Source of the DNA: Pseudomonas helmanticensis
GTDB taxonomy: Bacteria; Pseudomonadota; Gammaproteobacteria; Pseudomonadales; Pseudomonadaceae
Length of the DNA stretch: 64,000 nucleotides
Assembly: GCF_900182985.1 (NCBI RefSeq)
Contig: NZ_FXUY01000001.1
Span: 310,001 to 374,000 of the forward strand
Direction: 5' to 3'
Position 1 is the first letter of the stretch; each line of letters opens with the position of its first letter. The notes beneath the pieces were generated by a model. The model did not search any database. It worked only from the letters and a program-made list of their open reading frames with translations, and had not been told where the DNA came from. A program made the translations under genes and the position numbers. This document shows positions 1 to 64,000 of this stretch, piece by piece.

Positions 1-605
1 AGCGCTGTCTCGGGTGCGGCGATGCCGGGATAAGTCGGCATCAAATTGTCATCGAAGCACCAGGCTTCTTCGGTTTTACTTTCTTGTGGCGGATGTATAA
101 GCAAACTCAGCGACGCGGACATGGTTTCAGGCGGAAGTTGCTTGTGTATTTCTCGTAGCGCCAGCATGTGTATCACTGCGCCCGGTTCAAGTTTGAAAAC
201 CAGTTCCTCACCGAGCGCAGGAACTTTCCCTGCTTGTATTGGGGTGTCTTGCAATATCTTTCGCGTGACAGTGGTGTAACCATCACCGCTGTAACCCACG
301 CAATAGAGTTCGAAGTCATGACTGTGATAAAGGTCATAGATGAACGTTTCACGCTCATCCTGTGAGCTGACCGGAGACCAGAACCCCAAACGTACGGTAA
401 AAAGGTCGTTGGAGTGCAATACGAAAGCATAAGCGCTGTACAAGCTGTTTTTGCTACTGAAGCCGTCTCGCTGAATCGTTGTGTATAGGTGCTCGCTCAA
501 CAATGTACGGTTGGTCGCCAGTTGCCGCAGATCTGCTACGATTTTTAGCGTGTCTCGCGTTAAATCGTAAGTGGCCATTTGTGCAATGAAAGTTTCCAGT
601 TTCAT
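1..605 (-). CDS. Unrecognised protein, C-terminal part beyond the window
   Basis: An open frame starts with ATG at 605 and runs leftwards off the window without a stop, so about 201 residues are visible (MKLETFIAQMATYDLTRDTL...). Its ATG overlaps the TGA of the upstream gene (ATGA), which indicates translational coupling. I do not recognise the family. The visible part mixes polar and hydrophobic stretches, has no signal peptide or membrane segment, and includes a Tyr/His/Asp-rich patch (YDLYHSHDFELYC). The region is AT-richer than the rest of the window, so the pair may be acquired DNA. Function unknown. Confidence 0.7.
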   Translation of the reverse strand, partial: MKLETFIAQMATYDLTRDTLKIVADLRQLATNRTLLSEHLYTTIQRDGFSSKNSLYSAYAFVLHSNDLFTVRLGFWSPVSSQDERETFIYDLYHSHDFELYCVGYSGDGYTTVTRKILQDTPIQAGKVPALGEELVFKLEPGAVIHMLALREIHKQLPPETMSASLSLLIHPPQESKTEEAWCFDDNLMPTYPGIAAPETA

Positions 606-1375
606 GCCGCTTGACTCTGTTCGAGTAGAAAATCCAAGCGTCTGTTCTGTAGGTTTTTCAACAGTGGTACATATTCCGAGGCGGTGCGCTGATCAGTGTT
701 TCTGATCAGCTGAAAAGCTTTCCAGGCAACGGCGGGATGGTAGTGATAAATCAATTCTTTGGCCACTTTGATAGCGTCCGGATCCGCAGTAGCTTCCAGC
801 AACTCAAGACTCACCATATACCGTGCCGCGCTGTCGTCATGCGGGAACCATGCGACTTTGCTCAATGTCTCGCGGTCGAACACGCTGATGTCCGCACTCC
901 TGACTGGCAGGTTGACGCTACCAATAAACGCCGGATGCCCGTCCCCGGTTGGATTGCTGTCGAACAACACTTTCGTACCATCAATGAACAAAGGGTTGGC
1001 GGCATCGACCATGACTCGCTCTGCAAGTACCAAATGCTCATCGTCCAGTTCATAAAGCTGGATGGGAAAAGACTCCGAATTGATTGCGAAAAGAACGCTG
1101 TTGCCGGGTACAGAATAAAGCTGTGCTGACGGCGGTGCAGTATCCGGAACCTTTAGGCTGATGTTTCCATGTTCGTTACAGTGCAAAGTCAATGTGCCTG
1201 TATGAGTGTTTGTCAGGCTCATGATCGCAGCGCGGTAAGCAGGGTCGAAAACGTTCGCGGTTTGTTTGGAGTTGAGGTTCGCCAGATTTTTTATTTCGGC
1301 ACTCATGTTGAGTGTCTTGATAGAGTTTGTAAGTTGTGATGGTGTCAGGTCAGGGTTGAGCAGGTTGTTTATCAT
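602..1375 (-). CDS. Unrecognised 257-residue protein
   Basis: The frame starts at ATG 1375 (MINNLLNPDLTPSQ...), with only a weak GAG ahead of it; ATG 1306 (MSAEIK...) is an alternative start. It ends in the ATGA overlap with the next gene. There is no signal peptide or transmembrane segment. The last third is helical and hydrophobic-patterned (AKELIYHYHPAVAWKAFQLI), which could be a short HEAT-like or four-helix segment, but I cannot assign a family. It forms a two-gene unit with the partial gene to its left and sits in an AT-rich stretch beside ordinary core genes. Both strand and frame look genuinely coding (no interruptions, balanced composition). Confidence 0.6.
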   Translation of the reverse strand: MINNLLNPDLTPSQLTNSIKTLNMSAEIKNLANLNSKQTANVFDPAYRAAIMSLTNTHTGTLTLHCNEHGNISLKVPDTAPPSAQLYSVPGNSVLFAINSESFPIQLYELDDEHLVLAERVMVDAANPLFIDGTKVLFDSNPTGDGHPAFIGSVNLPVRSADISVFDRETLSKVAWFPHDDSAARYMVSLELLEATADPDAIKVAKELIYHYHPAVAWKAFQLIRNTDQRTASEYVPLLKNLQNRRLDFLLEQSQAA

Positions 1376-1682
1376 GGCGAACTCGATGTTGTTGTTTTGT
1401 TGGTTGGCAGGGTGGTTTCCGCTTGCCGACTGAAAATATTATATGGTTTGTTTTGTTGTTGTTTGTTTTTTGTTTGAAAGTGCGGATTTTGTGTTGCGCA
1501 CTCGTTGTTCAGTGGATTGAACTTATAGTGGGCAGGGTTGGGTGGCAACTAACGAGTTGTTAGTTGATGTTGGAGTGTGTTTATTCATGTGTAAGGCGGG
1601 GCGTATCAATACAATGCTACTCGCAACTCGACCGGCGACATTGCGTCTGCCGGTCGAGTTTCAAGTTTAAGTCGGGCGTTGA
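1376..1682. other. AT-rich intergenic stretch with one hairpin
   Basis: This stretch has no convincing gene. Positions 1400-1480 are rich in TTGTTTGTT-like sequence, unlike the GC-rich surroundings, and probably hold the promoter of the 257-residue gene. The only clear structure is the 12-bp inverted repeat at 1625-1660. Confidence 0.5.
1625..1660. terminator. Hairpin after the oxaloacetate decarboxylase gene
   Basis: Perfect 12-bp arms (AACTCGACCGGC / GCCGGTCGAGTT) flank a 12-base loop, 22 bp past the stop of the minus-strand gene ending at 1683. There is no long T run on the minus strand, so it may be a weak terminator or an mRNA-end stabilising hairpin. Confidence 0.5.
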
Positions 1683-2552
1683 TTATTCTTTTACGCTCAT
1701 GAACTCTTCAGCCCAGCGAATATATTCTTCCGGCTGGGTGTAGGTGTGCGTCAGTTCAGTTGCATTCAAGTCCGCAGCCTGAGTGAAAATCTGCCGCTGT
1801 TCGCGCAGGCTGTCATAGGTCGCCTTGATCGCCGCAAAGTACGCGCCGTGGCCATCGATGGTGACGCGCACGCCCAGTTCCGCCAGGCGTTTGTCGTCAC
1901 GCAGCAGCGGGTTGCCATAGGTCACCAGCATCAGCGGCACGTTGAGGTTTTCGGCAATCTGTTCGAGGTGATCGAAGTCGCGTACGCCGACCATGCAGAT
2001 GCCGTCTGCCCCGGCATTCTGGTACTGCAGGGTACGGCTGATGATTTCCTGCGTCGGCAGAATGCCGGCGTTGGTTCGGGCAATGATCGCCATTTCCGTA
2101 TCGACGCGGGCTTCCAGCGCTGCGCGGATCTTGCCGACGCCTTCGGCGACCGTGATCAGATCGGTGGATTTGCGGCCGAACTGGGCGGGCAGCAAGGTGT
2201 CTTCGATGGTCAGCGCGGCGACGCCGGCGCGTTCCAGTTCGACGATGGTACGCATCACGTTGAGGGCGTTGCCGTACCCGTGGTCGGCATCGGCAATCAC
2301 CGGCAGTTGGGCGACGCGGCCGATGCGGGTGGCCTGTTCGGCGAACTCGCTGAGGGTGATCAAGGCAAAATCCGGTGCGCCCAGTACCTGCAACGAAGCG
2401 ACGGAGCCGCCGAGAATCCCCACTTCAAAACCCAGGTCAGCGGCGATGCGGGCGGACATCGGGTCGAACACCGAAGCGGTGTGATAGCAGGTGTCGGATG
2501 CCAGTAGCTGACGGAAACTACGGCGCAAATCTTGATGAGAAAGCCTGGTCAT
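1683..2552 (-). CDS. Oxaloacetate decarboxylase (isocitrate lyase/PEP mutase superfamily)
   Basis: The 289-residue product belongs to the PEP mutase/isocitrate lyase superfamily and closely follows the Pseudomonas oxaloacetate decarboxylase type (PA4872-like), which splits oxaloacetate to pyruvate and CO2 in the cytoplasm with Mg2+. Visible signatures are [15 protein letters not shown] near residue 30, the metal-site stretch [12 protein letters not shown] (about residues 85-96), [13 protein letters not shown] (about 118-130) and ARTNAG (about 160). The start is ATG 2552 because a GGTGGAA ribosome site lies 5 bases upstream; an in-frame extension to 2627 has no such site. It is separated by 219 bp from the succinyltransferase genes and probably has its own promoter. 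Confidence 0.9.
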
Positions 2553-2771
2553 ACGAGTTCCACCAATACAAAGGAATGGAAAGGCTTGAGCAAATGTGTC
2601 AACGCCGAAGAATGAAAAGGCTATCACGCGAATGGGTCAAGGATCATGACGAATTTGCAAGGCGGGTGTTTGCCGGTGAACGCTTTGCTGAAAGGATTAA
2701 TCTGAACGGGCGAAATTTAGCTGTATCAAGAAGACACAGCCTGGCTGCACAGGTTGAGGCGGGGCGGTCAC

Positions 2772-3806
2772 TCAGGCCGCCACCGCCTGTCGCTGTTGAT
2801 TGGGCAGCATCACCGCGCGCACCGAATTGCCCGGCTGCAATTGCAGGCGTTGGGCAGTAGCACGGTCGATTGCCAGGCTGCTGCCGACGCGACGGGCGCG
2901 GGCGACGGTGATGCGGCAGTTTTCCAGGCGACGGTTGTGAATCAGCCACAGCGGCGCCTGTTCATCCGGGGTGCCGAGGCTCAGGGTCAGTTCGAGGCTG
3001 TCGCGCACGGTGCGGATACTGCGCAGCGGCGCTTCAATGACTGGTCCGCCGTCAAAAATGTCGATGTAGCCCTTGTGGGCAAAGCCTTCGGCCTGAAGAA
3101 TCTTCAGCGCCGGTTCGGTATTCGGATGCGTCTGACCGATGGCCGCCTGGGCCTGTTCGGTGAGCAGGCAGGTATACAGCGGCTGACGCGGCATCAACTC
3201 GGCGATGAACGACTTGTTGCCCAGGCCTGAGAGATGATCGGCATGGCTGAAATCCATCTGGAAGAAATGCCGGCCGAGGCTGTCCCAGAATGGCGAGCAA
3301 CCTTTTTCATCGGCACTGCCGCGCAGTTCAGCGATCATCTTCTCGCCAAACAGCTGCGGGAACTCGGCAGCGAACAGCAAACGCCCGAGCGACAACAGGC
3401 GGCCGTTGCTGCCGGTGCGTTGATCGTGGCGCAGGAACAGCGAACAGAGTTCGGATTGCCCGGTCAGTTCGTTGTTGAGGAACAGCGTAGGGATCTGCCG
3501 TTGAATGCCCAGATCCGGCGCCGAACTCACCGTCAGTCCGACCCGATAGTTGTACCAGGGCTCGCGCAAGCCAACCGCGCCGGCCAACGCACTGACACCG
3601 ACCACGTGTGTGTCATCGTCTTCGAGGACGAACAGATAATCGGCGTCAGCACGCTCCACTTGCTCGGCGAATGCACGTTGCGCCCAGCGCACGCGATGGG
3701 CCAGGCGATCTTCGTTGGCCGGCAGGGTGGTGAACCCCGGGCCGGCTTGTTGGACCAGCGTCATCAATGCTGGCAGGTCGCTGACGTTGACCGGGCGGAC
3801 AATCAT
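2772..3806 (-). CDS. aruG: Arginine N-succinyltransferase, beta-type subunit (AruG/AstA family)
   Basis: The product has 344 residues and starts at ATG 3806 behind AAGGAG. It is an AstA-family acyltransferase: succinyl-CoA plus arginine (or ornithine) gives N2-succinylarginine, the first step of the AST pathway. The family hallmarks are MIVRPVNVSDLPALMTL at the start, ADEKGCSPFWDSLGRHFF (about residues 183-200) and FIAELMPRQPLYTCLL. It is the second of two tandem paralogues (AruF-like upstream, 61 bp away); in P. aeruginosa the two subunits form a heterodimer. Here the rest of the aru operon is not next to it. The pair instead ends an operon with a permease, a glutamine-synthetase-like ligase and amidohydrolases, so it could be a second, specialised copy. 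Confidence 0.88.
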   Translation of the reverse strand: MIVRPVNVSDLPALMTLVQQAGPGFTTLPANEDRLAHRVRWAQRAFAEQVERADADYLFVLEDDDTHVVGVSALAGAVGLREPWYNYRVGLTVSSAPDLGIQRQIPTLFLNNELTGQSELCSLFLRHDQRTGSNGRLLSLGRLLFAAEFPQLFGEKMIAELRGSADEKGCSPFWDSLGRHFFQMDFSHADHLSGLGNKSFIAELMPRQPLYTCLLTEQAQAAIGQTHPNTEPALKILQAEGFAHKGYIDIFDGGPVIEAPLRSIRTVRDSLELTLSLGTPDEQAPLWLIHNRRLENCRITVARARRVGSSLAIDRATAQRLQLQPGNSVRAVMLPNQQRQAVAA

Positions 3807-3867
3807 GCTGTAACTCCTTTTGCGCGCCTGTTCGGGCACTGTCGTTGGCGGCGGAACCGGGCGCGGT

Positions 3868-4884
3868 TCAAAGGGCAATCAGCCGGATCTGGCTGCCATC
3901 GGTCACGTTCAACGCCGCACACATTGCAGGCGTGAGGGACAGCGGTTGATCGGGTTGGTAATCCAGTTCGGCAACGATGGCCCGGTAGCCACGCCACGCG
4001 TCGTTGCTCAGCAGGTAGCGGCCACGCGCATCGATCTCCGGCAATTGCTGCACCGGAGCAGTCTGGCTACGCACAATCGAGCGGATATTCGCGGTGCGCG
4101 CGTACAGGGTCGGGCCAGCATCGAACAGATCGATGTAGCTGTTGGTTTCAAAGCCTTCGCGCTCAAGGATATCGAACGCCTCTTGCCCGTCCGGGTGAAT
4201 GCGCCCGATGCATTCCTGTGCGGCCAGCGGCAGCATCGGCACGTAAATCGGGTATTGCGGCATCAGTTCGGCGAGGAATGAGCGGCTCTGCAAGCCGCAT
4301 AGACGCTCGGCTTCAACGTACGGCAGATCGAAGAAGTGCTTGCCCAGCGCATCCCAGAACGGCGAATGCCCTTCTTCATCGCTGTAGCCGACGATTTCGG
4401 TAATCACCGCTTCGGCGAAACGTGGCGCGTGGGCGGCAATGAACAGCAGCCGCGCCCGCGAGAGCAGTTCCGAGAACGGCGTGCGCACCAGCGCCTTGTC
4501 GATGTGAAAGCCGCGCAGCAACGTGTGGTCGTTGAGGTCATGGCACAGCGATAACGCCGGTACACCGTGCTCGATGTTCAGCTCGCGCGAGGCGCTGGTG
4601 AAGTGACGATTGCGCAGGCTGTAGAACGGTTCTTTATAGCCTGCGGTCGCAAGAATTTCCGAGCAACCGACTAGCCGTTGCGCAATGCAATCTTCCAGCA
4701 CGAAAAAATAGTTTTCCGGCCCCTGCGTCTGCGCCTCGCTGTCGAATGAGGCGCAGGACGCGGCGATTTTGTCGCACAGGCGCTCGCTGTCATCCGGCAG
4801 CGAGGTCACACCGACCATGCTGTCGCGGGCCAGTTGTTGCAATTGCGGCAGGTCGGTTGGCTCGACTGGGCGTAAGACCAGCAT
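3868..4884 (-). CDS. aruF: Arginine/ornithine N-succinyltransferase, alpha-type subunit (AruF family)
   Basis: The 338-residue AstA-family protein starts at ATG 4884 (MLVLRPVEPTDLPQLQQ) behind a GGAG site. It shares with its neighbour the DEEGHSPFWDALGKHFF stretch and the FLAELMPQYPIY segment, so the two are ancient tandem duplicates. The role (family knowledge) is to succinylate arginine and ornithine with succinyl-CoA in the cytoplasm as the alpha subunit. The C-terminal about 60 residues (from LPEIDARGRYLLSN) are typical of this subunit. It follows the APC permease gene by 117 bp and precedes the beta-type subunit, which fits one operon running leftwards from the RpiR gene. Confidence 0.88.
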   Translation of the reverse strand: MLVLRPVEPTDLPQLQQLARDSMVGVTSLPDDSERLCDKIAASCASFDSEAQTQGPENYFFVLEDCIAQRLVGCSEILATAGYKEPFYSLRNRHFTSASRELNIEHGVPALSLCHDLNDHTLLRGFHIDKALVRTPFSELLSRARLLFIAAHAPRFAEAVITEIVGYSDEEGHSPFWDALGKHFFDLPYVEAERLCGLQSRSFLAELMPQYPIYVPMLPLAAQECIGRIHPDGQEAFDILEREGFETNSYIDLFDAGPTLYARTANIRSIVRSQTAPVQQLPEIDARGRYLLSNDAWRGYRAIVAELDYQPDQPLSLTPAMCAALNVTDGSQIRLIAL

Positions 4885-5001
4885 GGATGCACTCCTGTAT
4901 CAAAGGGTTCGGCGAATTCACGAACCTGACTATCACTGTCGGTTTCCACGCGTTAAATCGGCGGTCGCCTGATTTGTTGTCAGACGCCGCTCTTTTTCTT
5001 G

Positions 5002-6351
5002 TCAGCCATTGCTCGGGTCAGGCAACGCGGTACTGGCGCCGAGCTTGTTGAGAAAGAACAGGTACACCAGGCCCAGAACGATCCAGATCAGGCCGAGTTT
5101 CTGCGCATCGACGCCCATGTTGTACATGATGGCCGCCACGATGATGAAGCCTATGACCGGGCAGATCAGGTGACGCACAACCTGACCGGACTTTTGCCGA
5201 CGCCAGTAGTAGTTGATCACGGTCAGGTGCAGCAGCATGAAACCGCTGAGTGCGCCGAAGTTGACCAGCGACGTCAGGGTGTCGACCGAGTTGATGAACA
5301 GGTAGCAGATGATCAGTGACAGCACCGCCACCAGATAAATGCTCAGATACGGCGTGTTGTGTTTCGGGTGAACCTTAGCCAGCACTTTTGGCAGTTTGCC
5401 GTCGCGGGCCATGCCGAACAGCAGGCGCGAAACTGCGGCTTGTGAAGTGATCGCCACGGCGACACCCCAGGCCAGGGCGGTGGCGACAGCGGTCAGCGTG
5501 GCCAGCCAGCTACCAGCAGCGATTTCGGCAATTTCATAGAACGCGGTATCGGCGGATTTGAAGCCCATGCCCGCTGCCAGATCGGTGGCAATCCAGGTTT
5601 GTACGACGAAAATCACACCCATCACCACCAGGGTGATCAATGCGGCTTTGCCGACGCTGCGACCCGGGTCGCCTTTGATTTCTTCGGCGAGGGTAGAAAT
5701 GGCATCGAAACCGAGGAACGACAGCACCGCAATCGATACCGCTTGCATCAGCAGGGCGAAGTTGAAGGTTTCCGGGTGATACAGCGGCGCGAGTGTCAGC
5801 TCGCCATTACCGCCACCGTTATGGAGGGCGTTCCATGCATAGAACAGGAAGATCCCCAGTACCACCAGTTGCGCCAGCAGGAAGATGATGTTCATCCGCG
5901 CAGTGAAAGTGATGCCGCGCAGGTTGACGAAGGTGGCGCTGACAAGGAACGCGAGAATGAAACCGACCTTCGGAATGTCCGGATACAGATGGTTGAGAGC
6001 CATGGCGGCGTACACGTAAAGCAACGGCGGAATCAGCAGGTAATCGAGCAGCATCAGCCAACCGGCGATGAAACCGACGTGTGGATTCAGGCCGCGTTGT
6101 GCGTAGGAATACACCGAGCCGGCAATCGGAAAGGCGCGGGCCATGCTGCCGTAGCTCAATGCGGTAAACAGCATTGCCACCATGCCAATGATGTACGCCA
6201 GCGGCACCATCCCCGGTGCCTCGGCATTGACGTAGCCATACACACCGAACGGGGCGATGGGGATCATGAAGATCATCCCGTAGACCACCAGGTCGGTGAG
6301 CGTCAGGCTACGTTTCAACTCCTGCTTGTAGCCGAATTCTTCAATTTCCAT
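5002..6351 (-). CDS. APC-family amino acid/amine permease
   Basis: This 449-residue inner-membrane transporter has about 12 hydrophobic segments. The first (LTLTDLVVYGMIFMIPIAPFG) carries the APC-superfamily unwound-helix pattern, followed by GSVYSYAQRGLNPHVGFIAGW, typical of the family. I chose ATG 6351 (MEIEEFGYKQ) because AAGGAG lies 10 bases upstream; the longer frame would start with TTG at 6375 inside that site. It probably imports the substrate of the surrounding catabolic enzymes. The residue pattern resembles putrescine/amino-acid importers of the YdgI/PuuP kind, but the substrate cannot be read from sequence. Confidence 0.87.
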   Translation of the reverse strand: MEIEEFGYKQELKRSLTLTDLVVYGMIFMIPIAPFGVYGYVNAEAPGMVPLAYIIGMVAMLFTALSYGSMARAFPIAGSVYSYAQRGLNPHVGFIAGWLMLLDYLLIPPLLYVYAAMALNHLYPDIPKVGFILAFLVSATFVNLRGITFTARMNIIFLLAQLVVLGIFLFYAWNALHNGGGNGELTLAPLYHPETFNFALLMQAVSIAVLSFLGFDAISTLAEEIKGDPGRSVGKAALITLVVMGVIFVVQTWIATDLAAGMGFKSADTAFYEIAEIAAGSWLATLTAVATALAWGVAVAITSQAAVSRLLFGMARDGKLPKVLAKVHPKHNTPYLSIYLVAVLSLIICYLFINSVDTLTSLVNFGALSGFMLLHLTVINYYWRRQKSGQVVRHLICPVIGFIIVAAIMYNMGVDAQKLGLIWIVLGLVYLFFLNKLGASTALPDPSNG

Positions 6352-6437
6352 GAAGCGCAACTCCTTGTCAGCCAATCGTTGTTTTAGTTGTTATGTCGGT
6401 CCATCGTTTACAGCGTCAGCAGTCGATAAAGCAGTGA

Positions 6438-7190
6438 TTACAGCAATGGCGCGAGGTATCCGGCCCAGCGCGAAACCGCTTGCGGGCTGCGCAGCAAATC
6501 GTTGCGCACCTCGACCAGCACCGAGTCCAGGCCCCGGGCATCGCCATGCACCGGCACGGTCATGTCGCCCAGCGGGTCGATCTTGTACGGCTGATTGCCG
6601 GCCACTTGCAACGGGTGTTCGCCGAGACCGTCGAGCAACCTTTGCGCGTACGCCTTCGCCTGACCGAACAGCACGCCAACCTCCAGTGTTCGCGGCTGGC
6701 CGTAATACACTGGAGTGAAACTGTGAATCCCCACCACCCGTACCGCCTGACCCTTGGCCAGGCGTTCGTCGATCAATGTCTGCAAGCGCGCATGGAACGG
6801 CTTGAACAGTGTCTGGCGGCGGTACTCGCGAGTGGCTTCGTCCAGCTCGCGGTTGCCCGGTATCTGATAGATCTCGCTCTGTGCCGGAATGCTGTCGGGC
6901 GCATGCCGTGGGCGATTCAGGTCGATCAGCAGCCGCGAATAGTTGGCGCTCAACAACGTTGCGCCAAGTTTTTCCGACAACTGTTCGGCCAGTTGCAGCG
7001 CGCCGATGTCCCAGGCGATGTGTTCACCGGCAGCGGCATCGTCCAGACCCAGATTGTCGAGGGCCTCGGGGATGTAGCGGCTGGCGTGTTCGCACACGAG
7101 GATCAACGGATTTGTCGAGTCCTCGCGGCTCAGGTTGTAGACCGGTCGGGTGTACAACCCAAGCTCGGCGGATTCAGTACAGGCGTGCAT
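6438..7190 (-). CDS. N-formylglutamate amidohydrolase-family enzyme
   Basis: The product has about 250 residues and belongs to the HutG-like N-formylglutamate amidohydrolase family, zinc enzymes that release glutamate (or a related product) from an N-acyl or gamma-glutamyl amide. Diagnostic parts are [13 protein letters not shown] near residue 30, HIAWDIGA (about 57-64), [10 protein letters not shown] (about 85-94) and [11 protein letters not shown] (about 150). The start is either ATG 7190 (MHACTES) or GTG 7199; both overlap the end of the upstream glutamine-synthetase-like gene (stop at 7174), so translation is coupled. It lies between a ligase and a permease and presumably hydrolyses a pathway intermediate. 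Confidence 0.85.
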
Positions 7191-8505
7191 AGTGCTCACA
7201 CAGGTCAGCGGGCGAGAGCTGTTCCGTCAGCGCCAGTTCCTCGGTTTTAAGGGCGTGATAGGTGTCGAGCAACGGCTTGGGCAGCCATTCGTTGAAGGCG
7301 CCACTGTCGCGCAGGCAATCCAGTGCCTGGGCCAGCGAGGCGGGCAGGGCGACGATGCCCCGGGCCTTGCGTTGCTCGTCGTTGAGTGAATCGGGAACTT
7401 CATCGGTGATCGCGTTCAGCGCCAGGCGCTGTTCGATGCCCAGACGCCCGGCGATCAACAGCGCGGCCATGGCCAGATGCGGCGAGGCCGTGGCATCCAT
7501 GGCGCGGAATTCCAGGTTGAACTGCGTCGCCACGGATTTGCCGCCGAGGGTCACCGTCGGGCAGATGCGCAGCGCCGCTTCACGGTTCTGTTGACCCAGG
7601 CACGCGTAAGACGCGCTCCAGTGGTGCGGCTGCAAGCGCTCGTACGACACTGGCGTCGGCGCAGTGAACGCGCACAGCGCCGGCAAATAATGGAGAATCC
7701 CGGCTGCCCAATGCTGGCCGAGGCTCGACAGGCCATTACTCGTGCCAGCGTCGTAAAGCATCGGCTGGCCGGCCAGATCGAGCAGGCTGACGTGCAGGTG
7801 CACGCCGTTGCACACAGCATCGGCGGCGGTCTTCGGCGCGAAGCTGAGGTCGAGGCCCATCTGCCGGGCGATCTCGCGGGTGATTTCGCGCACGTTGACC
7901 GCGCGGTCGGCTGCGGCGACACCGAGCGTCGGCCGACAGGTTATTTCGTATTGGTGCTTGCCGTATTCGGGGAGGAACATTTCCGGCTCGACACCGCCGG
8001 CGCGCAACGCACTGAGCAACCAGCCGCCGAATTCTGCGCCTTGGCGCTGGGCCTCCAGCGAAAACGCCAGATGCTCGGCGAAACCGGCGTGCAGGTTGAA
8101 TTCGTGTTCGAACGCCGCGTTGACCTGCAAGCCCAGTTCGTCGCGATAACGTTCGATTTCATCGCGCAGCAAGGTGCGTGGGCAGGCGCCCCACGGACGG
8201 CCATCGGTTTCACGAATATCGCCGTGGATGAAGTCCAGCGCCGGCGCGTCGGCATCCGGGCCGTTGGGCACGGTGACGCGGCTGGCCAGATCCGGAATCA
8301 GGCGCAGATCGCCGTAGGCGCCCCACGGATTGCTCGAGGCAATGATGTCTTGCGGGGTCAACGCGCTGTTGGCCGGCACCCAGCCACAACCGGCCGCCTG
8401 ATAATGCTCAAGTTCATCGGTGGGAAACGAACGGCCGCGAGTGATACCGATCAGGTCGGTGGTGACGATGGTGGTCATCGGCAGCGGCATCAGGCGCGAA
8501 GTCAT
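7174..8505 (-). CDS. Glutamine synthetase-family ligase (type III-like / gamma-glutamyl-amine ligase)
   Basis: The 443-residue protein starts at ATG 8505, which overlaps the TGA of the upstream hydrolase (ATGA), with GGGAG ahead. It is a catalytic-domain GS family member: AAFEHEFNL (metal-binding Glu region, about residues 142-150), [11 protein letters not shown] (about 252-262) and the [12 protein letters not shown] segment fit the ATP/metal site. Relatives such as PuuA and GlnA3/GlnA4 join glutamate to amines rather than to ammonia, and the operon context (permease, amidohydrolase, succinyltransferase) favours that use. The exact amine is unknown. It is not the housekeeping GlnA, which is longer and carries the adenylylation loop. 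Confidence 0.83.
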
Positions 8506-9146
8506 GCCTGCATCTCCCGCAAGCGGCCGAGCACGGTAGCGGTGTCGGTGATCCAGCAATAACCCTTGATCGCGTTGAGGCAGGCCTGATGACGTTCGGC
8601 GCTGTAGGTGGCGCAGGCGTCTTCGACCAGAGTCACCAGATAACCACGGTCGGCAGCGTCGCGCACGGCCATGTCGACGCATTGGTCGGTGACGATACCG
8701 GCGATGATCAGATGACGGGTTTCGAGGTTACGCAGCACGTAATCGATAGTGGTCGAGTTGAATACGCCAGACGAAGTTTTCGGCAGGACGATTTCGTTTT
8801 CGCCCGGGGTCAGTTCGGCGATCACTTGTGCCTGCGGACTGCCCTTGGGCAGGTGCATGTCGGACAGCTTATGGTCGAGCGAGCGATCGCGACCATCGGC
8901 GGTGAGGCTTTCGATCAGGGTATGCAGGACATTTTGCCCGGCCTCGCGAAAAGCACTGAGCAGCCGTTGCTGGTTGGGCACCACCTGCGTGCGCGCGCGG
9001 TTGAGGAAATACTCGGCGTCCGGGCCACTGAGGTGCGGATCGAACTGCGGTTCGAGCCAGGCGCGCTGCATGTCCACCAACAGCAACGCGGTGTGGTCGG
9101 TGACAAACGGCAAGTCCCGCGGCGAGCGGTGGGGAAGGCTGAACAT
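8502..9146 (-). CDS. Isochorismatase-fold cysteine hydrolase
   Basis: The 214-residue protein has the complete catalytic triad of the isochorismatase-like amidase family: Asp25 (LLLVDMQ), Lys123 (LPKTSSG) and Cys156 (GIVTDQCVD), plus the cis-peptide V-T ahead of the cysteine. Such enzymes hydrolyse amides or ureido compounds, or act on isochorismate; here the operon favours an amidase role. It begins 2 bp after the stop of the RpiR gene (GAGGA site inside the end of that gene) and overlaps the ligase gene downstream by ATGA, so all three are one translationally linked unit. Confidence 0.85.
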   Translation of the reverse strand: MFSLPHRSPRDLPFVTDHTALLLVDMQRAWLEPQFDPHLSGPDAEYFLNRARTQVVPNQQRLLSAFREAGQNVLHTLIESLTADGRDRSLDHKLSDMHLPKGSPQAQVIAELTPGENEIVLPKTSSGVFNSTTIDYVLRNLETRHLIIAGIVTDQCVDMAVRDAADRGYLVTLVEDACATYSAERHQACLNAIKGYCWITDTATVLGRLREMQA

Positions 9147-9148
9147 CC

Positions 9149-10003
9149 TTATTTGTCCTCCAGCAGATGAGTGGCGAAGTCGTTGCGCAGGGCATCGATG
9201 CCCTCAAGACGATCGGCCAGATCCGGGCTGCGCAGGGTCAGGCAGGCAATCAGCGCCTCGACCTGAGCCAGCGCCGGGACCATGGTGTCGAACGGCGAGG
9301 CCGATTCGACCGGAGCGCTGATGATCAGGTCGGCCATTTCGCGCAACGGCGAGGCATAGATGTCGGTGAAAAGGACCACGCGGGCATTGTTGTTTTTCGC
9401 CGCCGTGGCGACACGCAGTGCCTGGGTCTGATAACGACGGTAATCGAATACGAGGACGACGTCCTGACGTTGCAGGTCGAACAGGCGGTCGGGCAGCAGC
9501 GCGTTGTCTTCCAGAGCAAAACAGCCGGGGCGCAGCAGGCGCAAGTGATTGAGTAGGTAAGTCGCCATCAGGCTGCTGAAACGGCCACCGAAGCAGTACA
9601 CCTGATGCCGGGCATCGAGCAACCAGTCGGTGAGGATTCGCACGTCTTCGGGCTGGGTCAGTGATTGCGTGTCGACCAGCAGGCGATGGCTGTCAGCGAG
9701 GTAATGGGCCCAAGCGTCGTCCTTGTTTTGCTGCGCGCGTGGCTGCAATAGTGTGCGCGGCGAACGCAAGCGGTGGTCCATGTCGCTGAGCAGGGCTTCC
9801 TGGAATTCGGCATAACCGCCGAAACCGAGTTTTTTCACCAGGCGCACAATCGTCGGATCGCTGACGCCGGCATGTTCAGCCAGGCGCGCCATCGGTCCAA
9901 GACCATTGCGCGGATACTGATCGAGCAAAGCGCGAACGACTTTGCGCTCCGACGGCGTGAGTTCCAGGCCGGGATCGGTGATCAGGTCTCTAAGAGGGGG
10001 CAT
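9149..10003 (-). CDS. RpiR/MurR-family transcriptional regulator
   Basis: The 284-residue protein starts at ATG 10003 behind AGGAG. The N-terminal helix-turn-helix (LTPSERKVVRALLDQ... LAEHAGVSDPTIVRLVKKLGF, residues 15-61) is of the RpiR type; the C-terminal SIS domain (about 110-250, with VYCFGGRFSSLMATY and VLVFDYRRYQ) normally binds a phosphosugar-like or other small ligand. It is the first gene of the leftward operon with hydrolase, ligase, amidohydrolase, permease and AruFG-like genes, so it most likely controls that operon. A run of ten G (ten C on the coding strand) lies 18 bases before its start. Confidence 0.88.
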   Translation of the reverse strand: MPPLRDLITDPGLELTPSERKVVRALLDQYPRNGLGPMARLAEHAGVSDPTIVRLVKKLGFGGYAEFQEALLSDMDHRLRSPRTLLQPRAQQNKDDAWAHYLADSHRLLVDTQSLTQPEDVRILTDWLLDARHQVYCFGGRFSSLMATYLLNHLRLLRPGCFALEDNALLPDRLFDLQRQDVVLVFDYRRYQTQALRVATAAKNNNARVVLFTDIYASPLREMADLIISAPVESASPFDTMVPALAQVEALIACLTLRSPDLADRLEGIDALRNDFATHLLEDK

Positions 10004-10020
10004 CCGGGCTCCTGCTGGAT

Positions 10021-10030
10021 GGGGGGGGGG
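10021..10030. repeat. Homopolymeric G10 tract upstream of the RpiR gene
   Basis: Ten consecutive G sit just beyond the ribosome site of the minus-strand RpiR gene, in its leader or promoter. Runs of this length are rare in these genomes and can change length by slippage. The tract may also be a sequencing or assembly weak point. Confidence 0.6.
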
Positions 10031-10338
10031 TGTCGAATTCGCTTCATAATCCGTTAAAACAGTATTTATGTAACTGACGCTACATGTCTAGTGAATTTTT
10101 CGTCGTGTTTAAAAGGCGCCAAAATGGCGCAGGACGCCCGTGTCATAAGGGCTACACGGAAGTCGACAAGCCTTGTAGTCCATTGCCCATAGCTGTGTCA
10201 GATATCACCGCTTTTCTAACATTCACCGTTGGCGCAGCAATGCATCGATACACCCGGCAACCCTCGGTTTACGGCACAATTGCCTGCAACCCGGCGCGAC
10301 GCCGTTGCTGTTCATGACCTTCGGCAGAGTGATTCATC
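10031..10338. other. Intergenic region, promoters only
   Basis: About 310 bp separate the divergent RpiR and phosphatase genes. I see no supported gene. A 77-codon open frame at 10084-10317 has no ribosome site and no family-like composition. The region presumably holds both promoters. Confidence 0.4.
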
Positions 10339-10908
10339 GTGCAGACCACCCGCTTGACACTGATTTGCCACGCGCGAACCGTCGCACAGAAATTGGCGCG
10401 TTTTCCTACGAATGAGCCTGTTGAAAATAGTGCTTTGGCGCCTGACAGCTTGGCGGCTCGCTTCGCTGCGGCTCGACGTTTGATCTGCGGCCCCGAATTG
10501 CGCACCCGGCAGACGGCGGCCTGGTTCGGCGCGGATGCTCAGGTTGACGAGGCATTGCGTGATTGCGACTGGGGGGATTGGCACGGGCGTTCGATCAAGG
10601 ACTTGCAAACGACGCAAGCGCAGGCTTTGCAGGCATGGCTGACAGATCCGCACGCAGCGCCCCACGGCGGCGAATCAGTCACGGACCTGGCCACGCGAGT
10701 CGCGGCATGGCTGCAAGGTTTGCAGGCGACGCCGGGGCATGTGCTGGCGATCACTCACCCGTACGTCGTGCGGGCCGCGCTGATGCAGGTGGTGCAAGGC
10801 GCGGCGTTCAATGCAATCGACGTTGAACCGCTGTCTGTCATCGAGTTGCGCTTCAACGGGATCTGGCGGCTACGCTTGCCGGGCATCGACATCGAGGGAG
10901 CACACTGA
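10339..10908 (+). CDS. Histidine phosphatase-family protein (CobC-like)
   Basis: The 189-residue product starts at GTG 10339 with no strong ribosome site. It resembles the phosphoglycerate-mutase-like fold: LTLICHART at residues 6-14 stands where the family has LxRHGxT, LRTRQTAAWF (about 54-63) matches the second conserved Arg, and LAITHPYVVRAAL (about 137-149) carries the second His. The usual Arg before the catalytic His is Cys here. It overlaps cobF by TGATG, and in related genomes such a phosphatase accompanies cobalamin genes (alpha-ribazole phosphatase type). A cobamide role is inferred from this coupling only. Confidence 0.72.
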   Translation: MQTTRLTLICHARTVAQKLARFPTNEPVENSALAPDSLAARFAAARRLICGPELRTRQTAAWFGADAQVDEALRDCDWGDWHGRSIKDLQTTQAQALQAWLTDPHAAPHGGESVTDLATRVAAWLQGLQATPGHVLAITHPYVVRAALMQVVQGAAFNAIDVEPLSVIELRFNGIWRLRLPGIDIEGAH

Positions 10909-11663
10909 TGAAACAACTGCTGGTGATCGGCATCGGTGCCGGTAATCCGGACTACATCACGATGCAGGCGGTCAAGGCGCTGAACCGCGTCGATGTGTTC
11001 TTTCTGCTGGATAAGGGCCACAGCAAGGACAAACTGCTCGATCTGCGCCGCGAGATCTGCGAACGCTACATCCCCGATCCCGCCTACCGTTTCGCCGAAG
11101 CCGCGAGCCCGGAGCGTGAGCGCGGTGATGTCGACTACGGCGCCAGCGTTGATGAACTGAACCGCGCCAAGCAAGCGACCTTCGAGCGGCTGATCAATGA
11201 CGAATTGTCTGACGGCCAGTGCGGCGGTTTTCTGGTGTGGGGCGACCCGGCGTTGTACGACAGCACTGTGCGTATTCTTCAGGCGATTCTGGATTCGGGT
11301 CGTTGTCATTTCGAATTTGAGGTCATCCCCGGCATCACCAGCGTTCAGGCGCTGACGGCGCGGCATAAAGTGCCGTTGAACAGTATTGGCCGCTCCGTCG
11401 AGATCACCACGGGCCGGCGTCTGGCGGCGGGGCAGGTGAGTGATGCCGACAGCGTGGTGGTGATGCTCGATGCCGAGGATTCCTACCACCACGTGGCCGA
11501 CCCGCAAACTGCGATTTACTGGGGCGCGTACCTGGGCACGGCGGATGAGATTTTGATCAGCGGCAAGCTTGGCGATGTCGCCGATGAGATCGAGCGGGTG
11601 CGCAAGGCTGCCCGGGCCGAGCATGGCTGGATCATGGACACCTATCTGTTACGCAAGCCCTAG
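10908..11663 (+). CDS. cobF: Precorrin-6A synthase (deacetylating), CobF
   Basis: The 251-residue SAM-dependent tetrapyrrole methylase has the family's opening glycine-rich strand (VIGIGAGNPDYITMQAV, residues 6-22) and the GDPALYDST loop (about 107-115). CobF methylates precorrin-5 at C-1 with loss of the acetyl group, giving precorrin-6A in the aerobic cobalamin pathway. The ATG at 10908 overlaps the TGA of the phosphatase gene, with GAGGGAG 9 bases upstream, so the two are translated together. The length is close to that expected for CobF. No other cob gene is visible nearby, so this is an isolated part of the pathway. Confidence 0.88.
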   Translation: MKQLLVIGIGAGNPDYITMQAVKALNRVDVFFLLDKGHSKDKLLDLRREICERYIPDPAYRFAEAASPERERGDVDYGASVDELNRAKQATFERLINDELSDGQCGGFLVWGDPALYDSTVRILQAILDSGRCHFEFEVIPGITSVQALTARHKVPLNSIGRSVEITTGRRLAAGQVSDADSVVVMLDAEDSYHHVADPQTAIYWGAYLGTADEILISGKLGDVADEIERVRKAARAEHGWIMDTYLLRKP

Positions 11664-11701
11664 ATTTTCGCTGCCCTCATCGCAGCAAGGCGTTCATAAA
11701 A

Positions 11702-11730
11702 AAACCTGTGGGAGCGGGCTTGCCAGTGAT
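11702..11730. repeat. Partial REP element
   Basis: CCTGTGGGAGCGGGCTTGCC is the half-site of the common fluorescens-group REP sequence; the partner half is degenerate. It lies between the convergent cobF and ftrA-like genes. Confidence 0.6.
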
Positions 11731-11748
11731 GAGGCCCTGGAGAAAACC

Positions 11749-12723
11749 TCAAGACCTGGCAATGGTCCCACGCCCGAACCGCTCCCGATACACCGACGGC
11801 GGCACGCCCACCACGCCACGAAACGCCACGCGAAAACTCTCCACCGAGCGATAGCCGCAACGCTGCGCAATCTGTTCGGTGTTGTCCGCCGTGCTCTCCA
11901 GCAACTCCCGCGCCCGCGCCAGTCGCTCATGCTGCAACCACGCCTTGGGCGACTGCCCGCTGGCTTCCCTGAAACGCCGCAAGAACGTTCGCTCGCTCAT
12001 CGCCGCTTCGCTGGCCAGTTCGCGCACCTCCAGCGGTTCATGCAGGCGTTCGCGCGCCCATTGCATGACCCGTGACAGATCGTTGCGCGGCGTCGGGCTG
12101 ACCGGCGTCGGAATGAATTGCGCCTGACCGCCGGTGCGCTGCGGCGACATCACCAGTCGCCGCGCCACCGTGTTGGCAACCTGAGTGCCGAAGTCTCGGG
12201 CCACCAAGTGCAGGCAGGCATCGATCCCGGCAGCACTACCCGCCGAGGTGATCAACTGTCCCGCGTCGACGTACAGCACATCGGCGTCGACGGCAATCAT
12301 CGGGAAGCGTTGCGCCAGTTCTGCCGCGTAGCGCCAATGCGTGGTTGCAGCATGGCCGTCGAGCAGACCGCTGGCGGCCAGCACAAACACCCCGGAACAG
12401 ATCGACAACAGCCGCGCACCCCGGGCGTGAGCCTGGCGCAGGGCGTCAAGCAACGCTGGCGGCACCTCGGCGTTACGGTCGCGCCAACCGGGAATGATGA
12501 TGGTGCGTGCCTCGGCGAGCAGTTCCAGACCGCCATCGGCCAATACCTGAATGCCGCCCATGGCGCGCATCGGGCCTTGATCGACCGCAGCAATCGCGTG
12601 CTCGTACCACGGGAACTCGAACTCCGGGCGCGCCAGGCCGAAGATTTCCACGGCAATGCCGAACTCGAAGGTGCAGAGGCCGTCGTAGGCCAGAATCGCG
12701 ACCAATCCTGGTGAAGTGGGCAT
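11749..12723 (-). CDS. FtrA/GlxA-type AraC-family transcriptional regulator
   Basis: The 324-residue protein starts at ATG 12723 (MPTSPGLVAILAYDGLCTFE); the open frame reaches further upstream but through the promoter area. The N-terminal DJ-1/PfpI-like domain (residues 5-190) contains LLSICSGVFVLAASGLL around the nucleophile-elbow cysteine. The C-terminal AraC domain (about 220-320) has two helix-turn-helix motifs (REL ASEAAMSERTFLRRF and EQIAQRCGYRSVESF). It is divergent from a rhodanese gene 102 bp away, an arrangement seen for FtrA regulators, so it probably activates that gene. Confidence 0.87.
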   Translation of the reverse strand: MPTSPGLVAILAYDGLCTFEFGIAVEIFGLARPEFEFPWYEHAIAAVDQGPMRAMGGIQVLADGGLELLAEARTIIIPGWRDRNAEVPPALLDALRQAHARGARLLSICSGVFVLAASGLLDGHAATTHWRYAAELAQRFPMIAVDADVLYVDAGQLITSAGSAAGIDACLHLVARDFGTQVANTVARRLVMSPQRTGGQAQFIPTPVSPTPRNDLSRVMQWARERLHEPLEVRELASEAAMSERTFLRRFREASGQSPKAWLQHERLARARELLESTADNTEQIAQRCGYRSVESFRVAFRGVVGVPPSVYRERFGRGTIARS

Positions 12724-12825
12724 TTGGCGGAAAATTCCCGATGAGTGTCTTGTGCGCCACTGTAGCGATTCGCGGTGCCTCGATAAAGTCTGTTCATTCC
12801 CCTCAAGACGTAGGAGCAACACCCC

Positions 12826-13254
12826 ATGCCGAGCCTGGTTCGCGAAATTCCTGCCGCCCCTTCGGCGATTGCGCTGATGCATTTCAGCAATCGTCTGACC
12901 TTCGAAACCGATTGTTCCGACGTGTTCAGCAGCCAGCAGGGCGGCGAGATCGACTTTGTGCTGGTGGACGTACGCGGACCACTGGCGTTTGAACGCGGCC
13001 ATGTACCCGGCGCGATCAATATTCCCGGACGGTTGCTGACGGCAGAAGGCTTGGCTGGCTACCCAAAGAGCGCTCTATTCGTGGTCTATTGCGCCGGCCC
13101 GCACTGCAACGGCGCGAACAAGGCTGCGGTGAAACTGGCGGCGCTGGGTTATCCAGTCAAAGAGATGATCGGCGGCATCACCGGCTGGCTGGATGAAGGC
13201 TTCGAACTCAACGTGCCCAAAACTGCAAACACCCCCATCAACTGCGCCTGCTGA
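12826..13254 (+). CDS. Rhodanese-domain protein
   Basis: A single rhodanese domain fills the 142-residue product. VDVRGPLAFERGHVPGAINIP (about residues 47-67) is the typical N-terminal half, and VVYCAGPHCNGANKAAVKL carries the active-site loop with Cys89 or Cys94 as the sulfur acceptor. Such proteins move sulfane sulfur to cyanide or other acceptors. GTAGGAG precedes the ATG. It is divergent from the FtrA-like regulator, which likely controls it. There is no signal peptide, so it should be cytoplasmic. Confidence 0.87.
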   Translation: MPSLVREIPAAPSAIALMHFSNRLTFETDCSDVFSSQQGGEIDFVLVDVRGPLAFERGHVPGAINIPGRLLTAEGLAGYPKSALFVVYCAGPHCNGANKAAVKLAALGYPVKEMIGGITGWLDEGFELNVPKTANTPINCAC

Positions 13255-13260
13255 TCACCT

Positions 13261-13345
13261 GTAGGAGCTGCCGCAGGCTGCGCTCTTTTGCCGTTGTTTT
13301 CAAAAAAGCACCAGATCGCAGCCCCCGCGCAGGGCTTGTCCTACA
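13261..13345. repeat. REP-type inverted repeat
   Basis: GTAGGAGCTGCCGCAGGCTG starts the element and a degenerate inverted copy ending in GTCCTAC closes it. It belongs to the same family as those at 14409 and 43419. Confidence 0.75.
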
Positions 13346-13545
13346 GCCTTTGCACCACGACGGAGCAGCCCTTGACCCCGGTCAATGGTTGCGCCGAATT
13401 TCTGTAAGTATTTGTCGCTTAAACACAATTTACCCTGTGCGCGCCGCCATAGACTGCCGGCCACTTCGGTATTTGCCGCTAAATGGCCATGACCGAACGC
13501 TGAATCGAAGCTGCCAATAAAAGCCTCCGCACACAGGAGTTATAA

Positions 13546-14325
13546 ATGAACAAGCTAGTGATGTTCGGTGCCCTGGCACTGTCGATGTTGTCCCTGACCG
13601 CTGTGGCCGAAGACGCCAAGCCGATCCGCATCGGTATCGAAGCCGGTTACCCGCCATTCTCGATGAAAACCCCTGACGGCAAGCTGACCGGTTTCGACGT
13701 CGATATCGGCGATGCGCTGTGTGAGCAGATGAAAGTCAAATGTACCTGGGTCGAGCAGGAATTCGACGGCCTGATCCCAGCGCTGAAAGTGAAGAAAATC
13801 GACGCGATCCTGTCCTCGATGACCATCACCGACGATCGCAAAAAGAACGTTGATTTCACCATCAAGTACTACCACACCCCGGCGCGCTTCGTAATGAAGG
13901 CAGGCTCGGGCGTGAAAGACCCGTTGACCGAGCTCAAAGGCAAGAAAGTCGGCGTGCTGCGTGCCAGTACCCACGACCGTTATGCCACCGAGGTGCTGGT
14001 TCCGGCCGGGATCGAACTGGTGCGTTACGGCTCGCAACAGGAAGCCAACCTGGACATGGTCTCCGGGCGTATCGACGCGATGCTGGCCGACTCGGTCAAC
14101 CTCAGCGACGGTTTCCTGAAAACCGACGCCGGCAAAGGTTTTGAATTCGTCGGCCCGACCTACGAAGACGCCAAATACTTCGGCGGCGGCGCCGGCATCG
14201 CGGTGCGCAAGGGCGATACCGCGCTGGCCGAGCAATTCAACCAGGCCATCACCGAGATCCGCGCGAACGGCAAGTACAAGCAAGTGCAGGACAAATACTT
14301 CGACTTTGACGTCTACGGCCATTAA
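13546..14325 (+). CDS. Periplasmic arginine/ornithine/lysine-type binding protein (AotJ-like)
   Basis: This 259-residue solute-binding protein of ABC-transporter family 3 has a signal peptide (residues 1-21, cut after SLTAVA), then [20 protein letters not shown] and [16 protein letters not shown], the classic basic-amino-acid-binding pattern, with [15 protein letters not shown] following. It should bind arginine, ornithine or lysine in the periplasm. AGGAG precedes the ATG. No permease or ATPase gene follows; a strong terminator lies right after it and the next gene is AotO-like. In P. aeruginosa aotJ and aotO belong to one operon with the permease genes, so here the system is incomplete or split. 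Confidence 0.88.
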
Positions 14326-14336
14326 TACGCCGTAAT

Positions 14337-14372
14337 AAAAGTGGCCCTGTGTACGCGGTGGCCACTTTTTTT
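14337..14372 (+). terminator. Rho-independent terminator
   Basis: AAAAGTGGCC and GGCCACTTTT pair around a 13-base loop and are followed by a T7 run, 12 bp after the binding-protein stop codon. Confidence 0.9.
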
Positions 14373-14408
14373 ACGCCCATGATTTATCCTGCCGACACAC
14401 ATCCCAAT

Positions 14409-14504
14409 GTAGGAGCTGCCGCAGGCTGCGATCTTTTGATCTTGTTTTTGGTATCAAGATCAAAAGATCGTCCGAACGCGGCCCGAACCTGCACCAGCTC
14501 CTAC
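14409..14504. repeat. REP-type inverted repeat
   Basis: GTAGGAGCTGCCGCAGGCTG opens the element, AGCTCCTAC closes it, and an inner palindrome GATCTTTTGATCTTG / CAAGATCAAAAGATC fills the middle. It lies between the AotJ-like and AotO-like genes. Confidence 0.8.
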
Positions 14505-14524
14505 AGAAATAGCGGAGTTCTCTC

Positions 14525-15637
14525 ATGCAACGTATCGACCATGTTCTACCCTGGAGCCACTTGGGCAGCGAGCGCTCTCTCAGCGTCTTCCGCTATGGCG
14601 CTGGTGACCGCAAGGTGTACATCCAGGCCAGCCTGCACGCTGATGAGCTGCCGGGCATGCGCACCGCATGGGAGCTCAAGCAACGCCTCAACGACCTCGA
14701 ACAGCAGGGCCGCCTGCATGGCGTGATCGAGCTGGTGCCGGTGGCCAATCCGATCGGGATGGACCAGCACCTGCAAGGCAATCACATGGGCCGCTTCGAA
14801 ATGGGCAGCGGCAAGAACTTCAACCGCGCGTTCGTCGAACTCAGTGCGCCGGTAGCCGCCATGATCGGTGCGCAGCTGGGGGCCGATGCCGAGACCAACA
14901 TCGCCCTGATCCGTCAGGCCATGGCCCAGGTGTTCGAACAACTGCCGGCGCCGGCCTCGCAACTGGAAGCACTGCATCGACTGCTGCTGCGCCATGCCTG
15001 CGACGCCGATATCACCCTCGATCTGCATTGTGATTTCGACGCGGCGATTCATCTTTATGCGCTGCCGCAACACTGGCCGCAGTGGCAATCTCTGGCGGCG
15101 CGTTTGCAGGCTGGCGTGGCGCTGCTGTGCGAGGATTCCGGCGGTAGCTCGTTCGATGAATCCTGTTCGACGCCCTGGCTGCGTCTGGCGCGGGCCTTTC
15201 CCGCTGCGGCGATTCCGCCGGCGAACCTCGCCACGACGCTGGAACTGGGGAGCATGGGCGACACCCGCGTCGATCAGGCTCAGGCCAATTGCGAGGCGAT
15301 TCTCGGTTTTCTCGCCGAGCAGGGTTTCATCAGCGGTGAATGGCCGGCGGCACCGAGCGAATGCTGCGAAGGCATGCCGTTCGAAGGCACCGAATACCTG
15401 TTCGCGCCGCACCATGGCGTGGTGAGTTTTCTGCGCCACGCCGGCGAATGGGTAGAAAAGGGCGATGCCTTGTTTGAAGTGGTTGATCCGTTGCAGGATC
15501 GCCTGAGCACTGTGCACGCCGGCACCAGTGGCGTGTTGTTCGCGATTGATCGCGGGCGCTACACCGAACCCGGGATCTGGCAGGCGAAAGTGGCGGGACG
15601 CGTGCCATTTCGCACGGGCAAGCTGACGAACGACTGA
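14525..15637 (+). CDS. Succinylglutamate desuccinylase/aspartoacylase-family zinc hydrolase (AotO-like)
   Basis: The 370-residue M14-type metallocarboxypeptidase-fold protein has the zinc ligands recognisable as ASLHADELPGM (His38, Glu41) and LDLHCDFDAAIHLY (about residues 160-173), and the substrate-anchoring NFNRAF (about 99-104). The C-terminal about 90 residues form a barrel-like domain seen in the AstE/AspA family. GGAG lies 9 bases before ATG. Close relatives are AotO of the arginine/ornithine uptake locus and ectoine/aspartate acylases. The neighbour is an AotJ-like binding protein, so a role with basic amino acids is plausible, but the reaction is not established. Confidence 0.82.
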   Translation: MQRIDHVLPWSHLGSERSLSVFRYGAGDRKVYIQASLHADELPGMRTAWELKQRLNDLEQQGRLHGVIELVPVANPIGMDQHLQGNHMGRFEMGSGKNFNRAFVELSAPVAAMIGAQLGADAETNIALIRQAMAQVFEQLPAPASQLEALHRLLLRHACDADITLDLHCDFDAAIHLYALPQHWPQWQSLAARLQAGVALLCEDSGGSSFDESCSTPWLRLARAFPAAAIPPANLATTLELGSMGDTRVDQAQANCEAILGFLAEQGFISGEWPAAPSECCEGMPFEGTEYLFAPHHGVVSFLRHAGEWVEKGDALFEVVDPLQDRLSTVHAGTSGVLFAIDRGRYTEPGIWQAKVAGRVPFRTGKLTND

Positions 15638-15808
15638 TCAGCGCCGAGGCTTTTTTAGCGGCAGCAGTACCGTACGCACCGAGTGTTCGACGACTTCACG
15701 CAGAACAATCCGGGCAATGCGGTAAACACTGCGCCGCTGTTTCGCCTGCCATGCCGGCAGATCTTTGTAAAAAGCGGCAAATTGCTGGCCCCCAACCCGC
15801 GTTTTCAT
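15638..15808 (-). CDS. Small basic protein of 56 residues
   Basis: An open frame from ATG 15808 to TGA 15638 encodes MKTRVGGQQFAAFYKDLPAW and continues as an amphipathic, Arg-rich helix (RRSVYRIARIVLREVVEHSV) ending KKPRR. It fills the gap between the AotO-like gene (directly abutting stops) and the divergent exported protein. An AGG-containing site is about 14 bases upstream. The composition looks coding and the basic amphipathic helix suggests a membrane- or nucleic-acid-associated small protein, but I do not recognise it. Confidence 0.5.
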   Translation of the reverse strand: MKTRVGGQQFAAFYKDLPAWQAKQRRSVYRIARIVLREVVEHSVRTVLLPLKKPRR

Positions 15809-15847
15809 CGGCAAAATCGCCTTTTTTCAAAAGGTTAGGTTGGCTAT

Positions 15848-16177
15848 ATGCGGACGATTGTCATAACCGTTGCAACGCTTTCCCTGGCTGTTCTTGCCTC
15901 GGGAGTTCAGGCGAAAGAGTTAAGCAAGAGTCACCGGTTTGCCTGCACCTGGGGTTCCGATATGGCCGCCGGTGCACAGCAATCGAAACTGTCGGGCATT
16001 TCCCTGTATGGCGCGCGCAAGCAATTGCAGGTGCGCAAATTCCAGCAGCCGTGGATGCGCATGACCGCAATGGGCATCACTGAGCAAACCTACAACAGCA
16101 CCTCGAAGCTCAAGCCTGCGGCGGTCAAGCAGACGTACTACGAGCAATGCGTCAGGCACGAACTGGCGCAGCGTTGA
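15848..16177 (+). CDS. Small exported protein, unrecognised
   Basis: The 109-residue product has a clear signal peptide (MRTIVITVATLSLAVLASGV, cut after VQA near residue 22). The mature part (about 87 residues) is basic and contains two cysteines (FACTWGS and EQCVRHE) that could form a disulfide in the periplasm. Upstream is an AAAAGGTTAGG stretch serving as a ribosome site. It is monocistronic, ending at a strong terminator. No family recognised. Confidence 0.7.
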   Translation: MRTIVITVATLSLAVLASGVQAKELSKSHRFACTWGSDMAAGAQQSKLSGISLYGARKQLQVRKFQQPWMRMTAMGITEQTYNSTSKLKPAAVKQTYYEQCVRHELAQR

Positions 16178-16185
16178 AATGCCCA

Positions 16186-16215
16186 AGCCCAACCCGTAAC
16201 GGTTGGGCTTTTTTT
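16186..16215 (+). terminator. Rho-independent terminator
   Basis: AGCCCAACC and GGTTGGGCT pair around CGTAAC and are followed by T7. It ends the small exported-protein gene and faces the convergent VOC gene. Confidence 0.9.
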
Positions 16216-16235
16216 CGCCCGAGGAAATCTCAAGG

Positions 16236-16649
16236 CTATTTTTCACTCTCGCAATTGACCATCCACGACACGCCGAAACGATCCACCAGCATGCCGAAAC
16301 GCGCGGCCCAGAACGTCGCTTCCAGCGGCATGTCGACGCGGCCGGCCTTCGCCAATGCATTGAACAGCCGTTCGGCCTCGGCAATGCTGTCGACGTTCAG
16401 CGAGATCGAGCAGCCGCTCATGCCTTGGGTCGGCCGGTCGGGCGTGGTGTCCGAGGCCATGATCATTTGATCGCCGACTTTCAGGCAGGTGTGAATGACC
16501 AGGTGGTGATGCTCTTTCGGCACATGCTCGGCGGCGGGGGTTTCGCCGAAGGTCATCATCGCCTCGAGTTTTCCCTGCAAGGCTTGCTCATAAAAAGTGA
16601 AAGCCTCGCGGCAGTCACCGTTGAAGATCAGGTACGGGCTGATTCTCAT
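16236..16649 (-). CDS. PhnB-like VOC-family protein
   Basis: The 137-residue protein is of the glyoxalase/bleomycin-resistance (VOC) superfamily, PhnB subgroup: MRISPYLIFNGDCREAFTFY at the start, HHLVIHTCLKVGDQMIMASD in the middle, and FGMLVDRFGVSWMVN at the end. Proteins of this subgroup were once called 3-demethylubiquinone methyltransferase-like; their substrates are mostly unknown. AGGAG precedes the ATG. It is a single gene, convergent with the exported protein and divergent from the ABC exporter. Confidence 0.87.
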   Translation of the reverse strand: MRISPYLIFNGDCREAFTFYEQALQGKLEAMMTFGETPAAEHVPKEHHHLVIHTCLKVGDQMIMASDTTPDRPTQGMSGCSISLNVDSIAEAERLFNALAKAGRVDMPLEATFWAARFGMLVDRFGVSWMVNCESEK

Positions 16650-16891
16650 GTCTCTGCTCCTGGCAGTCAGGCGCGGAGCGTGGCGGGTGTTCGCCGGGTT
16701 CCGCGTTCGGCGGTTAAAACATAGCAGAGCGTTGGACGTCGCAAGGGCTGGAGTTCTCCAGACGTTTTACTTCTAAAAAGCTTCGTGCCTACTACTGAAC
16801 AGGCCTTCTTGAATGAATGCGCCGTGTGAAATTCACTCACGGCGCTGGAGTACCATGAGCCACCGCCATCACCTGCTGAGTCCCGTGCCCC

Positions 16892-18703
16892 ATGCCTGAT
16901 CTATCGCGTATCACGTCCTTGTTCGATCAGGCGCAGCGAGCCATGCGGCTGGTCTGGGGGACATCGCGCGGCTTGTTTCTGGGGCTGGTGCTGGCGACAT
17001 TGGTGGCCGGGCTTTTGCCGGCACTGGCGGCTTGGCTGGGGCAACGGATTGTCGATGCCGTGGTGGCAGCGATGCAGTTGCACGCACAAAACGGCAGTGC
17101 ACCGCTGTGGCCAGTGTTGCGTTATGTGTTGCTGGAAGCCGGGGTGTTGGCGCTGTTGTCGGGCACCCAACGGGCACTCTCGGTGCAGCAGTCGCTGTTG
17201 CGGGTGCAACTGGGGCAGAAGGTCAATACGCTGATTTTGCAGAAAGCACAGACCCTCTCGCTGGTGCAGTTCGAGAACTCCGAGTTCTACGACAAGCTGG
17301 TGCGTGTGCGTCGCGAGGCGTCGACCCGGCCATTGGCGCTGGTCATGAAGTCGTTGGGCCTGGTTCAGAATCTGATCATGCTGATCAGCTTTGGCGTGTT
17401 GCTGGTGCACTTTTCCCCTTGGGCGCTGGTGCTGCTGGTCGTGGGAGCGTTGCCGGTGTTCTTTGCCGAGGCGCATTTTTCCGGTGACGCCTTTCGCTTG
17501 TTCACCCGCCGTGCGCCGGAGAGTCGCCAGCAGAGCTACATCGAAACCTTGCTGTCCCACGAAACCTATATCAAAGAGGTCAAGCTGTTCGGCTTCGCCC
17601 CGCTGTTGCTGCAACGTTACCGCGACACGTTCGCCAGGCTGTATGCCGAAGACCGGCGCCTGACGTTGCGCCGCGATGGCTGGGGTTTCGGCCACGGCCT
17701 GCTCGGTACTGCCGCGTTTTACCTGGCCTATGCCTGGGTGGTGATCGATGCCGTGCATGGCCAGATCAGCCTCGGCCAGATGACCATGTATCTGGTGCTG
17801 TTCAAGCAAGGTCAAAGTGCGGTGAGCAGCAGCCTGAGTGCGATCAGCGGTCTCTACGAAGATGGCCTCTACCTGACCAGTCTTTATGAATACCTCGCCG
17901 AACCGGTGCAGGCGGATACCGGCCACCTGACGGTTGGCGCCTGCCCGGGCGATGGTTTGCGTTTCGAGAACGTCGGATTCCGCTATCCGGGGGCCAGTCG
18001 ACCGGCCCTGGAAAACATTGACCTGCAACTGTTGCCAGGCAAGAGCATTGCGTTGGTCGGGGAGAACGGTTCCGGCAAGACCACGCTGATCAAGTTGCTG
18101 ACCCGGCTCTACCGTCCTGATCAAGGGCGCATTCTGCTCGACGGCAGCGATTTGCAGGATTGGCAGGAAACCGCGTTACGTCGGCGCATTGGCGTGATTT
18201 TTCAGGATTACATCCGCTATCAGTTCAGCGTCGGAGAAAACATCGGCGTCGGCGATACCCTGGCGTTCAACGACCCGCAACGCTGGCAGGAAGCCGCTGC
18301 CCAAGGCATGGCCGCACCCTTCATCGAAGGTCTCGACAAGGGTTATGCCACGCAGTTGGGGCGCTGGTTTGCCGGTGGCCAGGAATTGTCCGGTGGGCAG
18401 TGGCAGAAGATTGCCTTGTCGCGCGCGTACATGCGCCGTGATGCCGACATTCTGATCCTCGATGAGCCGACTTCGGCCCTCGACCCGGCGGCCGAGGCGG
18501 CGGTGTTCGAGCATTTCAGCCAGCATACTGAAGGGCGCATGACGCTGCTGATCTCCCACCGGTTTTCCAGCGTGCGCAACGCCGACCACATCATCGTGCT
18601 GCAACAGGGGCGGATTCTCGAGCAGGGTGCTCACGAGCAACTGATCGCCGCTGGCGGGCATTACGCGCAACTGTTCGACTTGCAGGCGCGCGGTTACCGC
18701 TAG
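16892..18703 (+). CDS. ABC exporter: fused membrane and ATPase domains
   Basis: The 603-residue half-transporter carries an N-terminal transmembrane domain with about six hydrophobic segments (residues 20-330) and a C-terminal ATPase: Walker A GENGSGKTT near 390, signature LSGGQWQK near 500, Walker B ILILDEPTSALD near 522 and H-loop LISHR near 553. It should homodimerise in the inner membrane and export a lipid, peptide or drug; the membrane domain resembles MsbA/bacteriocin-type exporters. There is no accessory gene to name the cargo. Its stop overlaps the convergent esterase gene stop by three bases. Confidence 0.87.
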   Translation: MPDLSRITSLFDQAQRAMRLVWGTSRGLFLGLVLATLVAGLLPALAAWLGQRIVDAVVAAMQLHAQNGSAPLWPVLRYVLLEAGVLALLSGTQRALSVQQSLLRVQLGQKVNTLILQKAQTLSLVQFENSEFYDKLVRVRREASTRPLALVMKSLGLVQNLIMLISFGVLLVHFSPWALVLLVVGALPVFFAEAHFSGDAFRLFTRRAPESRQQSYIETLLSHETYIKEVKLFGFAPLLLQRYRDTFARLYAEDRRLTLRRDGWGFGHGLLGTAAFYLAYAWVVIDAVHGQISLGQMTMYLVLFKQGQSAVSSSLSAISGLYEDGLYLTSLYEYLAEPVQADTGHLTVGACPGDGLRFENVGFRYPGASRPALENIDLQLLPGKSIALVGENGSGKTTLIKLLTRLYRPDQGRILLDGSDLQDWQETALRRRIGVIFQDYIRYQFSVGENIGVGDTLAFNDPQRWQEAAAQGMAAPFIEGLDKGYATQLGRWFAGGQELSGGQWQKIALSRAYMRRDADILILDEPTSALDPAAEAAVFEHFSQHTEGRMTLLISHRFSSVRNADHIIVLQQGRILEQGAHEQLIAAGGHYAQLFDLQARGYR

Positions 18704-19644
18704 GTGTCGCGCCCGCTGCGCACGGTCGCCGGCCCGGCCACCCTTGGGGCGGGTTTGCTCTGCATCAGGCTGTCGAGTGCCTTGCGGTAGTTTTGCCCGC
18801 CGAGCGCCATGCTGTTGTTGTGCGTGGCGCCCGGCACCAGCAACAGGCGTTTGGGCTGTTGGGCGGCGTTGAACAGTTGCTCGCTGAAACGCGGCGGCAC
18901 GAACGCATCGGCCAAACCATGCACCACCAGCAGCGGCATATGGATGTCGGCGATCTTGTCGATCGAATCGAATTTCTGCGACAGCAGCCAGCGCACTGGC
19001 AGCGAAGTATTGGCCACGGCAGCGGCGACGTCGGCGAGCGAGGTGAAGGTCGATTCGATCACCAGCCCGCGCACCGGTAACGGCGTGTGCTCGCGAGCCG
19101 CGTCCTGGCCGAGTTCAGCGGCGAGATCGATGGCGACGGCGCCACCAAGTGAATGCCCATAGATCAGGCGCTTGTCCGGATCCGGTTGCAGCAGCTTGAA
19201 ACGTTCCCACGCTACCCGTGCGTCTTCATAAACACTGCCTTCCGACGGCAGATCGCCGTGACTCTGGCCGAAGCCGCGATAGTCGATGGCCAAAACCGAA
19301 TAACCCGCTGCGCGCAGTTGTTCGATGCGGAACAACTGCCCGGTGAGATTCCAGCGCACGCCATGCAGATAGAGGATGGCCGGGGCATTGGCTTTCTCGG
19401 CCGGCCACCACCAGGCGTGGATGTTTTGCCCGGCCTTGAAGCTTTTCGGTTGCAGATCGAGTTCCTGCACGCTGCTCGGCAAGCCGTGGTACCAGCCAGC
19501 CGTTCCCGGTTCGATGCGAAACAGCAATTTGCGTTCGGTGTGTTCGAGTACGGCACAACTCGTCGGCACGCCGATGATCAGCGCGGTCATGCAGGCGAAC
19601 GCCAGACGGCGGCGTCGCAGGCGAGTCATGAAGGCAAGGAACAT
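18700..19644 (-). CDS. Alpha/beta hydrolase, membrane-anchored or lipoprotein-like
   Basis: The product has about 314 residues from ATG 19644 (a GGTG site lies upstream; ATG 19629 is an alternative). An Arg-rich N terminus followed by a hydrophobic stretch (LAFACMTALIIGVPTSC) suggests an export signal or lipobox with Cys near residue 34. The hydrolase core has the oxyanion strand LYLHGVRWNLTG, the nucleophile elbow IYGHSLGGAVAID, LLVVHGLADAFVPP (Asp) and ATHNNS (His). It resembles the BEM46/YfhR-like serine hydrolases. The substrate is unknown. Confidence 0.82.
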   Translation of the reverse strand: MFLAFMTRLRRRRLAFACMTALIIGVPTSCAVLEHTERKLLFRIEPGTAGWYHGLPSSVQELDLQPKSFKAGQNIHAWWWPAEKANAPAILYLHGVRWNLTGQLFRIEQLRAAGYSVLAIDYRGFGQSHGDLPSEGSVYEDARVAWERFKLLQPDPDKRLIYGHSLGGAVAIDLAAELGQDAAREHTPLPVRGLVIESTFTSLADVAAAVANTSLPVRWLLSQKFDSIDKIADIHMPLLVVHGLADAFVPPRFSEQLFNAAQQPKRLLLVPGATHNNSMALGGQNYRKALDSLMQSKPAPRVAGPATVRSGRDT

Positions 19645-19756
19645 TAAACGTTTCACCAAGGCGCAGACAAAGAATGCTTTTTAACAGATGCCTTGCGTTG
19701 CGCGCGACATATTCGACCAACGTGCCCGCGCAACGATTACAAAATGCTGCAACGAC

Positions 19757-20755
19757 TCAGTCGACGCGCAGCACGATCTTGCCGATGTGGTCGCCGGCCT
19801 CCATGTGCGCATGGGCCAGGGCGGCGTCGGCCAGCGCGTAAACCTTGTCGATGATCGGCAGGCAACGGCCGGCGGCCAGCACCGGCCAGACGTGTTCGCG
19901 CAGTTGCTCGGCGATTTCGGCTTTTTCCGCCGCCGTGCGGGCGCGCAGCAGTGATCCAGTGATGACCGCGCGTTTGGCCATCATCGCCAGCAGATCGAAC
20001 TCATTGGCCTTGGCGCCGCCAAGGAAACCGAGCATCACCACGCGGCCATCCATCGCCAGGGCGCGCACATTATTGTTGAGGTACGAACCGCCCATGATAT
20101 CGAGCACCACGTTCACCCCTTGGCCGCCAGTTTTCTCGGCGATGACGCCGGCGAAATCCTCTTCACGATAATTGATCGGCTGGCCACCCAGCTCGCGGAT
20201 TGCTGCACATTTGTCAGGGCTTCCGGCAGTGGCAAAGGCTTCGATGCCGAATTCATTGCAGAGCATCAGCGCGGTGGTGCCGATGCCGCTGGTGCCGCCG
20301 TGAATCAGCGCGCGTTGGCCGCGGCTGGCGCCCCCGAGGCCGAACAGGTTGGCCCACACGGTGAAGAAGGTTTCCGGGATGGCAGCGGCCTGAATCCAGT
20401 CAATTCCCTCGGGAATCGGCAGGGTCTGGCCGGCCGGGACGTTGCAGTATTCGGCATAACCGCCGCCATTGGTCAGCGCACAGACTCGATCGCCAATGGC
20501 GAACTGACTGACGCCTTTGCCAAGCGCGACGACTTCGCCAGCCACTTCCAGGCCAGGAATCGGGTTCATCCCGGGTTTCATCGGGTATTTCCCGGCGCGC
20601 TGCAATGCGTCGGGCCGATTGATACCGGCGGCGTGTACGCGGATCAGCACTTCGCCTTCAGCTGCGGCCGGCAACGGCACACGTCTGGCTTGCAGAACTT
20701 CGGGGCCGCCGGGTTCGGTGATTTCGATGCGGGTCATTTCGTTGGGCAGGGACAT
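19757..20755 (-). CDS. NAD(P)H quinone oxidoreductase, PIG3 family
   Basis: The 332-residue zinc-free medium-chain reductase starts at ATG 20755 behind a perfect AGGAGG. Features are the GroES-like N-terminal half (VHAAGINRPDALQRAGKYP, about residues 42-60), PIPGLEVAGEVVALGKG, and the NADP-binding HGGTSGIGTTALMLC (about 147-161). The PIG3/TP53I3-type family reduces quinones with NADPH in the cytoplasm. It is monocistronic; the MFS gene lies upstream on the same strand, 57 bp away, separated by REP sequence. Confidence 0.88.
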   Translation of the reverse strand: MSLPNEMTRIEITEPGGPEVLQARRVPLPAAAEGEVLIRVHAAGINRPDALQRAGKYPMKPGMNPIPGLEVAGEVVALGKGVSQFAIGDRVCALTNGGGYAEYCNVPAGQTLPIPEGIDWIQAAAIPETFFTVWANLFGLGGASRGQRALIHGGTSGIGTTALMLCNEFGIEAFATAGSPDKCAAIRELGGQPINYREEDFAGVIAEKTGGQGVNVVLDIMGGSYLNNNVRALAMDGRVVMLGFLGGAKANEFDLLAMMAKRAVITGSLLRARTAAEKAEIAEQLREHVWPVLAAGRCLPIIDKVYALADAALAHAHMEAGDHIGKIVLRVD

Positions 20756-20812
20756 GTTGGTTCCTCCTGATAAGGGTGTGTGTAGATGGGAGTCGTGCAT
20801 CGCTCGATAAAT

Positions 20813-22090
20813 TCAGGACAATCGCTGTGGGAGCGGGCTTGCTCGCGAAGGCGTCGGGTCAGGCAGTGCAGCGTTGGCGGATAAAGCGCTATCGCGAGCA
20901 GGCTCACTCCAGGGGGATGCGTGATTCCATAAAATCATCGCTTGCTCCAGCAGCAGCGCCACCCCAATCGCGCCCGCTGCAATCACGAACAACAGCGCGT
21001 GATGGCCGCCCGAGGCATTGAACAGTGCCGAATACGCAAATCCGGCCAACGCCTGAAACGTCGCAAACGATACTGTCGCGCGGCTCCAGGCAGTTTGCTG
21101 GCGATGATGCTCCGGCACCAGTTCATGCACCCGGGCCAGCGCCAGCGGCACGATGCCTGGCGGGAATGAGCCGAGAATCACCGCGAGCAACGCCAGCGCA
21201 ATAAAGGAATGGCACACCGCCAGCAAGCCAAGCGTGATCGCCTGCACCACCAGCACCAGACGAATGCTCCAGAGCGCGCCGAAGCGATCCGCCAGAACGC
21301 CATAGCTGACCGGCCCGACAATCGCGCCCAGGCCATACATCACCCACACCAGCGCACCGACATGCGCCCCGGCGCCGAGTCCGCGCGCCACGTAATCGAC
21401 CAGAAACACCATGGCTGGCACCAGACCGGCGGCCATGAACGCATATTGGGCGAACAACAGATAAACCCCGGGCGGTGTCGGCTGAACCACCGCGCTGTGC
21501 TGCGCTGCAACAGGATGCGGCAGATCAACTGGCCAAGCGAACCAGCTCAGCGCCGTCAGTAACAGCGACAACGCGCCGAGCCCCAGCCAGGTGGCAGGCA
21601 AACCCAGGCTCAGCAGCGGCGGGACAATCGTCCCGGAACCGGCGATGCCCAGGCCGATGCCGAGAAAGATTGCCCCACTCGCCAGCCCTCGACGAGGCAC
21701 CGGCACATGCGGCAAAACGGTGGCGGCGACCAATACCATGATCGCGCCGCCGGCGATCCCCGACAGCAACCGCCAGCCGAAGAACCAGCCTACCGAGAGC
21801 GGGTAGGCACAGGCGAAAAATGCCGCCGTCACGGCCAGCATCATCAAGCGCAGCGCGGTTTTATTGCCGAGTTGACGCGCCAGCGGTCGACCGAGCAGGG
21901 CACCGATCAGATATCCGATCAAATTGGCCGCGCCGAGATAGACCACATCGTTGGCCGCGAACCACTGCGCCTGAATCAGCGCAGGAATCAGCGGTGTGTA
22001 AGCAAAGCGCGCCAGGCCGATGCTCACCAGACTGGCGCAGAGCCCGGCGAAGATCGGCAGCCAGATCCTGCTGGATGTTGAGTTACGCAT
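20813..22090 (-). CDS. MFS transporter, YbfB/YjiJ family
   Basis: The 425-residue inner-membrane protein has about 12 hydrophobic segments, starting with WLPIFAGLCASLVSIGLARF and YLIGALLGRPLARQLGN, the typical YbfB/YjiJ pattern. Substrates of this family are poorly known. About the last 35 residues (after ILWNHAS) are encoded by a REP element, so the original stop was probably lost and the tail is secondary. It is divergent from a LysR-type regulator (111 bp between starts) whose operators lie in the gap, so it is likely that regulator's target. Confidence 0.85.
   Translation of the reverse strand: MRNSTSSRIWLPIFAGLCASLVSIGLARFAYTPLIPALIQAQWFAANDVVYLGAANLIGYLIGALLGRPLARQLGNKTALRLMMLAVTAAFFACAYPLSVGWFFGWRLLSGIAGGAIMVLVAATVLPHVPVPRRGLASGAIFLGIGLGIAGSGTIVPPLLSLGLPATWLGLGALSLLLTALSWFAWPVDLPHPVAAQHSAVVQPTPPGVYLLFAQYAFMAAGLVPAMVFLVDYVARGLGAGAHVGALVWVMYGLGAIVGPVSYGVLADRFGALWSIRLVLVVQAITLGLLAVCHSFIALALLAVILGSFPPGIVPLALARVHELVPEHHRQQTAWSRATVSFATFQALAGFAYSALFNASGGHHALLFVIAAGAIGVALLLEQAMILWNHASPWSEPARDSALSANAALPDPTPSRASPLPQRLS
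20826..20920. repeat. REP pair overlapping the 3' end of the MFS gene
   Basis: TGTGGGAGCGGGCTTGCTCG and the inverse ATCGCGAGCAGGCTCACTCC lie inside the coding region and provide its final codons and stop. Confidence 0.75.
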
Positions 22091-22140
22091 GATTGCGATC
22101 CCGTGAATGGTTTATGGCGCCCAGCATATCGGCTATGGTT

Positions 22141-22190
22141 GCTGCGTTAATGCAGCGATTTGGCATGGTTGTGATGCGTAATTGCATCAC
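22141..22190. promoter_or_regulatory. Two matching palindromes, likely LysR operators
   Basis: GCTGCGTTAATGCAGC (22141-22156) and GTGATGCGTAATTGCATCAC (22171-22190) share the core TGC-N6-GCA with AT-rich centres. Their centres are 32 bp apart, about three helical turns. They lie between the divergent MFS and LysR genes. Confidence 0.6.
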
Positions 22191-22201
22191 TTGGAGGCTG
22201 G

Positions 22202-23077
22202 ATGAATTGGGATGATGCACGGGTGTTTCTCGCCGTCTGCCGCGAGTCGACCTTGCGCGGCGCTGCGCGGGTGCTGGGCGTTGATCAGGCAACCGTCGGA
22301 CGGCGAATCAGTGCGCTGGAAAAATCGCTGGGCGCGACGCTGTTTCTGCGGACTTCCGACGGCTATGCGCTGACGGCGGTCGGCGAAGCGGCGCTGAAAA
22401 ACGTCGAGAAAATGGAGCATTCAGCGCTTGAGCTGGAGCGGCAGATCCAGGGGCTGGATGATCGTCTGACCGGCACTGTACGGATCAGTACCACCGATTC
22501 GCTGGCCATCGACTTTCTGATCCCGGCGATTGCCCACCTGCATGAGCTGCATCCCGATATACGGGTGCAACTGGATGCTTCTACGCAAATCCTCAGCCTG
22601 GCCAAGCGCGAAGCCGACATCGCCGTGCGCAATACCCGTCCGGACAATCCCGATCTGATCGCGCGACGCATTGCCCGTTGGCCGGTGGGGTTGTTTGCTT
22701 CACAGGCCTACATCGACGCCAAAGGTATCCCGCAGCAGGGCGCCGCGTTCGAAGGCCATGATCTGGTGGTCTATCAGCCGTATCTGCAAAGTCAAAAAGA
22801 CCTGACCCTGGTATGCGAACCGGTGAGTCGCGGGCGAATCGTTGCCAGCCTCGGCTCCAGCCTGTTGCTGCGGCGCTCGATTGCGGCGGGCATCGGTGTA
22901 GGAGAAATGACCGTCTATATGGGCGAACGCGACGGTCTGGTCAGGCTCTGGCCGGAGCGAACCCGCCCGCAACCCTACGAAGTGTGGCTGGTGACCCATG
23001 CGGATTTACGCCACACCGCGCGGGTGCGAGCGGTGATCGCGCAGATCGTCGAGGCATTTGCGCAGGAGAATGAATAG
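22202..23077 (+). CDS. LysR-family transcriptional regulator
   Basis: The 291-residue protein starts at ATG 22202 behind GGAGG. Its N-terminal winged helix (MNWDDARVFLAVCRESTLRG... LGVDQATVGRRISALEKSLG) is the LysR DNA-binding domain; the substrate-binding half follows from about residue 90 (GTVRISTTDSLAIDFLIPAI). It belongs to the subgroup with the WDDARVFLAV start and is divergent from the MFS transporter gene. The paired palindromes in the gap, one close to its own start, suggest autoregulation and control of the transporter. Confidence 0.9.
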   Translation: MNWDDARVFLAVCRESTLRGAARVLGVDQATVGRRISALEKSLGATLFLRTSDGYALTAVGEAALKNVEKMEHSALELERQIQGLDDRLTGTVRISTTDSLAIDFLIPAIAHLHELHPDIRVQLDASTQILSLAKREADIAVRNTRPDNPDLIARRIARWPVGLFASQAYIDAKGIPQQGAAFEGHDLVVYQPYLQSQKDLTLVCEPVSRGRIVASLGSSLLLRRSIAAGIGVGEMTVYMGERDGLVRLWPERTRPQPYEVWLVTHADLRHTARVRAVIAQIVEAFAQENE

Positions 23078-23259
23078 CCCGATAGTCTGTTTTGACGGGG
23101 CTACATCGGCTGACGAAACGGCCTACACACAGGTCGGAATCAGCCGGCTTGTAGACGTTGGAGATGGGTTCTATTGTTTCAGCAGCCCGGTAAAAGGTTT
23201 CAGGCTTGCACCGGGGTGATGGACCACGGAAGGTCTCGGTAGACCCAGGAAGGTGTCGA

Positions 23260-23724
23260 ATGAAAGCCACGGAACTCAGTCGGAATCCAGTCAGTGATTT
23301 ATCGAGCAAAGGTCGGAATACTCAAGCCATGAACGCTATCAGCCGCGAAGAATTCAATGCCAGGATCGAGACCATTGAGGCACGGATGGATGCTCGGGTT
23401 GAGGGTGTGTCGGCGAAAATAGATGCCTATATTTCGGTGCAGACCGAGCGTGATAAACGCTACGACCTGATCTCGCTGGATATGCAAAGAATCGCCAAAG
23501 GCGCAGAGGAAGCCGCCAGGCAAGGTGCCACTGTCAAAGCTAACGTCTGGGCTGCAACGGCTGTTCAGTTACTTGGTTTGGTCGCCATCGTCGTTGGTGC
23601 CTATTACGCGAATCAGGCGAACATGTATGTAGCGATACAAACGAAGCTCGCTGCGGTTCAGGCGGGGAAGGACATCCGTGTACCGAAGCAGTTGCTACTG
23701 CCATCGCTTACACCGCCCCAATAG
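23260..23724 (+). CDS. Unrecognised coiled-coil protein with one membrane segment
   Basis: The product has 154 residues from ATG 23260 (GGAAGG upstream). Residues 25-100 are charged and helical with heptad-like repeats (EFNARIETIEARMDARVEGV), followed by a single hydrophobic helix (WAATAVQLLGLVAIVVGAYY, about residues 103-122) and a short soluble tail. It looks like a membrane-anchored coiled-coil protein of the type often annotated as hypothetical in Pseudomonas. It is single-gene and ends at a strong terminator. Confidence 0.7.
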   Translation: MKATELSRNPVSDLSSKGRNTQAMNAISREEFNARIETIEARMDARVEGVSAKIDAYISVQTERDKRYDLISLDMQRIAKGAEEAARQGATVKANVWAATAVQLLGLVAIVVGAYYANQANMYVAIQTKLAAVQAGKDIRVPKQLLLPSLTPPQ

Positions 23725-23754
23725 AAAGCGGCCTTCAAGGAAGGCCGCTTTTTT
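23725..23754 (+). terminator. Rho-independent terminator
   Basis: GCGGCCTT and AAGGCCGC pair around CAAGG and are followed by T6, directly after the coiled-coil gene; the convergent pirin gene ends just beyond. Confidence 0.9.
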
Positions 23755-23776
23755 ATCGCCGTTGGAAAGCACCACT

Positions 23777-24499
23777 TCATGGCATCTGCGGCAACTCCTG
23801 CGGCCGCAAGTCGAACACCAGCACCTCGGCGTCCACGCCATTGCTCAAGGTCAGTGCCTGCTCTTCACGAACCCGCACGCCATCGCCTTCCTGCAATTGC
23901 ACGCCATTGAGTTCAACACTGCCACGCGCCACATGCACGTAGGCATAACGGTCGGCCGCCAGTTTCAGCGTGGCGCTTTCCTTACCGTCGAACAGGCCGG
24001 CAAACACCCGTGCATCCTGACGTACTTTCAGCGAGCCATCGGAGCCGTCCGGCGAAATGATCAACTGCAGGCGACCACGTTTTTTCTGCGCGCTGAAGTG
24101 CTCCTGTTGATAGCGCGGTTTGGCGCCACTGACTTCCGGCACGATCCAGATTTGCAGGAAGTGCACCGGCTTGCTCGCTGAATGGTTGAACTCACTGTGC
24201 GCGACGCCGCTGCCGGCGCTCATCAGTTGCACATCGCCGGGGCGGATCACCGAGCCGGTGCCGAGGGTGTCCTTGTGTTCCAGCGCACCCTCAAGCACGT
24301 AGGAAAAAATCTCCATGTCGCGATGCGGGTGCTGGCCGAAGCCTTTGCCGGCGGCAACACGGTCATCGTTGATCACCAGCAGGTCGGAGAAACCCTGTTC
24401 ACGCGGGTCGCGGTAGCTGGCGAAGGAAAACGTGTGGAACGACTTCAACCAGCCATGATTGGCGAGGCCACGATCGGAGGCTTTGCGAAGGGTCAGCAT
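23777..24499 (-). CDS. Pirin-family protein (YhhW-like)
   Basis: The 240-residue bicupin starts at ATG 24499 behind AAGGAG. The N-terminal cupin contains the metal ligands of pirins: HPHRDMEIFSYVLEG (His57, His59) and SGVAHSEFNHS (His and Glu about 100-104). The C-terminal cupin (about 130-235) is more divergent. Bacterial pirins such as YhhW have quercetin 2,3-dioxygenase activity in vitro; the in vivo role is unclear. It is divergent from a GlxA-type regulator 219 bp away, which may control it. Confidence 0.9.
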   Translation of the reverse strand: MLTLRKASDRGLANHGWLKSFHTFSFASYRDPREQGFSDLLVINDDRVAAGKGFGQHPHRDMEIFSYVLEGALEHKDTLGTGSVIRPGDVQLMSAGSGVAHSEFNHSASKPVHFLQIWIVPEVSGAKPRYQQEHFSAQKKRGRLQLIISPDGSDGSLKVRQDARVFAGLFDGKESATLKLAADRYAYVHVARGSVELNGVQLQEGDGVRVREEQALTLSNGVDAEVLVFDLRPQELPQMP

Positions 24500-24718
24500 G
24501 ATGAAATCTCCTTGCGGGACGTGAATTCGTCCGAGTGAGGAGAAGGTTACTGGTTACCGCTCTGCGCAATAAGTAGATGGAAATTGAAATACTGTCCTGA
24601 TCTGGTTGACAGTATTGTGGCGCCGGTCACGCTTTCTTTTGCAACGGCAACCGACTCTCTGGCCATAATGCGCGGTCTGTTTCCTGCGCAACTTTCTTTG
24701 ATTTCGTGAAGTCCTCCC

Positions 24719-25669
24719 ATGAAAACCGTGGCAATGGTGCTGTTTCCCGACTTTCTCCTGCTCGACATGGCCGGGCCGCTGGAAGTGTTTTCGGTTGCCA
24801 ACCGCTTTCTGAAAGCTGAATCGCACTATCAACTGATTACCCTCGGTACCGAGCGCGGGGCACTGCGAGCATCCAACGGCGTATCGGTGCTGCCCGACCG
24901 GCACATCGAAGAGGCTTCTGATCGCTATGACCTGTTGCTGGTGCCCGGCGGGCCAGGTGCCTACAACGAAAAATTCCCGGCACTGTTCGCCTGGCTACAA
25001 AGCGCGGTGTCACGTGCCGGACAATACGGTTCGATTTGTACCGGTGCCTTTGTGCTGGGCAATGCCGGGCTGCTCGACGGTTATCGGGTCACCACTCACT
25101 GGAATTACACCGAGCGGCTGATCAAGGGATTCCCCAAAGCCACTGTTGCGACGGACCAGATCTATGTCGAAGACCGCAACCTGATCACTTCGGGCGGGGT
25201 GACTGCCGGCATCGATCTGGCGTTGGCGGTGGTCGCTCGGGATCACGGCAAGAAACTCGCTCAGGATGTGGCGAAAGTCCTGCTGGTGGTGATGAAGCGT
25301 CAAGGTGGGCAGGCGCAGTTCAGCCCGTTGATGGCAGCCGTGGCCCCACAGGAGACGCCGATCACCCGCGCGCAGAATTACATCCTCGAACATCTCGACG
25401 AGGCGTTCACCATAGAACGCATGGCCGGGTTGGCAAACATGAGCGCGCGGCATTTTGCGCGGGTGTTCACCCGCGACATCAACATGACGCCGATGGAGTT
25501 TCTGCAAAGCGCGCGCATCGATTTTGCGCGAAGCCTGCTGGAAACCAGCGACCTGCCGCTGAAAACCGTGGCCTATAAAAGTGGTTTCGGCAGCGTGCGG
25601 CACATGCGCTCGGTGTTCGCGCAAAGGCTCGGCCTGACCCCTGCGCAGTACCGCGAACAGTTCAGCTAG
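24719..25669 (+). CDS. GlxA-family AraC-type transcriptional regulator
   Basis: The 316-residue protein has an N-terminal DJ-1/PfpI-like domain (LLDMAGPLEVFSVANRFL near residue 20, SICTGAFVLGNAGLLDGY near 106) and a C-terminal AraC DNA-binding domain (about 215-315, MAGLANMSARHFARVF and KTVAYKSGFGSVRHMRSVF). It is a paralogue of the FtrA-like regulator at 11749. It is divergent from the pirin gene and followed by a winged-helix regulator in the same direction. Confidence 0.87.
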   Translation: MKTVAMVLFPDFLLLDMAGPLEVFSVANRFLKAESHYQLITLGTERGALRASNGVSVLPDRHIEEASDRYDLLLVPGGPGAYNEKFPALFAWLQSAVSRAGQYGSICTGAFVLGNAGLLDGYRVTTHWNYTERLIKGFPKATVATDQIYVEDRNLITSGGVTAGIDLALAVVARDHGKKLAQDVAKVLLVVMKRQGGQAQFSPLMAAVAPQETPITRAQNYILEHLDEAFTIERMAGLANMSARHFARVFTRDINMTPMEFLQSARIDFARSLLETSDLPLKTVAYKSGFGSVRHMRSVFAQRLGLTPAQYREQFS

Positions 25670-25750
25670 AGCGGTTCTGTCCGTACCGCGCACTCCTATG
25701 TCCGTGTTGCGCCCTGTGTGGCGGTTGTACCGTCACTCAAGGCTGCCAAG

Positions 25751-27208
25751 ATGTTTGGCATGGATAATCACAACGATTCGAACCCGGCATCGGTGCTGCG
25801 TTTCGGCCCGTATGCGTTTCATTTGCGTCAACGCCTGATCCTCGAAGGGGATCGGCAATTGCGCATGGGCGGTCGTGCCCTCGACATTCTGCAGTTGCTG
25901 GTAGAACGCGCGGGACGGGTGGTGACAAAGGAGCAGTTGATCGCCTGGGTATGGCCAACGTCGGTGGTCGAGGAGATCAACCTGCGCGTGCACATTGCTG
26001 CGCTGCGGCGTGCGTTGCGTGACGGCGAAAACGGTCAGCGCTACATCGTCAATGTGCCGCAATGCGGTTACAGCTTTATCGCCCCGGTGCATCACGACAG
26101 CATCGGGCAAGTAGTCTTCGAAAGCCTGCAGGCGCCGCAACACAATTTACCGGCGCGACTGACCCCGGTGACCGGACGTGACGCGCTGGTCGGTGGGCTC
26201 GTGCGCCAAATGCCGCTGTGCCGGTTGATGACCGTCACCGGGCCTGCCGGCGTGGGTAAAACCACGGTTGCCCTGCGTGTGGCGGAGCTGTTGCTGGAAC
26301 ACTTTCGCGACGGCGTGTGGCGGGTCGACCTGGCGCTCGTCGACGACACCACGCCGCTGCTCGAACACATCCTCAACACACTGGATGTCGACCTCGCGAC
26401 ATTGACCTCTCGGCACGCGTTGCTGGTGCTCGACAATTGCGAACACTTGCGCGAGCAATGCCGCGCAGTGGTGCGCCGATTGCTGGATGCCGGGCCACGG
26501 CTGTCGGTGCTTGCCACCAGCCGCGAGGCTCTGCAACTCGGTCTGGAAACACTGCAACCCTTACGACCTCTGACAGTGCCGAAATCATCGGCACTGCTCA
26601 GTGTGCAAGAGGCGATGAGCTATTCGGCGGTGCAGTTGTTCGTCAGCCGCGCGCGCACTCGTCAGCAGGGCTTTACTCTGCGTGAACAAGACCTTGCAGC
26701 GGTCTGCGACATTTGCCGAAAACTCGATGGTTTGCCGCTGGCGATTGAACTGGCCGTGACACAGATCGATGCATTGGCGCTGGTCGGGTTACAGGCGCAA
26801 CTGGGCAATTGCCTGCAACTGTTGAGTCACGGTCGCCGCACCGCCGTGCCGCGTCACCAGACGCTGACAGCGGCGCTGGACTGGAGTTATCAATGCCTGG
26901 GGGAGCAGGAGCAACTGGCCTTGCAACGGTTGTCGATGTTCAAGAAGGCTTTCACGCTGGAAGACGCCTTGAGTGCGAGCACCTGCGCGCAATTGCCGGC
27001 CTCGGCGTTGGTCGCTGTCATCGCGCAACTCGCGGGCAAATCGTTGCTGGCGGTGGAGCAGGGCAGTGCGCTGGTGCGCTATCGAATGCTCAATACCACC
27101 CGCAGCTATGCCAGCGCACAAATAGCCCCCAGCGATTTCGACTATCGCCATGTGCAGTCTGGCAGCCGTGCTTCAAGCGGGCTGCTGGCAGAGCAGTTCG
27201 TCGAGTAG
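25751..27208 (+). CDS. Winged-helix NTPase regulator lacking the C-terminal repeat half
   Basis: The product has about 485 residues from ATG 25751 (25760 is an alternative). The N-terminal OmpR-type winged helix (residues about 15-110, GRALDILQLLVERAGRVVTK) is followed by an NB-ARC/STAND-like ATPase: Walker A TGPAGVGKTTVALR near 168, Walker B LLVLDNCEHL near 225, LATSREALQ near 255 and LPLAIELA near 332. It is paralogous to the convergent 974-residue regulator, but stops shortly after NTTRSYA, just where that paralogue's helical repeat domain starts. It therefore looks truncated. The final 36 bp overlap the 3' end of the convergent gene. Confidence 0.8.
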   Translation: MFGMDNHNDSNPASVLRFGPYAFHLRQRLILEGDRQLRMGGRALDILQLLVERAGRVVTKEQLIAWVWPTSVVEEINLRVHIAALRRALRDGENGQRYIVNVPQCGYSFIAPVHHDSIGQVVFESLQAPQHNLPARLTPVTGRDALVGGLVRQMPLCRLMTVTGPAGVGKTTVALRVAELLLEHFRDGVWRVDLALVDDTTPLLEHILNTLDVDLATLTSRHALLVLDNCEHLREQCRAVVRRLLDAGPRLSVLATSREALQLGLETLQPLRPLTVPKSSALLSVQEAMSYSAVQLFVSRARTRQQGFTLREQDLAAVCDICRKLDGLPLAIELAVTQIDALALVGLQAQLGNCLQLLSHGRRTAVPRHQTLTAALDWSYQCLGEQEQLALQRLSMFKKAFTLEDALSASTCAQLPASALVAVIAQLAGKSLLAVEQGSALVRYRMLNTTRSYASAQIAPSDFDYRHVQSGSRASSGLLAEQFVE

Positions 27209-30097
27209 CAGGCGCACTTTGCGCAGGTCCGGGGTGGCATAGCCTTCGGTAAAGCGCTGGTAGATCGGCGTGAGCAGGTCCAGCGCTTCGCGATAACGCG
27301 ACTGGCGCTGCCACAGTTGGGCCAGCGAGGTGGCGCTGCGCAGTTCCCAGGCCAGCGCACCTTGGGCCTTGGCGATGGACAGGGCTTGTTGCAGGGTTTT
27401 TTCAGCTTCGAGGAAAATTGCGTTGTCAGCGCGGGCCTCTTCGCGGGCGAGCCCGCTCCCACAGGGTTTCGTGCTGAGTTGAGCTTTTGGATTTAACACA
27501 GATTCATTGGGGGAGCTGGCTTGCCAGCGATGGCGGCCTCCAGTCTCACCTGATTCTTCAGCCAGCAAGGCATTTGCCCGCGCGCGCAAAATCTCCGCCG
27601 TGCTCCATCCGGCATCACCGCGCCGGGCGCGCTCCAGCAACGCTTCATCAACAAAACGCTCATCCAGCGTGACCATGATTTCCCGGATCAAACCGCTACC
27701 ATCTGCCGGTATCGGCGCGGCGTTATCGGCATCGATCACCTGCGCGTAATGCCGCGCCCAGTGATGGAACAGCAGCACCGAATGCTTCTGCGATTGCTCA
27801 AGCAGCAGATGCAACAACGCCCGGGCATTCTGCCGGTCGCCGTTGTAATGGGCGATCAGGCAACTGGCCAGCGCCAATGTGTAGCAGATCGAAGTGCCGT
27901 GATTGATCTGCACGGCAATGTCCAGCGCCTGGCGCGCCGTGCGCCATGCCTGTTCTGGAAAACCCTGCACCCACAACACCCGGGCGAGCACGGTCAGCGA
28001 GGCGACGCTTTGGTCGTATTGCACGCCAAAACCATGGGTAAAACGGTTGAGATGACCGCTGTGGGCCATGCGCTCGATGACCTGCTCGGCATGCAGGCGT
28101 GCCTGCGGCTGATCACCGGCGTAGTGCAGAGCCAGCACGCGCAAACGGTGGGTACTCAGCGATAACAGCGGGTCGCCGTGCAGGCCGAGGCGATCGAATT
28201 GCTCGCTTTGTTCGAGTGCCATCCGGTAATGCCCGCAACTGAGGTTGACCGCCATATGTCCGGACACCGCGCGCAATTGCCCGGCAAGATCGCCGTGCTG
28301 TTGCGCGAGCAGACGGGCGTTGACGAAGGCTTCGACAGTTTCCGGGATACCGCCCCAGGTGTGGTAACAAGCGCTGCCGAGCGCCAGATTCAAGGCGATT
28401 TGCAGGCGCGGGCAAGGCTTGTCGCTGGTTTCCAGCAGATGCAATGCCTGACGCACATGACCGCCGTATTCGCGCAATAGGGACAGCTCCTGCCATAACG
28501 GCGCCGAGGTCGCGGCCAGATCAATCCCCAGTTCGCGGGTTGTGCAGCCGTTCAGGCTCCAGTCCAGAGCGCCGCGCAAATCTTCCAGGCCCCGTGCATA
28601 ACGCTCGATCCACAAGGTTGTCGGGGTGTCTTCCCACGCTTGCTGTGCTTGCTGCATCAACGTCAGGCAGCGCTCGGCATGACGGCGGCGGGTGTCGTCG
28701 AGTTCGGCGGCGAGGTCGAGTTTTTCCAAGGCATAGCGGCGGGTGGTGTCGAGCAGACGGTAAAACACTTCTTCATCGCCGACCTCGACACAGAGCAGCG
28801 ATTTGGCCACCAATTGGGTGATCGAGGCAAACACCGCGCCGGGTTCGATGTGTTGACCGACGATGACTGCTGCGGCGGATTCCAAGGTAAATCCACCGCG
28901 GAACACACCCAGGCGACGCAAGCAGGTTTGCTCGCAGGCCGTGAGCAGATTGAAACTCCAGTCCAGCGTAGCGCGCAGGGTCAGGTGTCGCTCCAGACTG
29001 GTTTGATTACCCGCGACTAACGGGGGCAATCGACCCTGCAACTGCGCGAGCAAACCTTCCAGCCCCAGCTCGGTGACCTGCGCCGCCGCGAGTTCCAGTG
29101 CCAAGGGCATGCCGTCGAGTCGATGGCAGATTTCAATGGCCTGCGGCAGTTGCGCGTCGCTCAGCTCGAAGTTTTCCTGCGCCGCCAGCGCCCGCTCGAA
29201 AAACAACTGCAAGGCAGAAAAACCCAGCGCTTGCTGACGGTCGAGCACCGTTTGCAGCGGCGGATAGTCGAGGGATTCCAGACGCTGGACGAACTCGCCT
29301 TCAGCGCGCAGGCTCTCGCGACTGGTGGCGAGGATATGCACCTTCGGCGCACCACGCAAAATGCCTTCGCTGAGTACCGCCACGGCATCGATCAAGTGTT
29401 CACAGTTGTCGAGCACCAGCAGCATCTGCCGTTCGCGCAGGCCATTGACCAGGCATGCCAGCGGATCGCCGTCGAGCAACGCCAGATCGAGCAGCGTCGC
29501 CAGGTGTGAGCAAATCAGCCGGGGATCGTTGAGCTGCGCCAGGTCCACGAGGCGAATGCCGTCACGGTAGTGGCCGATCAACTGCTCGGCGACGCGCAAG
29601 GCCACGGTGGTCTTGCCGATCCCGCCCGGGCCGACCAGAGTGATGCAGCGCTGGCGTGGCAATTGGCTCATCAGGCTGTCGACCAGCGGCTGGCGGCCGA
29701 TCATGCGCGTGCGCCGCAGCGGCAGGTTGTGCCGGCTCGCGGTAGCGCCCGGCGGACGTTGCTCGATGGATTCGTGCAGCACCGGCGCGACGAAACTGTA
29801 GCCGCGTTGCGCCACGGTGATGATATAGCGCTGGCCGGCCTGACCGTCGCCCAGTGCCTTGCGCAACGCCGCCATGTGCACGCGCAGGTTGATGTCTTCG
29901 ACAACGCTGTCCGGCCAGACCCCGGCCATCAATTGCTGCTTGCTCACCACCTCGCCAGCATGGGCCAGCAGAATCAGCAGGATATCCATCGCCCGTCGGC
30001 CCAGTCGCAGCGGCTGGTTGCCCTCAAGCAGCAGCCGTTGCCCGGGATGAATCCGGTAAGGGCCGAAACCGAGGGCCTGATTCGGCGGAAGACTCAA
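27173..30097 (-). CDS. Winged-helix STAND-ATPase transcriptional regulator with helical repeats
   Basis: The product has about 974 residues. It has an OmpR-type winged helix (residues 10-100, LGRRAMDILLILLAHAGEVV), a STAND/NB-ARC ATPase (Walker A VGPGGIGKTTVALR, LLVLDNCEHLID, ILATSRESLRAEG, LDGMPLALELAAAQ) and a long TPR-like helical region (about 450-970). I prefer TTG 30097, which has AGGAG seven bases upstream; the frame extends to ATG 30196, but the added residues are Arg/Pro-rich and have no ribosome site. Such proteins are ligand-responsive activators. A REP pair is embedded in frame at residues about 853-886. Gene order suggests co-expression with the AraC-type gene upstream. Confidence 0.82.
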   Translation of the reverse strand: MSLPPNQALGFGPYRIHPGQRLLLEGNQPLRLGRRAMDILLILLAHAGEVVSKQQLMAGVWPDSVVEDINLRVHMAALRKALGDGQAGQRYIITVAQRGYSFVAPVLHESIEQRPPGATASRHNLPLRRTRMIGRQPLVDSLMSQLPRQRCITLVGPGGIGKTTVALRVAEQLIGHYRDGIRLVDLAQLNDPRLICSHLATLLDLALLDGDPLACLVNGLRERQMLLVLDNCEHLIDAVAVLSEGILRGAPKVHILATSRESLRAEGEFVQRLESLDYPPLQTVLDRQQALGFSALQLFFERALAAQENFELSDAQLPQAIEICHRLDGMPLALELAAAQVTELGLEGLLAQLQGRLPPLVAGNQTSLERHLTLRATLDWSFNLLTACEQTCLRRLGVFRGGFTLESAAAVIVGQHIEPGAVFASITQLVAKSLLCVEVGDEEVFYRLLDTTRRYALEKLDLAAELDDTRRRHAERCLTLMQQAQQAWEDTPTTLWIERYARGLEDLRGALDWSLNGCTTRELGIDLAATSAPLWQELSLLREYGGHVRQALHLLETSDKPCPRLQIALNLALGSACYHTWGGIPETVEAFVNARLLAQQHGDLAGQLRAVSGHMAVNLSCGHYRMALEQSEQFDRLGLHGDPLLSLSTHRLRVLALHYAGDQPQARLHAEQVIERMAHSGHLNRFTHGFGVQYDQSVASLTVLARVLWVQGFPEQAWRTARQALDIAVQINHGTSICYTLALASCLIAHYNGDRQNARALLHLLLEQSQKHSVLLFHHWARHYAQVIDADNAAPIPADGSGLIREIMVTLDERFVDEALLERARRGDAGWSTAEILRARANALLAEESGETGGRHRWQASSPNESVLNPKAQLSTKPCGSGLAREEARADNAIFLEAEKTLQQALSIAKAQGALAWELRSATSLAQLWQRQSRYREALDLLTPIYQRFTEGYATPDLRKVRLLLDELLCQQPA
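27441..27538. repeat. REP pair inside a coding region
   Basis: TCGCGGGCGAGCCCGCTCCC (27441-27460) and GGGAGCTGGCTTGCCAGCGA (27511-27530) are recognisable REP halves, read in frame as part of the large regulator and inserted between helical repeats. Confidence 0.75.
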
Positions 30098-30225
30098 CAG
30101 CTCACTCCTGCGATGCGACGGCGGACAGGCGGAATTGGAAGCGCGTGCAGGCCTTCTGGTTCGCGGTGTCCGGGCATAATCCTCAGGTTTGAGCATCAGT
30201 GCAACGGCTGGCGTGAGCGGCGGAT

Positions 30226-30657
30226 TCAAAATAGCGCGGGCAGTGAGCGGATACTCTTCAGTTCACGCATGACCTGACAGCGCCAGGCAAACGGATTGAT
30301 GCCTTCGCTGCGGGTGAACATGTGGCAAAAATGCGCTTGATCGCAAAAGCCGCATTCCAGACTGATTTGCGTCAGGCTCAGGTCGGTGTGCTGGATCAGC
30401 AGTTTCGCCCGGGCAATCCGCTGGGCGCGGATCCAGTCCTGCGGCGAGAGGCCGGTGCTGCACTTGAAGGCGCGAGAGAAATGGCTGCGCGACAACGAAC
30501 AGGCGCGGGCCAGTTCGGTGACTTCGAGGCTGTCGCCGAGGCGTTCGAGGATCAGTTGTTTCACTTGCCGTTCGCGCTGCGGACTGAGTCCGCCGATGCC
30601 GCTCTTGCGCGGTGCGCTGTCAGGGGCGAGGGCGACGGTTGGTTGTAAGTGAGCCAT
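30226..30657 (-). CDS. AraC-type DNA-binding protein (short)
   Basis: The product has about 143 residues from ATG 30657. Almost the whole protein is the AraC two-helix-turn-helix domain (LEVTELARACSLSRSHFSRAF and LSLTQISLECGFCDQAHFCH), with a short N-terminal extension and no ligand-binding domain. It lies just ahead of the STAND regulator and is divergent from a LysR gene. Such stand-alone AraC domains usually act as dedicated local regulators. Confidence 0.8.
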   Translation of the reverse strand: MAHLQPTVALAPDSAPRKSGIGGLSPQRERQVKQLILERLGDSLEVTELARACSLSRSHFSRAFKCSTGLSPQDWIRAQRIARAKLLIQHTDLSLTQISLECGFCDQAHFCHMFTRSEGINPFAWRCQVMRELKSIRSLPALF

Positions 30658-30868
30658 GGCCAAGGTCCGTGTCGGTGAGGAAGGCGCGCTCGGCACTTTC
30701 CCTCTGGTCAAAAAACAACGCTGCGCAGAGGCATTCATTGTTGGCTCGAGGCTTGAAACTGACGAGTTAATCGTTGTTAATTCTGCGGGCCAACCCGCCA
30801 TCCAGACGCCCCTGATCGCGTATAGTGCAGAGCACTTGCGTCTGCCAGGCTAAAAGGAATCCGTGCCC

Positions 30869-31792
30869 ATGAACCGTAACGATCTGCGTCGCGTCGACAT
30901 GAACCTGCTGGTGATTTTCGAAGCACTGATGTTCGAGAAGAACCTGACCCGCGTCGCCGAAAAACTGTTCATGGGCCAACCGGCAGTGAGCGCGGCACTC
31001 GGTCGCCTGCGTGATCTGTTCGACGATCCATTGTTGCTGCGCAACGGTCGGGGCATGGAGCCGACAGCGCGGGCGCTGGCGATTCTCGAAGAGCTGCAGC
31101 CGGCGATGGACGTGATTTCCGGAGCGGTCAGCCGGGCCAAGGAGTTCGACCCGGCAACCAGTTGCGAGGTATTTCGCATCGGCCTGTCGGATGACGCTGA
31201 ATTCGGCCTGTTTCCGCCATTGCTGCGCCAGCTTCAGGAGGAAGCACCGGGCATTGTCGTGGTCGTCCGTCGCGCCAATTACCTGCTGATGCCGGCATTG
31301 CTGGCGTCCGGCGAAATCTCTGTCGGCGTCAGCTACACCACCGATCTGCCGGCCAACGCCAAGCGCAAGAAGCTGCGCGATATTCCGTGCAAAGTTCTGC
31401 GTGGTGATGATCGCCCGGGGCCGCTGACCCTCGACGAATACTGCCAGCGCCCGCACGCGATGGTGTCGTTCTCCGGGGATTTGAGCGGCAATATCGACGT
31501 CGACCTGGCCAAGGTCGGCCGCTCGCGCCGCGTGGTGCTGGGGGTGCCGCAATTCAGTGGTTTGCGGGCCTTGCTCGCCGGCACCGAGATGATCGCCACC
31601 GTGCCGGATTACGCGGCGTGCGCGTTGGTCGAAGGTTGTGCGTTGCGCGCCGAAGACCCGCCGTTCCCGATTGATGCAGCGCAGCTATCGATGGCGTGGA
31701 GCGGCGTGCATGACAATGATCCGGCCGAGAAGTGGCTCAGATCGCGGATTGCGCAATTCATGTCGGCTGCGCTGGATATCGAGCAGAAATGA
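30869..31792 (+). CDS. LysR-family transcriptional regulator (NodD-like effector domain)
   Basis: The product has about 307 residues from ATG 30869 (AAAAGGA ten bases upstream). The LysR winged helix reads RRVDMNLLVIFEALMFEKN... FMGQPAVSAALGRLRDLFD; the effector domain follows from about residue 95. The opening VDMNLLVIFEAL and the FDDPLLLRNGRGMEPT stretch are typical of the NodD/LeuO-like subgroup. It is divergent from the AraC-type gene. No target gene is obvious. Confidence 0.88.
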   Translation: MNRNDLRRVDMNLLVIFEALMFEKNLTRVAEKLFMGQPAVSAALGRLRDLFDDPLLLRNGRGMEPTARALAILEELQPAMDVISGAVSRAKEFDPATSCEVFRIGLSDDAEFGLFPPLLRQLQEEAPGIVVVVRRANYLLMPALLASGEISVGVSYTTDLPANAKRKKLRDIPCKVLRGDDRPGPLTLDEYCQRPHAMVSFSGDLSGNIDVDLAKVGRSRRVVLGVPQFSGLRALLAGTEMIATVPDYAACALVEGCALRAEDPPFPIDAAQLSMAWSGVHDNDPAEKWLRSRIAQFMSAALDIEQK

Positions 31793-31935
31793 GGCTGTGC
31801 ATAGTCCCCGGATCAACCTGCGCTGTTCGTCGGGAGCATACCTTGACCTGTAACTTCTGACAGTAGCGCCAATGCACATTCCAGTGTGTGATGAGGTGGT
31901 GTCCTTTGGGGCCATATCAATCATGCAAGGAGTGA

Positions 31936-33711
31936 ATGATGAACCGTCCATTGGCCACGATCACCACTGACGACTTGCCACCACCTTTCGTTCGGGAGAG
32001 CTCGGCTCCCGCCCTCTTGAATCCGGCGCATGCCAGGTATTCGCTGACGATCGTCGTGGAAGCTGTCCTCGAGTCCACCGACAGAATCAGTGTCAAATGG
32101 CAGGGCGCACCGGGTACTCCCGCCGAGGGCTCATACACCTCGGGCTTTTCGGAAGTGGGCGACAGACGCCCGGTAGAGCAAAGTTTTTCGTTTTCGTTGG
32201 TGTCTATCAACCAAGGCAGGACGGTCACGCTGACCTACGACATCATTCGCGGCAACGCCGCGCCAGTCACGTCTCAACCGCTGATTCTGTACGTGTTGCC
32301 GTTGGCACAGAGTGATCTGCCCAGGCCGTTTATCGAGCAGGCAGAACACGCCGGTGAGGGACAGCTGCTGTTTGTGCACGACCTGAGCCTGTTTGCGTTG
32401 AGAATCAATGCGTGGCTGCTGATCAGGCGAGATCTTTTTTTCTGGGCCTGGCTCAAAGGCACCAACGCCAACGGCAGCGTATTTGAACAACGTTACTGGT
32501 TTGCTCCCGACAACCTGGTCGGCCAGGACTTCTTCCGCTTTGGCTTTTTCAGGCAAAACTTCCCCGCTGATCCGCTTAAGGGACTCAAGGATGGCAGTGT
32601 GCTGACTGTCGAGTTCAGTGTTTCGTTCGATGGTAGTCAGGTCGAGGCTGATGCAATCCGCTTCGCACCGCGCCACTACATTGTCAGAACCCGTGCGTCT
32701 CCCACTCCGGGAAAACCCGCCATCCTCTCGGTTAAAGATGCCGCCGGCCAAGACATTGCCAATGGTGGCGAGACGACCGATACCGGGATAACAATCAGCG
32801 GCAGCGCGACGGCCGGCGAACAAGTGGAGGTTTTTGACAGGAGTGACTCCAAGGGCATGGTTCGCGCCGATTCCGGTATTTGGCAGCTTCCCTTGTCTCC
32901 TCTGAGTGTCGGTCCGCACCCGTTAAAGGCACAGGCATTGTATGGCGATGGAGAGATCTCCGACCTATGGACGATCACCGTCAAGCAGGTTCAACGTGGT
33001 GAGCTGTCCATTCAGGAGTCTGCCGATAGCGTCAATCTCGACCCGCTGAATGCCACCGCTTCCCTGACCGCAGTGCTGGATTACGACCAGCAACCCACCG
33101 ATATGGTTTCTGTCACGGTGAAGGCCGCTGACGGTACCCCTGCTGCGGGTTCACATACCTCCACGCCGATTGCGGCGGGCACTACAACACCTTTGAAGAT
33201 CAATTTGCCGGTGTCGCTGGTGGCATTCAGCATCGGAAAAATAATGGAGGTGACCTTCACCTATACCCGAGGCGCTTCTGCCCCGGTGACTTCGCAACCT
33301 CTACGCCTCAACGTCTTGCCGATTGCCCGTGATCGACTCACGGCGCCACTGATCACTCAGGCCAACGGCACCGATATTCTCGATCTGAAAGACGTTCAAT
33401 CCGGCGCAAATCTGTTGTTTGGTGCCTGGCCGCACATTTCTGTGAGTCAACGTATCTGGCTTGATCTGGAAGGACAGAAAGACACCGGGACGCACAACCT
33501 GCGGATGTGGGCGGGGACGACGAACATGGTGCATCGAGCCTGGGCTACCAATGGCAGCTACAGTTCGCTGATATCGGCTAATTATCTGCGGCTGCTGAGG
33601 GATGGCAGCAAGCTGGTCATTCGCTTCAGGGTCAATCTGGATCAGGTTGCGAACCTCGATACGGCAGCGATCTTTCAAACGCGTGAGTACACGATTCGTG
33701 CTGTGCCTTAG
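31936..33711 (+). CDS. Ig-like repeat protein, unrecognised
   Basis: The 591-residue protein has no signal peptide; AAGGAG precedes two adjacent ATG codons (31936, 31939), the second better spaced. It holds two copies of one unit of about 200 residues: (a) from about residue 30, with SYTSGFSEVGD... VTSQPLILYVLPLAQSDLPR; (b) from about residue 365, with SHTSTPIAAGT... VTSQPLRLNVLPIARDRLTA. Between them (about 255-350) is a bacterial Ig-like module (GGETTDTGITISGSATAGEQ). Such architectures occur in adhesin- or insecticidal-toxin-related proteins of Pseudomonas, but I cannot name a function. Confidence 0.78.
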   Translation: MMNRPLATITTDDLPPPFVRESSAPALLNPAHARYSLTIVVEAVLESTDRISVKWQGAPGTPAEGSYTSGFSEVGDRRPVEQSFSFSLVSINQGRTVTLTYDIIRGNAAPVTSQPLILYVLPLAQSDLPRPFIEQAEHAGEGQLLFVHDLSLFALRINAWLLIRRDLFFWAWLKGTNANGSVFEQRYWFAPDNLVGQDFFRFGFFRQNFPADPLKGLKDGSVLTVEFSVSFDGSQVEADAIRFAPRHYIVRTRASPTPGKPAILSVKDAAGQDIANGGETTDTGITISGSATAGEQVEVFDRSDSKGMVRADSGIWQLPLSPLSVGPHPLKAQALYGDGEISDLWTITVKQVQRGELSIQESADSVNLDPLNATASLTAVLDYDQQPTDMVSVTVKAADGTPAAGSHTSTPIAAGTTTPLKINLPVSLVAFSIGKIMEVTFTYTRGASAPVTSQPLRLNVLPIARDRLTAPLITQANGTDILDLKDVQSGANLLFGAWPHISVSQRIWLDLEGQKDTGTHNLRMWAGTTNMVHRAWATNGSYSSLISANYLRLLRDGSKLVIRFRVNLDQVANLDTAAIFQTREYTIRAVP

Positions 33712-33883
33712 CCAATTCGAAACCTGTCCGTTCTACTGTGTGATGAGCCGGGGAGATTTGTCTTTCCAGACGATACCGTTCGTCTTGAGTAGGCACACAA
33801 CTGTCAGAACTGTCAGGTGCGCAATGCACTGAATCGCGTTCTGCTAGGACCTGTCCACACCTCACTGCACAGGAACCAGGCAC

Positions 33884-36259
33884 ATGAGTACTTCGCGATC
33901 CAATGACGCCGGCGTATTGGTAATTTATCCACCCGACATTCCTCAGGCAGTCCACTCGGTGGTGGGCGCAGACGTTGGCATATCGTTGAAAATATCCGAT
34001 CAGGTCGCCGACGGGCTCGGGGCAACGGTCCGCGTTGACCCGATTGCAAGTGGTACGGTAACTCCAGGCGACGTCATTCAACTGTTTCGCGTGGGGGAGT
34101 CGGCATTGCTGGACAGTCAAATCATCTATGATGTCAATGCGGTGATTTTTCTGCGCATTCCGAATGGACGGCTGTCTTTCGACCTGGTCAATCAGCTGTT
34201 CTTCAATATCGTGCGCGGTAGTCAGAACATCGCCAGATCGCTGGATCTGACTGCGCTGTACAACAAGATTCGTCCAGGACTCAAAGACAAACAGCCTACG
34301 GTCGAAGGCCATAGCGAACTGAACTTGTTGTTACCCGATGAAATTCTCAAAGGCGTTGGCGCGGACTTTTCCAGTGCTCAGGTTTGCGTCAGTTATCCGT
34401 ATTGCCGGGCTCACGACGTGATCACCTTGAAGTGCAACGCCAGCCTTCTGCACTACACCGTCAAGCCGACTGAGGCGCCACCGCCACCCAATCCGGGATC
34501 GGCCGTTCCCATCACCGTTTGTTTCCTCGTGACCCGGGCCTTTCTCGACAGCGCCAAGCGGGCGGACCAGACATTGGAGTTCGTTTTTACCGTCACCGAT
34601 CAACTTGGCAACACCGTGGATCCCGACGCACTCTGGTCGGCTTCGCAGATCGTCGACGAGAATCTGGATGGCACCCGGTTCGCGCCCCTGATCTTTCGGG
34701 AGAACCAGACGGACAGCGGCGATGTCTCGGAAATTGTCGACCTGGAAAAACTCGGTAAAAACCCGCTGCTGTTGATTGTATTCACCACCGATAATCGTCT
34801 GCGCTCAGGCGACATCATTCGGGCGACTTTTCTTTCCGAGGTTGCAGGTCAGCCGAACGTGGTGGTCGAGGGCAAGATCGAAGCCGACGATTTCGGCCAG
34901 CTCAAGCCCGTCATCTTGCCAGTGGCCAATGAAAAAGTGATTTCCGGTGATGCGGTAAGTGCCAGTTATGAGGTATGGCGCAACGGTGTGCTGATTGGCA
35001 TTTCCAGCACCGCTACGGCGCGGGTGGTGGGCGAAGGCTTGCCGGAGCTGCAACCGCCGCGATTGCAGAAGTCAGTTGACGGCGTGTTCGATCCAACGGA
35101 TCCGGCCAACCTTCAAGGGGCGAACGGCCAGGTTGAAGTTCTTGGGTTTCAGCCGGGCGATACGGTTCGGCTGATTGTCGAAGGCGCTCCGGGCGCAGGA
35201 TCGCCAGTGTTTGAGGCGAAGTCACTGAACGCCAACAGCCGGGCGAACTTTCCTCTGGGTCTGGCCTTTGTCGCAGCGAACAGGGGTAAATCGGTCAAGC
35301 TTCATTTCTTGTTACTGCGCAATGGCCGGATATTCGAATCGCCATCGTTGTCGGTTTTCATCAGTGAAGCGCCGAGTCTCGTTGTGCCTCTGGTCATTGG
35401 CTCGCGCGGGACCACGGTCAGGTATTGGTCGAATAAAGGCAGTTCGCGGTTTCTCTCGGCGCTTGATCCGGTCAGCCTCCAGCCGCTGGAAACAGTCTGG
35501 CAGTACGAAGGCGATAGCCAGCAGTTTCGCGGTCAGCGCTTCGATGATTTACAACCCCAGCGTTTGCTTCGGGTTGGCAGCGCTGGATATCAGGTGGTGT
35601 TGCAACGCTCCAATATCTTCGGCAACGGGTGGGGTGATCCCGCTACGCCTCGCGAAGGACATGCGGTGCTTGTCGCCCTGCGGGATTCCGCCAGTCTGGT
35701 GGCATGGGGCGATCGCGGCTACGGGGGGATTCTGCCGCCAGCCATTGCTGCGCTGCGCGATATCACTGAGGTGTTCGGTGGTGCACGGGCTATTGCGGCA
35801 TTGCGCGCTAATGGTTCTGTCGTCGGCTGGGGCGACGCCGGTTTCGGTGGTGTGGTGTCCGCCGAAGTTTCGCGCTTGACCGACGTCATCAAAGTCACCC
35901 CTGGCGGCTATGGCTTTGCGGTCATTCGCGCCAACGGTCAGGTGCAGGCATGGGGGGACGCCCGCTTTGGCGGGGCAGTACCAGCGGCCATCGCTGGCCT
36001 GCGCAATGTCGTCAGTGTTTTTGCCACGGTCTCCGCTTTTGTGGCGCTATTGGCCAATGGGCAAATTGTCGCTTGGGGCGATGCCCGTTTTGGCGCTGCC
36101 TTGCCGGCAGAGATCGCCGCGCTGCGCGATATTGTCGCCGTCACCTGTAACCACAACGCGTGTGTGGCGCTCAGAGCCAATGGCACTGTAGTGGGTTGGG
36201 GGAAGGCCGCTCTGGAGGGGATGTGCCCGCCGACATCGCCCGACTCAGCAACATTGTAG
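33884..36259 (+). CDS. Ig-like plus RCC1-like repeat protein, N-terminal part (frameshifted)
   Basis: The 791-residue open frame starts at ATG 33884 (AGGAACCAGG upstream; no signal peptide). Residues 1-520 look like repeated Ig-like or beta-sandwich modules. From about residue 600 it has RCC1-like repeats of about 43 residues, each with a W-G-D core: LVAWGDRGYGG, VVGWGDAGFGG, VQAWGDARFGG, IVAWGDARFGA and VVGWGKAALEG. The frame then leaves the repeat pattern (MCPPTSPDSATL) and stops, while the repeat continues in the next frame. One missing base near 36210-36220 explains this. The repaired protein would have about 961 residues and a beta-propeller of eight or so blades. Confidence 0.8.
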   Translation: MSTSRSNDAGVLVIYPPDIPQAVHSVVGADVGISLKISDQVADGLGATVRVDPIASGTVTPGDVIQLFRVGESALLDSQIIYDVNAVIFLRIPNGRLSFDLVNQLFFNIVRGSQNIARSLDLTALYNKIRPGLKDKQPTVEGHSELNLLLPDEILKGVGADFSSAQVCVSYPYCRAHDVITLKCNASLLHYTVKPTEAPPPPNPGSAVPITVCFLVTRAFLDSAKRADQTLEFVFTVTDQLGNTVDPDALWSASQIVDENLDGTRFAPLIFRENQTDSGDVSEIVDLEKLGKNPLLLIVFTTDNRLRSGDIIRATFLSEVAGQPNVVVEGKIEADDFGQLKPVILPVANEKVISGDAVSASYEVWRNGVLIGISSTATARVVGEGLPELQPPRLQKSVDGVFDPTDPANLQGANGQVEVLGFQPGDTVRLIVEGAPGAGSPVFEAKSLNANSRANFPLGLAFVAANRGKSVKLHFLLLRNGRIFESPSLSVFISEAPSLVVPLVIGSRGTTVRYWSNKGSSRFLSALDPVSLQPLETVWQYEGDSQQFRGQRFDDLQPQRLLRVGSAGYQVVLQRSNIFGNGWGDPATPREGHAVLVALRDSASLVAWGDRGYGGILPPAIAALRDITEVFGGARAIAALRANGSVVGWGDAGFGGVVSAEVSRLTDVIKVTPGGYGFAVIRANGQVQAWGDARFGGAVPAAIAGLRNVVSVFATVSAFVALLANGQIVAWGDARFGAALPAEIAALRDIVAVTCNHNACVALRANGTVVGWGKAALEGMCPPTSPDSATL

Positions 36260-36768
36260 ACGTGACCAGTTCCGGTTCGTCGTTTGCGGTGCGGCTGTCC
36301 AGCGGGCGAGTCGCTGCGTGGGGCAATCCGGCCGCCGGTGGCTTGGTGCCGTCACGCATTTCCGCCTACACCAACGTTATCGAGATCATTGGCGGCGGTT
36401 ATGGTTTTGCAGTACGCCTGGACACTAACAGGATCGATACGTGGGGCGATCAGGACCAGGGCGGCAGGGTTCCCGATGCAGTGGCGCGGCGTGACGACAT
36501 TGTGCAAATCGCCAGTACCAATGGCGCCTATGCGGTGCTGTATGCCGACGGCACAGCCGATGCGTTCGGCAATCCGCTCTGGGGGGGCGATGTCCGTTCA
36601 GTCGCCAGTCAATTGACCGGCGTCAGGGCAATAATCGGTAACGCCCAGGCATTTGCCTTTCTGACGGCTGACCGCCGAGTGGTGACCGCCGGACTGGCGG
36701 GCGGCGGTGGCAATAGTGATGGGGTTCAGAATCAACTGCTCCGGCAGCTTTCCTATCACCTCGGTTAG
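36223..36768 (+). CDS. C-terminal part of the frameshifted RCC1-like repeat protein
   Basis: In the shifted frame the sequence resumes as DVPADIARLSNIVDVTSSGS, then VAAWGNPAAGG, IDTWGDQDQGG and ADAFGNPLWGG blades, and ends HLG. An independent start is not convincing: ATG 36160 yields non-repeat residues, and GTG 36223 has a G-rich site too close. It is best read as the rest of the preceding gene. It is expressed only if the frameshift is a sequencing error, is bypassed by slippage, or if this part restarts. Confidence 0.7.
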   Translation: MPADIARLSNIVDVTSSGSSFAVRLSSGRVAAWGNPAAGGLVPSRISAYTNVIEIIGGGYGFAVRLDTNRIDTWGDQDQGGRVPDAVARRDDIVQIASTNGAYAVLYADGTADAFGNPLWGGDVRSVASQLTGVRAIIGNAQAFAFLTADRRVVTAGLAGGGGNSDGVQNQLLRQLSYHLG

Positions 36769-36790
36769 CCAACAGATTGTTTACGTTGCA

Positions 36791-36817
36791 GGCACTGCCG
36801 AAGCTTTCGGCAGTGCC
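36791..36817 (+). terminator. Hairpin after the RCC1-like gene
   Basis: GGCACTGCCGAA and TTCGGCAGTGCC form perfect 12-bp arms around GCT, 22 bp after the stop. No T run follows, so termination strength is uncertain. Confidence 0.5.
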
Positions 36818-36922
36818 CGCAGCGGGTCATGGCTTTCACTTTGAAGAGAGCACGTACGTTCAAGTTTTCCCCTCCCGGCCTCGGCATTATTACGTTCGAT
36901 AATAATTCAAGGGCGTGAGGTC

Positions 36923-37339
36923 ATGAACACTTCGCAACAGGATGAACGGGCGCGCGACCTCGGTCTGCTGTTCCTGCGGGTCAGCGGCGGGCTGTTCCTG
37001 TTATGGGTGCACGGCTTGCCCAAGCTGCTGGATTTCAGCGCGCAGCTGCAACTGATCGAAGACCCGTTCCACCTCGGTGCCCACCTCACGTTGATCCTGG
37101 CGATCTTCGCCGAAGTCGTCTGTCCGTTACTGATCGTCGCCGGATTACTGGCGCGATTGGCCTGCGTGCCTATTCTCTTTGTGCTGCTGGTGGCGCTGTT
37201 GGTCGTGCATCCGCAATGGAGTGTGGCCGAGGGGCAGTTCGGCTGGTTGCTGTTGATCCTGTTTGCCACTGTATTGATCGCCGGGCCGGGACGGCTGGTG
37301 ATTCCTGTTCGTTTGCCCGGAGCGCTGCGTTATGCCTGA
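36923..37339 (+). CDS. DoxX-family membrane protein
   Basis: The 138-residue protein with four hydrophobic helices has the DoxX-type opening LLFLRVSGGLFLLWVHGLPK and the second-helix Glu/Pro (IFAEVVCPLLIVAGLL). DoxX proteins sit in the inner membrane; roles proposed include quinone or thiosulfate metabolism and redox homeostasis. GTGAGG precedes the ATG. It overlaps the next gene by 8 bp, starting an operon of DoxX, monooxygenase-like, amidohydrolase and YcaC genes. Confidence 0.87.
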   Translation: MNTSQQDERARDLGLLFLRVSGGLFLLWVHGLPKLLDFSAQLQLIEDPFHLGAHLTLILAIFAEVVCPLLIVAGLLARLACVPILFVLLVALLVVHPQWSVAEGQFGWLLLILFATVLIAGPGRLVIPVRLPGALRYA

Positions 37340-37958
37340 AGTCCTCAATCCACAAGCGCCGGGGGCCGATGAGACGGTCACGCTGATCGTCAAGCACCGG
37401 GTCAAGGCCGGTTTCGAGTCGGCGTATGAAGCCTGGCTGCGCAATATCGTGCGGGTGGCGGGGCTGCGGGAAGGGCATCTGGGCGTGGACGTGGTACGCG
37501 GCAAACGTGCCGGTCTCGATTTCTATACCTGCGTGCTGCGTTTCTGTTCGACCGAAGCGATGCAGCAATGGCTGGAGTCATCCGAGCGGCAGGCGTTGGT
37601 CGACGAAGCTGCGCCAATGCTGGCGGATGGCGACCAGACCGAAATCGCGCCGGTCAACGAATTCTGGTTCTCGCCGCTGGCCGAAGCCGCCTCGCCACCG
37701 CCACGCTGGAAACAAGCGGTGATCACGTTGCTGGTGATTCTGCCGCACACCTTGCTGGTGCCGCTGATCTGGGGGCCGCTGCTCAAGCTGCACCCATTGC
37801 TTTCCAACTACGTGGTCGCGACGTTCTTGATCACCCTGACCATCGTTGTGTCGGTGGTGTACGTGTTCATGCCTCGCGTAACGCGATTGTTCGCACCCTG
37901 GCTTGAAGCCGGTCAGGCCCATGAACACCTCGATTCCCAAGAAACCTCGCCACGCTGA
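37332..37958 (+). CDS. Antibiotic biosynthesis monooxygenase-like protein with membrane tail
   Basis: The product has 208 residues. Residues 15-105 form an ABM-type ferredoxin-like fold (TLIVKHRVKAGFESAYEAWL, GHLGVDVVRG, YTCVLRFCSTEAMQQWLES). The C-terminal half has two hydrophobic helices (about 126-146 and 158-182), so it is anchored in the inner membrane. ABM domains include cofactor-free monooxygenases and haem-degrading enzymes, but many members are of unknown activity. The overlap with the DoxX gene indicates translational coupling. Confidence 0.83.
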   Translation: MPEVLNPQAPGADETVTLIVKHRVKAGFESAYEAWLRNIVRVAGLREGHLGVDVVRGKRAGLDFYTCVLRFCSTEAMQQWLESSERQALVDEAAPMLADGDQTEIAPVNEFWFSPLAEAASPPPRWKQAVITLLVILPHTLLVPLIWGPLLKLHPLLSNYVVATFLITLTIVVSVVYVFMPRVTRLFAPWLEAGQAHEHLDSQETSPR

Positions 37959-38001
37959 GCGCGCGGGGTTTGCTCCTTTTTACTTTGCTTGAGGAACTGC
38001 G

Positions 38002-39840
38002 ATGAGCGCCGATCTGATTCTGTTCAATGGCCAATTTCATACCGTCGACCGCACCAAACCACTGGCGAGTGCGGTGGCAATCACCGACGGCCGCTTCGTC
38101 GTCGTCGGCAACGACAATCAGGCCATGGCCCTGCGCGGGCCGAACACGCAAGTGGTCGATATGCATGGCCGCTGCGTCATTCCCGGCCTCAACGACTCGC
38201 ACTTGCACCTGATCCGTGGCGGTTTGAACTACAACCTCGAACTGCGTTGGGAAGGCGTGCCGTCGCTGGCCGATGCGTTGCGCATGCTCAAGGATCAGGC
38301 TGACCGCACGCCGACCCCGCAATGGGTGCGTGTGGTCGGTGGCTGGAACGAATTCCAGTTCGCCGAAAAACGCATGCCGACGCTGGAAGAAATCAACCAG
38401 GCCGCGCCGGACACCCCGGTGTTCATCCTGCATTTGTATGACCGCGCGCTGCTCAACCGCGCCGCATTGCGCGTGGCCGGCTACACCCGCGACACGCCGA
38501 ACCCGCCGGGTGGCGAGATCGTCCGCGACAGCAACGGCAATCCGACCGGCATGCTCGTTGCGCGACCGAACGCGATGATTCTCTACTCGACGCTGGCCAA
38601 GGGGCCGAAGCTGCCGCTGGAATATCAGGTCAACTCGACCCGTCAGTTCATGCGCGAACTCAATCGTCTCGGCCTGACCAGTGCGATTGATGCCGGCGGC
38701 GGTTTCCAGAATTACCCGGACGATTATCAGGTCATCGAGCAACTGGCCAAGGACGACCAGTTGACCGTGCGTATCGCCTACAACCTGTTCACCCAGAAGC
38801 CGAAAGAAGAGCTGAGCGACTTCCAGAACTGGACCGGCAGCGTCAAGTTGCATCAGGGCGACGACTACCTGCGCCACAACGGCGCCGGGGAAATGCTGGT
38901 GTTCTCGGCGGCGGACTTCGAAGATTTCCTCGAGCCGCGTCCGGACCTGCCGCAAACCATGGAGCAAGAGCTGGAACCAGTGGTGCGTCACCTGGTTGAA
39001 CAGCGCTGGCCGTTCCGTTTGCACGCGACTTACAACGAATCGATCAGCCGCATGCTCGACGTGTTCGAGAAGGTCAACCGTGACATTCCGTTCAACGGCT
39101 TGCCATGGTTCTTCGACCACGCCGAAACCATCACCCCGCAAAACATCGAACGGGTCAAAGCGCTGGGCGGCGGCATCGCGATCCAGGATCGCATGGCGTT
39201 CCAGGGCGAGTACTTCGTCGACCGCTACGGCAAACAAGCCGCCGAGGCGACCCCGCCGATCAAACGCATGCTCGCCGAAGGTGTACCGGTCGGTGCCGGC
39301 ACCGATGCCACCCGCGTTTCCAGCTACAACCCGTGGACTTCGCTGTACTGGATGGTCAGCGGTCGCACCGTCGGTGGTCTGGCCTTGTACGAAGAAGGTT
39401 TGCCACGCACCACCGCGCTGGAACTGTTCACCCACGGCAGTGCCTGGTTCTCATCGGAGCAGGGCAAAAAGGGCCAGATCAAGGTCGGGCAACTGGCGGA
39501 TCTGGCGGCGTTGAGCGCGGACTTCTTTCATGTCGAAGAAGAAGCGATCAAGTGGATCGAGTCGGTACTGACCGTGGTTGGCGGCAAGATCGTCTACGCC
39601 GCCGGCGACTTTGAAGACCTCGGTCCGCGCTCGATTCCAGTGCTGCCGGACTGGTCACCGGTGGTGAAAGTCCCGGGCCACTGGCGGCCGAATTCGCCAT
39701 TGCAGGCGCAGGTTCACCAATGCAGCGGGCCGTGCGCGGTGCACACCCACAGCCATGAAAAAGCGCGGATGTCGAACGCGCCGGTCAGTGACTTTGCCGG
39801 TTTCTGGGGCGCGTTCGGCTGCTCCTGCTTCGCCTTCTGA
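38002..39840 (+). CDS. Amidohydrolase, YtcJ-like metal-dependent family
   Basis: The 612-residue amidohydrolase-superfamily enzyme has metal-site motif VIPGLNDSHLHLI near residue 58, FRLHATYNE near 336 and FFDHAETI near 369 for the His ligands, and GAGTDATRVSSYNP near 432 for the Asp. YtcJ-like enzymes hydrolyse exocyclic C-N bonds, such as formamides or amides. The last 40 residues hold QVHQCSGPCAVHTHSHEK, a Cys/His-rich tail that could bind metal. GAGG precedes ATG. It is followed by a YcaC-like hydrolase. Confidence 0.87.
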   Translation: MSADLILFNGQFHTVDRTKPLASAVAITDGRFVVVGNDNQAMALRGPNTQVVDMHGRCVIPGLNDSHLHLIRGGLNYNLELRWEGVPSLADALRMLKDQADRTPTPQWVRVVGGWNEFQFAEKRMPTLEEINQAAPDTPVFILHLYDRALLNRAALRVAGYTRDTPNPPGGEIVRDSNGNPTGMLVARPNAMILYSTLAKGPKLPLEYQVNSTRQFMRELNRLGLTSAIDAGGGFQNYPDDYQVIEQLAKDDQLTVRIAYNLFTQKPKEELSDFQNWTGSVKLHQGDDYLRHNGAGEMLVFSAADFEDFLEPRPDLPQTMEQELEPVVRHLVEQRWPFRLHATYNESISRMLDVFEKVNRDIPFNGLPWFFDHAETITPQNIERVKALGGGIAIQDRMAFQGEYFVDRYGKQAAEATPPIKRMLAEGVPVGAGTDATRVSSYNPWTSLYWMVSGRTVGGLALYEEGLPRTTALELFTHGSAWFSSEQGKKGQIKVGQLADLAALSADFFHVEEEAIKWIESVLTVVGGKIVYAAGDFEDLGPRSIPVLPDWSPVVKVPGHWRPNSPLQAQVHQCSGPCAVHTHSHEKARMSNAPVSDFAGFWGAFGCSCFAF

Positions 39841-39911
39841 TTTTCCCCAAAGCGCCGGCCATGCGGTCGGCGCTGCACGTTTCAACCATCCGTCCATCCA
39901 GGAGTTTTCCC

Positions 39912-40535
39912 ATGAGCGTTCCTTACACACGTCTGAACAAAGATGATGCGGTTGTGCTGCTGGTCGATCACCAGACCGGCCTGATTTCGCTGGTACAGGA
40001 TTTCACCCCGAACGAATTCAAGAACAACGTGCTGGCGCTGGGCGACATCGCCAAGTTCTTCAAGCTGCCGACCATTCTGACCACCAGTTTCGACGCCGGC
40101 CCGAACGGCCCGATCGTGCCTGAATTGCGTGAGCAGTTCCCGGATGCGCCGTTCATTCAGCGTCCAGGCCAGATCAATGCCTGGGACAACGAAGACTTCG
40201 TCAAGGCGATCAAGGCCACCGGTCGCAAGCAACTGATCATCGCCGGTGTGGTGACGGACGTTTGCGTAGCGTTCCCGACCCTGTCGGCAATTGCTGAAGG
40301 CTATGAAGTGTTTGTCGTGACTGACTCTTCCGGCACTTTCAACACCACCGTGCAGCAAGCGGCGTGGGCGCGGATGTCGGCGGCGGGTGCACACCTGTTG
40401 AACTGGTTCTCGGTGGCGTGCGAGCTGCAGGGCGACTGGCGCAACGATATGGAAGGCTTGGCGCATTTGTTGTCGGAGCGTCTGCCTAACTACCGCAACC
40501 TGATTAACAGCTATACCAAGTTTACTGCCAAGTAA
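39912..40535 (+). CDS. ycaC: YcaC-type isochorismatase-fold hydrolase
   Basis: The 207-residue protein starts at ATG 39912 behind AGGAG. The catalytic triad of the isochorismatase fold is visible: Asp19 (VVLLVDHQTG), a Lys near 90, and Cys near 118 (AGVVTDVCVAFPT). The whole sequence matches the YcaC family, octameric hydrolases of unknown physiological substrate. It ends the DoxX-monooxygenase-amidohydrolase operon, just before a nested hairpin that probably terminates it. The pairing with an amidohydrolase suggests sequential hydrolysis of an amide or formamide. Confidence 0.88.
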   Translation: MSVPYTRLNKDDAVVLLVDHQTGLISLVQDFTPNEFKNNVLALGDIAKFFKLPTILTTSFDAGPNGPIVPELREQFPDAPFIQRPGQINAWDNEDFVKAIKATGRKQLIIAGVVTDVCVAFPTLSAIAEGYEVFVVTDSSGTFNTTVQQAAWARMSAAGAHLLNWFSVACELQGDWRNDMEGLAHLLSERLPNYRNLINSYTKFTAK

Positions 40536-40549
40536 TTTGTGTCAGCTGG

Positions 40550-40621
40550 AAGAACCCCTCATCGGAACGCCGCCCGCCTAACCCTCTCCCGGAGGGAGAG
40601 GGGACTGACCGAGGGGTTCTT
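40550..40621. terminator. Nested inverted repeats between convergent genes
   Basis: AAGAACCCCTC (40550-40560) pairs with GAGGGGTTCTT (40611-40621) and encloses CCCTCTCCC / GGGAGAGGG (40582-40602). It looks like a repeat-family element and may terminate transcription from both sides. Confidence 0.6.
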
Positions 40622-40686
40622 TCGAAGTACGCCGACGTGCAGTACCGAGTCGAACTCCGATCTTGAAATACATGGAAATCGGCTCC

Positions 40687-40735
40687 CTTTCCCCTCGCCC
40701 CCCGTGGGGGAGAGGGCTGGGGTGAGGGGGAGGCT
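40687..40735. repeat. GC-rich interspersed repeat (CCCTCACCCCAGCCC type)
   Basis: The minus strand reads CCCTCACCCCAGCCCTCTCC followed by GGGCGAGGGG, a common intergenic repeat in Pseudomonas. It lies just before the 3' end of the mscS-like gene. Confidence 0.65.
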
Positions 40736-40756
40736 TTTGATCTTGATCTTGCCGCT

Positions 40757-42184
40757 TCAACGCTTTTGCAACCAACCCAGAAACCCACCTTTCCTCACCG
40801 CCACCGGTTTGGCCATCAACGCGAGGCGACTGTTCTGCTGACGCACCGCCTGCAACTTGTTCAACGCCCGGCCAATTTCAGTGCGCTGTTCCATGCACTG
40901 GCGAGTGAGGTTTTTGTCGAGACGATAAATGATGCTCGACGTCAGCGCCGTGAACGTGGCTTGCGATGGAGTATCGGCGAGAATGCTCTGCTCGCCCATG
41001 ACTTCGCTCGGTCCCATCCGTCCGGCTTCGATCTTGCTGTCACCGTCCGGCACGGTGGCACTGACCACGCCCGTGGCAATCACGAACAAACTGTCCGGCA
41101 CTTCGTCCAGATCCAGCACCACCTGGCCCGCTGCGTATTGCTGCGCGACCATCGATTCGGCCAGGCGATCACGTTCGTCGCTACTCAGCGAACGGAAGAT
41201 TTTCACTTCATCGAGCAACGCACGGGCGCGGGTCGACGGTTCGATCACGCCGTCCGGATGCCGCGAAATACCTGCCGCTTCCAGATGCCGGTGGGCGAGG
41301 TCGAACAGCTGATTGCGCACTTCGCTTTTCTTGCCAAGCTCGGCAATGAAACCGCTGGCGACGTATTCGGACATGGTTTCACCGGCCTCTTTCAGCACGG
41401 CTTTTGGCGCCGGCGTCAGCAACAGCGAGCTGCTCCCTTGCAGCGTACGATCCAGAGCATCGAGCACCCGACGTGGGCGAATGTGATTGGGTACCTGAAT
41501 GCTGATCGACACGCCGTGCATGTTGGTCGGACGGCTGAGGTTGACGATCTTCGCCTTCGCCGCCACCGAGTTCGGCACCACGGCCATGGTCCCGGCGCTG
41601 GTCAGCAGATGCGTGGCGCGCCAGTCGATGTCGAACACTTTGCCTTCGACGCCGTCGATCATCACCAGATCATCGACCTGATAAGGTTTGGTGGTGTTGA
41701 GCACGATCCCGGAAAACACGTCGGCCAGGGTGCTCTGCAGCGCCAGACCGACGACGATCGCGACCACGCCGGAGGTGGCGAGCAAGCCTTTCACCGGCAA
41801 CTCCAGCACGTAACCGGCGGCGGCAACGATGGCCACCAGAAACACCAGCGCACCGATGACGTCCTGCAACAAACGACCGCTGTGACCGATACGGCGCATC
41901 AGCGCCAAGCCAATCACCTCGGTCAACACCCGCGCGGCGTACAGCCACCAGAGAATCCCCAGCGCAGTGGCACCCAGTTGCGCGACGCGATCATCGGCGA
42001 ACAGCGGTGCTTGCAGCGGGCTGACGCCGGCGTTGATCACCAACGCGGTGAAGGCCAGAAACAGCGCCAGTCGCACAGCCACTCTTGGCGCACGATGGGT
42101 GAAAGGCGTGAAGTGCCAGAGCACGGCGTCGAGAAGCAGCAGGGCGGCACTGAGGGACAGCAGGTGGGTGAGGAGGAAGGACAT
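40757..42184 (-). CDS. Cyclic-nucleotide-gated MscS-type mechanosensitive channel
   Basis: The 475-residue protein starts at ATG 42184 behind GGAG. There are four hydrophobic helices in the first 150 residues, then the MscS pore and beta domain (GVVAIVVGLALQSTLADVFS near residue 138; VDDLVMIDGVEGKVFDIDWR near 170). From about residue 320 there is a cNMP-binding domain (LFVIATGVVSATVPDGDSKI, GEQSILADTPSQATFTAL). This combination defines bacterial cyclic-nucleotide-gated channels, in which ligand rather than tension may gate the pore. It is monocistronic with repeats on both sides. Confidence 0.87.
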   Translation of the reverse strand: MSFLLTHLLSLSAALLLLDAVLWHFTPFTHRAPRVAVRLALFLAFTALVINAGVSPLQAPLFADDRVAQLGATALGILWWLYAARVLTEVIGLALMRRIGHSGRLLQDVIGALVFLVAIVAAAGYVLELPVKGLLATSGVVAIVVGLALQSTLADVFSGIVLNTTKPYQVDDLVMIDGVEGKVFDIDWRATHLLTSAGTMAVVPNSVAAKAKIVNLSRPTNMHGVSISIQVPNHIRPRRVLDALDRTLQGSSSLLLTPAPKAVLKEAGETMSEYVASGFIAELGKKSEVRNQLFDLAHRHLEAAGISRHPDGVIEPSTRARALLDEVKIFRSLSSDERDRLAESMVAQQYAAGQVVLDLDEVPDSLFVIATGVVSATVPDGDSKIEAGRMGPSEVMGEQSILADTPSQATFTALTSSIIYRLDKNLTRQCMEQRTEIGRALNKLQAVRQQNSRLALMAKPVAVRKGGFLGWLQKR

Positions 42185-42240
42185 GACAATCTCCGGAGCT
42201 GCAGCAGTGTTGAAGAAGTTTCTGGTGGGGAGGAGGTTTT

Positions 42241-42348
42241 TGTGGCGAGGGGATTTATCCCCGTTCGGCTGCGAAGCAGTCGTCGCTCTTTAGTCTGAAA
42301 AAGCGGGGGCCGCTTTGCAGCCCAACGGGGATAAATCCCCTCGCCACA
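42241..42348. repeat. Long inverted repeat (GTGGCGAGGGGATTTATCC type)
   Basis: Arms of 32 bp at 42241-42272 and 42317-42348 differ by one base. The unit TGTGGCGAGGGGATTTATCC is another dispersed repeat family of fluorescens-group genomes. It lies between the channel and esterase genes. Confidence 0.75.
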
Positions 42349-42374
42349 ATTTTGGTTGTGGCGAGGGCTTGGGC

Positions 42375-43391
42375 TCAGTTCAAATGCGTCTTCAGCTCAG
42401 CCGCCGCCTGACGCACCGCCGCCTTCACTTCAGGAATCTGACTCAACGGATTGAGCAGACCAAAATCATGAATCATCCCGTTGTAACGCACCGCAGTCAC
42501 CGCCACCCCGGCCGCATCCAGGTGCCGCGCATAGCCTTCGCCTTCATCACGCAACACGTCGAATTCGGCGGTTTGCACCAGTGCGGCAGGCAGGCCTTTG
42601 AGCTGTTCGCTGCTGGCGTTGAGTGGCGAGGCATGGATCTGCGCACGCTCGGCCGGGTTGGTGGTGTAGTTGTCCCAGAACCACTGCATCATGCCTTTGG
42701 TGAGGAAATGGCCTTCGGCGAATTGCTGGTACGAGCCGTCGTCGAACTGCGCATTGGTCACCGGCCACATCAACAGCTGGAAACGCAGTGTCGGGGTTTT
42801 CTGCTCCTTGGCCATCAACGCCACGACCGCCGCCATGTTGCCGCCGACGCTGTTGCCGGCCACCGCCAGACGCTTGCCGTCGACACCGATGTCCTTGCCG
42901 TGCTCGGCCACCCATTTCGTCGCGGCGTAGGCCTGGTTGATCGCGGTCGGGTACTGCGCTTCCGGCGATGGCGTGTAGTCGACGTAGACCGCGACGGCGC
43001 CAGAACCCACCACCAAGTCACGGATCAAGCGTTGGTGAGTCGGATAATCACCGAGCACCCAGCCGCCACCGTGGAAGAACATGAACACCGGCAAGTCGCC
43101 TTTGACCTTGGCCGGACGCACCACTTTCAGGTTGATCGTCTGGCCGTCGACCTTGATTGCCTTGTCGCTGACTTCAACACCGGACAGGTCGACCTTTACC
43201 GAAGCCTGCGCACCGGTCAGCACCGCACGGGCGTCTTTCGGGCTCAGTTGCTCAAGGGGTTTGCCACCGCCGGCGGCGAGGGCATTGAGGAAGGCCTGGG
43301 TGTTGTGTTCGACGCCGGAGGTCTCGGCGGCGAAAGCGTTACCGATAGAGAGTGCGAGCAGGGAAGCGGTCAGGGTCTTTTTAATGTTCAT
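42375..43391 (-). CDS. Exported alpha/beta hydrolase (hormone-sensitive-lipase-like esterase)
   Basis: The 338-residue protein starts at ATG 43391 (GGA 10 bases upstream; an in-frame ATG at 43403 lacks a site). Signal peptide MNIKKTLTASLLALSIGNAF is cut near AFA. The HSL-type oxyanion motif is HGGGW (about residue 109), the nucleophile elbow is GNSVGG (Ser near 175), and the Asp/His are near 273 (TAEFDVLRDEG) and 303 (GMIHDFGLL). It should be a periplasmic or secreted esterase. It is divergent from a LysR regulator whose gene lies 228 bp away; a REP element lies in the gap. Confidence 0.87.
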   Translation of the reverse strand: MNIKKTLTASLLALSIGNAFAAETSGVEHNTQAFLNALAAGGGKPLEQLSPKDARAVLTGAQASVKVDLSGVEVSDKAIKVDGQTINLKVVRPAKVKGDLPVFMFFHGGGWVLGDYPTHQRLIRDLVVGSGAVAVYVDYTPSPEAQYPTAINQAYAATKWVAEHGKDIGVDGKRLAVAGNSVGGNMAAVVALMAKEQKTPTLRFQLLMWPVTNAQFDDGSYQQFAEGHFLTKGMMQWFWDNYTTNPAERAQIHASPLNASSEQLKGLPAALVQTAEFDVLRDEGEGYARHLDAAGVAVTAVRYNGMIHDFGLLNPLSQIPEVKAAVRQAAAELKTHLN

Positions 43392-43418
43392 GTTCAATTC
43401 CATTTTCGAATGTGTGAG

Positions 43419-43520
43419 GTAGGAGCTGCCGCAGGCTGCGATCTTTTGATCCTGTTTTTGCCTTTACCCGATGTCAGCGCAGATCAAGATCAAGAGATCG
43501 CAGCCTGCGGCAGCTCCTAC
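43419..43520. repeat. REP-type inverted repeat
   Basis: TAGGAGCTGCCGCAGGCTGC and its inverse form near-perfect ends. It lies between divergent esterase and LysR genes, so it may shape both mRNA leaders or the promoter region. Confidence 0.8.
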
Positions 43521-43619
43521 CGGTAAGGGGTTGTTTTCAAACAGTGAACACAGATTAATAGGCTGCTGAAAAGTGAAAAAGCGGCTATAAAGCGTTTAAC
43601 TGTCTACCAGAGAGTGACA

Positions 43620-44519
43620 ATGAACCCGTTCGAAGACATGCGTATTTTTTGCCAGGTCATGGACTCCGGCAGCTTCACGTCGGCGGCTGATCAGTTGGGG
43701 CTGTCCAAGCAGTTCGTCAGCCGTCGGTTGATGCAGCTGGAGGAGCGCCTCGGTGTGCGGTTGTTGAATCGCTCGACCCGGCGCCTCGACGTCACCCCGC
43801 TAGGCCAGAGCTATTACGAGTCGGCCTTGCGCCTGCTGGGCGAAGTCGAACAGGTCGAGCAGGGTATCGCCGGGCAGACCGCCGAGCCACGCGGAACGAT
43901 TCGTCTGAGTGCGCCGTTGTCGTTTGCCGTCGCGCATCTGGGCTGTCTGCTGCCGGTGTTTTTGCAGCGCTATCGCGACGTCACGGTGGAAGTGGATCTG
44001 AGTGATCGGCCGGTGGACTTGCTCGGTGAGGGCTACGACCTGGCACTGCGGATCGGTGTGCTGGAAGATTCGACGCTGATTGCCCGGCGCATTGCTTCCA
44101 TCGAACGGGTGTATTGCGCCAGCCCGGCCTATCTGGCCGAACGCGGCATGCCGCTCAAGCCTGAAGATCTCCACAGCCATGACTGCCTGCCTTACGGGCA
44201 TGGACGTTCGGTGCAATGGCGATTCAATGCGGGGCAGGGCAAACCGGTGTTGGTGAATGTCACCGGGCGCATGCGCGTGAACAACGGCGAGTTGCTCCGG
44301 GACGCGGCGGTGCAGGGGATGGGGATTACTTATCTGCCAACGTTCATAGTCGGCGCGGCGCTGAAGGATGGCCGGCTGGTGCCGGTGCTGGATGATTTGC
44401 GCCCGGAGCCGCTGACGTTGTCGGCGGTGTATCCGCAGCATCGGCAGGCCTCAAGGCCGGTGCAGGCGCTGGTCGAATTTCTGCGCGAACGCCTGAACCA
44501 GAGCAATGTCGCCCTCTGA
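43620..44519 (+). CDS. LysR-family transcriptional regulator
   Basis: The product has about 299 residues from ATG 43620 (GAGAG upstream; GTG 43614 is in frame). The N-terminal winged helix reads MRIFCQVMDSGSFTSAADQL and LSKQFVSRRLMQLEERLGVR, the CrgA/DmlR-like LysR subgroup with the GTIRLSAPLSFAVAHLG start of the effector domain. It is divergent from the exported esterase and is probably its regulator. Confidence 0.9.
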   Translation: MNPFEDMRIFCQVMDSGSFTSAADQLGLSKQFVSRRLMQLEERLGVRLLNRSTRRLDVTPLGQSYYESALRLLGEVEQVEQGIAGQTAEPRGTIRLSAPLSFAVAHLGCLLPVFLQRYRDVTVEVDLSDRPVDLLGEGYDLALRIGVLEDSTLIARRIASIERVYCASPAYLAERGMPLKPEDLHSHDCLPYGHGRSVQWRFNAGQGKPVLVNVTGRMRVNNGELLRDAAVQGMGITYLPTFIVGAALKDGRLVPVLDDLRPEPLTLSAVYPQHRQASRPVQALVEFLRERLNQSNVAL

Positions 44520-44538
44520 TTTATACGCAGATCAAATT

Positions 44539-44625
44539 GTAGGAGTGAGCCTGCTCGCGATAGCGTTTCGTCTGTCACAGCTTCAGTGTCTGAATGACCG
44601 CTATCGCGAGCAGGCTCACTCCTAC
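44539..44625. repeat. REP-type inverted repeat (GTAGGAGTGAGCCTGCTCGC type)
   Basis: GTAGGAGTGAGCCTGCTCGC and its exact inverse bracket about 45 bp. The same element occurs at 53867-53951. Confidence 0.85.
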
Positions 44626-44655
44626 ATTGGGATTATGGTTGTCTGCGGAATATGT

Positions 44656-44713
44656 AAACACCGCAACCCTTTTGGGAGCTGGCAAGCCAGCTCCCAAAAG
44701 GGTTGCGGTGTTT
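44656..44713. terminator. Perfect 28-bp inverted repeat, bidirectional terminator candidate
   Basis: AAACACCGCAACCCTTTTGG begins a 28-bp arm whose exact inverse follows after only two bases (AA). It ends GTGTTTT on the plus strand and lies between the convergent LysR and Gly-rich protein genes. Confidence 0.7.
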
Positions 44714-44723
44714 TCAGGATTGA

Positions 44724-45257
44724 TCAGTTGGCGCGCTTGTCATCGCCCGGCTCACCGCCGACATGTACACCGCGATCGTCGCCCGGTTCACCTGCTGCGT
44801 GCAGGCCCCGGTTATTGCCGACTTCACCGGCGCGGTGGACGCCGTGATCATCGCCGACTTCACCGGCACGATGGACGCCATGGTCATCACCCGGTTCGGC
44901 ATGGGCGCCGTTGCGGCCGGAGGAGGCGCTGTTGCCGGAGTGCCCCGAGCCATGGTCGCTGCCGCTGTGGCCACTGTTGCCGCCGCCACCGCTGCCGCTA
45001 TTGCCTCCGCCACCGCTTCCACCACTGCCGCCGCCGTTGCCGCCGCCACCCCCGTTTCCGCCGCTCCCTCCGCCGTTGCCGCCGTGGCTTCCACCACCGC
45101 CATTACCGCCACCGCCACCGCTACCACCTCCGCCGCCACTCCCCCCATCCTTGGCGTGAGCACTGGACACTCCGGACAGGCTGTCCGGAATCAATACCGT
45201 GGACGCGGACAGAACTGCGCCGATGGCCATTGCGAGCACGAGCTTTTTAATGTGCAT
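44724..45257 (-). CDS. Exported glycine-rich repeat protein
   Basis: The 177-residue protein starts at ATG 45257 (GGAG upstream). A signal peptide (MHIKKLVLAMAIGAVLSAST..., cut after SSAHA near residue 34) is followed by about 75 residues of nearly pure Gly with Ser and Asn (GGSGGGGNSGSGGGGNSG). A His/Asp part then carries four 12-residue repeats of the form GDDHGVHRAGEV (variants GNNRGLHAAGEP, GDDRGVHVGGEP) and a partial fifth. It is extremely low in complexity and flexible; the His/Asp repeats could bind metal. It lies next to gspF/gspG, so it may be a secreted partner of that system. No family recognised. Confidence 0.72.
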   Translation of the reverse strand: MHIKKLVLAMAIGAVLSASTVLIPDSLSGVSSAHAKDGGSGGGGGSGGGGGNGGGGSHGGNGGGSGGNGGGGGNGGGSGGSGGGGNSGSGGGGNSGHSGSDHGSGHSGNSASSGRNGAHAEPGDDHGVHRAGEVGDDHGVHRAGEVGNNRGLHAAGEPGDDRGVHVGGEPGDDKRAN

Positions 45258-45331
45258 ATCGTTCTCCGTCTTTGTGGTCTTGTTGGGAACGTCGATGAGC
45301 GTTGTGACACAGATCCAACCCGTTCCCGGGG

Positions 45332-46519
45332 TCAGTGAATACTTGAAGCCAGTTCGAAAATCGGGATGTACATCAGGATCACGATGACCCCGATCAGCAG
45401 GCCGATGAAGGTCATCAGCAGCGGCTCGAACAACTTCACGAACCACTCCAGCCAGCGACTGATTTCCTCGTCGTAGAAGTCGGCGCTGCGTTCCATCATC
45501 TGCCCGAGGTTGCCGGACTGCTCACCCGCCCGCAGCAGTCGCAGGGACACCGGCGTCACCAGTTCATTGAGTTCCAGCGCGGTGGACAACGATTGTCCCT
45601 CGCGCACCCGCTCGCAGGCCTGATCCAGTCGCGTCCGCGAAGCCACGGTGAGCAAGCCACGGACCATGGCCATGGCGGTCACCAGCGGAATCCCGCCTTG
45701 CAGCAGAATCCCCAGCGAACGATAAAACCGCGCCAGCTCGTACATGAAAATCCGTTGATGCACCGCCGGCAATTTCTCCACCAGCCGGTCCAGCCCACGG
45801 CGAAACGCCGGTTGTTTTTGCAGCACGGCGAGGGCGGTCACCAACGCGACCAGCGCGCCGAAAAACTCTGCCTGATGCGCGTGCAGAAACATGCCGCTGC
45901 TCATCAAAACCTGCGACAGCCACGGCAGGTTATTGCCCAGACCTTCAAACACCAGACTGAAACGCGGCACCACGTAACCCATCAAGAACAGCACCACGCC
46001 ACCGCCGACTATCAGCAACAGCATCGGGTAAATCGAGGCGCTGATGATCTTCTGCCGCACCTCGTCCATGCGCTGGCGATAGCTGACGTAGCGGCCCAGC
46101 GCATCGCCGACCGCGCCGGTCTTCTCGCTGGACTGTACCAGCGCCACGTACAACGGCGGGAACACCGCCGACAACTGGCCCAGCGCCTGCGAAAACGATT
46201 TGCCCTCGTACAGCAGGCGCACCAGCTCACTCAAGGTTTTCCGGGCAGCGGGGGCGGATTCTTTTTCGGCGAGGCTTTCCAGTGCATCGATCAACGGTAG
46301 GCCGGCGTTGAGCAGCGTGGTCAGTTCCTGGCTGAACAACACCAGATTGAACGTCTCGCGCTGACGCCAGCGCAGTGAGCGCCAATGTTTCTCCGCATGC
46401 AGGCTGACTACGCGCAACCCCTGATCCTCGGCAATCCGCCGCGCTTCGCTGTCGCCCGGCGCTTCCACGCTCAAGGACACCACGCCAGCCTTGCCGACCG
46501 CCTTCAAATGAAATCGCAT
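45332..46519 (-). CDS. gspF: Type II secretion inner-membrane platform protein GspF
   Basis: The 395-residue polytopic protein has two GspF domains (about residues 60-190 and 265-385), each with the family pattern: FSQELTTLLNAGLPLIDALE in the first, YELARFYRSLGILLQGGIPL in the second, and the RAGEQSGNLGQMMERSADFY signature near 330. Three hydrophobic segments are at about 165-190, 210-235 and 365-390. It forms the inner-membrane platform that works with the GspE ATPase. The start lies 14 bp after the stop of gspG; the partner GspE is about 14 kb to the right, so the system is split. Confidence 0.9.
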   Translation of the reverse strand: MRFHLKAVGKAGVVSLSVEAPGDSEARRIAEDQGLRVVSLHAEKHWRSLRWRQRETFNLVLFSQELTTLLNAGLPLIDALESLAEKESAPAARKTLSELVRLLYEGKSFSQALGQLSAVFPPLYVALVQSSEKTGAVGDALGRYVSYRQRMDEVRQKIISASIYPMLLLIVGGGVVLFLMGYVVPRFSLVFEGLGNNLPWLSQVLMSSGMFLHAHQAEFFGALVALVTALAVLQKQPAFRRGLDRLVEKLPAVHQRIFMYELARFYRSLGILLQGGIPLVTAMAMVRGLLTVASRTRLDQACERVREGQSLSTALELNELVTPVSLRLLRAGEQSGNLGQMMERSADFYDEEISRWLEWFVKLFEPLLMTFIGLLIGVIVILMYIPIFELASSIH

Positions 46520-46533
46520 GGGCTGCGCTCCGC

Positions 46534-46962
46534 TTACTGCCAGTTGGTCACTTCGGCGTTTTCGCCTTCGCCACCGGGCTGGCCGTCCTTGCCCATCGAC
46601 AGCAAGTCGTACTCGCTGTTTTCGCCGGGATAACGGTAAGCGTAATTACGCCCCCACGGATCCTGCGGCAGCTTTTTCTGCAAGTACGGGCCGGTCCATT
46701 TCGCCTCGTCACTCGGTGCGGTGACCAAGGCCTGCAAGCCCTGTTCGGTGGACGGGTAGTGGCCGACTTCCAGTCGATACAAATCCAGCGCCTTGCTCAG
46801 CCCTTCGATCTGCGCCTTGGCCACTTTGACTTCCGAGCGACCGAGTTGAGCGAAGTATTTCGGCGCGACGATCCCGGCCAACAGGCCGAGCACCACCAGC
46901 ACCACAAGCAATTCGAGCAGGGTAAAACCGCGTTGGCCACGCGGACGAAATTGCAGCTTCAT
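46534..46962 (-). CDS. gspG: Type II secretion major pseudopilin GspG
   Basis: The 142-residue protein starts at ATG 46962 behind GGGAGG. The prepilin peptidase site is Gly12-Phe13 (RGQRGFTLLELLVVLVVLGL) with Glu at +5, followed by a hydrophobic helix. The C-terminal part has the GspG features SKALDLYRLEVGHYPSTEQG, KLPQDPWGRNYAYRYPG and a calcium-loop-like YDLLSMGKDGQPGG. It would be the main subunit of the pseudopilus. It is the first gene of a leftward operon with gspF, divergent from a lytic transglycosylase. Confidence 0.92.
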   Translation of the reverse strand: MKLQFRPRGQRGFTLLELLVVLVVLGLLAGIVAPKYFAQLGRSEVKVAKAQIEGLSKALDLYRLEVGHYPSTEQGLQALVTAPSDEAKWTGPYLQKKLPQDPWGRNYAYRYPGENSEYDLLSMGKDGQPGGEGENAEVTNWQ

Positions 46963-47080
46963 GATGACCTCCCGTGAGTGGCAGCCGTGTCGCCAACAGG
47001 GCTTATGCAATTGCCATGCTCAGCCCCGTCGAAAAGCTGATGATTGGCTGCAAGCCTTGTAATACGTGCATCTCACGAGT

Positions 47081-47096
47081 CGGCACAGTGCTTGCG
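47081..47096 (+). promoter_or_regulatory. Sigma-54-type promoter before the transglycosylase gene
   Basis: CGGCACAGTGCTTGCG matches the -24/-12 pattern with GG (47082-47083) and GC (47094-47095) ten bases apart. It lies 73 bp before the ATG at 47168. Confidence 0.6.
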
Positions 47097-47119
47097 TATG
47101 GCTCAAGCGTGATCGGCCA

Positions 47120-47137
47120 TTGGGGCATTTCCCCCAA
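47120..47137. promoter_or_regulatory. Palindrome in the gspG-transglycosylase gap
   Basis: TTGGGGCATTTCCCCCAA is an inverted repeat of C and G runs, reminiscent of those at 47786-47854 and 59533-59595. It is downstream of the sigma-54 promoter but upstream of gspG. Confidence 0.4.
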
Positions 47138-47167
47138 TTTATCGGGGTCGATCCGGGGAGGCCCGAC

Positions 47168-47776
47168 ATGAAATTTCTCGCCAGCGGATTGCTCGGTTGT
47201 GTGCTGCTCAGCGGCGCCGCGCAGGCCGATGTATTCATCTCCGTGGACGCCAAGGGCAGCTACGTGCTGTCCAACGTTCACCGGCCCGGCCGCACTTACG
47301 AACGGGTGATCCATGAGGCTGAAGCCGCTGTGGTCAGCCTCGATCAGCAGCCGCAGATGATCGCCAACCAGCCCTACGCGGAATTGGTTTCGGCGGCGGC
47401 CAAAGTCAACCAATTGCCTGAAGCGCTGCTGCATGCGGTGATCAACGCCGAGTCGCATTACAACCCCGGCGCGACCTCAGCCAAAGGCGCGGGCGGGCTC
47501 ATGCAATTGATGCCCGACACCGCGCGTGAACTCGGTGTGACCGACGTCTACGACCCCAAGGCCAACATCCAGGGCGGCGCTCGATACCTCAAGCGTCTGA
47601 TGACCTTGTTCGACAACGACATTGCCCTCGCCGTGGCGGCTTACAACGCCGGGCCCGACGCGGTGCTCAGCCGTGGCCGGGTGATTCCGCCGTTCGCCGA
47701 AACCCAGCGTTATGTGCCCAACGTGTTGCGCCAATACCGCCGCCTGCAAGGGCTGGCGGCAGATTCACCGTTGTAG
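47168..47776 (+). CDS. Lytic transglycosylase (SLT family)
   Basis: The 202-residue protein starts at ATG 47168 behind GGGGAGG. Signal peptide MKFLASGLLGCVLLSGAAQA ends near residue 20. The SLT goose-lysozyme-type domain has catalytic Glu95 (VINAESHYNPGA), GAGGLMQLMPDTARELG and AVAAYNAGPDAV. It would cut peptidoglycan glycan strands in the periplasm, as dedicated transglycosylases do for secretion machines. It stands between gspG and the multicopper oxidase gene. The sigma-54-type promoter upstream suggests shared control. Confidence 0.88.
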   Translation: MKFLASGLLGCVLLSGAAQADVFISVDAKGSYVLSNVHRPGRTYERVIHEAEAAVVSLDQQPQMIANQPYAELVSAAAKVNQLPEALLHAVINAESHYNPGATSAKGAGGLMQLMPDTARELGVTDVYDPKANIQGGARYLKRLMTLFDNDIALAVAAYNAGPDAVLSRGRVIPPFAETQRYVPNVLRQYRRLQGLAADSPL

Positions 47777-47785
47777 CCCTACACA

Positions 47786-47838
47786 GGTTTTCCCCACTTT
47801 CGGGGTAAACCGGACAGACCCGGAAAGTGGGGAAAACC
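47786..47838. promoter_or_regulatory. Paired CCCC-N6-GGGG palindromes upstream of the oxidase promoter
   Basis: A 16-bp inverted repeat (GGTTTTCCCCACTTTC / GAAAGTGGGGAAAACC) contains CCCC-N6-GGGG at 47792-47805 and CCCG-N6-GGGG at 47819-47832. It starts about 120 bp before the -24/-12 element at 47907, as enhancer-protein sites do. Confidence 0.55.
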
Positions 47839-47841
47839 GGT

Positions 47842-47854
47842 GGGGAATATCCCC
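47842..47854. promoter_or_regulatory. GGGGA-ATA-TCCCC palindrome
   Basis: A third short C/G-run palindrome lies 50-65 bp before the sigma-54 promoter of the multicopper oxidase gene. Confidence 0.4.
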
Positions 47855-47906
47855 CGGGTTCTCAAGTGGTCGCGGTAACTGATTGAACGCTAATGCAATT
47901 TTTTTG

Positions 47907-47922
47907 TGGCACGCGGATTGCT
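47907..47922 (+). promoter_or_regulatory. Near-consensus sigma-54 promoter of the multicopper oxidase operon
   Basis: TGGCACGCGGATTGCT matches TGGCACG-N4-TTGCW exactly, with GG and GC ten bases apart. It is 55 bp before the ATG at 47978, leaving a leader of about 45 nt with a GAGG ribosome site. Confidence 0.85.
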
Positions 47923-47977
47923 CCGAGGCATTTGTCGAGAAGTGTTCCCAAGAGCACCCACTACGAGGTTACTGATC

Positions 47978-50900
47978 ATGGTTGGCATTCATCACGCTCC
48001 GTCTCTGTTGAACTGGCTGGTGATTCTGGCCTCGATGCTCAGCGTCGAGCTGGCCAGCGCGGCCGTGCGTTGCGAGCGCAACCTGGTAGCCAACGTCGTC
48101 GCCTTCGATCAACCGCTGATGTTCAACCGCCTCGGCGCGCAGAACATCAACGGCATGATGTTCGCCCTGCGCCGCGACGTCGTTGATGACCGCAATATGT
48201 CGCTGGCCTACGGCGGTTCAGCAGTGCCGGGCAAGGTTTCGCTGCGGCCGGACAAGCGGCCACGGCCATTGGTACTGCGGGTCGCCGCCGGGGATTGCCT
48301 GACGATCAATCTGCAGAACCTGCTCGACTATCAGGCCAACCCGAACAAGCACTTCGAGAATGAAGGTGAAGAAGAGGAAGGCGTCGAAAACGCTAACGCT
48401 GGCGAAGACTTCAAAGTCGATGAGCAAGTCGCTGACCGCCACGTTGGTTTTCAGGTCAACGGCCTGCAAGCAGTGAACAGCATCGATGACATTTCCTCGT
48501 TCACCGGACGTAACGCCAACACCTTGGTACCGCCGGGCGCGAGCCGTTCTTACACCCTGTATGCCGAGCGCGAAGGCGCGTTTGCCGTCAGCAGCCGTGG
48601 CGCAACGTTCGGTGGCGAGGGCGCGGCCGGCAACGTCGCCAATGGTTTGTTCGGCCAGGTCGTCGTCCTGCCCAAGGGTGGTCGCAGCTATCGCAACACC
48701 CTCACTGAAGAAGAAATGCGCCTGGCCACCACCGGCCGCGCACCCACCGGCCAACCGATCGTTGATTACCAGGCGCGCTACCCGCAACGCGAACCGTGGT
48801 TGCGTGAGGGCAAGGCCGGTACGCCGATAATCGGCATGGTCGACGGCAACGAAATCATCTCCAGCGAAAGCGATGCGATTGTCATGGGCAGCAACGCCGA
48901 TGGCAGCTTCCCGCCCAGCACCTATCCGCTGGAATCGATCGGCAAACGCAACCCGGCGATCCCTAATCGACTGGAAGCGTTCCGCGATTTCGCCTCGCAA
49001 TTTCAGGACGAAACCGCCGCCACTCAAGCATTCCCGGCCTATTGGGCCGACCCGGTGATGGCCCACGTGCTGGAGCCGACTCGCGACTCGTTCATGATCA
49101 ACTACGGCTCGGGCGGCATGGGCGCCGAAGTGGTGGCCAACCGTCTGGGCGTCGGGCCGATGCACGATTGTCTGTCCTGCGCCTACGAAGAATTCTTCCT
49201 CAGTTCGCACACCGTTGGCGATGTGGCGATGCTGGTCGATGTGCCGGCCAACGCGGGGCTTGAGAACATCGCCCCCGGCCAGATACCGCGCGCCGATCAG
49301 ATCGGGGTGAAAGCGACCATGGCGCTGTATCCGTCGGAGCCGTCGAACGTCAATCACAGCTACATCGGTGACTTCGTCAAATTCCGCAACACCCACAATG
49401 GCCATGAGCAGCACATCTTCCACTTGCACGGCCATCAGTGGCTGTTCAACCCCAACGATGACAACTCCGATTACGTCGACGCCCAGGGCATTGGTCCGGG
49501 TGCCGGTTACACCTATGAAATCGCCAATGGCGGTTCGGGTAACCGCAACCGTGTGGCCGGCGATGCGATCTATCACTGCCATTTCTATCCGCACTTTGCC
49601 CAAGGCATGTGGGCCATGTGGCGGGTGCACGATGTGTTTGAAGAGGGCACCCGGCTCGACGTTTCCCAGCAGGGCGCCGACGGTTACCACAGCGAACCGT
49701 TTGCCCTGCGCAGCGGTAAACCTGCCGCCGGGGCACGCGCCTTGCCGGACGGCGAGATCGTCGCCGGCACACCGATTCCGGCGATTGTGCCGCTGCCGGG
49801 CAAAGCCATGACGCCGATGCCGGGCAAAGTCGTGGTCGTGCCGAAAATCGGTGAAACCCTGATCGCCGGTAATGACGACGATGAGGAAGAAGAGGGCGAT
49901 GACGACGGTGATCACCATGGCGGCAATGCCGGCGGTCAAGCCATCGGTTCGCTGGCGCTGGTCGATCGCAGCGAAGCCAACCGCAATGCCGACGGCAGCC
50001 TGAAAAACCCTGGCTATCCATTCTGGATCGGCGGCATGGAAAGCTCGGTCGGCCAACGTCCGCCAACGCCGCCGCTGGACATGCTCGACGCCGCCACCGC
50101 GCAGTCGCTCAAGGCCAGCGGCAAAGCGCTGTGGGCCAACCTTGATCCGGCGCAATCCGGTGGTTGGAATGGCGGCTTGCAGCGGCACGCACTGGATGGC
50201 GTCGCGGCCGGTGGCGAAGCGCACACCGTGACCACTTCGCTGGACTTCTCCAAGGAAGTCACTCGCGCCAAACCGATTTACCTGCCGGAAGAGGGCACCG
50301 AAGTAGAACAAGCGGCGATGGCTTTCCACGCGAAAAAAGATCACCCAAGCTATGCCTTGCTGCCCGGCAATCAAGTGGTGGCCAAGGCGTTCCGCACCAA
50401 CGGTGCCTTGCCGATGGCCGGTGCGCCGTACTACGAACCGTGCATGGACGACCGGCAAAAACGCTTGACCAGCAGCGCTGGCAGTGGCGAATTCAATAGT
50501 GGTGAACGCATCGACGGTCTGTCCTTTGTTGGCGCCTCGAGCTTCACCGCCGACCGCCCACGGATCTACAAAGCCGCCAACATCCAGTTCGATGCGGTGT
50601 ACAACAAGGTCGGTTATCACTTCCCGCAGGCGCGCATTCTGGCACTGTGGGAAGACGCCTGGCCGGTGATCAGCAAGCAGCGTCCACCAGAGCCGCTGGT
50701 GATGCGCATGAACACTTTCGATTGCGTGCAATACCAGCAAACCAACCTGGTGCCGGCCACCTATGAGATGGACGACTATCAGGTGCGCACGCCGACCGAT
50801 GTGATCGGTCAGCACATCCACTTGCCGAAGTGGGACCTGACCTCGGCGGACGGCTCCTCCAACGGCTGGAACTACGAGGACGGCGTGCTTTCACCCGGCG

Positions 50901-53812
50901 CCGTGCAGGAACGCATTCACGCGATCCGCGAGTTCAACCAATGCGCCGGCACCGATCCGCGTGACGGCACCCAGACCTGCCCGAAAGCCAAGAACCATCC
51001 GTTCTTCGGCCAGTACGGCCGCGCCGACTGGGTCGGTGCGCGCACGGCGATGCAGCGCTGGTTCGTCGATCCGGTGGTCAACGCCAAAGGCGTCGATCGT
51101 GGCCTCGGCACCATCTTCACCCACGACCACTTAGGCCCATCGACGCACCAGCAGATCGGTCTGTATGCCACCGTGTTGGCCGAGCCGGCCGGTTCCACCT
51201 GGTTCCACGCCGAAACCGGCGAGCCGTTGTACAGCGGCGCGCGGCAGGATGGCGGCCCGACCTCGTGGCAAGCGGTGATCAATACCGGCGACCTCGATGG
51301 CGACGGCAAGAACGACAGCTTCCGCGAGTTCTTCCTCGAATACAGTGACTTCCAGCACGCCTATGAAGCCGGCGTCTATGTCGGCGCAGGTCCCAACGGT
51401 GTGCCAAATACACAAGCGTTCCCGGCCACCGCCGACAGCTTCCGCTATGCGATCAATCCGCCAGTGCGCAACAACGCCAGCAATCTGCTTGAAGGCGTGC
51501 TGGAAGTGCAGGGCGGTCAGGTGCCGGGCTGCCCGAGCCGGCCTTGTCCGCAGGCGATTTCGGTGGATGATCCGGGCATGTTCGTCGTCAACTATCGCAA
51601 CGAGCCGCTGGCCCTGCGCGTGTACGACCCGAACAAGGTCGGCCCGGACGGCAAGCGCGGGATGCAGGCCGACGGCCTCGGCGGCGATCTCTCGTTCGCC
51701 ATGCAAAGCCGCACCGACCGGGCGATCCCGGCGATGAACCTGGCGCCGAATCTGCTCACCGCGGCCACCGGCCCAACCGGCGGCACCACGCTGTTCCCGC
51801 CGCACATCAACAAGGGCGGCGCTGAACCTGGCGATCCGTTCACGCCGATGCTGCGTACCTACACCGGCGACAACGTGCGGTTGCGGGTGCACGCCGGCGG
51901 CCATGAAGAGGAGCACAACGTCACCCTGCACGGTGTGAAATGGCTGCAGAGCGGTTCCGGTTTCGGCAACAGCTCCAACTCTGGCTGGCGTGCTTCGCAG
52001 ATGATCGGCATTTCCGAGCAGATGGGCTTTATTGCGCCGGTGTCGATGCTCTCCAGTTCGGCGGCGACCACGGGTGATTATCTGTACTCGATGGACGCTT
52101 CGATTGAAGGTTACTGGAGCGGTATCTGGGGCGTGATGCGCAACTACACCGCCAAACGCAATGACCTGTTCGCCATCCCCAACAACCCGAATCCGGCGGG
52201 CATGCGCAACACTGTGGCGTTCGAGGGCAGTTGCCCACGGATCAGCGCCAACCCCAATGGCATCGGCACCCGGCCGACGGTGCAGCGCAACTATGAAGTG
52301 GTTGCGGCGCTGGCCAACGACATTCTCGGCAATGCGCTGGGCCTGACCATCGGCGACCCCGAAGGGCTCGGTCAGCATGTCGGCGGGCCGTTGAATCCGG
52401 CGGGCGGCACCCTGGTGCTGAACTCGCGCACGGTGAGCATTCCACAAGTCACCGTGACCGATCCGGAGGATGGCGAAACCATCACCATCGGTGGGCAGAG
52501 CGGGCCGCTGCATGATCCGACCGCGATCCTCTATGTGCGTAAATCCGATCTGGATCCGCTCAGCGGCAAGCTCAAACCCGGCATCCCGGTCGAACCGTTG
52601 GTGCTGCGCGCCGCAGCGGGGGATTGCCTCAACATCACCCTGGAAAACCGTCTGCCGAGCGTGATGCCGGACCTGACCCAGACCGCTGTGATGCAAGGCA
52701 TGGTCAAGCGTGATCGCAACAGCGGGCTGGGCTCGACCACCTTCAGCAACAACCTGATGCGGCCGTCCAGCCACGTCGGCCTGCACGCACAACTGCTGGC
52801 GTATGACATCACCAAATCCGACGGCGCCAACGTCGGCGCCAACCCGATCCAGACCGTGCCACCGCGCGTCGGCAACAGCGGCGCGTACCCGACCCGTACC
52901 TATCAATACTACGCCGGGCACCTGGAACGCGAAGGCAAACCGGTGACTCAACTGGGCCGCAGCGTCGACAACATCAACGCCACGGCGGTCGAGTTCGGCG
53001 GTTTGAACATCACTCCGGCGGACGTGATCAAGCAGCCGCAAAAAGGTCTTGGCGGGGCGATGAGCATTCTGCCGATCGGCGCGACCTGGGTCGACGATGC
53101 GCGCAAGGTCAACGCCACGGTCACCGCGCCGGGGCAGACCAGCTATCGCGACTTCGCGATGGTCTGGCACAAGGCGCTGAACACCCGTTGGGCCAATGGC
53201 CGGCCGGTGGAAGGAATTGCCGCTGAAGGCTTCGGCGTGCCGACCGATCCGCAGGACAACTCGAGCATGGCGATCAACTACAAGACCGAGCCGCTGTGGT
53301 ACCGCTTCGGCCTTGCCCCGGATGCACCGTTCGGGCATGCCGATGGCGCGGGTTATGGCGACATGACCAATGCGCACATGGCTTACAGCAATGCGCTGGT
53401 GGGTGGCGACCCGCAGACGCCGGTGCTTTACGCCAAACCGGGGCAGCCGTTGCGTACGCACATTCTGATGCCGAGCGGTGGCAGTCGCGGCACCACGTTC
53501 CAGCTCGACGGGCATGTCTGGTCGGTGAACCCGTTCCAGGCCGAGAAGAGCGATGTCGGTGGTTATCCGATGGGCTCGCCGGGCGTCGGCTCGGTGCGCT
53601 TCGGCTACAACCCGATGTCGATGTACATCGGCGCCCACGAAAGCGTCCTGCCGGCCGCGCACTTCAGCTTCATGATCCCAAGCGCCGGCGGCAGCAATGC
53701 GATCCCGGGGGATTACCTGTTCCGCGACTACGCCGCCTACGGCAACACCTCCGGGTTATGGGGTTTGCTGCGCGTGACCAACGAACCGGAACCGGCACCG
53801 CAGGGGCAATAG
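47978..53812 (+). CDS. Giant exported multicopper oxidase, Mn-oxidase type (MnxG/McoA/MofA-like)
   Basis: The 1944-residue protein starts at ATG 47978 (GAGG upstream) with a signal peptide (WLVILASMLSVELASAA, cut near residue 28). Copper-site motifs lie in several cupredoxin domains: HEQHIFHLHGHQW (about residue 475) and AIYHCHFYPHFAQGMW (about 530), HIHLPKW (about 946), FTHDHLGPSTHQQ (about 1046), HEEEHNVTLHGVKW (about 1308), and GDYLFRDY...SGLWG near the end (about 1910). Two Asp/Glu/His-rich loops are at about 127 and 633. Proteins of this size with repeated HXH motifs oxidise Mn(II) in Pseudomonas and Leptothrix. It heads an operon with copper chaperones and a cytochrome. Confidence 0.85.
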   Translation: MVGIHHAPSLLNWLVILASMLSVELASAAVRCERNLVANVVAFDQPLMFNRLGAQNINGMMFALRRDVVDDRNMSLAYGGSAVPGKVSLRPDKRPRPLVLRVAAGDCLTINLQNLLDYQANPNKHFENEGEEEEGVENANAGEDFKVDEQVADRHVGFQVNGLQAVNSIDDISSFTGRNANTLVPPGASRSYTLYAEREGAFAVSSRGATFGGEGAAGNVANGLFGQVVVLPKGGRSYRNTLTEEEMRLATTGRAPTGQPIVDYQARYPQREPWLREGKAGTPIIGMVDGNEIISSESDAIVMGSNADGSFPPSTYPLESIGKRNPAIPNRLEAFRDFASQFQDETAATQAFPAYWADPVMAHVLEPTRDSFMINYGSGGMGAEVVANRLGVGPMHDCLSCAYEEFFLSSHTVGDVAMLVDVPANAGLENIAPGQIPRADQIGVKATMALYPSEPSNVNHSYIGDFVKFRNTHNGHEQHIFHLHGHQWLFNPNDDNSDYVDAQGIGPGAGYTYEIANGGSGNRNRVAGDAIYHCHFYPHFAQGMWAMWRVHDVFEEGTRLDVSQQGADGYHSEPFALRSGKPAAGARALPDGEIVAGTPIPAIVPLPGKAMTPMPGKVVVVPKIGETLIAGNDDDEEEEGDDDGDHHGGNAGGQAIGSLALVDRSEANRNADGSLKNPGYPFWIGGMESSVGQRPPTPPLDMLDAATAQSLKASGKALWANLDPAQSGGWNGGLQRHALDGVAAGGEAHTVTTSLDFSKEVTRAKPIYLPEEGTEVEQAAMAFHAKKDHPSYALLPGNQVVAKAFRTNGALPMAGAPYYEPCMDDRQKRLTSSAGSGEFNSGERIDGLSFVGASSFTADRPRIYKAANIQFDAVYNKVGYHFPQARILALWEDAWPVISKQRPPEPLVMRMNTFDCVQYQQTNLVPATYEMDDYQVRTPTDVIGQHIHLPKWDLTSADGSSNGWNYEDGVLSPGAVQERIHAIREFNQCAGTDPRDGTQTCPKAKNHPFFGQYGRADWVGARTAMQRWFVDPVVNAKGVDRGLGTIFTHDHLGPSTHQQIGLYATVLAEPAGSTWFHAETGEPLYSGARQDGGPTSWQAVINTGDLDGDGKNDSFREFFLEYSDFQHAYEAGVYVGAGPNGVPNTQAFPATADSFRYAINPPVRNNASNLLEGVLEVQGGQVPGCPSRPCPQAISVDDPGMFVVNYRNEPLALRVYDPNKVGPDGKRGMQADGLGGDLSFAMQSRTDRAIPAMNLAPNLLTAATGPTGGTTLFPPHINKGGAEPGDPFTPMLRTYTGDNVRLRVHAGGHEEEHNVTLHGVKWLQSGSGFGNSSNSGWRASQMIGISEQMGFIAPVSMLSSSAATTGDYLYSMDASIEGYWSGIWGVMRNYTAKRNDLFAIPNNPNPAGMRNTVAFEGSCPRISANPNGIGTRPTVQRNYEVVAALANDILGNALGLTIGDPEGLGQHVGGPLNPAGGTLVLNSRTVSIPQVTVTDPEDGETITIGGQSGPLHDPTAILYVRKSDLDPLSGKLKPGIPVEPLVLRAAAGDCLNITLENRLPSVMPDLTQTAVMQGMVKRDRNSGLGSTTFSNNLMRPSSHVGLHAQLLAYDITKSDGANVGANPIQTVPPRVGNSGAYPTRTYQYYAGHLEREGKPVTQLGRSVDNINATAVEFGGLNITPADVIKQPQKGLGGAMSILPIGATWVDDARKVNATVTAPGQTSYRDFAMVWHKALNTRWANGRPVEGIAAEGFGVPTDPQDNSSMAINYKTEPLWYRFGLAPDAPFGHADGAGYGDMTNAHMAYSNALVGGDPQTPVLYAKPGQPLRTHILMPSGGSRGTTFQLDGHVWSVNPFQAEKSDVGGYPMGSPGVGSVRFGYNPMSMYIGAHESVLPAAHFSFMIPSAGGSNAIPGDYLFRDYAAYGNTSGLWGLLRVTNEPEPAPQGQ

Positions 53813-53866
53813 GCCCAACGGTAATGCCCCGGCGGATGGAGGTGGCGGGATGAATGCAAATCCCGT

Positions 53867-53951
53867 GTAGGAGTGAGCCTGCTCGCGATTGGGACAACTC
53901 GGTTTCGGACGGTGCGGCGGATGACGCCATCGCGAGCAGGCTCACTCCTAC
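53867..53951. repeat. REP-type inverted repeat within the oxidase operon
   Basis: GTAGGAGTGAGCCTGCTCGC and its exact inverse lie in the 172-bp gap between the oxidase and beta-propeller genes, the only sizeable gap in this operon. The structure may reduce downstream expression or stabilise the oxidase mRNA. Confidence 0.85.
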
Positions 53952-53984
53952 AGGGAATGGGTTTGCAAATCAGGGGAGGGTGGT

Positions 53985-55907
53985 ATGAACAGGATCATCA
54001 ACATCATTGGTATTTGCTCACTGGCCATGGCCGGGGCGGTGCTGACGCTGAGTGAGATTGCGCTGGCACAGACCGGCAGCGGGCAGACGCTAAGCCGTGA
54101 TGGCGTTTCGGTGGATTTCAAGCTTCAGCCACTGGCCGCCGACGGCAAACTGCGCGAAGGCGAATTCGCCGATGTGCAGTTTCGCATCAGCGACAGCGCT
54201 TCCGGCCAGCCTCTATCTGGTGTGGCGCCGGGCGCCTGGGTCGATCCGCAAACCCTCGCCGCCGATCAGGCGCAAGGCCGCGACAAAAACTGCAAATCCC
54301 GCGTCGGCGTGTTCCTCAAATCCAACATCGGCGCGCGGCCATTGCTCGACCTCAACAGCTATTTCCTGCTGGTAATGAACCGCGACGCCAGTATTGCAGT
54401 GGTCGATCCATCCGTGTCGGTTGGCGGCATCACCAGCACCCTCGCGCGCATCGAACTCAAGCAACCACCGATGGATTGGGTCACTCCCAAAGACAATAAA
54501 CGCGTCTTCGTTTCCATGCCGACAGCGGGCGAAGTCGCCGTCATTGACAGCGAACAATTCAAAGTCCTCGATTCGATCAGCGCCGGCAGCCAACCGTTTC
54601 GCGTCGCCCTGCAACCCGACGAACGCCTGCTCTGGGTCGGCAACAATGCGAGCAAAGCTGAAGACTCCGGCGTCACGGTGATCGACAGCCAAAGCCTCAA
54701 ACCCCTCAAACATCTGCAGACCGGACGCGGTCACCACGAAATCACCTTCAGCAAGGACAGCCGCTTCGCCTTCGTCAGCAATCGCGACGACGGTACCGTC
54801 AGCGTGGTCGACATCGCCAGCCTGAATATCATTCAGCAGATCAAAACCGGCGCGCATCCGCTGTCAGTCGCCTATTCGCCGCTGTCCGGCGCGGTCTACG
54901 TGGCCGATGGCAAGGACGGCACCGTCACCGTGATCGACGCCAGCACCCACGCCATCCGCCGGGTGATCAAGCTGCAACAAGGCCTCGGCCCGATGGGCTT
55001 CAGCGCCGACGGCCGTTTCGGCATGGTACTCAACACCGTGGAAAACCGCGCGAGCGTCATCGATGCCGCGACCAACAGCGCGATCCATGATCTGGACGTC
55101 AGCGCCGAACCCTACCAGGTGGTGTTCACCCAGGCCTACGCCTACATCCGCGGACTCGCTTCGCCGAAAGTCACCATGATCAACCTGTCCTCGCTGGGCG
55201 AAGGCCGCCAGCCGATCAGCCAAAGTTTCGAAGCCGGCCCGCAAGCACCGCGCCTGGCCGGGGATCTGCCGCTGGCCTCAAGCCTCGCGGTTTCACGCGA
55301 CGACAACGCGGTCTTCGTGGTCAACCCGGTCGACAACACCACCTACTTCTACGCCGAAGGCATGAACGCGCCGATGTCCGGTTACCCCAACCGTGGCCAG
55401 ATCGCCCGCGCCGCCATGGTCATCGACCGCAGCCTGCGCGAAGTCTCGCCGGGCCTCTACAGCGCCAGAGTGAAACTACCGGCGGCGGGGCGTTTCGACG
55501 TGGCGTTCCTGCTCAATCAACCGAACATCATTCACTGCTTCACCGCGCAGATCGATAGCGACGGCAAACCGCAAAAACACCTCGGCCAGCCGAAAGTCGA
55601 GTTCCTCCTCGACAAGACTGCCGTGGCGCTCAACGACCCCTACGTCGTGCGTTTTCGCATCGTCCAGGGCAAAGACAAAACCCAGCGTAGCGGCGTCAAA
55701 GACGTCCAACTGCGCTACTACCTCGCGCCCACCTCGCATCCGCGTGAAGTGGCGGCGCTGGAAGTCGCCGACGGGGTTTACGAAGCACCCATCACCCTCG
55801 ACCGCAGCGGCGCCTGGTACCTGCACGTGCGCGCGGCATCGCTGGGCGCCGCTTTCGATGACAAGACCTTTGCCAGTGTCCGGGTAACCCCCGAGCCGAT
55901 CCGTTGA
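53985..55907 (+). CDS. Exported YVTN-type beta-propeller protein
   Basis: The 640-residue protein has a signal peptide (IINIIGICSLAMAGAVLTLS..., cut near ALA, residue 28). Residues 120-440 hold repeated YVTN/NHL-like blades (RVFVSMPTAGEVAVIDSEQF, FAFVSNRDDGTVSVVDIASL, AVYVADGKDGTVTVIDASTH). The N- and C-terminal parts are beta-rich modules. GGGGAGGG precedes ATG. Such propellers often act as periplasmic scaffolds or bind metal or cofactors; here it probably assists the oxidase. The last 4 bases overlap an in-frame TTG of the next gene. Confidence 0.83.
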   Translation: MNRIINIIGICSLAMAGAVLTLSEIALAQTGSGQTLSRDGVSVDFKLQPLAADGKLREGEFADVQFRISDSASGQPLSGVAPGAWVDPQTLAADQAQGRDKNCKSRVGVFLKSNIGARPLLDLNSYFLLVMNRDASIAVVDPSVSVGGITSTLARIELKQPPMDWVTPKDNKRVFVSMPTAGEVAVIDSEQFKVLDSISAGSQPFRVALQPDERLLWVGNNASKAEDSGVTVIDSQSLKPLKHLQTGRGHHEITFSKDSRFAFVSNRDDGTVSVVDIASLNIIQQIKTGAHPLSVAYSPLSGAVYVADGKDGTVTVIDASTHAIRRVIKLQQGLGPMGFSADGRFGMVLNTVENRASVIDAATNSAIHDLDVSAEPYQVVFTQAYAYIRGLASPKVTMINLSSLGEGRQPISQSFEAGPQAPRLAGDLPLASSLAVSRDDNAVFVVNPVDNTTYFYAEGMNAPMSGYPNRGQIARAAMVIDRSLREVSPGLYSARVKLPAAGRFDVAFLLNQPNIIHCFTAQIDSDGKPQKHLGQPKVEFLLDKTAVALNDPYVVRFRIVQGKDKTQRSGVKDVQLRYYLAPTSHPREVAALEVADGVYEAPITLDRSGAWYLHVRAASLGAAFDDKTFASVRVTPEPIR

Positions 55908-55921
55908 AGAGGAATGTCGAC

Positions 55922-56572
55922 ATGAACCGATTTGCATCCAGTGGCCTGCTGACCCTATGCCTGTTGAGCCTCGGCCTCCAACAAACCCAGGCCCATTCGG
56001 CAGACGAACACGCCGGGCACAAGGCGCCGGCGAGCAACACCCAAGAACACACCCAGGTGAAGTTCGCCAACGTGCCGCTGCTCGACCAGACCGGCAAAAC
56101 CGTGCGCCTCGAACAAGACTTGGTGCAGGGCAAAATCGTCGTCATGAGTTTTATCTACACCAGTTGCACCACGGTGTGCCCGGTGGTCTCGTCGATCATG
56201 GGCAAAGTGCAGAAACAACTCGGCGCACGAGTCGGCAGCGAAGTGCAACTGGTGTCGATCAGCATCGACCCGCAACGCGACGACCCGAAACGCCTGCAGG
56301 ATTACGCGCGCACTTTCCAGCGCGGGCCGGGTTGGAGCTGGCTGACCGGTTCGCCGCAATCGATCAACGAAACCCTCAAAGGCCTCGGCAGTTTCAGCGG
56401 TGACTTCAAGAATCATCAGCCGTTGATCCTCGTCGGCGACGGCAACAACCGCCACTGGATGCGCTACTACGGCTTCACCGATCCGGCGCTGCTGGCCAAG
56501 GAAGTCGAGAAACTCAGCGGCCTGCGCACCCACGCCAAACACACCGCCATCGCCATGGAGCAACAGCCATGA
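55922..56572 (+). CDS. SCO1/SenC-family copper chaperone (first copy)
   Basis: The 216-residue protein starts at ATG 55922 behind GAGG. After a signal peptide (about residues 1-24) comes a His-rich segment (AHSADEHAGHK). The thioredoxin-like domain has the copper-binding CxxxC in TSCTTVCP (Cys82, Cys86) and a His near 169 (KNHQPLILVGDG). SCO proteins deliver copper to oxidase centres in the periplasm. The immediate neighbour is a second SCO gene overlapping by ATGA, so both are made together with the multicopper oxidase. Confidence 0.9.
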   Translation: MNRFASSGLLTLCLLSLGLQQTQAHSADEHAGHKAPASNTQEHTQVKFANVPLLDQTGKTVRLEQDLVQGKIVVMSFIYTSCTTVCPVVSSIMGKVQKQLGARVGSEVQLVSISIDPQRDDPKRLQDYARTFQRGPGWSWLTGSPQSINETLKGLGSFSGDFKNHQPLILVGDGNNRHWMRYYGFTDPALLAKEVEKLSGLRTHAKHTAIAMEQQP

Positions 56573-57189
56573 GACTGCTCGACTGGATCTCCCTGAGCGT
56601 GTGTTTCTGGATCTTCAGCACCGTCGCGTTCGCCCACGAAGGCCATGCCCCTGAGGCACCTGCGACGGTTGCCGCCGCGCCGGCCCAAGGTACCCACGAC
56701 GCAAAAACCTGGTTCACCGACACGCCGTTGCAGGATCAGAACGGCGAGACGCTGCGCTTCTACAGCGATGCGCTGCAAAACCGCATCGTCCTGCTCAACG
56801 TGATTTTCACCCGTTGCAACGATGCCTGCCCACTGATCACGCAAAAGCTCAAAGAGGTGCGCGAGCTGTTGGGCGACAAGGCGCAGGACATCACCTTCAT
56901 TTCCCTTACCAGTGACCCGCTGCGCGATACGCCGGCGGTGCTCAAGGCTTACACCTTGAAGCAGGGTTCCGATGACCCTCATTGGCTTTTTCTTACCGGC
57001 GACAAGGCGCAGATGGACCTGGTACTGAGTCGCATCGGCCAGATCGTGCCGACCCCCGAGCAACACTCGACGCAGTTGATCGTCGGCGACGTCGCCAACA
57101 AACGCTGGAGCAAAATCCGCCCCGATGCCCCGGCCGCCGCCATTGCCCAGCGCTTGCAGTTGCTGACAATGCCCGTGGCTGGCCGCTGA
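56569..57189 (+). CDS. SCO1/SenC-family copper chaperone (second copy)
   Basis: The 206-residue protein has an N-terminal export helix (SLSVCFWIFSTVAFA), a His-rich tip (HEGHAPEA) and a thioredoxin-like domain with TRCNDACP (Cys83, Cys87) and the later His in TPEQHSTQLIVGD (about residue 166). It is only moderately similar to the first copy, so the pair may divide copper delivery and thiol reduction. Its ATG overlaps the stop of the first copy, giving tight coupling. The next gene begins 10 bp later. Confidence 0.9.
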   Translation: MRLLDWISLSVCFWIFSTVAFAHEGHAPEAPATVAAAPAQGTHDAKTWFTDTPLQDQNGETLRFYSDALQNRIVLLNVIFTRCNDACPLITQKLKEVRELLGDKAQDITFISLTSDPLRDTPAVLKAYTLKQGSDDPHWLFLTGDKAQMDLVLSRIGQIVPTPEQHSTQLIVGDVANKRWSKIRPDAPAAAIAQRLQLLTMPVAGR

Positions 57190-57198
57190 GCCCGTGCC

Positions 57199-58752
57199 AT
57201 GAACCGCTGCCGCGTTTTACTCGCCCTGATCCTGCTCGCTGGCCTCAGCCTTGGCGCGGGTGCTGCGCCGCTGACCCCGGAAGAGGCGGCGGGCAAGCGC
57301 CTGTACCGTCAGGGCTTGTCGGCCAGTGGCGAGGCGATCATGGCGCGGGTCGGTGCGGCAGATGTGTTGCTGCCGGCGACCAGCCTGCCGTGCGCCAATT
57401 GCCACGGCGCCGATGGCCTCGGGCGACCCGAAGGCGGGGTGCGTCCGCCGCCGTTGAACTGGGCGCGGCTGACCAGCACCTACGGCCAGCAACAGGTCAA
57501 CGGCCGCAGTTATCCGGCGTACACCGAGAGCAGTCTGGCGACCGTCATCGAGCAAGGACGCGACCCCGGCCACAATCGCCTCGACCCAAGCATGCCGCGC
57601 TTTCTGCTGTCGATGAAGGATCAGCGCAACCTCACCGCGTACCTCAAACGCCTGGCCGATGAACGCGACCCGGGCCTTGAGGCGCAAACCTTGCACCTCG
57701 GCACCTTGCTGCCCAGTCAAGGCCCGTTGGCGGAGGAGGGCATGACCATCGCGGCAGTTCTTAACGGCAGCGTCGCGCGGATCAATCAGGCCGGTGGTAT
57801 TCATGGGCGGCAACTGCGCTTGACCGTGATCGATCCCGGCCCGGATCGCGCCAGCGCCGAGCAAGCCCTGCAGCAGTTGATTGAGCAAGAACAAGTGTTC
57901 GCCCTGATCGCGCCGCTGGCGCCGGCCCTCGACAGTGAATTGGCAAGCCGTCTGGAACAGTCCGGCGTGCCGCTGATTGGCGCTTTGTCGTTGCTCGGCT
58001 CGATGCAGGCCAGCCCGCAGATTTTCGAACCGTTGCCGGGCTTGCGCGAGCAGTTGATCGCGCTGGCCGATTACGCCACAGCAAGCCTGCGCGTGCTGCA
58101 GGGGCCGACATTGATCGCGTATCCCGATGACCCGGCACAAACGCTGGCCGCGCAAAACCTCGGCCAGTACTTGCAGGATCACGGCTGGCAGAAAGTTCAT
58201 CTGCAAGCCTACGACCCGGCGGCGGAGGCACTGCCGTTGGGCTCGCGCTCGGTGTTTTATCTGGGCAATGGCGGTGGTTTTGGTCGATTGGCGACACGCC
58301 TGCAAAGCGCCGGGCAAGTGCCGTATCTGTTCGCCGCTTCGAGCCAGGTTGCTGGTGAGTTGCTGCAAGTGCCGGAGGGATTCTCGCGGCGGGTGTTTCT
58401 CGCCTATCCGTTTGTGCCCAGCGACTGGACCCAGGCCGGGCGCATGGCCCTGACGTTGCTGCGTGAACACCAAGGTCTCGGCGCCCAGCACGCGGTGCTG
58501 CAAGTCGGCGCCTATGCCTCGATGTTGTTGCTCAGCGAAGGCATGAAGCAGGCCGGCCGCGACGCCAGCCGCGAAAAACTGGTGGCGGCGCTGGAAGGCC
58601 TGCACGACTTCGACACCGGCCTGACCCCGCGCCTGAGTTTCGGCCCCGGCCGACGCCTGGGCTTGAGCGGCGCCCATGTGGTCACCATGGATTTGCCCGA
58701 TCAGCGTTTCTATCTGGTCGCGCCCTATAAACCGATTGTTGCCAGCCCCTGA
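57199..58752 (+). CDS. Cytochrome c domain fused to a periplasmic ligand-binding domain
   Basis: The 517-residue protein has a signal peptide (residues 1-22), then a class I cytochrome c domain: haem motif CANCH at residues 65-69 and a likely axial Met in DPSMPRFLL (about 131). From about residue 165 to the end is a branched-chain-amino-acid-type periplasmic binding fold (LGTLLPSQGPLAEEGMTIAA, VARINQAGGIHGRQL, FYLGNGGGFGRLATRL). The fusion suggests electron transfer joined to ligand sensing or docking. In the Leptothrix mof operon a haem protein also accompanies the oxidase. Confidence 0.83.
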   Translation: MNRCRVLLALILLAGLSLGAGAAPLTPEEAAGKRLYRQGLSASGEAIMARVGAADVLLPATSLPCANCHGADGLGRPEGGVRPPPLNWARLTSTYGQQQVNGRSYPAYTESSLATVIEQGRDPGHNRLDPSMPRFLLSMKDQRNLTAYLKRLADERDPGLEAQTLHLGTLLPSQGPLAEEGMTIAAVLNGSVARINQAGGIHGRQLRLTVIDPGPDRASAEQALQQLIEQEQVFALIAPLAPALDSELASRLEQSGVPLIGALSLLGSMQASPQIFEPLPGLREQLIALADYATASLRVLQGPTLIAYPDDPAQTLAAQNLGQYLQDHGWQKVHLQAYDPAAEALPLGSRSVFYLGNGGGFGRLATRLQSAGQVPYLFAASSQVAGELLQVPEGFSRRVFLAYPFVPSDWTQAGRMALTLLREHQGLGAQHAVLQVGAYASMLLLSEGMKQAGRDASREKLVAALEGLHDFDTGLTPRLSFGPGRRLGLSGAHVVTMDLPDQRFYLVAPYKPIVASP

Positions 58753-58767
58753 ACGGAGGGCCCGATC

Positions 58768-59529
58768 ATGAAGCTCACAAGTCTGATAGTGCTGCTGACC
58801 TGCTGGTTTCCGCCGGTCTGGGCCAATAACGAGCCGGCGGTGGCGCGGGTCAATGGCGAGGAAATCTCTGGCTATCGTTTCGAGCGCTTTTTCGCCGAAT
58901 ACCTCGAAGATCAGGGCCGCGCGGTGACGAGCATTCGCAGTCCCAAGGCCTACAAGGAACTGCGTCAGGCGGCGTTGCAAATGCTGATCGACAAAGAATT
59001 GCTGTGGCAGGAATCGCAGAAGCGTGGCCGGCACATCGACGAGCAAGCGCTGCGTCAGCAAATCGAGCAAACCCGCATGGCCATCGGCGGCGCGGATAAA
59101 TTCGTCCGTCGCCTGCAGGATGCCGGTTTCGATGAGGCGTCCTTCACCGAGTACACCCGCCGCGAGCTGGCGGCGCAGCAGATGTTCGCCGAGCTGATCC
59201 GCGCTAATACCTTGCAACCCCGCCACCTGTTGATCCGCGTGCCCGCGCAAGCCGATGCAGCCACAGTGGCCGCAGCGCGTCTACGCTTGATGCAGATGCG
59301 CGCCTCGATCATCAACGGGGCGACGTTTGCCAGCCAACCGCTGCGTTCACCGTTCGGCTGGCATGTGATTTATTTGCAGAACCACTTGGAGGCCGCCGAT
59401 GTCCCAGCTGTGCAGGGGCTGGATACAGTCAGGGCACAGCTTGCCCGACAGCAACAGACCCAGGCTCGTCGTCAGGTGCTCGCGCAATTACGGGTGCAGA
59501 ATAGGATCGAACGAATTGACGACGACTGA
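58768..59529 (+). CDS. PpiC/SurA-type periplasmic peptidyl-prolyl isomerase with shortened domain
   Basis: The 253-residue protein has a signal peptide (residues about 1-19) and a SurA-like helical N-terminal part (VARVNGEEISGYRFERFF, LIDKELLWQESQKRG). The parvulin domain starts at RHLLIRVPAQAD (about 151) and ends at LRSPFGWHVIYLQNHLEA (about 193-210). The middle of the domain (the segment with the GGDLG motif) is missing: GATFA is joined directly to SQPLRSPFG. It is therefore probably a foldase-like chaperone without full isomerase activity. It ends the oxidase operon; a PPIase is also next to the Leptothrix mofA oxidase. Confidence 0.83.
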   Translation: MKLTSLIVLLTCWFPPVWANNEPAVARVNGEEISGYRFERFFAEYLEDQGRAVTSIRSPKAYKELRQAALQMLIDKELLWQESQKRGRHIDEQALRQQIEQTRMAIGGADKFVRRLQDAGFDEASFTEYTRRELAAQQMFAELIRANTLQPRHLLIRVPAQADAATVAAARLRLMQMRASIINGATFASQPLRSPFGWHVIYLQNHLEAADVPAVQGLDTVRAQLARQQQTQARRQVLAQLRVQNRIERIDDD

Positions 59530-59532
59530 AGG

Positions 59533-59595
59533 TTCCCCCCCAATAGTGGGGAATGGCTTCGATGCCCATTCAGGTGCTTCCCCGTTTCTGGGGAA
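59533..59595. promoter_or_regulatory. Two CCCC-N6-GGGG palindromes upstream of the response regulator
   Basis: TTCCCC...GGGGAA occurs at 59533-59553 (core CCCC-N6-GGGG at 59538-59551) and TTCCCC-GTTTCT-GGGGAA at 59578-59595. They are 75-135 bp before the sigma-54 promoter at 59669 and match the pair near 47786-47838. Confidence 0.55.
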
Positions 59596-59668
59596 CGGGG
59601 TACCGGGACGAGCGGGCATTGTCATTAATTTCAAGGACATGAAGAGATAAAATTACCGGCACTCAGCC

Positions 59669-59684
59669 TGGCATGAAGTGTGCG
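59669..59684 (+). promoter_or_regulatory. Sigma-54-type promoter before the response regulator gene
   Basis: TGGCATGAAGTGTGCG has GG (59670-59671) and GC (59682-59683) ten bases apart, 65 bp before the TTG start at 59749. The -24 half is good (TGGCA), the -12 half is TGC. Confidence 0.65.
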
Positions 59685-59748
59685 TTACCGATGGTAAGGC
59701 GCACTCTCAGGGCGGGGTCATCGGACCTGCTGTTTCAAGGAGTCGACC

Positions 59749-60279
59749 TTGGTTAACAAAGTACTGGTTGTCGAAGACGAACAGCTGCTTGCACAGAACC
59801 TTCAGGATTATCTGTCGGCGCAGGGGCTGGACGTCCGGATTGCACATGACGGAGCGACGGCTATCGGTTTGGCCGAAACCTTTGCCCCCGACGTGCTGGT
59901 GTTCGATTACCGCTTGCCCGATATGGAAGGTTTTGAGGTGCTCGACGCGGTCCGCCAGAACAGGACGTGCCATTTTGTGCTGATAACGGGTCACCCGACC
60001 GCTGAAGTCTGTGAGCGGGCGCGGCAACTGGGGGTCAGCCACATCCTGTTCAAACCGTTTCCCTTGGCGGAACTGGCGCGGGCGGTCTGCGACCTTCTTG
60101 GCATCAAGCGCGAAGCGAAACCCGGTGCGAGCCCTTCCGAGGGCTTTGTCGAACGACGCCAGAGCAGGACCGAGAGCTTCCCGTTGCAGTTGTACGATGG
60201 CAGTTGGGTGTTGGCGGATCGGCGACGACAGTTGCACGCCATGGCACCGGACGACGATCAAATGCTCACCGGGGAGTAA
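59749..60279 (+). CDS. Receiver-only response regulator
   Basis: The 176-residue protein starts at TTG 59749 behind a strong AAGGAG seven bases upstream. The receiver domain (residues 4-118) has the acidic pair VVEDEQ, phospho-acceptor Asp53 (VFDYRLPDMEG), Thr in VLITGHPT and Lys near 103 (LFKPFPLAELA). The last about 55 residues (PSEGFVERRQSR...) hold no known DNA-binding or enzymatic domain. It lies at the head of the gspE-pilM-pilN-pilO gene row under a sigma-54 promoter. It may tune the secretion ATPase or act in a phosphorelay with an enhancer-binding protein encoded elsewhere. Confidence 0.85.
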   Translation: MVNKVLVVEDEQLLAQNLQDYLSAQGLDVRIAHDGATAIGLAETFAPDVLVFDYRLPDMEGFEVLDAVRQNRTCHFVLITGHPTAEVCERARQLGVSHILFKPFPLAELARAVCDLLGIKREAKPGASPSEGFVERRQSRTESFPLQLYDGSWVLADRRRQLHAMAPDDDQMLTGE

Positions 60280-60360
60280 TGGCGCGAACAGACGTTCCGG
60301 CACTTGCCGCCAAGGTTTGCCGCGCCGACAGGGCTCTGAGCCCCGGTTGGAGAGCAAGCC

Positions 60361-62067
60361 ATGGAACGTCTGTCCGTTGTCGTCGAACCACTGCCGGCCG
60401 AAAGCGCCCCCGCGCGTTTTTCCAGTGAACAGCTTGCCCAGGCCCGGGCGCGGGCCGCCACTTCCGGCGAACGCGTCCTCGATGCTCTCGGCGTGTTGTG
60501 CGAACTGGCAGCGATGCCGTTCATTCAAGCCCTCGGCGCCACCCTGCATTACCCGGTGCTCGACACCGACAGCCTGTTCGCCGCGACGCCGGTATTCGAC
60601 CGGGTCACCCTCGCACAATGCCTCAAACGTGAATTCATCCTGCTGCGCCACAACGACGAAGTCATCGGCGTGTTTGCCGACCCCTTCGACCCGGCGCGCC
60701 TGGCCTGGATCGACGATTGCCTGCACGGCGCGCCGCTGTATCTGGTGCACGCCGATGACCTCAAGGCCTATCTGGCCCGCCACGAAGAAAGCTTCCACGC
60801 CGTCGAATCGCTGAACGCCCAAGGCGACACTCACCACGAAATCGATACCCTGCAAAGCCTGTCGCTGACCAGCATCAGCGAAGACGCCAGCAGCGTGGTG
60901 AAACTGGTCAACTCGACCCTCTACGACGCGCTGAAAATGCACGCCAGCGACATCCATCTCGGCACCACCGGCCACGGTCTGGTGATCAAGTACCGCATCG
61001 ACGGCGTGCTCAACAACATCAGCAAAGTCCAGGGCAACGAGTTCGCCGAGCAGGTGATCTCGCGGGTCAAGGTCATGGCCGAACTGGACATCGGCGAGAA
61101 ACGCGTACCGCAGGACGGTCGTTTCAAGATCGGTATCAGTGGCCGGCAGATCGACTTTCGCGTGTCGATCATGCCGAGCATCTTTGGCGAGGACGCCGTG
61201 TTGCGGGTGCTGGATAAACAGGACCTCGCCGACAAGGTCTGTGGTGTGCAATTGCAGGCGCTGGGCTTTGAAGACGAAACCCTGCGCCAGTTGCGCCGCC
61301 TCGCCGCCGAACCCTACGGCATGGTGCTGGTCACCGGCCCGACCGGCAGCGGCAAGACCACCACGCTGTACGCGATGATCACCGAGATCAACCACGGCGT
61401 GGACAAGATCATCACCATCGAAGACCCGGTCGAGTATCAATTGCCGGGGGTGCTGCAAATCCCGGTCAACGAGAAAAAAGGCCTGACCTTCGCCCGGGGT
61501 TTGCGCTCGATCCTGCGTCACGACCCGGACAAGATCATGGTCGGCGAAATCCGTGACCCGGACACTGCACAGATCGCCGTGCAATCGGCGCTCACCGGTC
61601 ACCTGGTGTTCACCACCATCCACGCCAACAACGTCTTCGACGTGATTGGCCGCTTCACCCAAATGGAAATCGACCCCTACAGCCTGGTCTCGGCGCTCAA
61701 CGCGATTCTCGCCCAGCGCCTGATCCGCCTGGTGTGCGCCAGTTGCAGCGCGCCGGTCAGCCCGAGCGATGAAGAGCTGCGCGCCTCGGGCCTCGATCCA
61801 CAGAAAGTCGATCACTACCACTTCGTCCACGGCAAAGGCTGCGGGCACTGCCGGGGCAGTGGCTATCGCGGGCGCACGGCGATTGCCGAACTGCTGCACC
61901 TCGACGACGAACTGCGCCAGATGATCGTCGAGCGCCAACCCATCACAAAAATCAAAGCCCTGGCCTGCGCCCGTGGTTTGCGCCTGCTGCGCGAATCGGC
62001 GCTGGAGCTGGTGGAACAAGGTCGCACCACGCTAGAGGAGATCAATCGTGTCACATTTATCTCGTGA
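60361..62067 (+). CDS. gspE: Type II secretion ATPase GspE
   Basis: The 568-residue cytoplasmic ATPase has an N1E/MshEN-type domain (about residues 20-150), then the catalytic part: Asp-box SDIHLGTTGHGLVIKYRIDG near 200, Walker A TGPTGSGKTTTLYA (about 323-336), EDPVEYQLPG near 355, Walker B DKIMVGEIRD near 390, His-box LVFTTIHANN near 416, and a zinc site of four Cys (CASCSAP near 459; GCGHCRGSGYRGR near 493). It powers pseudopilus assembly and would partner GspF encoded at 45332. ATG follows a GAG-type ribosome site. Confidence 0.92.
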   Translation: MERLSVVVEPLPAESAPARFSSEQLAQARARAATSGERVLDALGVLCELAAMPFIQALGATLHYPVLDTDSLFAATPVFDRVTLAQCLKREFILLRHNDEVIGVFADPFDPARLAWIDDCLHGAPLYLVHADDLKAYLARHEESFHAVESLNAQGDTHHEIDTLQSLSLTSISEDASSVVKLVNSTLYDALKMHASDIHLGTTGHGLVIKYRIDGVLNNISKVQGNEFAEQVISRVKVMAELDIGEKRVPQDGRFKIGISGRQIDFRVSIMPSIFGEDAVLRVLDKQDLADKVCGVQLQALGFEDETLRQLRRLAAEPYGMVLVTGPTGSGKTTTLYAMITEINHGVDKIITIEDPVEYQLPGVLQIPVNEKKGLTFARGLRSILRHDPDKIMVGEIRDPDTAQIAVQSALTGHLVFTTIHANNVFDVIGRFTQMEIDPYSLVSALNAILAQRLIRLVCASCSAPVSPSDEELRASGLDPQKVDHYHFVHGKGCGHCRGSGYRGRTAIAELLHLDDELRQMIVERQPITKIKALACARGLRLLRESALELVEQGRTTLEEINRVTFIS

Positions 62068-62851
62068 GCGTTTTGTCGCCGTGCTCGGCGCCATCGGTGT
62101 TGGCCTCGGCCAGCGGCGCGGCAGCGACACCTTGTGGCTGGGCAGCGTCGGGTACATCGACGAAGGCTTCCAGAGCTACGCGGTGGCGCTGGACACCCTC
62201 GACCGCCTGCTCGGTGAACACGCCCGCGCCGGTGGCGAATTGAGCGTGGTCATCTCCGGGCACTTCAGCCGTTTTTGCCTGGTGCCATGGAGCGCGCAGA
62301 TCAGCAGTCCTGAAGAGCTGCGCGGCTTTGCCCAATTGTGTTTTGAAGACTTGTTTGGCGCGCCGACCCAGCCGTGGAGTCTGGTGCTGTCCGCTGAGCC
62401 GGCCGGTTACGACCGCATCGCCAGCGCCTTGCCGCAAGATTTGCTTGATCGCCTGCGCACGCTGGTCAGCGCTCGCGGTTTGCGCCTGCGCTCGGTGCAG
62501 CCGTACCTGATGGCGGCATTCAACCGCTTCGATAAAAGCTTCGATGCCGGCGATTTCCTCTTCGTCGTCGCCGAGCCGCAACGCAGTGTGTTGTTGCTGG
62601 CGAGGGAAGGGCGCTGGGCCGGCGTGCGCTCGGCGGGCGGTAGCGACAGCGATGCCGCGTTAAATGCCCTGATCGGTCGTGAACGTCAGCTGCAAGCCTC
62701 GACCAGCGAACGTGCCTTCAACGTTTATCTGCATGCGCCGGCGCGCCTCGATGCGCATCCGGACGTGGCGGGTGTGCAACTGCGCACCCTTGAAGATGCC
62801 TCGATGACCGTGCGTGACGGCTTGTACGTCATGTCCCGGGCGGTGGCCTGA
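62048..62851 (+). CDS. PilM/GspL-like cytoplasmic-domain protein
   Basis: The 267-residue protein starts at GTG 62048 (AGAGGAG upstream), overlapping the gspE end by 20 bp. The actin-like fold of GspL cytoplasmic domains and PilM is suggested by LWLGSVGYIDEGFQSYAVAL near residue 30, LVPWSAQISSPEELRGFAQL near 78 and the FDAGDFLFVVAEPQRSVLLL strand near 167. There is no transmembrane helix, so it is PilM-like rather than full GspL; the membrane part may be supplied by the next (PilN-like) gene. It should link the ATPase to the inner-membrane platform. Confidence 0.72.
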   Translation: MSHLSRERFVAVLGAIGVGLGQRRGSDTLWLGSVGYIDEGFQSYAVALDTLDRLLGEHARAGGELSVVISGHFSRFCLVPWSAQISSPEELRGFAQLCFEDLFGAPTQPWSLVLSAEPAGYDRIASALPQDLLDRLRTLVSARGLRLRSVQPYLMAAFNRFDKSFDAGDFLFVVAEPQRSVLLLAREGRWAGVRSAGGSDSDAALNALIGRERQLQASTSERAFNVYLHAPARLDAHPDVAGVQLRTLEDASMTVRDGLYVMSRAVA

Positions 62852-62852
62852 G

Positions 62853-63398
62853 ATGCGCGCGCTCAACCTGGATTTTCAGCCACGGCCACGTTCCGGCCCG
62901 TTGGGTTGGAGTTTGCTCGGCGGCGGCGTGCTGCTGGCGCTGCTGTGCTTCGGCGTGCAACAGCACCTCGACGCGCACACCGAACAGCAACAGGGCCACT
63001 TGCAAACCACCCAGCGTCAGCTCACCGGCGACAGCGGTGCCAAGTCCACCCTGAGCCCGGCAGAAACCCGCGAGCAAGCAGCAAACCTCGCCGAGATGCG
63101 CAAGGTCTCGCAGCAACTGCGCCGGCCGTGGGAACGCCTGTTCGCCATGCTCGAAGCGATGCCGCGCGATGACGTCGCGCTGCTGAGCCTGACCCCGGAC
63201 GCGCGCAAAGGCCAAGTGCGGATCAGCGCTGAAGCGCGCGATCTGCAAGCGATGCTCGATTTTCACAAACGTCTGGAAGCCAGCGACGAGCTGTCCGACG
63301 TGTCGCTGCTCAGCCACGAAATCGTCGTCAAATCGCCGGAGCAACCGGTGCAATTCAACCTGTCGGCGACCTGGGAGATGGGCGATGCGAATCCCTAG
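62853..63398 (+). CDS. PilN-like secretion assembly protein
   Basis: The 181-residue protein starts at ATG 62853 right after the upstream stop. It has a short cytoplasmic N-terminal part (MRALNLDFQPRPRSG), one transmembrane helix (WSLLGGGVLLALLCFGV, about residues 19-35), a coiled-coil stretch, and a periplasmic ferredoxin-like domain with DDVALLSLTPDARKGQVRIS and SDVSLLSHEI. The PilN/GspL C-terminal type of topology fits. It overlaps the PilO-like gene by 14 bp. It would form the inner-membrane alignment complex with its neighbours. Confidence 0.75.
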   Translation: MRALNLDFQPRPRSGPLGWSLLGGGVLLALLCFGVQQHLDAHTEQQQGHLQTTQRQLTGDSGAKSTLSPAETREQAANLAEMRKVSQQLRRPWERLFAMLEAMPRDDVALLSLTPDARKGQVRISAEARDLQAMLDFHKRLEASDELSDVSLLSHEIVVKSPEQPVQFNLSATWEMGDANP

Positions 63399-63933
63399 AC
63401 TGATCGTCCACGAATACTTGCAAGGCCTCGGCATTCCGGGCCTGGCCGGGCTGGCACTGCTGCTGATCGCCGTGGCTTGGGCGCTTGGCGGTTTGCTGCC
63501 GGGCTGGCAATCGTTGCAGCACCTCAGCCAGCAAACTCAGGAAGCTACCGAATATCTGGCCAAGGTTGAAGACGGCAGCATTGCGCCGCCGGTGGTGCCG
63601 CAGCGTCAGCTGGACGACTTCCGCAACAAACTGCCGGCGCAGCCGCAAGCCACGGTCGCCATCGACCGCATCTACGCCCTCGCAGCCCAAGAACACATCA
63701 CTTTGGCACGCGGCGAATACGCCCTCGGTGTCGACCCGAAAACCCATCTGGCGCGCTATCAGATCCTCCTTCCAGTGCGCGGCAGCTATCCGCAACTGCG
63801 GCGTTTCGTACACGCCTTGCTCGGCCAGTTGCCGGCGGTGGTGGTGGAAGACCTCGAGTTGCAACGCAAGAAGATTGGCGACACCGACCTCAATGGCCGG
63901 ATCCGTTTGACCCTGTACCTGTCGAGGTCGTGA
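63385..63933 (+). CDS. PilO/GspM-like secretion assembly protein
   Basis: The 182-residue protein has one N-terminal membrane helix (LAGLALLLIAVAWALGGLLP, about residues 20-40), a coiled-coil region (SLQHLSQQTQEATEYLAKVE) and a ferredoxin-like periplasmic domain (IYALAAQEHITLARGEYAL, RYQILLPVRGSYPQLRRFVH, VVVEDLELQRKKI). These are features of the PilO/GspM family, which pairs with PilN/GspL. It overlaps the next gene by TGATG and continues the secretion operon. Confidence 0.75.
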   Translation: MRIPRLIVHEYLQGLGIPGLAGLALLLIAVAWALGGLLPGWQSLQHLSQQTQEATEYLAKVEDGSIAPPVVPQRQLDDFRNKLPAQPQATVAIDRIYALAAQEHITLARGEYALGVDPKTHLARYQILLPVRGSYPQLRRFVHALLGQLPAVVVEDLELQRKKIGDTDLNGRIRLTLYLSRS

Positions 63934-64000
63934 TGAATACCAAGCGCGTGACAGGGTGGCTAGCGTTCTTCGGTGTGGCGGCCGCACTGGCGTGGTTGCC
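63933..64000 (+). CDS. Start of the next secretion-operon protein (partial)
   Basis: ATG 63933 overlaps the preceding TGA. The 22 visible codons (MNTKRVTGWLAFFGVAAALA...) encode a basic N terminus followed by a hydrophobic helix, that is, a signal or membrane anchor. By position a GspC/PilP-like or secretin-associated protein is expected, but the sequence seen cannot show this. Confidence 0.6.
   Translation, partial: MNTKRVTGWLAFFGVAAALAWL

Follow-up and report, generated by a model that had tools for sequence, protein, structure and literature searches.

Promoters controlled by NtrC or NifA carry dyad-symmetric sites about 80–150 bp upstream of a −24/−12 element, with face-of-helix spacing and a bending site in between. 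For manganese oxidation, the closest described system is MnxS1/MnxS2/MnxR of Pseudomonas putida GB-1, MS-1 and DSV-1 (PMC11409713, PMC11930936), which, in the sections consulted, has the same oxidases, two-component genes and sigma-54 promoters as the locus studied here. RpoN dependence is reported there, an rpoN::Tn5 insertion abolishing Mn oxidation (PMC11409713), and the promoters PmnxG and PmcoA are Mn-induced and have predicted sigma-54 and IHF sites (PMC11930936). The need for MnxR and sigma-54 (RpoN) and the induction by Mn are already published. In putida GB-1, a type II-secretion-like system has also been tied to Mn oxidation (de Vrind 2003, cited in PMC3056050). No described MnxR site was found in the literature searched, part of it in excerpt; the MnxR paper of Geszvain and Tebo lies outside that scope and may already propose one. 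Compared with the sigma-54 and IHF sites in the consulted sections of the GB-1, MS-1 and DSV-1 reports, we propose in addition a candidate activator site, its register and, as target promoters, those of a secretion operon and of a MauG-like gene.

The window analysed is a stretch of 64,000 nucleotides of Pseudomonas helmanticensis DNA. It carries mnxG, the manganese-oxidising multicopper oxidase, on the plus strand at 47978..53812 (NCBIfam equivalog NF041487, 3919 bits against a cut-off of 3100). Its start is the ATG at 47978; the GTG start listed for the open reading frame, at 47906, falls at the promoter. The rest of the operon (53985..59529, plus strand) encodes a beta-propeller protein, two SCO1/SenC proteins, a periplasmic binding protein with cytochrome c and a SurA-like protein, the same gene list as in GB-1, MS-1 and DSV-1 (PMC11409713, Table 4, one of the parts consulted). 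Twelve kb from mnxG lies a second operon. Its first gene encodes a response regulator of 176 amino acids (59749..60279, plus strand) and is followed by secretion genes for a GspE-like ATPase, one further ORF, a PilN-like and a GspM/PilO-like protein (60361..63933, plus strand). The secretion operon runs on past the window with a secretin, N-methyl pseudopilins and CsgE/F/G; GspF was not found among the part of its ORFs that was scanned. Gene order suggests that the response regulator and the secretion genes form one operon, which resembles in kind the type II-secretion-like GB-1 system tied to Mn oxidation (de Vrind 2003, as cited in PMC3056050).

The sequence-only reading had described four palindromes 75–135 bp upstream of two near-consensus sigma-54 promoters, and both the palindromes and the distance range were found as claimed. 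They belong to no strand, and the starts of the 18-mers are counted from the T of the −24 element. Before mnxG, the distal palindrome TTCCCC-ACTTTC-GGGGTA (47790..47807, with CCCCACTTTCGGGG at 47792-47805) starts at −117 and the proximal one, GACCCG-GAAAGT-GGGGAA (47817..47834), at −90; the core of the latter, CCCGGAAAGTGGGG (47819-47832), has one imperfect arm. Before the response regulator, the distal palindrome CCCCCC-AATAGT-GGGGAA (59536..59553, with CCCCAATAGTGGGG at 59538-59551) starts at −133 and the proximal one, TTCCCC-GTTTCT-GGGGAA (59578..59595, core 59580-59593), at −91. The −24/−12 promoters themselves, TGGCACGCGGATTGCT for mnxG (47907..47922, plus strand) and TGGCATGAAGTGTGCG for the response-regulator operon (59669..59684, plus strand), both contain the GG-N10-GC element, are conserved and score 22 and 19, respectively, on a scale with a maximum of 22. 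A third element before mnxG, absent from the earlier description, consists of everted half-sites (GGGGAATATCCCCC, 47842..47855, no strand). Of 81 mnxG promoters, 71 have GGGG-N4..6-CCCC in this arrangement between −64 and −68 (0.12% in base shuffles), against 0 of 72 response-regulator gaps.

By number, the palindromes could be put down to chance in a GC-rich genome, since the window holds 3, the expectation being 1.35, and as many or more turned up in 11 of 100 shuffles. It is their placing, not their count, that sets them apart. The genome has 43 copies of CCCC-N6-GGGG. The 40 others were searched for promoter-like sites within 200 bp on either side. A site scoring 20 lay 38 bp from one of them, and sites scoring 19 lay 24, 89 and about 195 bp from three more; the palindrome with the 89-bp distance is that of the MauG-like gene. 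The response-regulator promoters, including the window's own, served to train a site matrix, so their scores are not independent; the mnxG, mcoA, MauG-like and split-operon promoters lay outside the training set. For mnxG and for the response regulator, the observed score was never reached when the 200-bp upstream region was shuffled 2000 times. The refined consensus is TTCCCC-R-N4-Y-GGGGAA. Eight other strict sigma-54 promoters of the same genome, with best site scores of 0.5 or less, lack the site. Together with the conservation over 72 and 81 promoters in a fixed register and the site counts of genomes with and without mnxR given below, the shuffles and these eight control promoters refute the chance reading, to which we give practically no weight.

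Conservation was followed in relatives that were the best 80 of 216, all with mnxG; the response-regulator gap came from 71 of the 80. The palindrome was present before the response regulator in 72/72 promoters, with two copies in 71/72, and two exact CCCC-N6-GGGG were likewise found in 71/72 when the matrix was not used. The two copies are 41–45 bp apart in 70 of 71 pairs. In the register count, for which the promoter position of L031 and L071 was re-set by hand, 55 of 72 promoters have the start of the proximal site at −90 to −92, seven at −101/−102, seven at −112 and three elsewhere, so that 14 sites lie one or two DNA turns further out. The distance to the promoter changes in whole helical turns, as expected of a sigma-54 enhancer (mean vector length 0.93 at a period of 10.5 over 72 promoters, given as a description with shared ancestry uncorrected). 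Among nine such promoters read in the G-labelled genomes, that of G057 has its site at −81 and that of G090 a single site at −132. In a conservation profile of 42 promoters only the distal site is informative, because an exact site at −89 was the condition for choosing them.

The claim that both promoters have pairs of sites held strongly for the response regulator; the pair before mnxG is less conserved. Here, the palindrome was found in 61 of 81 promoters, and the 20 without a site above the matrix threshold include all five split loci. Of 52 fluorescens-type promoters, 39 have the distal site between −114 and −117, and of the 19 putida-type promoters with a site, 18 have it at −88 to −91, the place of the proximal one. 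Helical phase is weak for mnxG (0.33 at 10.5 bp), and in the 12 fluorescens-type promoters with both sites above threshold these are 27–28 bp apart, a spacing that does not correspond to whole turns.

The two sites before mnxG also form the arms of a 25-nt inverted repeat that is 92% complementary and lies just past the slt stop codon. This would suit an RNA hairpin, that is, a terminator of the upstream slt or surA gene or a REP-like element. However, no T-run follows the repeat, and in more distant relatives the repeat is not kept (by eye, 20 upstream sequences), while single sites stay. The first refuting condition of the sequence-only reading, loss of the palindromes from orthologous gaps, did not come true: they are conserved there, and the mnxG site persists also where slt was not found upstream. 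In addition, the position is fixed relative to the downstream promoter, and few such sites occur in the genome. The loss of the repeat where the sites stay largely refutes a terminator or REP element at mnxG, and we consider the hairpin explanation as a whole very improbable.

The same site was observed at further promoters. In the window's own genome, a site start at −90/−91 is common to the mnxG, response-regulator, mcoA and MauG-like promoters. Of 31 mcoA loci, four were dropped for a weak sigma-54 element or a short upstream region and one gave no hit; 23 of the remaining 26 promoters had the site at p<0.05 against shuffles and three did not reach significance, the p-values being uncorrected and the related genomes not independent. 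The mcoA sites are degenerate, with an own-genome score of 9.1 against 20–23. This genome may hold further targets whose degenerate sites went unnoticed. Among seven MauG-like promoters, two had no site and one had the site without a sigma-54 element. In five split loci, where mnxG lies further from the next gene, a site and a sigma-54 promoter 90–92 bp apart stand before the second half; these loci were spotted through their sites, and the search took in only widened gaps that have one. In G132, 187 kb of the same contig separate mnxG from the response regulator, whose promoter has sites at −146/−102. Only this genome was counted as unlinked, because the split over two contigs in G164 and G055 may simply reflect where contigs end.

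The sequence-only reading had named an MnxR-type regulator as the plausible binder. Such a gene exists about 100 kb away beside mcoA; the response regulator noted in the window is itself a receiver-only protein (PF00072) and is ruled out as the activator. With only a receiver domain, it is a target and not a DNA-binding activator. MnxR has a receiver (PF00072), an AAA+ sigma-54 interaction domain (PF00158) and a Fis-type helix-turn-helix (PF02954, HTH_8). At its locus (L148), the genes are ordered mnxS1-mcoA-SCO1-mnxS2-mnxR, including two sensor kinases, as in strains MS-1 and DSV-1 (PMC11409713, sections consulted), a likeness of gene order and not of protein comparison with GB-1. The exact GAFTGA loop is absent from MnxR, which has GAFTDA in 31/31 sequences. 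In the excerpts consulted, GAFTDA is listed among the loop variants held to keep activity (PMC4641369), and its contact to sigma-54 is questioned for VfmH (PMC10714721).

In named relatives, genes were searched for in 30 genomes chosen from the 80; co-occurrence was counted in 149 genomes of the genus, a set that is not independent of the 80 relatives because the two overlap (for example, G102 and G022 have the same mnxR place). The mnxR gene was found in 47/47 genomes with mnxG and 1/102 others, and the response-regulator gene in 46/48 genomes with mnxR and 0/101 others, counts that take in related genomes with shared ancestry uncorrected. A check across mnxR-positive and mnxR-negative genomes answered the second refuting condition of the sequence-only reading, many copies unrelated to sigma-54 promoters, in its favour: copies in the genomes are few and go with these promoters. 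The exact full site was found in 28/48 mnxR-positive versus 5/101 mnxR-negative genomes, and a reversed control pattern in 4/48 versus 11/101. By hand count, mnxR-positive genomes have 37 exact sites, of which 35 are no more than about 13 kb from mnxG or, on a different contig, belong to the corresponding promoters. An exact site far from mnxG in the mnxR-positive G076 had no sigma-54-like site scoring at least 18 within 150 bp downstream, nor did those of G108, G165 and G168, the three that the check covered among the five mnxR-negative genomes with an exact site (G091, G093, G108, G165 and G168); in the mnxR-positive G032, the site on C10 has one scoring 18 at 92 bp.

The palindromes might instead be enhancers of a different sigma-54 activator, or sites of another transcription factor, that travels with the Mn-oxidation genes. 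The genome has 21 strong Sigma54_activat matches, co-occurrence was tested for MnxR only, and a palindrome before mnxS1 without a sigma-54 promoter is what a separate mnxS1 regulator might need. On the other hand, MnxR is reported to be required for Mn oxidation in GB-1 (PMC11409713, in the part consulted), its gene adjoins one target, mcoA, and, as given above, mnxR is in all 47 mnxG genomes and in one of 102 others. Its helix-turn-helix is also nearly invariant in 31 sequences, like the palindrome arms. We regard a different activator as unlikely, and MnxR is the protein that we infer to bind the sites.

Taken together, the dyad-symmetric sites about 80–200 bp upstream of −24/−12 promoters, their conservation and fixed register and the co-occurrence with mnxR, all observed directly, support the geometry of sigma-54 enhancer-binding-protein sites that had been proposed. 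They suggest that, with good probability, the palindromes serve the sigma-54 activator MnxR as enhancers (upstream activator sites), common to both oxidases and the secretion operon. Like NtrC and NifA enhancers, these are upstream dyad sites with face-of-helix spacing and, in some promoters, a candidate bending site in between; unlike them, they have GC-rich TTCCCC arms around a six-base centre, and the activator has a GAFTDA loop.

For IHF, neither of the two promoters of the window had a site at ≤1 mismatch, and the stretch 59627..59644 (plus strand), which matches the place of the IHF site in putida-type relatives, is weak. A perfect IHF consensus occurs in 12/72 response-regulator and 3/81 mnxG promoters, and a match at ≤1 mismatch in 33/72 and 48/81 (4.4% and 7.8% in shuffles).

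In the mechanism that we propose, an MnxR dimer would bind TTCCCC-R-N4-Y-GGGGAA through its Fis-type helix-turn-helix. Two dimers about four DNA turns apart (41–45 bp) before the secretion operon, and two closer sites before mnxG, would nucleate the AAA+ hexamer. The intervening DNA would bend, presumably aided by IHF in some promoters, so that MnxR touches RNA polymerase-sigma-54 at −24/−12, and phosphorylation of MnxR by MnxS1/MnxS2 would then open the promoter. One signal would thus switch on mnxG, mcoA and the type II-secretion-like operon, which MnxR is predicted to activate; to these, some strains would add a MauG-like dihaem enzyme.

A further reading comes from G051, which has no mnxG match. 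In it, mnxS1/S2/R are retained, as are both palindromic promoters with their register; mcoA is absent from its usual place, and the mnxG-type promoter and its site stand before SCO1. On this reading, MnxR may mainly be the master regulator of a secretion programme of type II-like genes, curli-assembly genes and SCO1 copper chaperones, with the oxidases as its clients; we offer this tentatively and hold it to be improbable.

The regulation and purpose of Mn biomineralisation have been described as unknown (PMC11930936, in the sections consulted). A defined site in a fixed register would allow direct tests of which genes MnxR switches, of whether secretion is ordered with the oxidases and of the regulon in oxidase-free strains. 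It can also serve as a query when looking for new Mn-oxidation genes, with the MauG-like enzyme as an example.

The window covers G000:C1:310001-374000. In it, mnxG (47978-53812, NCBIfam MnxG equivalog) precedes the same five genes that have been listed in other Mn-oxidising Pseudomonas. The gene of a receiver-only response regulator begins at 59749 and is the first in a row of secretion-type genes encoding a GspE-like ATPase, PilN-like and GspM/PilO-like proteins, a secretin, pseudopilins and CsgE/F/G. In the adjoining locus L230 (G000:C1:374001-388000), the secretion genes carry on with the secretin, pseudopilins, CsgE, CsgF and CsgG, followed by an Nramp-type metal transporter (L230 9021-10358); no GspF was found among the ORFs scanned. 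The four palindromes and both sigma-54 promoters that the sequence-only reading had claimed before mnxG and the response regulator were all found in the positions it had assigned to them. The number of palindromes in the window was no more than chance. Their placing, unlike their bare number, exceeds chance.

For comparison, the best 80 of 216 mnxG matches in relatives were taken with their flanks, and the gaps before mnxG (n = 81) and before the response regulator (n = 72) were extracted, window included. A site matrix was trained on the response-regulator gap. Its consensus was TTCCCC-R-N4-Y-GGGGAA, with A (73%) or G (27%) as the first centre base in 81 distinct sites and their reverse complements. 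At a matrix score of at least 10, there were 204 matches in 48 kb of gaps versus 34 in the remaining 1.77 Mb. Among these 34, one each in the loci L054, L058, L069 and L079 and three in L071 stand before promoters of the same design; two of the three in L071 belong to its response-regulator promoter, which the gap extraction had missed.

The palindromes had been expected to be conserved in the orthologous gaps, and this was borne out: a site was present in 72/72 response-regulator promoters and in 61/81 mnxG promoters (42/52 of the fluorescens type, 19/29 of the putida type and others), with no site over the matrix threshold in the other 20. Two sites were found in 71 of the 72 response-regulator promoters, spaced 41-45 bp apart in 70 of these 71 pairs. 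The proximal site started at -90 to -92 relative to the -24 element in 55 cases, at -101/-102 in 7, at -112 in 7 and elsewhere in 3, so that the register steps correspond to about one and two DNA turns. Most of the mnxG promoters with a site have it between -114 and -117, between -87 and -91, or in both intervals. Between the mnxG sites and the promoter lies the element GGGGAATATCCCCC (47842-47855). Such everted half-sites, GGGG-N6-CCCC with spacings of N4 to N6 allowed in the count, were found at -64 to -68 in 71/81 mnxG promoters and in none of the 72 response-regulator promoters.

Rearranged loci served as natural experiments. In L054, L058, L069, L079 and L071, the gap behind mnxG is wider than usual; the next gene encodes a beta-propeller, as judged by match in four loci and by position in L058. 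A site and a sigma-54 promoter, 90-92 bp apart, precede this next gene in all five, and their mnxG promoters had no site over the threshold. In genome G132, the response regulator is 187 kb from mnxG on one contig, with sites at -146/-102. In G164 and G055, the response-regulator sites are on a contig apart from mnxG, a separation that may reflect contig ends. Genome G051 had no mnxG match and no propeller match above 120 bits on the contig. Its mnxG-type promoter stands directly before SCO1, with the site 117 bp upstream, and its response-regulator promoter has sites at -135/-91. G051 (L246, G051:C126; L247, G051:C110) has mnxS1, mnxS2 and mnxR together with both palindromic promoters; no mcoA was seen in its usual place between mnxS1 and its SCO1. 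When response-regulator promoters were read from individual genomes, 9/9 had a site, the exceptions in placing being G057 (site at -81) and G090 (a single site, at -132).

In the own genome, the multicopper oxidase gene mcoA (locus L148) has a sensor-kinase gene on one side and SCO1 on the other; next come a second sensor kinase and a sigma-54 response regulator that combines receiver, AAA+ and Fis-type domains. The site in the mcoA promoter, at -91, is degenerate, and its score of 9.1 was reached by 7/2000 shuffles. A site at p<0.05 against shuffles was present in 23/26 mcoA promoters tested, usually near -91, -103 or -114. In G011, the genome of L032, there are five mcoA-like genes, each at least 71% identical to the query.

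A fourth promoter of the same design (G000:C1:4971599-4971708; L140 1000-1109) precedes the gene of a MauG/MbnH-like dihaem protein of 700 aa (L231:5806-7908). Its site at -91 scored 16.8 and was matched by 0/2000 shuffles; at eight further strict sigma-54 promoters in this genome, the best site scores were at most 0.5. The own genome (6.53 Mb) contains 40 other exact palindromes, and the nearby promoter-like sites were one scoring 20 and three scoring 19, as high as the response-regulator promoter; one of these three is the promoter of the MauG-like gene. Of 30 relatives searched, 6 carried the gene (E<=1e-60). Four of the seven promoters, own included, had a site and a sigma-54 element (sites at -91, -92, -92 and -102), one had a site without the element and two had neither. 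A palindrome without a sigma-54 element also occurs upstream of mnxS1 (L148 9562-9579 in the own genome; L211-L217), scoring at least 12 in 7/8 fluorescens-type genomes, own included, and below 8 in 11 others. This may be a feedback site.

The sigma-54 regulator near mcoA was taken as MnxR because the gene order matches that published for MS-1 and DSV-1 (PMC11409713); a similar mnxS2/mnxR arrangement is described for OF001 (PMC8218464). Of 149 genomes from the genus, 48 had mnxR at E<=1e-200, and these include all 47 with mnxG and all 46 with the response-regulator gene (E<=1e-50); in the other two, G057 and G072, the copy of the latter gene has diverged. In 30 chosen mnxG genomes, mnxR (E<=1e-150) was present in 30. 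The exact full site occurred in 28/48 mnxR genomes versus 5/101 others, and the reversed control pattern in 4/48 versus 11/101. The mnxR genomes hold 37 exact sites, of which 35, counted by hand, are near mnxG or at corresponding promoters. The search for copies unrelated to these promoters, proposed with the original claim, left two of the 37 elsewhere, in G076 and G032:C10. The recognition helix of MnxR is nearly invariant in 31 sequences. MnxR (L148:16993-18423) has the sigma-54 loop GAFTDA, not GAFTGA, in 31/31 sequences; the own genome has 21 strong activators, and in the 15 whose loop could be read by pattern, GAFTDA occurred in MnxR only.

In published work, rpoN is required for Mn oxidation in MS-1 and MnxR in GB-1 (PMC11409713), and PmnxG and PmcoA are both Mn-responsive with predicted sigma-54 and IHF sites (PMC11930936). 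Mn itself has been described as the inducer. The literature searched, which did not cover the original MnxR paper, contained no described MnxR site and no link of MnxR to type II secretion; as far as searched, the activator site is undescribed. Taken together, fixed-register dyad sites precede the sigma-54 promoters of both oxidases and of the secretion operon, where they are paired. Sequence comparison makes it well supported that the palindrome would be an activator site, with MnxR as the candidate regulator. MnxR dimers would bind the dyad sites, and DNA looping would carry the AAA+ ring to the polymerase, with the help of IHF at any rate in promoters that have its consensus. The secretion operon would thereby be produced together with the oxidases. 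The promoter type itself is well known; the sites enlarge the proposed Mn-oxidation regulon.
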